DNA of 20,659 nt, from IMG/VR virus record IMGVR_UViG_3300025030_000467, positions 1-20,659 of that record. One strand, given 5' to 3'. This stretch comes from a virus. The position numbers and the translations under genes are program-made. Under the pieces are notes generated by a model. That model was not told the DNA's origin, made no database searches, and saw only the letters and a program-made list of their open reading frames with translations. Shown here piece by piece: positions 1 to 20,659 of this stretch. Every line of letters begins with the position of its first letter. Position 1 is the stretch's first letter.

Positions 1-1
1 G

Positions 2-595
2 CCGCTTACCACTGATGACTACCGCCAGATTGCCCGTGAAGAGGCAATGCGGATCGCGCAGTCACAGATGGCAAAAGGTGAAAACCGAATCAACCAGCGA
101 ATACAGGAAAGGTTTGACGGGCTCGAAGCAAACAAGGGCTTACTCAAACTGACAGAAGAACAGGTGACAACGGCTCAACAGCAGATCATCAACGAAGAAC
201 AGATGAATGCTTTCAAGCCGAAAGCCAACGGACAGCAGGCCAGCGGTTCAGAGGCAGCACCTTCGGAAGACCAGTTTCGCCAGAATGTTTCGGCAGTGTA
301 CGCAGAGATCAATGCAGTTGTTGCAGACGAAGGAGTGGAGCTTACCGAGAACGATCCTGAATTCAAAATTCTCGATAAGGCGTTGAGTGACCCAAACGGT
401 TCCTACGCAAAGACCATCCTGGCCGCAAGCAAAGCCGCAAAGACCAAGGCGGCCCGCGCCAAAGCACAGAAAGAAAATGCCAATGCCCGCGTGACGGGTG
501 GAGGCGGATCAACCTCCGATAACAATATTTCAGGCATCACCGACGCGAAGGAACTCTACAAGCTGGGTGAGAAGAAAATCGGAGAAAAAAAATAA
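2..595 (+). CDS. Phage scaffold-like protein, 5'-truncated by window edge
   Basis: The reading frame is open from base 2 (first visible residues PLTTDDYRQIAREEAMRIAQ), so this is the C-terminal part of a longer gene; the ATG at 47 is probably internal. The visible ~197 residues are highly charged, rich in Gln, Glu, Lys and Ala, and predicted to be largely helical or coiled-coil, with no membrane segment. The tail ends in Lys-rich KLGEKKIGEKK. It lies 12 bases before the major capsid gene. Composition and position fit a capsid assembly scaffold, which normally sits inside the procapsid and is lost before DNA packaging. This is inferred from context; no catalytic motif is visible and I do not recognise a specific family. 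Confidence 0.6.
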   Translation, partial: PLTTDDYRQIAREEAMRIAQSQMAKGENRINQRIQERFDGLEANKGLLKLTEEQVTTAQQQIINEEQMNAFKPKANGQQASGSEAAPSEDQFRQNVSAVYAEINAVVADEGVELTENDPEFKILDKALSDPNGSYAKTILAASKAAKTKAARAKAQKENANARVTGGGGSTSDNNISGITDAKELYKLGEKKIGEKK

Positions 596-607
596 CAGGA
601 GAATACC

Positions 608-943
608 ATGCTTACCCTCAACGATTATTTCAAGCAGAGCAAAGACCCGTATCAGAAAGGCTTGATTGCCGACCTGTTACGCTACTCTGACTTGATGAAG
701 ATCGTCCCCATCGAAAGTGTAAACGCCCTGCGTATAAACGCGACCCGCTGGCAGACCATGCCATCGGTTGCCTTCCGTAAATTCGGCGGCGGCTACACCG
801 AAAGCTCGGGCACAACCGAGCCGATCACTGAAACCCTTGCCTTGCTTGGCGGCGATGTGAAGTTTGACCGCCTTTCCAACAAGGGAGAATTCATCGAAGA
901 CCCCGTGGTCACACAGATGAACATGAAGGCGAAGGCCATGGCT
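608..943 (+). CDS. Major capsid protein, exon 1 (residues 1-112)
   Basis: This is the N-terminal part of the major head protein, which should form the HK97-fold shell. The start is an ATG preceded by ACAGGAGAAT (Shine-Dalgarno AGGAG). Residues resemble phage major capsid proteins of the GP7-like group: MLTLNDYFKQSKDP at the start, then AFRKFGGGYTESSGTTEPI and a GGDVKFDRL stretch. Left unspliced, the frame adds five residues and stops at 959-961. The break falls after ...MKAKAMA, in a helix that homologues continue as a (F/Y)xFNDTF(V/I)NGD-type sequence. That sequence appears at base 1625. Joining 608-943 to 1625-2263 gives one 324-residue protein, a normal size for the family. Family assignment is from memory of similar proteins. 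Confidence 0.87.
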
Positions 944-1624
944 AAATTGTTGGTCATGTAAAATCCAGCTATATGCTGGAAACTCTTCAAAAGATTAGTC
1001 CTACTGATGAGGTAAAAATGGACAATACATGGAGACAATCAGCAGATAAGACCGAAGAAACGAACCTTAATTCAGATATAGGATGGCTTGCAGGTGTGTG
1101 GGATGGTGAAGGAAGTATAGGTATGCACCAACACACAAAGCAAAAAGGGAGACGTGTTCCCAGAAGTTCGATAGTAAATACGGACTTTGCCATTATCGAG
1201 GAATGTTCCAGGATACTAAAGGACATGGGCGTCGGTAATTTTGTGCAGACGAGATACCTGCCCAAAAAGGAACATGCCACCCGAAAAGACTTGACAATTG
1301 CAGGAATGAAAAGAAACAAAATATTCCTTGAGTCAATCATCCCTTATCTGAGAGGATACAAGAAAATAAAGGCAATGCTTATCATGAGTTTCATTTATTC
1401 AAGAATGATGAAACCTGGAAGCGGAAGAATGAGAGGCGGCGTTCCTCTCGATGCCTTTGAAGAGAGTTGTGTCCAAAAGGTTGCAAATGATTTCGACGGA
1501 AATCTCAACGAGTTTACGCTGGAGTGGATTGATAATATCCACAAGATGTACTCTGAACTTCGTAGACAATACGAAGAGGCAGCAGAAATGATTGCCCGCC
1601 CGCAAGGGTCTAAGTAACAGAATG
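944..1624 (+). other. Group I intron in the major capsid gene
   Basis: The group I core can be paired by eye. P1 joins exon CATGGCT (937-943) to GGTCATG (952-958) with the diagnostic U.G pair at the 5' splice site. P3 pairs CCAGC (965-969) with GCTGG (1518-1522). P4 pairs TGCTG (974-978) with CAGCA (1040-1044) inside a Q-like GACAATCAGCAG. P7 pairs GAGT (1510-1513) with ACTC (1550-1553), the latter in an S-like AAGATGTACTC. P8 is GTGGAT (1524-1529) with ATCCAC (1537-1542). A P9-like hairpin is CTTCGT/ACGAAG (1558-1576). The intron would end at G1624. Splicing joins ...KAMA to FKFNDTLVNGD in frame. The P and Q elements resemble those of organellar IB introns. The 3' core lies inside the endonuclease reading frame. 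Confidence 0.93.
1018..1617 (+). CDS. LAGLIDADG homing endonuclease, intron-encoded
   Basis: This ~199-aa endonuclease would cut intronless capsid alleles at the exon junction and so spread the intron; it may also aid splicing. The motif WLAGVWDGEGSIG near residues 22-34 is a LAGLIDADG helix with an acidic Asp/Glu pair. A later stretch IIPYLRGYKKIKAMLIMSF matches the C-terminal helix region of the family. I see only one LAGLIDADG motif, so it should act as a homodimer. I chose the ATG at 1018 because GAGG lies 5 bases upstream; the in-frame ATG at 973 overlaps P4 and has no Shine-Dalgarno. The 3' third of the gene also encodes intron elements P3', P7 and P8, so the DNA is doubly constrained. 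It stops at 1617, seven bases before the intron end. Confidence 0.9.
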   Translation: MDNTWRQSADKTEETNLNSDIGWLAGVWDGEGSIGMHQHTKQKGRRVPRSSIVNTDFAIIEECSRILKDMGVGNFVQTRYLPKKEHATRKDLTIAGMKRNKIFLESIIPYLRGYKKIKAMLIMSFIYSRMMKPGSGRMRGGVPLDAFEESCVQKVANDFDGNLNEFTLEWIDNIHKMYSELRRQYEEAAEMIARPQGSK

Positions 1625-2263
1625 TTCAAATTCAACGACACCCTGGTCAACGGCGACCATGCCGTAGACGCCGACGCTTTTGAAGGTTTGAAGAAGCGCG
1701 TTGCCAATATGCCATCCCGTCAAACCATTTGGCTGGACGCCAGCGCGAACGGCACAGGCGCAAGTTTGAAAGTTCTGGCCTCCGAAGCCAATGAACAACT
1801 CTTCCTGGATGCGCTGCATAAGGCGATCAAACGCTGTGACGGAGCCAATGCCCTGCTCAGTAACGAAGACACCCAGCTCGGACTCGGCCAGGTACTGCGC
1901 CGCTTGAAGCTGAACACCACCATGACCGACGCATACGATCACACCTGGGATTCATTCAACGGCGTGAAGATTGTTGACGTGGGTTTGAAGTCGGATAAGT
2001 CCACCGAGATCATCACCAATACCGAAGTTGTTGCCGACGCAACAGGCACCAGTATCTACGCTGTGCGCTTCGACACCGACGACGGCGTACGCGCCATTGA
2101 CCTCAAAGGCGCAGGCGGGCCGCAGGTCTATGACCCATTGAAAGGCGGCGAAATGGAAGCGGGACCCCAGAACCTACGCCGCATTGACTGGCCGGTAGGA
2201 TTGTTCCACAAGAGCCAGTACACCATCGTCCGCATTGCTGGCTTCAAGATGGCCGCAGCCTAA
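1625..2263 (+). CDS. Major capsid protein, exon 2 (residues 113-324)
   Basis: This exon begins FKFNDTLVNGDH and continues with ADAFEGLKKRV, the usual continuation of the capsid-protein helix cut at residue 112. It carries the rest of the shell protein and ends GLFHKSQYTIVRIAGFKMAAA. The open frame reaches back to 1592, but residues before 1625 are intron-derived and should not be in the mature protein. A homing intron at this point is typical: it sits in a highly conserved segment of an essential, strongly expressed gene. The next gene follows after 11 bases, so the two are probably co-transcribed. Translation depends on splicing, since no good start for a separate fragment is seen. Confidence 0.87.
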   Translation, partial: FKFNDTLVNGDHAVDADAFEGLKKRVANMPSRQTIWLDASANGTGASLKVLASEANEQLFLDALHKAIKRCDGANALLSNEDTQLGLGQVLRRLKLNTTMTDAYDHTWDSFNGVKIVDVGLKSDKSTEIITNTEVVADATGTSIYAVRFDTDDGVRAIDLKGAGGPQVYDPLKGGEMEAGPQNLRRIDWPVGLFHKSQYTIVRIAGFKMAAA

Positions 2264-2274
2264 AGGAGAATATC

Positions 2275-2661
2275 ATGCGAGACAATACCTTTTATCAATC
2301 CGATGCCGCCGTTGCCGCCGATGCCTTTGCAGGCGCGTTCAATTTGGACGGCACCCCTGCTGACGGCGCGTGGCTGCAATTCGTGGTCACCCGCAATGAC
2401 GCCGACGCCGACGAGACTCTTGAAGTCGTCGTGTACGGCAAGGACACCGATTCGGGCTGGGCTATCACAGACCAGCAAGTGAGCGGCAATTTCAAGCTGG
2501 TGAATGCAGACATCGCCAACGGCGCAACCGTTGTTCGTTATTTGCACGTCACCACGCCGTTGAACTACGTCAACCCCTACTATAACGTAGGCGGAACGAC
2601 TCCTTCCTGGACTATCGCCTGCGCGCTTGTTTCAGGCCCTGATCAAAGTCAGGTGAACTAA
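2275..2661 (+). CDS. Small head protein, possible decoration protein
   Basis: This 128-aa protein starts at an ATG with AAAGGAG upstream. It is acidic and rich in Ala, Asp, Thr and Val, with alternating hydrophobic residues suggesting beta structure (WLQFVVTRND, ETLEVVVYGKD, VRYLHVTTPLNYV). There is no signal peptide or membrane segment. It lies directly after the major capsid gene and before a strong hairpin, so it is probably made in high amounts together with the capsid protein. Position and size fit a capsid decoration or stabilisation protein, but I do not recognise a named family and the role is inferred from context only. Confidence 0.6.
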   Translation: MRDNTFYQSDAAVAADAFAGAFNLDGTPADGAWLQFVVTRNDADADETLEVVVYGKDTDSGWAITDQQVSGNFKLVNADIANGATVVRYLHVTTPLNYVNPYYNVGGTTPSWTIACALVSGPDQSQVN

Positions 2662-2667
2662 CCAAAT

Positions 2668-2693
2668 GCAGGCAGGGTTTACGCCCTGCCTGC
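2668..2693 (+). terminator. Strong hairpin after the capsid operon
   Basis: Perfect 10-bp inverted repeat GCAGGCAGGG/CCCTGCCTGC with a 6-base loop, 7 bases after the stop at 2661. It is followed by CATTCAATTTG, only a weak U tract, so it may be a partial terminator or an mRNA-stabilising hairpin that sets a high ratio of capsid to downstream proteins. Confidence 0.6.
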
Positions 2694-2721
2694 CATTCAA
2701 TTTGAAAGCGAGAACATCCCC

Positions 2722-2946
2722 ATGTCTAAACGATATTTAGTACATGTACCCAATGTGCAATTTTCAGAGACCGTTATGGGCGTGCAATTCAACAAAGGCA
2801 GAGCCACTGTTGACGAGCACAGCATTGACGAAGCTCTCGGATACGATGTTGAAGACATAGCCAGGCAAATGGAAAAACTGGGCTATGTGGTCGAAGAACT
2901 TGACAAAACCGAGGTTTCCGAAGAACCCGAAGTCAAGGCAAAATAA
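2722..2946 (+). CDS. Small acidic protein of the head module, unknown function
   Basis: This 74-aa protein begins MSKRYLVHVPNVQFSE. The N-terminal half looks like short beta strands, a middle helix includes DVEDIARQMEKLGYVVEEL, and the tail is very acidic then Lys-rich (SEEPEVKAK). The start has a GAAAGCGAG purine stretch upstream but no strong Shine-Dalgarno. It sits alone between two GC-rich hairpins (2668-2693 and 2950-2973), so its transcript may be processed or attenuated separately from its neighbours. I do not recognise the family. Small proteins between capsid and connector genes are common in tailed phages, and that is the only support for a head-related role. Confidence 0.55.
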   Translation: MSKRYLVHVPNVQFSETVMGVQFNKGRATVDEHSIDEALGYDVEDIARQMEKLGYVVEELDKTEVSEEPEVKAK

Positions 2947-2949
2947 ACC

Positions 2950-2973
2950 TCAGCCTCCCGCAAGGGAGGCTGA
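2950..2973 (+). terminator. GNRA-capped hairpin, terminator-like
   Basis: TCAGCCTCCC and GGGAGGCTGA flank a GCAA tetraloop, starting 4 bases after the stop at 2946. The loop is an ideal GNRA cap. No U tract follows and the next start codon is only 10 bases away, so it may serve mRNA processing or stability rather than full termination. Confidence 0.5.
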
Positions 2974-2982
2974 ACCAATCTT

Positions 2983-4089
2983 ATGACAACAGTATTTGAC
3001 ATCTCTCTGCAAGTGATGAAGCATGTGACCGATGTGCTGGAGGGGACGGCGACGGACGGGTCTGCCACGTATTTGAAGGACGTGGAGAATTTGATTCAGG
3101 CGAACGAGTACTTTGATAGGGGCACGATCTGGATCAAGAGCGGGACGCACGCCAGCAAGGTGGTGAAGGTGACCGGGCACGCGAACAATAAGCTGACCTT
3201 CAACCCGCTATCTTCCGTGTTGTGCGTGCAGCAGGTGGAAACCGCGACTGTGCTGGGAACTGTGACGGGAAACGGGAATGCGACAGTGGTGATCACTGCC
3301 GCAGGAATGCCGAACAACCCAAAGACGATCAGCGTGGCGGTTCTCAATCTGGATACCGCTTCACAGGTGGCGACGAAAATCCGCACGGCGTTGAATGCTG
3401 ATACGGATGTGAAGAACTTCTTTACCATCGGCGGGAGCGGGGCGGATGTGACGCTGACTACCAAGACTGCGCGCGCCAACGACACGACCATGAATATGAG
3501 CACGGCGAACGGAACCTGCACAGGCCTTACCGCAGCGCCAACCAGCGCGAACACCACGGCTGGAGTGGCGGGTCCACGCTATGCAGTAGCGCGGGGATTG
3601 TTTCCGTGGGAACAGGTGATGGCGAAGATGCAAAGCGCATTGGATGAGACCTGGGTGGAGGGTGAAGATGAAAGCCTGACGGGTGACGGCGAGACGCTGG
3701 AGTTTGTGCTGCCTACCGGAGTCTATAATCTTTTGCGGGTGGAGATCGAACGGGCGGACTGTCCACAGTTTAAGTCGAACCATTGGCATGAGCACCCGGG
3801 AGTCTTGCGATTCAATTATGGGCATGAACCCTACAACGCCGACGTGCTGCATCTATTCTACAAAACAGACCACACAGAGATCACAAGCTACGATGTGACG
3901 ATCAGCACGCAGATAGATCGTGACTGGCTGGCTTTGACGGCGGCGCGGGATCTGTTATTTTGGGGGGCGAGCATGTATGGACTCAAGACTAACATGATCG
4001 AAGACAAACTGAACAAAGTGCTGGGAATGTTGAAGGGCAAAAACGCACGCATTCAGGGGCTGAACGTCATCATGAAAGCGGGAGGGTAG
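2983..4089 (+). CDS. Virion protein, head-tail connector or neck candidate with Ig-like insert
   Basis: This 368-aa protein has three parts. The N-terminus (about 1-85) is a mixed domain (MTTVFDISLQVMKHVTDVLEG). Residues about 90-195 are Thr/Asn/Ala-rich with GTVTGNGNATVVITA and ASQVATKIRTALNA, ending GLTAAPTSANTTAGVAG. That pattern is a recurring beta-rich insert in phage structural proteins. The C-terminal part (about 200-368) is mixed again, with WALTAARDLLFWG-like helical segments. No catalytic motif is visible. The upstream hairpin is 10 bases away and the next gene starts 3 bases after the stop. Position between head genes and a large tail protein suggests a connector, stopper or neck component, but the exact role is inferred. 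Confidence 0.6.
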   Translation: MTTVFDISLQVMKHVTDVLEGTATDGSATYLKDVENLIQANEYFDRGTIWIKSGTHASKVVKVTGHANNKLTFNPLSSVLCVQQVETATVLGTVTGNGNATVVITAAGMPNNPKTISVAVLNLDTASQVATKIRTALNADTDVKNFFTIGGSGADVTLTTKTARANDTTMNMSTANGTCTGLTAAPTSANTTAGVAGPRYAVARGLFPWEQVMAKMQSALDETWVEGEDESLTGDGETLEFVLPTGVYNLLRVEIERADCPQFKSNHWHEHPGVLRFNYGHEPYNADVLHLFYKTDHTEITSYDVTISTQIDRDWLALTAARDLLFWGASMYGLKTNMIEDKLNKVLGMLKGKNARIQGLNVIMKAGG

Positions 4090-4092
4090 AGC

Positions 4093-6783
4093 ATGACCGT
4101 CCGCGTGAGTCCCGAGGAAGTAATGCCGAGCCATCATTTCGCCCTGCAAGATCGGGCGGGAAAGATGCTGGGGTTGATCGCCTGCAACGCAACGACAGGC
4201 AAGCGGCTGGATATATACGATGAGAGTCTGTACATTGAAATTCCAGTCACCACCACAGCGGCGAAGCAGACGAGCGGTTCATCCAGCTACGACATCTTCG
4301 ACTATCCTTATTCGCCAATTGTGCAAGACGACTGGAGCGGCGGGCGGGGTAGTTTGGACTTCGAGAGAGACAGCACGAAGTACTTCGATTCATTCCGCGC
4401 CATTACAGGCAGGGCAAACAAAGCTCATGCGGGGCCGCTGGAAAACTACGCCGAAGGACTACGGAGCGGGGACGAGTCGATGCCTGGGAGTTTGAACTTT
4501 GTGCCGATGACGGAGTCTAACCGCATCCTCTACAAAAGATTTCAAGCCAGCGCAGCCTACACAGTTGGTAAGGTATGGAACATCCTGCGGAGAAAGAGTA
4601 CGCCGGGCAATCTACGGGTGGCCATCCATGCAGACAGCGCGGGGGATGTGGGCACGGAATTGGCGTTTATCAGCGTGGCTTATACCCGTATGGAGGACAT
4701 CCTAAGCGAATGGCTGAATGAAACCATCTCGCAGGCATTGACGAATGGCGCATATTACTGGCTGGTGCTTACCGCAGACAATGAAGATAACGACAAGAAA
4801 CATTGGCTGGTGGGTGTGAATGAAAACGTGGGCACGACCTACGCCTCTAACACGTTCAGCGCCACGCCGACGGCTGCCACGTTTGACCTATACTTTCGCC
4901 TGACCCCAGCCGATGAGACGAAGACCTGCATCCCCTTTGAGTATAAGGAACAGCAGTACTTTGTGATCTCGGGGACGACAGGCGCGCCGAAGATTTACAT
5001 GGCAGGCGACAGAGGAACGGCAGACGCGAACACGGGTCAATTGAATAAACTAATCGACGGGACCAAGACATGGACAGTGAACGAACATGCGGGCTACCCT
5101 GTGCTTATTACGGATGGACTGGGGAAAATGGAACCGCAACCGTGGCGCACCGTCCTTTCCAACGATGCGACCAGCCTGACCCTGGATGAGAGTTGGACCA
5201 TCACCCACGACACGACCACCGAATACGTGATCTTCGGAACTAAGATGAAGGAGATCGCAGGGCATGGGTTGACCGCACCTGTCACCAGTGTGCTGGTGAG
5301 TCCGACGGGTGTGATCTACTTCTGCATGGGTGACAGCGTGACCGTGCGGGCATTGCGGGCATTCACCGATACAGGTGTGTGGAAAGATTTCGACAATGCT
5401 GTCAGCTGCCAATTGAACGAGACCGCTGCAACGAAGGCTGTGTTCATGGTATACAAACCACAGGCGCAGAAGATCGTAATCGCCAATAACTCAGACGTTA
5501 GCGGGAATGTATCCTGCGCGACATCCAGCAACGTGACCATCCCAGCCTGGGGCACGGCATTGACTTGGAGCGCCGCGGTGAACGTGGACAGCAAATACAG
5601 ACGCATCAACGGCTTGATCGTGCATCCTGACGGGGCGGGAAATGAAGCGGTATGGGTCTTCAAGACCGACATGCCCTTCATCTTACCGTCCACGGGGAAC
5701 CCCTACCCCGTGTCACTCGAAGAGATGAAGACAGTCCGAAGCCAATACAACGGGGTGAACCCGATGCGGCACGGAGTCTATTTATACTTCCCGATGCTGC
5801 AAGAGATCGTTCGATATTATGGCGGGCAGTTCGAGGACATTGGACCGAACCTGGGCGAGGGATTGCCGGCCAATAGACGCGGGCCTGTGATGACCATGCA
5901 GGGCTACGCGGGTAAATTCTTCATCGGCGTGGATGCGGGGATCAGCGGGTACTCATCCCTGCTAGATAGCGGCGGATGGCACGAACGCTACCGCGCGCCG
6001 AAGGGTCAGAGATTTTTGGCGATGGCGTTTCAGGTTACCCCTGGAACTGCATTGGATCGTTTGTGGTTGTATCAGGGAAACGACATGGTATGGCTTCCAT
6101 TCCCCAGCAATAGCACGAATGAACTGGAAGACACGAGTTACCCGTTCACTTATGAGTGGGCGCTGGAACTGGCGCGGATGCACGCGGGGATGTTCGACGT
6201 ACAAAAGCTGGTGAAGAACCTGAAACTGCAAACCGAGAACCTGGAGATAGATACGGCCACTGGAAAGAAAATATGCTGGATCGAATTGGACTACAAGTTG
6301 AACGATGATTCCGAATGGACGACCATCGAAGACGCATTCACGGACAGTCCGACCCAGGAAGTGGATTTCACTTCCATCTATGGCATTGCAGGCAAGCGCT
6401 TGAAGTTCAGGATACGCGGTTATTCGCGAGACTCAAGCAAAACGGCGGTGCTGCTGGCGATCATCGTTTCAGCGGTCACGCGGGTGGACGTGAAGAGCAT
6501 GTACGGTCCTTTCACGTTCCTGCTTGAAGATAACTCGAAGCCGTTTGGATTGCGCGAGGAGAACAAAGAAGCCAGCGCCGAGGAGCAGTTGCAGGACATC
6601 AAGGATTGGGGCGATGCGTCCAACGATTCGATGCTGTTACTTTCTTCTGTGTCTTCGATGCTGCATGGCAAGATGGTCTTCATGAACGTGGGCACGCGGC
6701 GACAGATCGGGTTCAAGAAGGCAGACAATAATGAATTCGGCGGCAATGCGATCACGGTGAGCGTGACGTTTCAGGAAGCGTAG
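4093..6783 (+). CDS. Large tail or virion structural protein, 896 aa
   Basis: This is the largest gene in the window. The start has GGAGGG about 7 bases upstream. The N-terminus has a strand-rich part and a low-complexity stretch SGSSSYDIFDYPYSP. A galactose-binding-like module around 140-270 contains AASAYTVGKVWNILRRK-type and NGAYYWLVLTADN segments. The middle (about 290-650) has many short Gly/Trp-containing strands that could form a propeller. The C-terminal ~250 residues include KLVKNLKLQTENLEIDT and end in NAITVSVTFQEA. No nuclease, peptidase or membrane motif is seen. Position after the connector gene and before the baseplate- and fibre-like genes fits a tail-tip, hub or wall protein. 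The fold reading is by eye and tentative. Confidence 0.62.
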   Translation: MTVRVSPEEVMPSHHFALQDRAGKMLGLIACNATTGKRLDIYDESLYIEIPVTTTAAKQTSGSSSYDIFDYPYSPIVQDDWSGGRGSLDFERDSTKYFDSFRAITGRANKAHAGPLENYAEGLRSGDESMPGSLNFVPMTESNRILYKRFQASAAYTVGKVWNILRRKSTPGNLRVAIHADSAGDVGTELAFISVAYTRMEDILSEWLNETISQALTNGAYYWLVLTADNEDNDKKHWLVGVNENVGTTYASNTFSATPTAATFDLYFRLTPADETKTCIPFEYKEQQYFVISGTTGAPKIYMAGDRGTADANTGQLNKLIDGTKTWTVNEHAGYPVLITDGLGKMEPQPWRTVLSNDATSLTLDESWTITHDTTTEYVIFGTKMKEIAGHGLTAPVTSVLVSPTGVIYFCMGDSVTVRALRAFTDTGVWKDFDNAVSCQLNETAATKAVFMVYKPQAQKIVIANNSDVSGNVSCATSSNVTIPAWGTALTWSAAVNVDSKYRRINGLIVHPDGAGNEAVWVFKTDMPFILPSTGNPYPVSLEEMKTVRSQYNGVNPMRHGVYLYFPMLQEIVRYYGGQFEDIGPNLGEGLPANRRGPVMTMQGYAGKFFIGVDAGISGYSSLLDSGGWHERYRAPKGQRFLAMAFQVTPGTALDRLWLYQGNDMVWLPFPSNSTNELEDTSYPFTYEWALELARMHAGMFDVQKLVKNLKLQTENLEIDTATGKKICWIELDYKLNDDSEWTTIEDAFTDSPTQEVDFTSIYGIAGKRLKFRIRGYSRDSSKTAVLLAIIVSAVTRVDVKSMYGPFTFLLEDNSKPFGLREENKEASAEEQLQDIKDWGDASNDSMLLLSSVSSMLHGKMVFMNVGTRRQIGFKKADNNEFGGNAITVSVTFQEA

Positions 6784-6825
6784 TCCTTCGACTACGGGCG
6801 GATTACCGCCCTCCGCTCAGGATGA
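6784..6825. repeat. REP-like palindromic repeat, copy A1
   Basis: This copy has GGGCGG/CCGCCC arms around ATTA, then CTCCGCTCAGGATGA. Near-identical copies lie at 9774-9814 and, shortened, at 12686-12714. It fills the gap between two genes, and its AGGATGA end supplies the only Shine-Dalgarno-like sequence for the gene starting at 6829. Confidence 0.75.
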
Positions 6826-6828
6826 GAT

Positions 6829-7293
6829 ATGCCAATAAAGCAGAAGAAATTATTCACGTTTGGGAAGTCTGTGAGCAAGGTCGTTTTGCCGAAGGAGCGA
6901 TCTGTGCGGGCGGAGAAGTTGAAGAACGCAGAGGACAAGCCGCCGTTTTATATCCGTGGGATATTGGCAGGATCGAAGGAAGAATACTGGTGCAGCCTGG
7001 CGCTGGAGCGGATCGAAGAAGAAACGGGCTGGGCATGGGAGTACCAAGTGCCTGTGTACGGGGGGCGAACGAGGGCAGGCGGGAACGTGGTGGACTTCCT
7101 GGTGCATACGCCTGGGATGAAAACGATTTTAGATCCCATGGGACGTTACTGGCATACAGGTATCAATGAAGACCAGAGCCAGATGCAGAACGTGGCGAGA
7201 CGAAAGAACTGGGTGCTGATTGCCTGGTTTACGGATGAGACCCCGACCCGCGAGAGCGTGTATGTGTTTTTGCGGGATAAGTTGAATGTGTGA
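6829..7293 (+). CDS. PD-(D/E)XK-like phage nuclease
   Basis: This 154-aa protein is basic at its N-terminus (MPIKQKKLFTFGKSVSK). Its core fits a Vsr- or restriction-like nuclease fold: a helix with SKEEYWCSLALE (Glu 51/52), a strand EYQVPVYGG, then GGNVVDFLVHTPG with Asp89 as the likely metal ligand. Next come GRYWHTG, a helical QMQNVARRKNW segment, and a final strand WVLIAWFTDE. The expected order Glu, Asp, strand, helix is present, but the E/QxK element is not clear, so catalysis is uncertain. It interrupts the tail genes like a moron inserted between structural genes, with a palindromic repeat on each side. Possible roles are DNA processing at packaging or attack on competing DNA; both are inference. 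Confidence 0.55.
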   Translation: MPIKQKKLFTFGKSVSKVVLPKERSVRAEKLKNAEDKPPFYIRGILAGSKEEYWCSLALERIEEETGWAWEYQVPVYGGRTRAGGNVVDFLVHTPGMKTILDPMGRYWHTGINEDQSQMQNVARRKNWVLIAWFTDETPTRESVYVFLRDKLNV

Positions 7294-7330
7294 TCCCTCA
7301 CCCCTAGCCCCTCTCTCAGAGGGAGAGGGG
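7294..7330. repeat. GC-rich palindromic repeat downstream of the nuclease gene
   Basis: CCCTCACCCCTAG is followed by CCCCTCTC (7308-7315) and GAGAGGGG (7323-7330), a strong hairpin. It begins right after the TGA of the nuclease gene. It resembles interspersed palindromes common in bacterial chromosomes, so it is probably a mobile or host-derived repeat that can also act as a transcript end. Confidence 0.6.
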
Positions 7331-7347
7331 AATTGGAGAAGAATAAG

Positions 7348-7704
7348 ATGACAGACATAATTCAGCAATACCTACGAGATGATATTGAAATAGTGCGCGG
7401 GGGAGACTGGCATGAAACCTGGAACTTATATTCAGACAACGCTGGCACAGTGCCATTGGATACGACAGGGTACACTCTCACACGGGAGATTAGAAAGAGC
7501 CACCCGAATGGGGAATTACTCGACACGTTGAGCGTAGAAAACGGAAAGATCATTCACACGCCAGCCAGCGGTCAGTTCAATTTGAACCTGACGGAAGCGG
7601 AGATAGACGAATACGATTTTGTTTCGGCGGTCTACCGTGATGTGCTGGATTACGGGGATGGAAATAAACAGGTAGTACGCCTCGGCAATGTGAAGGTGGT
7701 ATAG
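7348..7704 (+). CDS. Baseplate- or tail-adaptor-like protein
   Basis: This 118-aa protein starts at the ATG at 7348, with TTGGAGAAG upstream. The phrases VRGGDWHETWNLYSD, DTTGYTLTREIRKS and SGQFNLNLTEAEID match the N-terminal pattern of small phage baseplate or tail-adaptor proteins, which are beta-rich domains reading roughly 'IRGDxxxxxxxL...DLTGYTxxxxIR'. There is no membrane segment or catalytic motif. It ends one base before the next start, so translation of the two genes is coupled. It probably links the tail or baseplate to the receptor-binding protein encoded next. Family resemblance is by pattern from memory. Confidence 0.6.
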   Translation: MTDIIQQYLRDDIEIVRGGDWHETWNLYSDNAGTVPLDTTGYTLTREIRKSHPNGELLDTLSVENGKIIHTPASGQFNLNLTEAEIDEYDFVSAVYRDVLDYGDGNKQVVRLGNVKVV

Positions 7705-7705
7705 G

Positions 7706-8950
7706 ATGTTGATCATTATCGCTAAAAATGTGAACACCCTTTCCATTGAAAAGCAGGTTGTGCTGCGCGTGAAGATCGCGGCGTTCAATGTTCCAAATGG
7801 AATCCTGCAAAGTTCGTTCACTCAGAAAGGCTCCATCCTTGTGGGGTTGGGGGATGCCTCGTTTGTGGAGATTCCCCCTGGTGTGGATGGGGAGTACCTA
7901 CAATATGATTCTAGTGAAGCAGCTGGGATCAAGAGCGCGGTGCCGTCCTTTGATATAAACGACACAACGAATCACCTGATCAATGGCGGCTTCGACTTCG
8001 CGCAGGAACAAACACCTGAAACACTGACAACGATAGCAGACGGGGCATACGGTCCCGACCAGTGGAAGACGACACGAGAAAATGCAGACCTGCAATATGT
8101 GAGGCAGGATGCAGCCAGTGAGAGCGGATTAGCCTCTCCTTATTATGGACAGTTCAAGAAGATCACAAACGCGGGAAAATTCCTGATTTGCCAGCCGCTG
8201 GATTATATGAATAGTTTGAAATTCAGGGGCACGACCATAAACTTCCAATTACAAATGAAGGCCAGCGATGCGAAGACGATCAAGATCGCAGTGGTGGAGT
8301 TACAAGCGGCGGGCACGAAAGATACACTACCGACCCTCGTTAGCGCGTGGGGTGCGGATGGAACAGACCCAACATTGGGGGCGAACCTGGCGGCGATCCT
8401 AACGCCTGTCTCATGCAGCGTGACTACCGCATGGCAGATATTCAAATTTACAGGAAGTGTGCCGGCCAATTCCAAGAACCTACTGGTGATGGCGTGGAGC
8501 GATGCGGACTTTGCGGTGAATGATACGCTTGGCATGGCGGAAGCTGGGTTATATTTTGGAGAGAGTCAACGAAGCTGGACGCCTGGAAAGATATCCGAGG
8601 AAATGAACAATATTTTCCGTTATTGCTGGAAGACATTCACGATTGATGTGGCTCCAGCACAAAATGCAGGCGCGGCCGGGTCATTCCGTTTTATAGCAGG
8701 AAAATCGGGTGCAGGCGCAATCATGGCAACCGTACAATTGCCCGTCAAAATGAGAATATCGCCAACGGTCACGACTTATAATCCAGACGCTGCAAATGCC
8801 CAAGTCCGCAATAGTACGCTAGGCGTGGATTGTTCAGCGACAGGAACAACACCAAGCGAAAGTCAGATACTTGTCTCATGTACTGGTCACGCAAGCAATG
8901 CAGTGGGCGACGTTCAGCGTTTTCATCTTCTGGCGAAGGCTCAGTTATAA
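7706..8950 (+). CDS. Tail fibre / receptor-binding protein candidate
   Basis: This 414-aa protein follows the adaptor gene with one base between stop and start. The N-terminus (1-90) resembles fibre attachment regions with short strands. Then LINGGFDFAQEQTP (about 92-105) and AYGPDQWKTT lead into a long beta-rich region, a combination often found in phage tail-fibre modules with carbohydrate-binding-like folds. The C-terminal segment has ATVQLPVKMRISPTVTTYNP and DVQRFHLLAKAQL, typical of fibre tips. There is no signal peptide. It is the last gene before the terminator at 9088-9122, where host-range proteins usually lie. The receptor is unknown. Confidence 0.68.
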   Translation: MLIIIAKNVNTLSIEKQVVLRVKIAAFNVPNGILQSSFTQKGSILVGLGDASFVEIPPGVDGEYLQYDSSEAAGIKSAVPSFDINDTTNHLINGGFDFAQEQTPETLTTIADGAYGPDQWKTTRENADLQYVRQDAASESGLASPYYGQFKKITNAGKFLICQPLDYMNSLKFRGTTINFQLQMKASDAKTIKIAVVELQAAGTKDTLPTLVSAWGADGTDPTLGANLAAILTPVSCSVTTAWQIFKFTGSVPANSKNLLVMAWSDADFAVNDTLGMAEAGLYFGESQRSWTPGKISEEMNNIFRYCWKTFTIDVAPAQNAGAAGSFRFIAGKSGAGAIMATVQLPVKMRISPTVTTYNPDAANAQVRNSTLGVDCSATGTTPSESQILVSCTGHASNAVGDVQRFHLLAKAQL

Positions 8951-9087
8951 TTAGATGGTACAGTGAAACCCCATTCGACGAAGTGATGGACTACTGTACC
9001 AATATTGTGATAGAATATTTGAGGCGGTGGGCAGGGTGTCCCCCTCACTCTGGTCACTGCCATTTAGTTTGATAACCCTTTTGATTA

Positions 9088-9122
9088 GGAACCCCTTCAT
9101 GCCGTGAGGCTGGAGGGGTTCC
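9088..9122 (+). terminator. Rho-independent terminator of the tail operon
   Basis: GGAACCCCT (9088-9096) pairs with AGGGGTTCC (9114-9122), extended by two more pairs, and is followed by GTGTTTTAGTTTCTT. The strong stem and T-rich tail fit an intrinsic terminator for rightward transcription from the structural genes. Confidence 0.85.
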
Positions 9123-9224
9123 GTGTTTTAGTTTCTTAGGATGGGTTGAAGGGTGCCGTCTTCGTTGAGGAGGATGTGATGGTAAATCATCAAGCCACGT
9201 TCCTTTTTTATTCTTGTCCAACCA

Positions 9225-9252
9225 TTGACAAGATTACAGAAGTGATTATACT
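9225..9252 (+). promoter_or_regulatory. Near-consensus sigma70 promoter
   Basis: The -35 hexamer TTGACA (9225-9230) is perfect. A 16-base spacer leads to TATACT (9247-9252), one mismatch from TATAAT. Transcription would begin near 9259 and enter the small-gene operon from 9331. It comes right after the structural-module terminator. The parS-like palindrome lies about 22 bases downstream of the predicted start. Confidence 0.8.
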
Positions 9253-9280
9253 TGTCTGTAGATAGAAAAATGTTGTAGTG

Positions 9281-9296
9281 TGTTTCACGTGAAACA
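9281..9296. promoter_or_regulatory. parS: parS-like ParB-binding palindrome
   Basis: TGTTTCACGTGAAACA is a perfect 16-bp palindrome. It matches the bacterial parS consensus (TGTTnCACGTGnAACA type), the site that nucleates chromosomal ParB. No parA or parB gene is in the window. It lies in the predicted 5' untranslated region of the accessory operon, so it could instead be an operator. The sequence match is seen directly; ParB binding is inferred. Confidence 0.72.
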
Positions 9297-9330
9297 GGTG
9301 GACGTGCAGAGTCCACGAGGAGAAAAGGCG

Positions 9331-9477
9331 ATGGAAGAAGACCTAGTTCTAAAGAGTTTCAGACATATGTTGTACGTGTCCCTGTCCATGTTGGTGAAGT
9401 TTGGCAGGCCGACCAATGCTCCACAAGAGGATTGGGATTTTGCGTTGGCCGCTTTGCTGGCGATGGCGGAAGACTAA
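9331..9477 (+). CDS. 48-aa protein, unknown function
   Basis: This is the first gene of the accessory operon. It starts at an ATG with AGGAG 7-12 bases upstream. An in-frame GTG at 9280 would give a longer form starting MFHVKQ and reading through the parS palindrome, but it lacks a ribosome-binding site. The protein is short and probably helical: MEEDLVLKSFRHMLYVSLSM, then a PTNAPQEDWDFALAALLAMAED tail. No known domain is recognised. It ends 10 bases before the next gene, which reads its Shine-Dalgarno from AAGGAGG overlapping this stop. A small regulatory or inhibitor protein would suit the position but is not shown. Confidence 0.5.
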   Translation: MEEDLVLKSFRHMLYVSLSMLVKFGRPTNAPQEDWDFALAALLAMAED

Positions 9478-9487
9478 GGAGGATGGA

Positions 9488-9709
9488 ATGAAGGCAAAGA
9501 AGAAAGAGACAAAGATTGTGCGCGGGTACAGCCTGTCGCCTGTGAATGTGAAGTGGTTGAAGGAGAAGGCGGTGGGGCAGATGATTCTGGCGGAGGACTA
9601 TGTATCGGTCAGCGAAGCGCTGGACGTGTTGTTGACCCAAGCCAGGGAGGACGAACTGCGGGATGCGCGGATACTAGCGAAGGTGAAGTCCAGCGTGAAG
9701 GCGGCGTGA
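9488..9709 (+). CDS. Ribbon-helix-helix-like DNA-binding protein
   Basis: This 73-aa protein starts at the ATG at 9488 with AAGGAGG upstream. After a Lys-rich start (MKAKKKETKIVRGYSLSP), the pattern is a short strand, a helix VNVKWLKEKA, a turn, and a second helix VSVSEALDVLLTQARED, as in ribbon-helix-helix repressors and partition-type DNA-binding proteins. A basic C-terminus follows. It is the second gene of the operon that starts beside the parS-like palindrome, so autoregulation at a nearby operator is plausible. Its stop overlaps the next start in TGATG. Family assignment rests on the secondary-structure pattern only. Confidence 0.6.
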   Translation: MKAKKKETKIVRGYSLSPVNVKWLKEKAVGQMILAEDYVSVSEALDVLLTQAREDELRDARILAKVKSSVKAA

Positions 9710-9831
9710 TGGGCGCGGTGTTGAGCGCACGGACGAGTGAGGCGTATTGGGATCTGATCGAGGCGATTGTGGAGCTTCGACTGCGGGCGGAGTACCGCCC
9801 TCCGCTCAGGATGAAGCAGGAAGAGAGGTGA
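9709..9831 (+). CDS. 40-aa peptide, C-terminus encoded by a REP-like repeat
   Basis: It starts in a TGATG overlap with the upstream gene, so it is translationally coupled. The N-terminal 25 residues form a likely amphipathic helix (AYWDLIEAIVELRLR). Residues 22-36 (about 9774-9814) are encoded by repeat copy A2, giving RAEYRPPLRMKQEER, so a mobile repeat appears to have rewritten the C-terminus. No function is known. Confidence 0.5.
   Translation: MGAVLSARTSEAYWDLIEAIVELRLRAEYRPPLRMKQEER
9774..9814. repeat. REP-like palindromic repeat, copy A2
   Basis: CTTCGACTGCGGGCGG, AGTA, then CCGCCCTCCGCTCAGGATGA. It matches copy A1 (6784-6825) with only a few differences and lies inside the 9709-9831 reading frame. 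Confidence 0.8.
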
Positions 9832-9834
9832 GCG

Positions 9835-10125
9835 ATGGCAAGAGGAAGCAAAGGCGGGCTGGTGGGAAGGGCAGGAGCGGTGGAGTTGGCAGACCAAAGG
9901 CGGTGGCTGCACGAGGAGGGGCTGCGGAAGTTGGACGCGGATCGGCTGCATCGAGAGGCGGCCGAGATCACGGAAGAAAATGATCTGATCCGTATGGCGA
10001 TTGCGATGGAAGGCGAGAGATCTTTCTTCAGGTGGTGGGACGACGATACGCAGGTGCCGAGTTATGGGAAGCGGCGGGAGCGGATCAAGTTGTTGAAGAA
10101 GAGATTGAACCTGCATGAAGAGTAG
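9835..10125 (+). CDS. 96-aa charged helical protein, unknown function
   Basis: It starts at an ATG with GAGAGG upstream, four bases after the previous stop. The sequence is strongly charged and helical: ELADQRRWLHEEGLRKLDADR, REAAEITEENDLIRMA, then FFRWWDDDTQVPSYGKRRE and a basic helix RIKLLKKRLNLHEE. The aromatic SFFRWWDDD stretch between two helical arms is distinctive. There is no membrane segment. I do not recognise the family. Its gene order in a run of short coupled genes suggests an early accessory role, unproven. Confidence 0.5.
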   Translation: MARGSKGGLVGRAGAVELADQRRWLHEEGLRKLDADRLHREAAEITEENDLIRMAIAMEGERSFFRWWDDDTQVPSYGKRRERIKLLKKRLNLHEE

Positions 10126-10136
10126 TGTAGCGAAGG

Positions 10137-10259
10137 ATGAAAGCGCTGGCGAAAAAAGCCAGCAAGAAGCGGAAGACAAGCAAAAGAGCGCCGCCTACGA
10201 GCGCGAATGTGATCCTGCGGTTATTGGAGGGGCAGGGCGCGAAGACGAGGCCGAAATAA
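10137..10259 (+). CDS. 40-aa highly basic peptide
   Basis: It starts at the ATG at 10137, with GAAGG upstream, 11 bases after the previous stop. The first half is almost all Lys, Arg and Ala (MKALAKKASKKRKTSKRAPP), followed by a short VILRLLEGQGAKTRPK segment. The charge suggests nucleic-acid binding. It ends directly before a terminator, so it is the last gene of its transcript. Confidence 0.45.
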   Translation: MKALAKKASKKRKTSKRAPPTSANVILRLLEGQGAKTRPK

Positions 10260-10260
10260 A

Positions 10261-10292
10261 AAGAAAAGCCACCTGTGCAGGGTGACTTTCTT
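10261..10292. terminator. Rho-independent terminator with A and T tracts
   Basis: AAGAAAAGCCACC, a TGTGCAG loop and GGTGACTTTCTT form a hairpin with A-rich and T-rich arms. It starts one base after the stop of the basic peptide gene and ends the 9331-10259 operon. Confidence 0.75.
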
Positions 10293-10307
10293 AAGCGATG
10301 TGAGGGA

Positions 10308-10335
10308 TTGAATGACCCTCGAATGAGATTATAGC
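10308..10335 (+). promoter_or_regulatory. Candidate promoter
   Basis: TTGAAT (10308-10313), a 16-base spacer and TATAGC (10330-10335). The match is weaker than the one at 9225, but the place is right: just after a terminator and 58 bases before the next gene. Confidence 0.45.
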
Positions 10336-10392
10336 ACTGGTTTCGATATGCCGCATAGAGCGCGGCTACTCAAATACAAAAGGAGAAAAGCG

Positions 10393-10830
10393 ATGGCAGT
10401 ACAAAGAGAGCAAACCAAGACGAAGTATGTAGTTTCTGCAAGTGCGGTGCCCGACGAGGTGGTGAAGGCGGCGCAGGTGGTGATCGTGGCGGAGTATAGC
10501 TGGCATGTGATCGCGCCTGCTCCGTACCGAATGCACTGCCTGATGTCGTTTGCGCCCCTGCCTGCGGTGAGCTGCCCCGTGGTGGACGTGAAGAGGATTG
10601 CCGACGACGAGAAGATGGCGGCGATCTTGAAGAGCTGCACGGACCCGATTGCGGGGGTGATCAATATGGACGGACTGTTGACTGGGTTGGTGGCGTTGGG
10701 GGGGAAGGTAAGCCGATGCGGAAGGCAGAAGAAGCCGACGGCGAAAGATGTATCTACTGCACGGATGGAGAAGAAGGAGAAGCGGGGAGTCCGCTTTACT
10801 CGACCCGTGAGAAAGATGAGGGTGCATTGA
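10393..10830 (+). CDS. 145-aa protein, unknown function
   Basis: The ATG at 10393 has AAAAGGAG upstream; an earlier in-frame ATG at 10348 has none. Residues 1-100 look like a folded domain (KYVVSASAVPDEVVKAAQVVIV and SWHVIAPAPYRMHCLMSFAPLP). The last 45 residues are very basic (RCGRQKKPTAKDV, KKEKRGVRFTRPVRKMRVH). That tail overlaps another open frame starting at 10716 that would encode a CIYC-containing peptide, so one of the two frames may be spurious here. The stop overlaps the next gene's start in TGATG. No family is recognised. Confidence 0.5.
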   Translation: MAVQREQTKTKYVVSASAVPDEVVKAAQVVIVAEYSWHVIAPAPYRMHCLMSFAPLPAVSCPVVDVKRIADDEKMAAILKSCTDPIAGVINMDGLLTGLVALGGKVSRCGRQKKPTAKDVSTARMEKKEKRGVRFTRPVRKMRVH

Positions 10831-11015
10831 TGGACGATTTGAAGAGCAGCGCCAAAAGGGTGGTGGCGTTCTGGTTGACGATGATCCTTGTGATCGTGAT
10901 CGGCATCCTGCTGTGTGTGGTGTTGTCTGCCGTACTGGGGGTGGGGACTCCGCTGCGGCCTGTGATCGGGCAGGGTCATTCTTATCACGGTGGCTTTCAC
11001 GACCACCGATTGTAA
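10830..11015 (+). CDS. 61-aa single-pass membrane protein
   Basis: It starts in a TGATG overlap with the preceding gene. After a charged MDDLKSSAKR start comes one long hydrophobic segment (about residues 11-35, VVAFWLTMILVIVIGILLCVV), followed by a Gly/His-rich tail HSYHGGFHDHRL that could bind metal. An alternative start at 10716 would add 38 residues including a CIYC motif. Single-span small proteins in phages include holins and superinfection-exclusion factors; with no endolysin in view, the role stays open. Confidence 0.5.
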   Translation: MDDLKSSAKRVVAFWLTMILVIVIGILLCVVLSAVLGVGTPLRPVIGQGHSYHGGFHDHRL

Positions 11016-11029
11016 AGGAGCAGAGGCTG

Positions 11030-11173
11030 ATGATGGAATTCAAAGAGGTGCATGTGAAGGGTGTGACTTTCAACGTGGCGAAGGGAGTGATCTCCTTTTC
11101 GTTCCAGGTGGCGAAGACGGATGAGACGATGCAGACGGCGGAGTCTTTGGCGTTCTTTGTGGATAAAGGGTAG
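11030..11173 (+). CDS. 47-aa protein cut by an in-frame TAG; full frame runs to 11239
   Basis: It starts at an ATG with AAAGGAG upstream. It encodes MMEFKEVHVKGVTFNVAKG..., a beta-rich sequence ending SLAFFVDKG at TAG (11171-11173). The same frame continues as LTLMIENRQMSFSVLEKKEGA to TGA at 11237-11239, which overlaps the next ATG in a perfect ATGA. That architecture suggests the original 69-codon gene reached 11239 and that the amber codon is a recent nonsense change, a readthrough site or a suppressed stop. TAG is used as an ordinary stop elsewhere here, for example at 4089, 6783 and 7704. Confidence 0.5.
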   Translation: MMEFKEVHVKGVTFNVAKGVISFSFQVAKTDETMQTAESLAFFVDKG

Positions 11174-11235
11174 TTGACTTTGATGATCGAGAACAGGCAG
11201 ATGTCTTTCTCGGTACTTGAGAAAAAGGAAGGTGC

Positions 11236-11814
11236 ATGATGACTTCATCTATCTATGACATTTATGAATTCTATTTGGAAGCGCGGGATTTGAAAGAGAA
11301 GGCGCATGTGGTGAATGTTGAGTCTGTGCGGTTAGAGAGTGTGTTCAACCCGCAAAGCAATAAGAAGGATTCAAAAATATGCCTACGTTTTGTGAACAGG
11401 CGGAAGTCCATGCTGCTGAATAAGACTCAGGCGGGTGCAATGGAAGAGATCGCAAGGACTGACGACTATACCAAGTGGCAAGGCGTGGAAGTTGTTCTGA
11501 CCTCGGGGCGTGCGAAAAATGGGCGGCAGACTATCGTTATAACCAACCGCGCCAATTCTGGAGATATTGAACTGATGTACCCTCCGACCACACCGAAAGA
11601 AAAAAAGAATGATCCCGTAGTTATCCCTGCTGGTTTTTGGGATGCGCGTGAAAAAGGTGGGGCAGCAGTGAAGTTTGCGGCTGCACGTTGGGGGGTATCT
11701 CAGGCTCAGGCGTGGGGAATGATTGACCGCGCCATCAAGGAAGAGAAGGTTGGGGCAGTCTTGCCAGATCATGAGTTCAAGGGGTACGTGGAGATGGTGG
11801 CGGTGGAGAAGTGA
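11236..11814 (+). CDS. 192-aa phage protein, possible nucleic-acid-binding
   Basis: It starts at the first of two adjacent ATGs (11236), after GGAAGG. The N-terminal half has SVRLESVFNPQSNKKDSKICLRF and LLNKTQAGAMEEIARTDD, then WQGVEVVLTSGRAKNGRQTIVI. The order 'LNKTxA...I...W.G..V.L' recalls a widespread small phage domain of unknown exact role, possibly OB-fold. A linker PPTTPKEKKNDP leads to a C-terminal domain with FWDAREKGGAAVKFAAARWG and helix-turn-helix-like VSQAQAWGMIDRAIKEEKV. It overlaps the next gene's GTG start by four bases. A DNA- or replication-related role is inferred. Confidence 0.5.
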   Translation: MMTSSIYDIYEFYLEARDLKEKAHVVNVESVRLESVFNPQSNKKDSKICLRFVNRRKSMLLNKTQAGAMEEIARTDDYTKWQGVEVVLTSGRAKNGRQTIVITNRANSGDIELMYPPTTPKEKKNDPVVIPAGFWDAREKGGAAVKFAAARWGVSQAQAWGMIDRAIKEEKVGAVLPDHEFKGYVEMVAVEK

Positions 11815-11993
11815 TCTCGGTATCGAATGAGTGGTTCGAGGGGATCGGCGCTTATCGCGGGGTGATGCGGAAGGGGAACGAATACCGATATACGCGCAAG
11901 CAGTTCCAGGCTGGGGAGGAGGCGGAGTTGTATGCGTTGGCGGTGATGCTGAGGTTTAGAACCATCACTCTGCAGGGGGGAGCGGAAGGATGA
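11811..11993 (+). CDS. 60-aa protein, unknown function
   Basis: It starts at GTG overlapping the upstream TGA (GTGA) and its own stop overlaps the next ATGATG. The sequence, SNEWFEGIGAYRGVMRKGNEYRYTRKQFQAGEEAELYALAVMLRFRTITLQGG, is one small alpha/beta domain with a Tyr- and Arg-rich middle and no membrane segment. It is translationally coupled on both sides. Family unknown. Confidence 0.5.
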   Translation: MISVSNEWFEGIGAYRGVMRKGNEYRYTRKQFQAGEEAELYALAVMLRFRTITLQGGAEG

Positions 11994-12235
11994 TGAGCAT
12001 GGAGTCGGCGATGAAGGCGGCTCGAAAGCTGCCTGAGCCTTCCATTGGTATGGAGTTGAAGCTGAGGGTGGAGGTGTTGTGCGCTTATATGAAGCTGCAT
12101 GACTTGCGGAAGGTGGGGTGGCGCGGTGATCTGCTGGTGTTGACCCCCATCGACCCCCCCCCTGTCCTTCGGACATCCCCCCAAATGAAGAGCACATTTG
12201 GAGGGAGAACGGCGAGTGACAGGAAGCGCGGGTAG
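11990..12235 (+). CDS. 81-aa protein with repeat-encoded C-terminus
   Basis: It starts in an ATGA overlap with the previous gene. Residues 1-50 look like a real helical domain (MESAMKAARKLPEPSIGMELKLRVEVLCAYMKLHD). Codons from about residue 54 on (12151-12210) are repeat copy B1, giving PPPVLRTSPQMKSTFGGRTAS, so the natural C-terminus was probably replaced by insertion of the repeat. No function recognised. Confidence 0.45.
   Translation: MMSMESAMKAARKLPEPSIGMELKLRVEVLCAYMKLHDLRKVGWRGDLLVLTPIDPPPVLRTSPQMKSTFGGRTASDRKRG
12151..12210. repeat. Palindromic repeat, copy B1
   Basis: A C-rich start, TGTCC/TTC/GGACA hairpin, CATCCCCCCAAATG, AGAGCACATTTGGAGGGAGAAC. It shares order and spacing with copy B2 (14354-14416), where the compensating pair is AAATTCG/CGAATTT rather than AAATG/CATTT. 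The paired change keeps the hairpin, which supports a structured element. Confidence 0.8.
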
Positions 12236-12303
12236 GCCCGCATTCTCCTCCTTTTGTTGGCTGGTTTACGGTGACTGCCGAAGTGGAACCGTTGGGAGAA
12301 AGC

Positions 12304-12390
12304 ATGAAATGGAAAGCGATTGTGTATGGTCTTCTTGTCGAAGGCATTGTAGTTGCTCTGATTTTGATTACTTGTCACGGAGGCAAATGA
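12304..12390 (+). CDS. 28-aa membrane peptide
   Basis: MKWKAIVYGLLVEGIVVALILITCHGGK: a positive start, then one hydrophobic span of about 18 residues. It starts after GGGAGAAAGC, which is a plausible ribosome-binding site. It is followed 24 bases later by a second membrane peptide. The pair could be holin-like or a lysis or membrane regulator, but no lysin is seen. Confidence 0.42.
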   Translation: MKWKAIVYGLLVEGIVVALILITCHGGK

Positions 12391-12414
12391 AATGAATGCC
12401 GCTGGGAGGGTGAG

Positions 12415-12528
12415 ATGAAGGATCGTGCGCCTGAGCAGGGAAGGGTGTTGATGTGGCTGGGATTTTTTTTGATACTGGCCTGTGTGGTGTTGGCTGTGTT
12501 GAGCGGTTTTGATATATTTGGCGTGTAG
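12415..12528 (+). CDS. 37-aa single-span membrane peptide
   Basis: It starts at an ATG with GGGAGG upstream. MKDRAPEQGRVLMWLGFFLI begins a charged N-terminus followed by one hydrophobic span (about 12-31) and SGFDIFGV at the end. The charged start suggests an N-in orientation. It is the second of two tandem membrane peptides, after the one at 12304-12390. Confidence 0.45.
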   Translation: MKDRAPEQGRVLMWLGFFLILACVVLAVLSGFDIFGV

Positions 12529-12551
12529 CCAAGAAGGGAAGTGAGGTAAAT

Positions 12552-12728
12552 ATGAGCGCGGTCATTTATGGAAATTGCGAAAGATGCGGACAGCCGTTTA
12601 CGATGGAGGAGGATACGCATCATGTGACATTTTTGGTGGAAGGGATGGTGAGTGAGTGCCCGGTGTGCGGGAAGGAGTTGACTTATCCTTCGACTGCCTC
12701 CGCTCAGGACGGAGGGGAAGGTGGCTAA
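12552..12728 (+). CDS. 58-aa zinc-ribbon protein
   Basis: It encodes NCERCG near the start and ECPVCG near residue 36, two CxxC knuckles about 24 residues apart, as in small zinc ribbons. The middle THHVTFLVEG is beta-rich. The last 15 codons lie in repeat copy A3 (12686-12714), so the C-terminus is repeat-derived. The TAA overlaps the GTG start of the next gene by 8 bases, so the two are coupled. Zinc ribbons this size usually bind nucleic acid or proteins; the partner is unknown. Confidence 0.55.
   Translation: MSAVIYGNCERCGQPFTMEEDTHHVTFLVEGMVSECPVCGKELTYPSTASAQDGGEGG
12686..12714. repeat. REP-like palindromic repeat, short copy A3
   Basis: TCCTTCGACTG, CCTCCGCTCAGGACGGA: the same ends as A1 and A2 but without the GGGCGG/CCGCCC stem. 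It lies inside the zinc-ribbon gene. Confidence 0.65.
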
Positions 12729-13584
12729 GAACTCTGCAATTGAGTGGACGGATCATACGTTCAATCCGTGGATGGGATGCGTGCGCGTCTCGCCTGGGTG
12801 TGTGCATTGCTATGCCGAGACGTTCACCAAGCGATTCGGGAAGGCCGAGTGGGGGCCGACTGCGAAGCGGGTGAAGACCAGTGCGGCGTATTGGAAGAAG
12901 GCGTTGAAGTGGAATAAGGAAAAGTGGTTTCGATGTCAGGTTTGTGAATGGCGTGGGACTGCACCGTATGGTGATCAATCCTTTTGTCATGGACTGAAAG
13001 TAGTGCCGACCCGCCAGCGTGTATTCTGCGCATCCCTTGCGGATGTGTTCGAGGATAACCAGCAGGTGGCGAACTGGCGCGGGGAGTTGTTCCAGTTGAT
13101 CGAGAAGACTCCGAACCTAGACTGGCTGCTGCTGACGAAGAGACCTGAGCGCATATTCAGCCTGGGCACGGATGCAGTCGGCGAGGTTTTCGATAACTGG
13201 TTGGCGCGTAACCCGAACGTGTGGCTGGGCGCGACGGTGGAGAGTCAGGAATACTTCGAGCCGAGAGTCAAGGCGTTGCTGGATTGTTGCAGCGCGGTAT
13301 CTTTCCTTTCAGTGGAGCCGATGATCGCGCCGGTGAGACTGCCGCACAATAGGTCTGTGCAATGGGCTGACCGTTTGGATTGGGTGATCTGCGGAGGGGA
13401 GAGCGGGGTTGGCTGCCGACCAATGGATGTGCAATGGGCGCGGGACTTGCGCGATGATTGCATGGCGGGCGGGGTGAAGTTTTTCATGAAGCAGTTGGGC
13501 GGCAACCCGAAGAAGCGGGACAAGCTGGAAGACCTGCCCGAGGATTTGCGGATTCGGGAGTGGCCTGATGTTCGAGCCGACTGA
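12721..13584 (+). CDS. Phage Gp37/Gp68 family protein (DUF5131), radical-SAM-like
   Basis: This 287-aa protein begins AKNSAIEWTDHTFNPWMGC and then GCVRVSPGCVHCYAE, the family hallmark with three cysteines (Cx7Cx2C) thought to hold an iron-sulfur cluster in a radical-SAM-like fold. Later family features are VFCASLADVFED, NLDWLLLTKRPERI, PNVWLGATVESQEYF, SFLSVEPMIAPV and WVICGGESGVGCRPM, with KFFMKQLGGNPKK near the end. Length is normal for the family. An extra CQVCEW motif (about residue 73) may bind another metal. It starts at GTG overlapping the zinc-ribbon gene. The family is common in phages and mobile elements; its reaction is not established, so I name only the family. Confidence 0.88.
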   Translation: MAKNSAIEWTDHTFNPWMGCVRVSPGCVHCYAETFTKRFGKAEWGPTAKRVKTSAAYWKKALKWNKEKWFRCQVCEWRGTAPYGDQSFCHGLKVVPTRQRVFCASLADVFEDNQQVANWRGELFQLIEKTPNLDWLLLTKRPERIFSLGTDAVGEVFDNWLARNPNVWLGATVESQEYFEPRVKALLDCCSAVSFLSVEPMIAPVRLPHNRSVQWADRLDWVICGGESGVGCRPMDVQWARDLRDDCMAGGVKFFMKQLGGNPKKRDKLEDLPEDLRIREWPDVRAD

Positions 13585-13780
13585 CAACATCCCCAATTTT
13601 GGGAGCGTGCCTGTGCGCCGGCGTGGCGGGGCGTGGACGATAATGCGCGTGACACGAATGGCCTACCGCAGGACGATGATCAACTTTGCGAAGTTGATCA
13701 TCGTGGAGTTCCTGAACAGGCAGACGTGGGATGTGGAAGCGGTGGTGGACGAGTGGCTGAACGGGTCCCCCCAGTTATGA
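13568..13780 (+). CDS. 70-aa protein, unknown function
   Basis: It overlaps the DUF5131 gene by 17 bases. The N-terminus PTDNIPNFGSVPVRRRGG is flexible; the C-terminal half is helical (MINFAKLIIVEFLNRQTWDVEAVVDEWLNG). A short region encoded near 8986-9030 (CTNIVIEYLRR) is loosely similar to AKLIIVEFLNR, possibly a degraded relative. Function unknown. Confidence 0.42.
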   Translation: MFEPTDNIPNFGSVPVRRRGGAWTIMRVTRMAYRRTMINFAKLIIVEFLNRQTWDVEAVVDEWLNGSPQL

Positions 13781-13794
13781 GCGCTCGACGTCAC

Positions 13795-13825
13795 TATACT
13801 TTTGGGTCCCCTCTATTTAAGTATA
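13795..13825. promoter_or_regulatory. Inverted repeat in an intergenic gap
   Basis: TATACTT (13795-13801) and AAGTATA (13819-13825) form perfect 7-base arms 17 bases apart, between the genes ending at 13780 and starting at 13893. It could be an operator or part of an AT-rich promoter; no clear -35/-10 pair was found. Confidence 0.35.
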
Positions 13826-13833
13826 AGAGAGTC

Positions 13834-13869
13834 GTGTGATGTGTGTGATGTGATGTGTGTGATGTGTGT
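13834..13869 (+). repeat. GTGTGATGT low-complexity tract
   Basis: GTGTGATGT-type units repeat several times, then a run of eight or more T. It lies in the leader of the gene at 13893. Such tracts change length easily and could vary spacing or transcription. Confidence 0.6.
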
Positions 13870-13892
13870 TTTTTTTCTAGCGGAGTAAAGCG

Positions 13893-14327
13893 ATGTCGAT
13901 CATGAATCTACACAGAAAAGGCAAGATCTTCAAGGACGATGGAAAGACACTGACCTTCGACCCAACGAAGCAGGAATTCGAGGGCGAGTTTATGGCGCAA
14001 AAACAGGGGAAGCCGTTACGCATCAAGAAGGAAATACGGTCAAAGCTGGACTGGTTCAAGGAGGATTATCCGACACGGTTCAAGGCATTGGCGGAGCGGA
14101 TAGCGATTGAACTGGTGAAGTATCTGGTGACGATAAACGACAATGAACCTGTGGAGTTGAGCCAGGTCTATCAGGAAGGGGCCTACCTTTTGAAGGTTTC
14201 GCCCGAGACGATAAAGCGGTACATCTACGCACACACGGCGATGAACGCGGAACTTTATCGAATTGGGAAGAAGGTGAAAGTGAATCCGTTTTACGATGAT
14301 GACGAAGAGGAAGACAGTGAACAGTAA
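13893..14327 (+). CDS. 144-aa protein with HTH-like segment
   Basis: The ATG at 13893 has CGGAG 8-12 bases upstream. The N-terminus is basic (MNLHRKGKIFKDDGKTL), followed by an alpha-helical middle (IRSKLDWFKEDYPTRFKALAERIAIEL). Residues about 100-125, EGAYLLKVSPETIKRYIYAH, read as a helix-turn-helix with a recognition helix like 'SPETIKRYI'. A Lys/Val segment (RIGKKVKVNPFY) and an acidic tail DDDEEEDSEQ end the protein. It is therefore a likely DNA-binding protein, perhaps a regulator or replication factor, behind its own gap. Its last bases overlap the next gene's candidate GTG start. Confidence 0.55.
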   Translation: MSIMNLHRKGKIFKDDGKTLTFDPTKQEFEGEFMAQKQGKPLRIKKEIRSKLDWFKEDYPTRFKALAERIAIELVKYLVTINDNEPVELSQVYQEGAYLLKVSPETIKRYIYAHTAMNAELYRIGKKVKVNPFYDDDEEEDSEQ

Positions 14328-14697
14328 TCGTCTGGTGCATGAGGAAGCCATGACGACCCCCTCTGTCCTTCGGACATCTCCCCCAAATTCGGAGAGCACG
14401 AATTTAGGGGAGAAACAATACGTCGCAGTGCAGGCAGGCGACGGAGTCAACTTTATGCCTGGAGAGATTCAGCCCTCGGTGATGAAACGCATCGAGATGA
14501 TCGGGAAGTTGAATGACCGCTGGCTGGAGTATCGTACGGCAGGTGATGGCGAGTCCCTGCTGAGACTGGCAGAAGAATACGCGAAGAAGAAGATGCCAGT
14601 GATGGCGAATATCGTGAGGAAGGAGGCAGCAGAATGTCAGACAGAGCAGAGCCGAAGTCAGACCGCAGACCGCAGACCGCAGACCGTACACGGTTGA
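14317..14697 (+). CDS. 126-aa protein with repeat inserted near its N-terminus
   Basis: The candidate GTG at 14317 has GAAGAGG upstream; the ATG at 14350 with GAGGA is an alternative. Copy B2 (14354-14416) encodes residues 13-33 (TPSVLRTSPPNSESTNLGE), so the repeat sits inside the gene. The remainder is a helical domain: PGEIQPSVMKRIEMIGKLND, WLEYRTAGDGESLLRLAEEYAKKKMP and MANIVRKEA. The C-terminus overlaps the next gene and is Gln/Arg-rich (RSQTADRRPQTVHG), encoded by tandem CAGACCG units. No family recognised. Confidence 0.5.
   Translation: MNSNRLVHEEAMTTPSVLRTSPPNSESTNLGEKQYVAVQAGDGVNFMPGEIQPSVMKRIEMIGKLNDRWLEYRTAGDGESLLRLAEEYAKKKMPVMANIVRKEAAECQTEQSRSQTADRRPQTVHG
14354..14416. repeat. 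Palindromic repeat, copy B2
   Basis: CGACCCCCTC, TGTCC/TTC/GGACA hairpin, CTCCCCCAAATTCGG, AGAGCACGAATTTAGGGGAG. It has the same layout as copy B1, with compensating arm changes (AAATTCG/CGAATTT). Confidence 0.82.
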
Positions 14698-14909
14698 CAG
14701 TTGCACTGGCGAAACTGGAGGATGTATTCACGTCGGAGCAGGTGTCACAGATGATCGACGTGCTCGTGATAACCTTTGACAATGCGGTCATGCGCAAGTG
14801 CGACCAGACCTTCACGATTCTATTCAATGACAAGGGCTATCCCATCGGGTTCAACGGCAGCAACAACGTCAAACCCGTGCGGCCCGTGTCCACGTATAAG
14901 GCGGAGTGA
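14634..14909 (+). CDS. 91-aa protein, unknown function
   Basis: It starts at an ATG with GGAGG upstream and overlaps the previous gene by 64 bases in another frame. Four tandem CAGACCG units (14659-14686) encode a low-complexity DRRPQTADR start. The folded part has TVALAKLEDVFTSEQVSQMIDVLVITFDNAVM and QTFTILFNDKGYPIGFN, a helix then beta strands. The end is SNNVKPVRPVSTYKAE. Function unknown. Confidence 0.48.
   Translation: MSDRAEPKSDRRPQTADRTRLTVALAKLEDVFTSEQVSQMIDVLVITFDNAVMRKCDQTFTILFNDKGYPIGFNGSNNVKPVRPVSTYKAE
14659..14686 (+). repeat. Four tandem CAGACCG units
   Basis: Four exact 7-base units in a region where two genes overlap. Seven is not a multiple of three, so gain or loss of one unit would shift both reading frames. 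Confidence 0.85.
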
Positions 14910-14912
14910 GAG

Positions 14913-15104
14913 ATGGCAAAGAAAAGCGGACCGAAACCGAAGGGCTACGTAATCTTATCGGTGAGGCTGCCAGTCTATTACGTGGCAGCGATGAAGGCAG
15001 TGAATGCGGAATGCGGCGGCGGGTTGGCAGTCAATGAACAAATCCGCCGCGCTGTCCGCAGTATGTTGTGCGGACTCGTATATTCGAGTCTGGTCAAACC
15101 ATAG
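14913..15104 (+). CDS. Ribbon-helix-helix-like protein at the array boundary
   Basis: This 63-aa protein begins MAKKSGPKPKGYVILSVRLP, a basic arm then a strand. Helix YYVAAMKAVNAECGGG and helix LAVNEQIRRAVRSMLCG follow, as in ribbon-helix-helix DNA-binding proteins. It is the last gene on the phage side. Its TAG ends at G15104, exactly the G of the first cassette junction G|TT. Perfect inverted repeats inside its 3' end (GTCCGC/GCGGAC at 15054-15075 and ACTCG/CGAGT around 15073-15090) lie next to the junction. It may be a regulator and its end may have been shaped by cassette insertion; both points are inference. Confidence 0.58.
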   Translation: MAKKSGPKPKGYVILSVRLPVYYVAAMKAVNAECGGGLAVNEQIRRAVRSMLCGLVYSSLVKP

Positions 15105-15143
15105 TTCGGCGGCTTCCTTGCCAGCCGAAAGAAAGGTAAAACG

Positions 15144-15461
15144 ATGAATTGCCAAGAATTACTTAAACTCGCAGATAATCATGTTGAAATTGCGCTTCAC
15201 TTACCAGAGTATGAAGGTATGCAATTGATTATGGTTAGCGGAGCAATCACCACAGAAGAAAGATTTGAAAACTTCACCGATTCACTTTGCCATCTTTTCG
15301 ATGATGGAATTATCCGTAGATACCGCCGTGAAATTGGCTCATTTGCAGATATTGAAGTTTTGAAAATCATTGACGCTGATTGCGTAGACGCCGCCGAACA
15401 CAGCATGCACCAGACCGCCTTTGGCGCGGGTGGGCGTGGCGATTTCCCCCTGCTTGGGTAA
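15144..15461 (+). CDS. Cassette 1 protein, 105 aa, unknown
   Basis: It starts at an ATG with GAAAGG upstream, 39 bases inside the first cassette. The sequence is acidic and alpha/beta: QELLKLADNHVEIALHLPEYEGMQLIMV, then TTEERFENFTDSLCHLFDDGIIRRY and FADIEVLKIIDAD. The last 22 residues are encoded by attC 1. The frame passes through the R'' heptamer as GCC GAA CAC; a GCC TAA version, the usual cassette heptamer, would have stopped it, so the unusual T-to-G form keeps the frame open. No family recognised. Confidence 0.55.
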   Translation: MNCQELLKLADNHVEIALHLPEYEGMQLIMVSGAITTEERFENFTDSLCHLFDDGIIRRYRREIGSFADIEVLKIIDADCVDAAEHSMHQTAFGAGGRGDFPLLG

Positions 15462-15517
15462 CTTCAAGCAAAGTACCGTCCGCTATTTTCGGCGGCTGGT
15501 AATGCAAACCGTTAGGC
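15393..15517 (+). repeat. attC: attC site 1
   Basis: R'' GCCGAAC (15393-15399), arms GCATGCACCAGACCGCC and GGCGGCTGGTAATGC, R' GTTAGGC (15511-15517); 125 bp. The unpaired A is 15414, nucleotide 22. R'' complements GTTCGGC at 15104-15110, the start of its own cassette. Confidence 0.9.
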
Positions 15518-15530
15518 GTTTGGTGAGTAA

Positions 15531-15740
15531 ATGAAAAATCGCAAATGTCGTATGTGTGAAAAAGATGTTGTCGCTCTTGGATTTGATCCAAAGAAAAAGA
15601 CAATCACTTATTACCATGAAGACGGCGAGTTTTGCACTTTCAAGCCACGCCTAACAAAACATGCACCCGACGCGCGAGAGTCTGGCGCAAAAATCGTCAA
15701 GTCCAAATCAAAGAGGTCTGCAAAATCCGCGCGCGGGTAA
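15531..15740 (+). CDS. Cassette 2 protein, 69 aa, unknown
   Basis: It starts 19 bases after the junction. MKNRKCRMCEKDVVALGFDPKK has a CxxC knuckle (CRMC) but I see no second clear pair, only a lone Cys in GEFCTFKP. Residues about 40-69 are encoded by attC 2 and are basic (LTKHAPDARESGAKIVKSKS). The protein may be a single-knuckle metal-binding peptide. Function unknown. Confidence 0.5.
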   Translation: MKNRKCRMCEKDVVALGFDPKKKTITYYHEDGEFCTFKPRLTKHAPDARESGAKIVKSKSKRSAKSARG

Positions 15741-15755
15741 TGCAGTCCGTTAGGT
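15649..15755 (+). repeat. attC: attC site 2
   Basis: R'' GCCTAAC (15649-15655), arms TGCACCCGACGCGCG and CGCGCGCGGGTAATGCA, R' GTTAGGT (15749-15755); 107 bp. Unpaired A at 15670, nucleotide 22. R'' complements GTTAGGC at the start of its cassette. Confidence 0.93.
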
Positions 15756-15772
15756 GTTTTATTTGGAGAATT

Positions 15773-16543
15773 ATGTCATCTATTATATGTCCAACATGTA
15801 GTCAAGATTTGAGGGCAAAGCCACATGAGGGATGGCGTGGCGCAAATTGTTCTCAATGTGGCCAGGGGTTGCGGTGGCATTATGCCGCAAAATTAGCACG
15901 CCTAACAAAGCGTGCACGCCGACGTGTGGCGGGCGGTTGGCAAGCGTGCCGCCACACGCGGGTAACGCTCGCCGTTAGGTGCTCCATGCTAAATCGAGAT
16001 GGTCTTATAAACAGCGATCACTGGGCAACACCAGCCAAACTTTATAAAAAGTTGGACGCTGAATTTCATTTTGATTTTGACCCATGCCCATTGCACGCAA
16101 CCTTTGACGGTCTGCAAGTTGAATGGGGTAACGTCAATTTCATAAACCCGCCATATAACCGCAAAGATAAGCCGCGATTTATTCAGAAGGCTTTCGATGA
16201 ATGGCGTAAAGGTAAAACCTGTGCGCTTCTCATTCCAGCGGCAACAGGCACAAAACAATTTCACGATCTTATTCTGCCCCATGCTGAAATCCGTTTCCTT
16301 CGTGGGCGGGTCGCGTTCGCAGGCTACAACACAAAAGGAGAATATGTCACAAACAACAAAGGTAAACACGATAGCATGTTAGTTATCTTTCACGGCACGC
16401 ACCTAACAAAGCGTGCACTGGACGAAAAGCCGTCCAGCGTTTTTTTCAAGTCCTCAGTTACTCGCGGCTTTTCGCCAGTTACGCAAGCCGTTGGAAGGCT
16501 AAAAATATGTTCTCGTATTACGGCAGTAAAAGCAAACTCGTAG
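15773..16543 (+). CDS. Zinc ribbon fused through attC 3 to a Dam-type methyltransferase (256 aa)
   Basis: The ATG at 15773 has GGAGAA upstream. Residues 1-35 form a zinc ribbon with CPTC (6-9) and CSQC (26-29). There is no stop before attC 3, so the frame runs on: residues 43-70 (RLTKRARRRVAGGWQACRH...) are translated attC, and Met72 is the start of cassette 4's methyltransferase. One open frame therefore joins two cassettes through the recombination site. A fused protein may be made, or ribosomes may restart at 15986. The attC part is Arg-rich and could act as a linker or DNA-contacting arm. The overlap is direct from sequence; a functional fusion is inference. Confidence 0.6.
   Translation: MSSIICPTCSQDLRAKPHEGWRGANCSQCGQGLRWHYAAKLARLTKRARRRVAGGWQACRHTRVTLAVRCSMLNRDGLINSDHWATPAKLYKKLDAEFHFDFDPCPLHATFDGLQVEWGNVNFINPPYNRKDKPRFIQKAFDEWRKGKTCALLIPAATGTKQFHDLILPHAEIRFLRGRVAFAGYNTKGEYVTNNKGKHDSMLVIFHGTHLTKRALDEKPSSVFFKSSVTRGFSPVTQAVGRLKICSRITAVKANS
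15900..15980 (+). repeat. attC: attC site 3, translated
   Basis: R'' GCCTAAC (15900-15906), arms with GACGTGTGGC and GCCACACGCGGG, R' GTTAGGT (15974-15980); 81 bp, the shortest. Unpaired A at 15922. Cassette start is GTTAGGT, so R'' differs from the perfect ACCTAAC at one base. It lies inside the 15773-16543 reading frame. Confidence 0.93.
15986..16543 (+). CDS. Phage-type DNA N6-adenine methyltransferase (Dam family)
   Basis: This 185-aa protein begins MLNRDGLINSDHWATPAKLY and has FDFDPCPLHATFDG. NFINPPYNRKDK (residues 52-62) holds the catalytic NPPY, with KTCALLIPAATGTKQFHDLI and FLRGRVAFAGYN, all typical of the short phage Dam family. It should transfer a methyl from SAM to adenine N6. 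The core ends near residue 138 (DSMLVIFHG); the remaining 47 residues are translated attC 4 and 37 bases of cassette 5, ending at 16543 inside the next gene. It is only 11 bases after the cassette junction, so its ribosome-binding site is weak and fusion to the zinc ribbon may matter. Confidence 0.88.
   Translation: MLNRDGLINSDHWATPAKLYKKLDAEFHFDFDPCPLHATFDGLQVEWGNVNFINPPYNRKDKPRFIQKAFDEWRKGKTCALLIPAATGTKQFHDLILPHAEIRFLRGRVAFAGYNTKGEYVTNNKGKHDSMLVIFHGTHLTKRALDEKPSSVFFKSSVTRGFSPVTQAVGRLKICSRITAVKANS
16401..16496 (+). repeat. attC: attC site 4
   Basis: R'' ACCTAAC (16401-16407), arms CTGGACGAAAAGCC and GGCTTTTCGCCAG, R' GTTGGAA (16490-16496); 96 bp. Unpaired A at 16422. R'' complements GTTAGGT at 15974, the start of its own cassette, not its own R'. 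Confidence 0.95.
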
Positions 16544-17523
16544 ACCTATACCCTGCCCCGAAGCATGGCAAGGTAATTGAGCCTTTCGCGGGAAGCGCAC
16601 GTTATGCGCTGAAATATTTTGACCGTGATGTTTTGATTGTTGACGCTTACGATGTCGTTATAAAAATCTGGCAATACTTGCAGCTCGCAAGTGAGAAAGA
16701 TATTTTAGGCTTGCCAGATTTGACATACAAACAATCAACGGCTGATTACAACCTTTCCGAAGGTGAGCGTCTGTTACTTGGCTTCTTGGTTGCGCGTGGC
16801 TCTCGCCGCCCTGCTAAAGTTGTTCAAAAGTTTTCAAGCGTGGCGCAAGATAAAATCCGCATTGCCAAAGACCTGTATAAAATTCGTCACTGGAAAATTC
16901 AGCAAGGCGATTACAAAGATATTCCAAACGATGAAGCCACTTGGTTTATTGACCCGCCATATCAGAACGTAGGAAAGGCTGGTTACAATGTCAATGAGCG
17001 CGGCAAGGCAATAGATTTTCCTGCTCTTGGTGAGTGGTGTAAATCGCGTAATGGTCAGGCGATTGTTTGCGAAGTCACTACCGCCGATTGGTTGCCATTT
17101 GAGCCGCTCAAAAAACAACATGGTCAAAAGTTATTCAGCACCGAAGCAATCTGGTGTAATGATAATTGGTCTTATCAACAGCAGCTCTTTACACCTTCCA
17201 ACACAGCGTGGAGCGGACTCGTTGAAAGCGGGCGCACTTTGCCCGCCGTCGTGAATTTTCAAAAAGGTATGAGCCAGCGTAAAGCCGCTCACGCCAACCG
17301 TTGGAAGGACAGTGTTATGGACGAAACAGATAGGATGCAAGAGCAATTTTGCTTTATTTACGGCGAGCCAGTATCCAGGCATGATCCAGATTGGCTTACA
17401 TCGTTTGGATTGTTCGCAAAAGGCTGGGAGTATGGCAAAGCCTTCCAACAAAGCGTGCAATTGACCGATGGTGGGCACGCCGAATCTGACAGCGAATCTA
17501 CATCCGCCACCATCGGCAATTAA
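16507..17523 (+). CDS. D12-class DNA adenine methyltransferase fused through attC 5 to a second cassette protein
   Basis: The ORF is 338 aa. Residues 1-230 are a D12-type N6-adenine methyltransferase: FSYYGSKSKLVDLYP (2-16), SAM-binding motif PFAGS (26-30), and catalytic FIDPPYQN (147-154), with the usual YP...IEPFAGS order. The gene has no stop before attC 5, and residues about 230-267 are translated attC. Met271 (17317) is the likely start of the protein of cassette 6, with GGAAGGA upstream. The overlap of the preceding methyltransferase's end with this start couples them. No restriction partner is present, so it probably modifies phage DNA against host nucleases. Confidence 0.85.
   Translation: MFSYYGSKSKLVDLYPAPKHGKVIEPFAGSARYALKYFDRDVLIVDAYDVVIKIWQYLQLASEKDILGLPDLTYKQSTADYNLSEGERLLLGFLVARGSRRPAKVVQKFSSVAQDKIRIAKDLYKIRHWKIQQGDYKDIPNDEATWFIDPPYQNVGKAGYNVNERGKAIDFPALGEWCKSRNGQAIVCEVTTADWLPFEPLKKQHGQKLFSTEAIWCNDNWSYQQQLFTPSNTAWSGLVESGRTLPAVVNFQKGMSQRKAAHANRWKDSVMDETDRMQEQFCFIYGEPVSRHDPDWLTSFGLFAKGWEYGKAFQQSVQLTDGGHAESDSESTSATIGN
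17196..17306 (+). repeat. attC: attC site 5, translated
   Basis: R'' TTCCAAC (17196-17202), arms AGCGTGGAGCGG and CCGCTCACGC, R' GTTGGAA (17300-17306); 111 bp. Unpaired A at 17217. This rare heptamer matches the cassette's own 5' end, GTTGGAA at 16490. Confidence 0.88.
17317..17523 (+). CDS. Cassette 6 protein, 68 aa, unknown; internal start
   Basis: It starts at an ATG with GGAAGGA (17303-17309), in frame with the upstream D12 gene. MDETDRMQEQFCFIYGEPVSR, then PDWLTSFGLFAKGWEYGKAF, reads as one small helical domain. The last 27 residues are translated attC 6 (QQSVQLTDGGHAESDSES). No family recognised. It may be made free or as a C-terminal extension of the methyltransferase. Confidence 0.55.
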   Translation: MDETDRMQEQFCFIYGEPVSRHDPDWLTSFGLFAKGWEYGKAFQQSVQLTDGGHAESDSESTSATIGN

Positions 17524-17538
17524 CGCAAACCGTTAGGC
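17443..17538 (+). repeat. attC: attC site 6
   Basis: R'' TTCCAAC (17443-17449), arms AATTGACCGATGGTGG and CCACCATCGGCAATT, R' GTTAGGC (17532-17538); 96 bp. Unpaired A at 17464. R'' complements the cassette's own GTTGGAA at 17300. Confidence 0.92.
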
Positions 17539-17562
17539 ACTTCCTTCGAGAGGCAAAGTAGC

Positions 17563-19356
17563 ATGAAATCAGTGTCATTGTTTTCAGGGATAGGCGGTTT
17601 TGATTTAGGCTTTCAGCGTGCGGGTATTGAGTGCGTCGCTGTTTGCGAGATAGATAAAAACGCTCAATCCGTTTTGCTACGTCGCTTTCCCGAAGCAAAA
17701 TTATTTGATGATGTAAGAAAGGTAGGCAAAGAAACACATGAGCGAAAATCAATTGACATTGTTTGTGGTGGATTCCCCTGTCAGGATGTCAGCATTGCGG
17801 GAAAACGGGCGGGCATTGCTGGAGAGCGAAGCGGATTATGGTTCGAGTTTGCACGAGTTATTGATGAACTTGAGCCGCAGTGGGTTGTTATCGAAAATGT
17901 CCCTGGTCTTTTATCCAGCAACAAAGGAAAAGACATTCAAGTAATAATTGACTATCTTACTCAAATAGGATATACTTGCGACATTGACATAAAAGACGCG
18001 CAAGAATTTGGCGTCGCACAACGAAGAAGGAGAGTGTTTCTAACATGCGTGAGACTAGACGTTTTACTAAAGCAGAGGACGAATTTATCAAAGCAAATCT
18101 CAGCCGATTTACTATCACAGATATTGCTAAACGCTTGGGGCGCAACCCAGCAAGCATCGTCTCTCGTGCCACTACACTCGGTTTACGAAAAGCCAATAGA
18201 ACGGTGCGTAAGTTTACTGAGCAGGATGACGGGTTTGTTAGAGATAACGCGGGAAAGATTAGCCTGCAAGAAATATCTAAACAGCTTGGACGTTCTACTG
18301 GATCAATTTGGGGAAGAGGGCAAAAACTCGGAGTCTGGTTTGATAAAAAGATCAGGAATCCAGAAGGACGAAAACTCAGGAAAGACGGTTATGTATCCAT
18401 CCGACTTGAAAGCGGAGAATGGCGACATGAACATATCCTTGTGGTTGAAGGAATACTTGGACGCCGTTTGCAAAACGGAGAAGGCGGTCACCACATCAAC
18501 CTTGAGAAATCGGATAACAGACTATCAAATCTATATTTTTTCCGTGATGGCACTGCTCATAGTAGAGCGCATACTTCTCTCAACCGATTGGTCAAGCAGT
18601 TATTGGAGCGTAGCGTCATCACTTTCAACACTGATACAGGAGAATATGAATTATGCGAGACAAGCAAGTAGAAACTTGTTTATCGAATCTGGACTGCGTG
18701 ATAGTTGGCGGGATTATCTCGATTCCGCATCCAATATCCAGGGTGAACTTGAGTGCCGTATTGGAAATATCCGCGCCGCCGAAGTATTATTTGAGTCCGA
18801 GAGCGGCACATGGGATAATCCGCCGAGCAGAGAAGCGGGGAAAGAAGTTGCCTATTCACTTAGAGCAAACCCTTCGCACAGTGGCGACAAAGGCGATGGA
18901 GGAATAAATACAACAATGATTGCCAATACTGTGCAGGCGCAAGAAGCAAAAAAAAGTAACTCACCTGAAAATAATTATGTGCTTGCTTTTGGCTGGAATA
19001 AATCGCCGTCGCAAACAATGAGCGTCACAGAAAAGGCAGGCGCATTACAGGCAAGCCCTACTTCAAATCCTGCTATATGGGAAATGTCCCACGCCGATGA
19101 AGCAGTCCGCGAGAATGGCGAAGTCGTGCCGACTTTACAGGCACGAATGGGAACAGGCGGTAATCAAGTTCCGATGGTTGGCGTCCGCCGTCTTATGCCT
19201 ATTGAATGTGAAAGGTTACAAGGCTTTCCCGATGGATGGACGGATGGACAAAGCGACAGCGCGAGATATAAGCAACTAGGAAATGCTGTTGCTATTCCAG
19301 TTGTTGAATGGATAGGCAAGCGTATAAAGGCAGTAACGTGCCTAACAAATGCGTGA
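17563..19356 (+). CDS. C5-cytosine DNA methyltransferase interrupted by an HNH insert
   Basis: The ORF is 597 aa. It carries SLFSGIGGFDLGF (motif I), GGFPCQDVSIAG (motif IV, catalytic Cys73), ENVPGLLSS (motif VI, 111-119) and QRRRRVFLTC (motif VIII, 153-162). The expected continuation, GNIRAAEVLFESESGTWDNPP, only appears about 240 residues later. Motif IX (RRLMPIECERLQGFP) and motif X (GNAVAIPV) near 573-580 complete the enzyme. The intervening bases are an HNH gene in another frame, yet this frame stays open throughout. Either the insert is removed at the RNA level or the protein has a long extra loop. The end falls inside attC 7 (CLTNA). It should methylate cytosine C5 in a short unknown sequence. 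Confidence 0.87.
   Translation: MKSVSLFSGIGGFDLGFQRAGIECVAVCEIDKNAQSVLLRRFPEAKLFDDVRKVGKETHERKSIDIVCGGFPCQDVSIAGKRAGIAGERSGLWFEFARVIDELEPQWVVIENVPGLLSSNKGKDIQVIIDYLTQIGYTCDIDIKDAQEFGVAQRRRRVFLTCVRLDVLLKQRTNLSKQISADLLSQILLNAWGATQQASSLVPLHSVYEKPIERCVSLLSRMTGLLEITRERLACKKYLNSLDVLLDQFGEEGKNSESGLIKRSGIQKDENSGKTVMYPSDLKAENGDMNISLWLKEYLDAVCKTEKAVTTSTLRNRITDYQIYIFSVMALLIVERILLSTDWSSSYWSVASSLSTLIQENMNYARQASRNLFIESGLRDSWRDYLDSASNIQGELECRIGNIRAAEVLFESESGTWDNPPSREAGKEVAYSLRANPSHSGDKGDGGINTTMIANTVQAQEAKKSNSPENNYVLAFGWNKSPSQTMSVTEKAGALQASPTSNPAIWEMSHADEAVRENGEVVPTLQARMGTGGNQVPMVGVRRLMPIECERLQGFPDGWTDGQSDSARYKQLGNAVAIPVVEWIGKRIKAVTCLTNA
18045..18671 (+). CDS. HNH endonuclease inside the methyltransferase gene
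   Basis: This 208-aa protein is in a different frame from its host gene. Residues 5-50 and 55-100 are two similar helical DNA-binding repeats (FTKAEDEFIKANLSRFTITD; FTEQDDGFVRDNAGKISLQE) with 'AKRLGRNPASI' and 'SKQLGRSTGSI' turns. The HNH part is YVSIRLESGEWRHEHILVVEG and GEGGHHINLEKSDNRLSNL (145-163). Its Shine-Dalgarno, GAAGGAG, is formed by the codons for the conserved methyltransferase motif QRRRRV. Homing endonucleases often target conserved motifs, which fits this site. I see no clear group I core, so it may be a free-standing insert. Confidence 0.85.
   Translation: MRETRRFTKAEDEFIKANLSRFTITDIAKRLGRNPASIVSRATTLGLRKANRTVRKFTEQDDGFVRDNAGKISLQEISKQLGRSTGSIWGRGQKLGVWFDKKIRNPEGRKLRKDGYVSIRLESGEWRHEHILVVEGILGRRLQNGEGGHHINLEKSDNRLSNLYFFRDGTAHSRAHTSLNRLVKQLLERSVITFNTDTGEYELCETSK
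18653..18907 (+). CDS. Possible out-of-frame small phage protein overlapping the methyltransferase
   Basis: This 84-aa frame starts at the end of the HNH gene and reads ...VNLSAVLEISAPPKYYLSPRA then HGIIRRAEKRGKKLP. From memory this matches a recurrent small phage protein pattern ('SLSDILE..APPKYYLSPxAxxGILRRAEKRGKxLP'). The same bases, one frame apart, encode the methyltransferase segment RAAEVLFESESGTWDNPP. Both readings look conserved. It may be a truly overlapping gene or a shadow of a conserved methyltransferase region; I lean only slightly towards real. Confidence 0.4.
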   Translation: MRDKQVETCLSNLDCVIVGGIISIPHPISRVNLSAVLEISAPPKYYLSPRAAHGIIRRAEKRGKKLPIHLEQTLRTVATKAMEE

Positions 19357-19468
19357 ACCCGACGTGTGGGAGTCGTCGCCTTTACGGGCATTTTCCCACC
19401 TTCGAGATTATCCACATCTCAAAGTTTATCCAAGCCCGCCCACACGCGGGTAACGCAAACCGTTAGGC
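19340..19468 (+). repeat. attC: attC site 7
   Basis: R'' GCCTAAC (19340-19346), arms CCCGACGTGTGGG and CCCACACGCGGG, R' GTTAGGC (19462-19468); 129 bp with the longest middle part. Unpaired A at 19362. R'' complements the cassette's GTTAGGC at 17532. Confidence 0.95.
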
Positions 19469-19477
19469 TTCTTACTT

Positions 19478-20497
19478 ATGTCAGCAAAAATACTCGAAGG
19501 CAATGTCCTTGAAACCCTGAAAGACCTGCCAGCCTGCTCGGTTCAGTGCGTGGTAACTAGCCCGCCTTACTACGGCTTGCGCGATTATGGAATTGATGGG
19601 CAGATAGGTTTAGAGCCTACGCCCGAAGCCTATGTAGAAGTTCTTGTCACCTTGTTTCGAGAAATCCGCCGGGTACTAAAAGATGACGGTACAGTGTGGC
19701 TCAATCTTGGTGATAGTTATTGGGGCGGTAAAGGCTCAAATGCTAATCTTGATAAAGGCATTGAAAACCGTATTGCCGAAGGTCGCACTATTCAACGTCC
19801 GCAAACGAGAATACAAAACATGAAGGTTATCCCCACCAATGGCAAGCACGAATCAATCAAAGCTAAAGACTTGGTAGGTATCCCCTGGATGGTTGCGTTT
19901 GCGCTCCGCAATGATGGATGGTATCTGCGCTCCGAGATAATTTGGGCAAAGAAAAACTGTATGCCCGAAAGCGTGAAAGACCGCCCGACCCGTTCACATG
20001 AGCAGATATTTCTTTTGTCGAAGTCGTCAGATTATTACTACGATTACGAAGCGATAATGACACCAACAAAAGGCAGTGAGCATGATAAACGAGCGCGTGT
20101 TTCTCGAAAGCGTTTTCCTACCGATACCGTGAACGGCATCCGCAAGACTGGTTATTATCCAATGGCAAACGCCCGCGATGTTTGGCATATCCCAACAAGA
20201 CCATACAAAGAAGCGCACTTCGCCGTATTTCCCCCCGACCTGATAGAACCCTGTATCCTAGCAGGTAGTAAAGAAGGCGACATAATTCTTGACCCGTTCA
20301 ATGGCTCAGGCACTACGGGCGAAGTCGCAATCAAGTACCATCGTGAATATATTGGATGTGAAATAAACCCAGAATACATCCGTCTCACAGAGAGAAGGTT
20401 ATCAAAAATTCAGCCAGTCTTAATGCAAGAACGAAGCCTAACAAAGCGTGAACCCGACAAGGGCAACGCCGCGGCTCAATTTGAGAACTTTGAATAA
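19478..20497 (+). CDS. Site-specific DNA methyltransferase, beta class (N4-cytosine or N6-adenine)
   Basis: The protein is 339 aa. VVTSPPYYGLRDYG (catalytic SPPY 28-31) comes before the SAM motif DPFNGSGTTGEVA (272-284), the order of beta-class amino-methyltransferases. Between them are VWLNLGDSYWGG, LVGIPWMVAFALRNDGWYLR and IIWAKKNCMPESVKDRPTRSHEQIFLL, all typical. The SPPY form allows N4-cytosine or N6-adenine; target unknown. It starts 15 bases after the cassette junction. Codons from about residue 320 (LTKREPDKGN) are translated attC 8. It is the fourth methyltransferase in the array, without a nuclease partner. Confidence 0.9.
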   Translation: MSAKILEGNVLETLKDLPACSVQCVVTSPPYYGLRDYGIDGQIGLEPTPEAYVEVLVTLFREIRRVLKDDGTVWLNLGDSYWGGKGSNANLDKGIENRIAEGRTIQRPQTRIQNMKVIPTNGKHESIKAKDLVGIPWMVAFALRNDGWYLRSEIIWAKKNCMPESVKDRPTRSHEQIFLLSKSSDYYYDYEAIMTPTKGSEHDKRARVSRKRFPTDTVNGIRKTGYYPMANARDVWHIPTRPYKEAHFAVFPPDLIEPCILAGSKEGDIILDPFNGSGTTGEVAIKYHREYIGCEINPEYIRLTERRLSKIQPVLMQERSLTKREPDKGNAAAQFENFE

Positions 20498-20546
20498 ATT
20501 TATAGTCTTGCGTTCTCGCCCTTGCGGGTTACGCAAGCCGTTGTAT
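20436..20546 (+). repeat. attC: attC site 8
   Basis: R'' GCCTAAC (20436-20442), arms CCCGACAAGGGC and GCCCTTGCGGG, R' GTTGTAT (20540-20546); 111 bp. Unpaired A at 20457. R'' complements the cassette's GTTAGGC at 19462. The unusual R' predicts that the next cassette ends in an R'' of ATACAAC. Confidence 0.94.
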
Positions 20547-20572
20547 TGCTTTCTTGCTCATAAAGGAGTTTT

Positions 20573-20659
20573 ATGAAAATAAAGTTTTCTTTTATTTGGT
20601 TCGATGTGTGGGTTGGTTTCTTCTACGATCAGAAGAAGCGCATTTTATATTTCTGCCCT
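20573..20659 (+). CDS. Cassette 9 small protein, 3'-truncated by window edge
   Basis: The ATG at 20573 has AAAGGAG upstream, 32 bases after the cassette junction. The visible 29 residues, beginning [19 protein letters not shown] and continuing [10 protein letters not shown], resemble a short phage- and cassette-borne protein seen in many phages ('MKIKFSFxWFDxWVGFFYDxKKxxLYxCP'), whose function I do not know. It is rich in aromatic residues but is probably not a membrane protein. The frame runs off the window. Confidence 0.72.

Follow-up and report, generated by a model that had tools for sequence, protein, structure and literature searches.

A phage-borne attC cassette array with four DNA methyltransferase genes and a candidate attI-like site at its left edge

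Gene content of the phage record and its array

The window analysed here covers one IMG/VR virus record in full (20,659 bases; Table 1). Its left 15.1 kb carry head and tail genes first and small genes after them, with PHROGs matches to a major head protein (phrog_212), a tail fibre and tail-associated proteins. With the 896-aa protein of positions 4093–6783 as the query, two relatives were found, G001 and G002. The first has 37,957 bases and an exact 127-base terminal repeat, which marks it as a complete circle, and the window genes from 47 to 14909 are essentially colinear with it when it is taken as a circle. G001 has serine integrase and repressor genes behind its tail genes; the window lacks them at the corresponding position. 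The genes at 12721–13584 (phrog_2045) and 13893–14909 are conserved in G001 and partly in a further relative, G027; the former, whose PHROG has no assigned function, is a conserved phage gene near the array locus in G001. The phage protein of positions 11236–11814 had no relative among viral contigs. The 20.6-kb fragment has no terminase; both complete relatives, G001 and G027, have one. Very probably, the window represents the right-hand portion of the genome, about 38–40 kb long, of a tailed phage, a confidence that we attach jointly to the whole explanation developed below.

Two genes of the window contain inserts. The head protein gene is interrupted at 961/1592 by about 680 bp (positions 945–1625), within which lies a LAGLIDADG ORF (973–1617); the head gene of G002 is continuous. 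The insert of the C5 methyltransferase gene (18037–18750) contains an HNH ORF (18045–18671) in another frame, the C5 frame remaining open throughout. Rfam gave no match anywhere in the window, so that neither insert is a recognised intron.

To the right of the phage genes, the first-pass annotation had read eight attC sites by eye. We built a covariance model from 12 sites, seven from the window (by eye) and five from the phage record G003. It accepted 8 of 8 rather than rejecting most of them, all on the + strand with E values from 3e-13 to 2e-22, and found no further attC on either strand of the window. The eighth site, 17196–17309, had been held out of model building and was recovered at E 3e-13. 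Stem pairing holds in 93% of cells, compared with 27–36% when the partner is slid by 1–3 columns, and the stems contain 25 double changes, where shuffling gives a mean of 7.8. All eight sites are oriented as in a cassette array; they delimit eight complete cassettes, the ninth being cut off at the contig end, and with eight clustered attC sites, where the definition asks for at least two, the array is a candidate CALIN (cluster of attC sites lacking an integron integrase).

Each window cassette has its own R'' box complementary to its leader over 6–10 nt. Across 116 cassettes from the window and other records, the mean run is 8.4 nt between a leader and its own R'' and 3.8 nt between a leader and the neighbouring (preceding) site, the former value being, if anything, an underestimate, since some cut points in the other records are misplaced. 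This preference for the cassette's own site is characteristic of free cassettes that were joined one at a time.

Table 1. Features of the window; attC sites are those of the covariance model.
Feature	Position	Strand	attC site	G/TT cut point	Content or basis
Structural module, phage	1..8950	+			PHROGs; colinear with G001, G002, G023, G027
Small-gene (early/accessory) module, phage, up to the array	9280..15104	+			Includes 12721-13584 (phrog_2045) and 13893-14909
Putative orphan attI-like site	15064..15106	+		15104/15105 (left edge)	Dyad GACTCG-TATATT-CGAGTC, then TGGTCAAACCATAG/TT
Cassette 1	15105..15511	+	15393-15520	after 15511	ORF 15144-15461, no function assigned
Cassette 2	15512..15749	+	15649-15758	after 15749	ORF 15531-15740, no function assigned
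Cassette 3	15750..15974	+	15900-15983	after 15974	ORF from 15773, putative zinc-ribbon-like by eye
Cassette 4, Dam-type N6-adenine methyltransferase	15975..16490	+	16401-16499	after 16490	ORF from 15986; PF05869, E 2e-16
Cassette 5, D12-class N6-adenine methyltransferase	16491..17300	+	17196-17309	after 17300	ORF from 16507; PF02086, E 2e-6
Cassette 6	17301..17532	+	17443-17541	after 17532	ORF 17317-17523, no function assigned
Cassette 7, C5-cytosine methyltransferase	17533..19462	+	19340-19471	after 19462	Gene 17563-19356; PF00145, E 2e-72
Cassette 8, N6/N4 DNA methyltransferase	19463..20540	+	20436-20549	after 20540	Gene 19478-20497; PF01555, E 5e-54
Cassette 9, incomplete	20541..20659	+			Contig stops within it

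Four cassettes encode methyltransferases, and their assignment to different classes in the annotation is borne out by matches to Dam, MethyltransfD12, DNA_methylase and N6_N4_Mtase; the catalytic motifs are readable in each. It had also noted the lack of a matching nuclease, and indeed restriction endonuclease families are absent among the cassette ORFs, so that the enzymes are orphan methyltransferases in the sense of having no cognate restriction nuclease in the window. The HNH ORF is an insert in another frame of the C5 gene and not a cognate nuclease. The D12 ORF (16507–17523) runs across an attC site into cassette 6, and the true end of the gene is probably near 17190–17300; a cassette gene in phage G003 matches it at 54% identity. 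The N6/N4 enzyme had only distant homologues in genome contigs, spread over many phyla. DNA methyltransferase families account for 14 of the 114 cassette ORFs taken from 23 further records and the window (four of the 14 lie in the window), and no other protein function recurs, the remaining ORFs being mostly short and without a family match.

The left edge and the array locus in related phages

Cassette 1 begins at 15105, immediately past ...CAAACCATAG. The motif at this edge, a dyad and then some 15 nt that end roughly in WAAAMMATAG/TT, precedes the first cassette of intI-less arrays in several unrelated groups. Similar motifs stand at the left edges of arrays in G004, G008, G017, G023, G033, G034, G046, G052, L068, L069, L077, L078, L092 and L106, and the motif recurs in further records outside the set that defined it. 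With an attI profile trained without the window's own phage group, 15104 ranks first among the 628 GTT positions of the window. Left edges rank first within their own record in 15 of 26 cases, the number of independent cases being below 26 because some single-locus groups may be kin and a few edges are 3' ends of intI. From these patterns, positions 15064–15106 appear to be an orphan attI-like site, one on which an integrase could act in trans. A scan limited to sigma-70-type promoters gave no match there. A 14-base attI pattern searched over viral contigs was too unspecific and was set aside; among the matches listed, two known array records were recognised. G034 (L158–L160) has two separate arrays, each beginning at the attI-like motif, at 43642 on the + and 25935 on the − strand (strand-oriented coordinates).

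That the array is genuine phage cargo, as the annotation held, is supported by arrays at the same locus in two relatives, G027 and G023, where they follow the homologue of window gene 14634–14909 and precede lysis and terminase genes. G027 has 39,875 bases and, by its 127-base terminal repeat, is a complete circle; it carries a terminase and the phrog_212 head protein. At this locus G001 has a lone 574-aa methyltransferase. As the window ends inside its array, the continuation of phage DNA beyond it is deduced from these relatives.

Other origins of the sequence from 15105 onward have to be weighed against this evidence. It might be host DNA, from a prophage lying beside, or recombined into, a chromosomal integron: the contig terminates within the array, and prophage p16 of Vibrio anguillarum excises at attC sites in a chromosomal integron (PMC9892861). 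However, the complete circle of G027 holds its array internally, with early genes on one side and terminase on the other, and arrays are likewise internal in complete circles from other phage groups; one and the same gene stands upstream of the array in G023 and of the lone methyltransferase in G001; and in G001 and G027 the serine integrase is elsewhere, directly after the tail genes. On the same-locus evidence from relatives we rejected a prophage next to a host integron as distinctly improbable. An assembly chimera of a phage contig with a bacterial integron contig could be imagined from the shift in base composition and GC skew near 15.1 kb in what is a metagenome assembly. The join, however, falls exactly on a G/TT cut point, after a motif common to unrelated phages and ranking first in the window, and at a locus occupied by arrays in relatives, which together make a chimera very unlikely, its probability being close to negligible. 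The relatives appear to answer both objections about as well as sequence without reads can.

Integrases and cassette sharing among phage groups

The annotation had described the array as lacking an integrase. No match to TIGR02249 was found in the 20.6-kb window; as the array runs past the contig end, this absence holds for those 20.6 kb alone. Integron integrases above the TIGR02249 cut-off were found in 7 of the 49 array records searched, including G027, whose integrase scores 394.6 bits against a cut-off of 265 and has the IntI-specific insert. Arrays with no detected intI are the commoner form (42/49 records). In IMG/VR, 151 stretches encode relatives, and attC sites of the same type, where found near these genes, lie nearly all downstream and codirectional. 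Where phages bear intI (G027 included), attI sits at the 3' end of the gene; one integrase clade has its first cassette starting on the intI stop codon or a few bases away. In a tree whose bacterial integrases came mainly from Planctomycetota and Pseudomonadota, with a few other bacterial genomes, those associated with phage arrays formed two clades apart from the bacterial ones, with 18 members (support 0.994) and 5 members (0.989). Relative to this limited bacterial sample, the phage integrases appear to form clades of their own, which may be phage-specific. In G015 (L131, 859–5828), a divergent IntI-like recombinase scoring 257 bits, just short of the cut-off, is found inside that record's own attC array, after which comes a second tyrosine recombinase.

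The pattern CYAACAAAGCGTGNACNNGAC had 56 matching stretches in IMG/VR, and the covariance model was positive in 49 of 50 records selected by the pattern, with up to 12 sites each. Eight of the fetched array records (G004, G025, G027, G033, G036, G046, G047 and G052) are complete circles by terminal repeat, and PF03237 identifies a terminase in six of them. Sorted by shared genes, the fetched records make up eight groups that have fewer than six genes in common with one another; judged by these sequences, attC arrays recur in at least eight unrelated phage groups, more widely than the annotation had supposed.

Cassettes with 77–95% DNA identity occur in different groups, e.g., G003/G023/G004, G015/G046/G038 and G023/G034, and most of these cross-group alignments begin at, or a few bases from, a cut point. 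The C5 cassette of the window is 82% identical to one of virus Rctr41k over its first 399 bp, starting at the cassette border; the Rctr41k cassette has no HNH insert. Together with the differences among relatives at the same locus, these near-identical cassettes substantiate the modular gain, loss and sharing that the annotation had envisaged, and the exchange of cassettes among phages appears well supported. We also considered a single capture from a host, after which the array would have been a passive block, selection keeping the methyltransferases and no exchange going on. The lack of an integrase in the window and the prevalence of intI-less arrays speak for this; the different cassettes at one locus in relatives, the similar cassettes in different phage groups, and the leader/R'' identity preserved cassette by cassette speak against it, and we consider it unlikely.

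Proposed model and relation to known integrons

Overall, we regard it as highly probable that the accessory locus, with early genes on one side and lysis and terminase genes on the other, is an integron platform made up of an attI-like site and an attC cassette array. An integron integrase would be supplied in trans, by the host, as the annotation had proposed, or by another phage in the same cell, such as the relatives with intI, and would recombine folded attC bottom strands at G/TT, inserting or removing cassettes. The cassettes would circulate among unrelated phages and, most likely, their hosts. The four methyltransferases would most likely methylate the phage DNA, so that host restriction enzymes fail to cut it. 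The sequences themselves show attC structure and covariation, exact cassette borders, the leader/R'' match, phage context, the common locus, cassette sharing, the conserved attI-like motif and the IntI of the relatives, whereas recombination activity, integrase supply in trans and anti-restriction function are inferred.

Orphan methyltransferases can regulate genes, and those of the array might serve gene regulation, packaging signals or lysogeny control instead of anti-restriction. We find this doubtful: four classes without a cognate nuclease would better fit the evasion of several restriction systems. A broader reading, on which our judgement is evenly balanced, is that phages have an integron world of their own, with dedicated attI platforms served by phage-specific intI lineages or, at orphan sites like that of the window, in trans, and a shared pool of small cassettes, rich in methyltransferases, traded among unrelated phages.

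The annotation had placed integrons usually on bacterial chromosomes, plasmids or transposons; phage-borne arrays as such are not new. In 10,705 phage genomes, Qi et al. 2023 described three complete integrons, one In0 and 17 CALINs, together with five methyltransferase cassettes and phage attC sites recombined by IntI1 (PMC9892861). No other paper on phage integrons was found in the literature searched, which excluded subscription journals and preprints. The CALINs of Tetrasphaera phage TJE1, Polaribacter phage P12002L (two methyltransferases) and PH101 consist of intI-less attC cassettes and include methyltransferase cargo, as do the 20.6 kb of the window; the latter differs in its eight cassettes with four methyltransferase classes, its left-edge attI-like site common to unrelated phages, and the intI of its relatives at the same locus (PMC9892861). 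Complete integrons with intI and an attC array are known in Vibrio anguillarum p16, an E. coli P1 isolate and Shewanella M16-3, where they represent parts of host integrons already known or of class 1 integrons (PMC9892861), whereas the phage integrases here fall into their own clades, relative to limited bacterial sampling, and are codirectional with the array. Archaeal integrons have attI immediately downstream of intI (PMC9668308), as do the intI-bearing phages; those described here are in phages, and in the window the attI-like site stands without intI.

What goes beyond this prior work is the presence of attC sites in 49 of 50 records and eight groups, the cross-group cassettes, the phage intI with attI, and the attI-like motif without intI. 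Phage integrons had so far been seen in about twenty genomes, where they looked like host arrays captured now and then. Should recombination be confirmed, integrons would serve gene exchange in phages and not in bacteria alone, and phages would reassort counter-defence genes one cassette at a time. The integrase, the attC sites and the attI-like site are all testable by standard E. coli assays.

Virus Rctr41k (GenBank KX853513; L400), from a methane-oxidising enrichment, is a different phage that has the C5 methyltransferase cassette in common with the window and an intI of its own. Positions 4680–10104 form a complete phage integron, in which intI (TIGR02249, 383 bits) is followed by six attC sites; the existing annotation names only a xerD integrase-like protein and hypothetical or methyltransferase genes.
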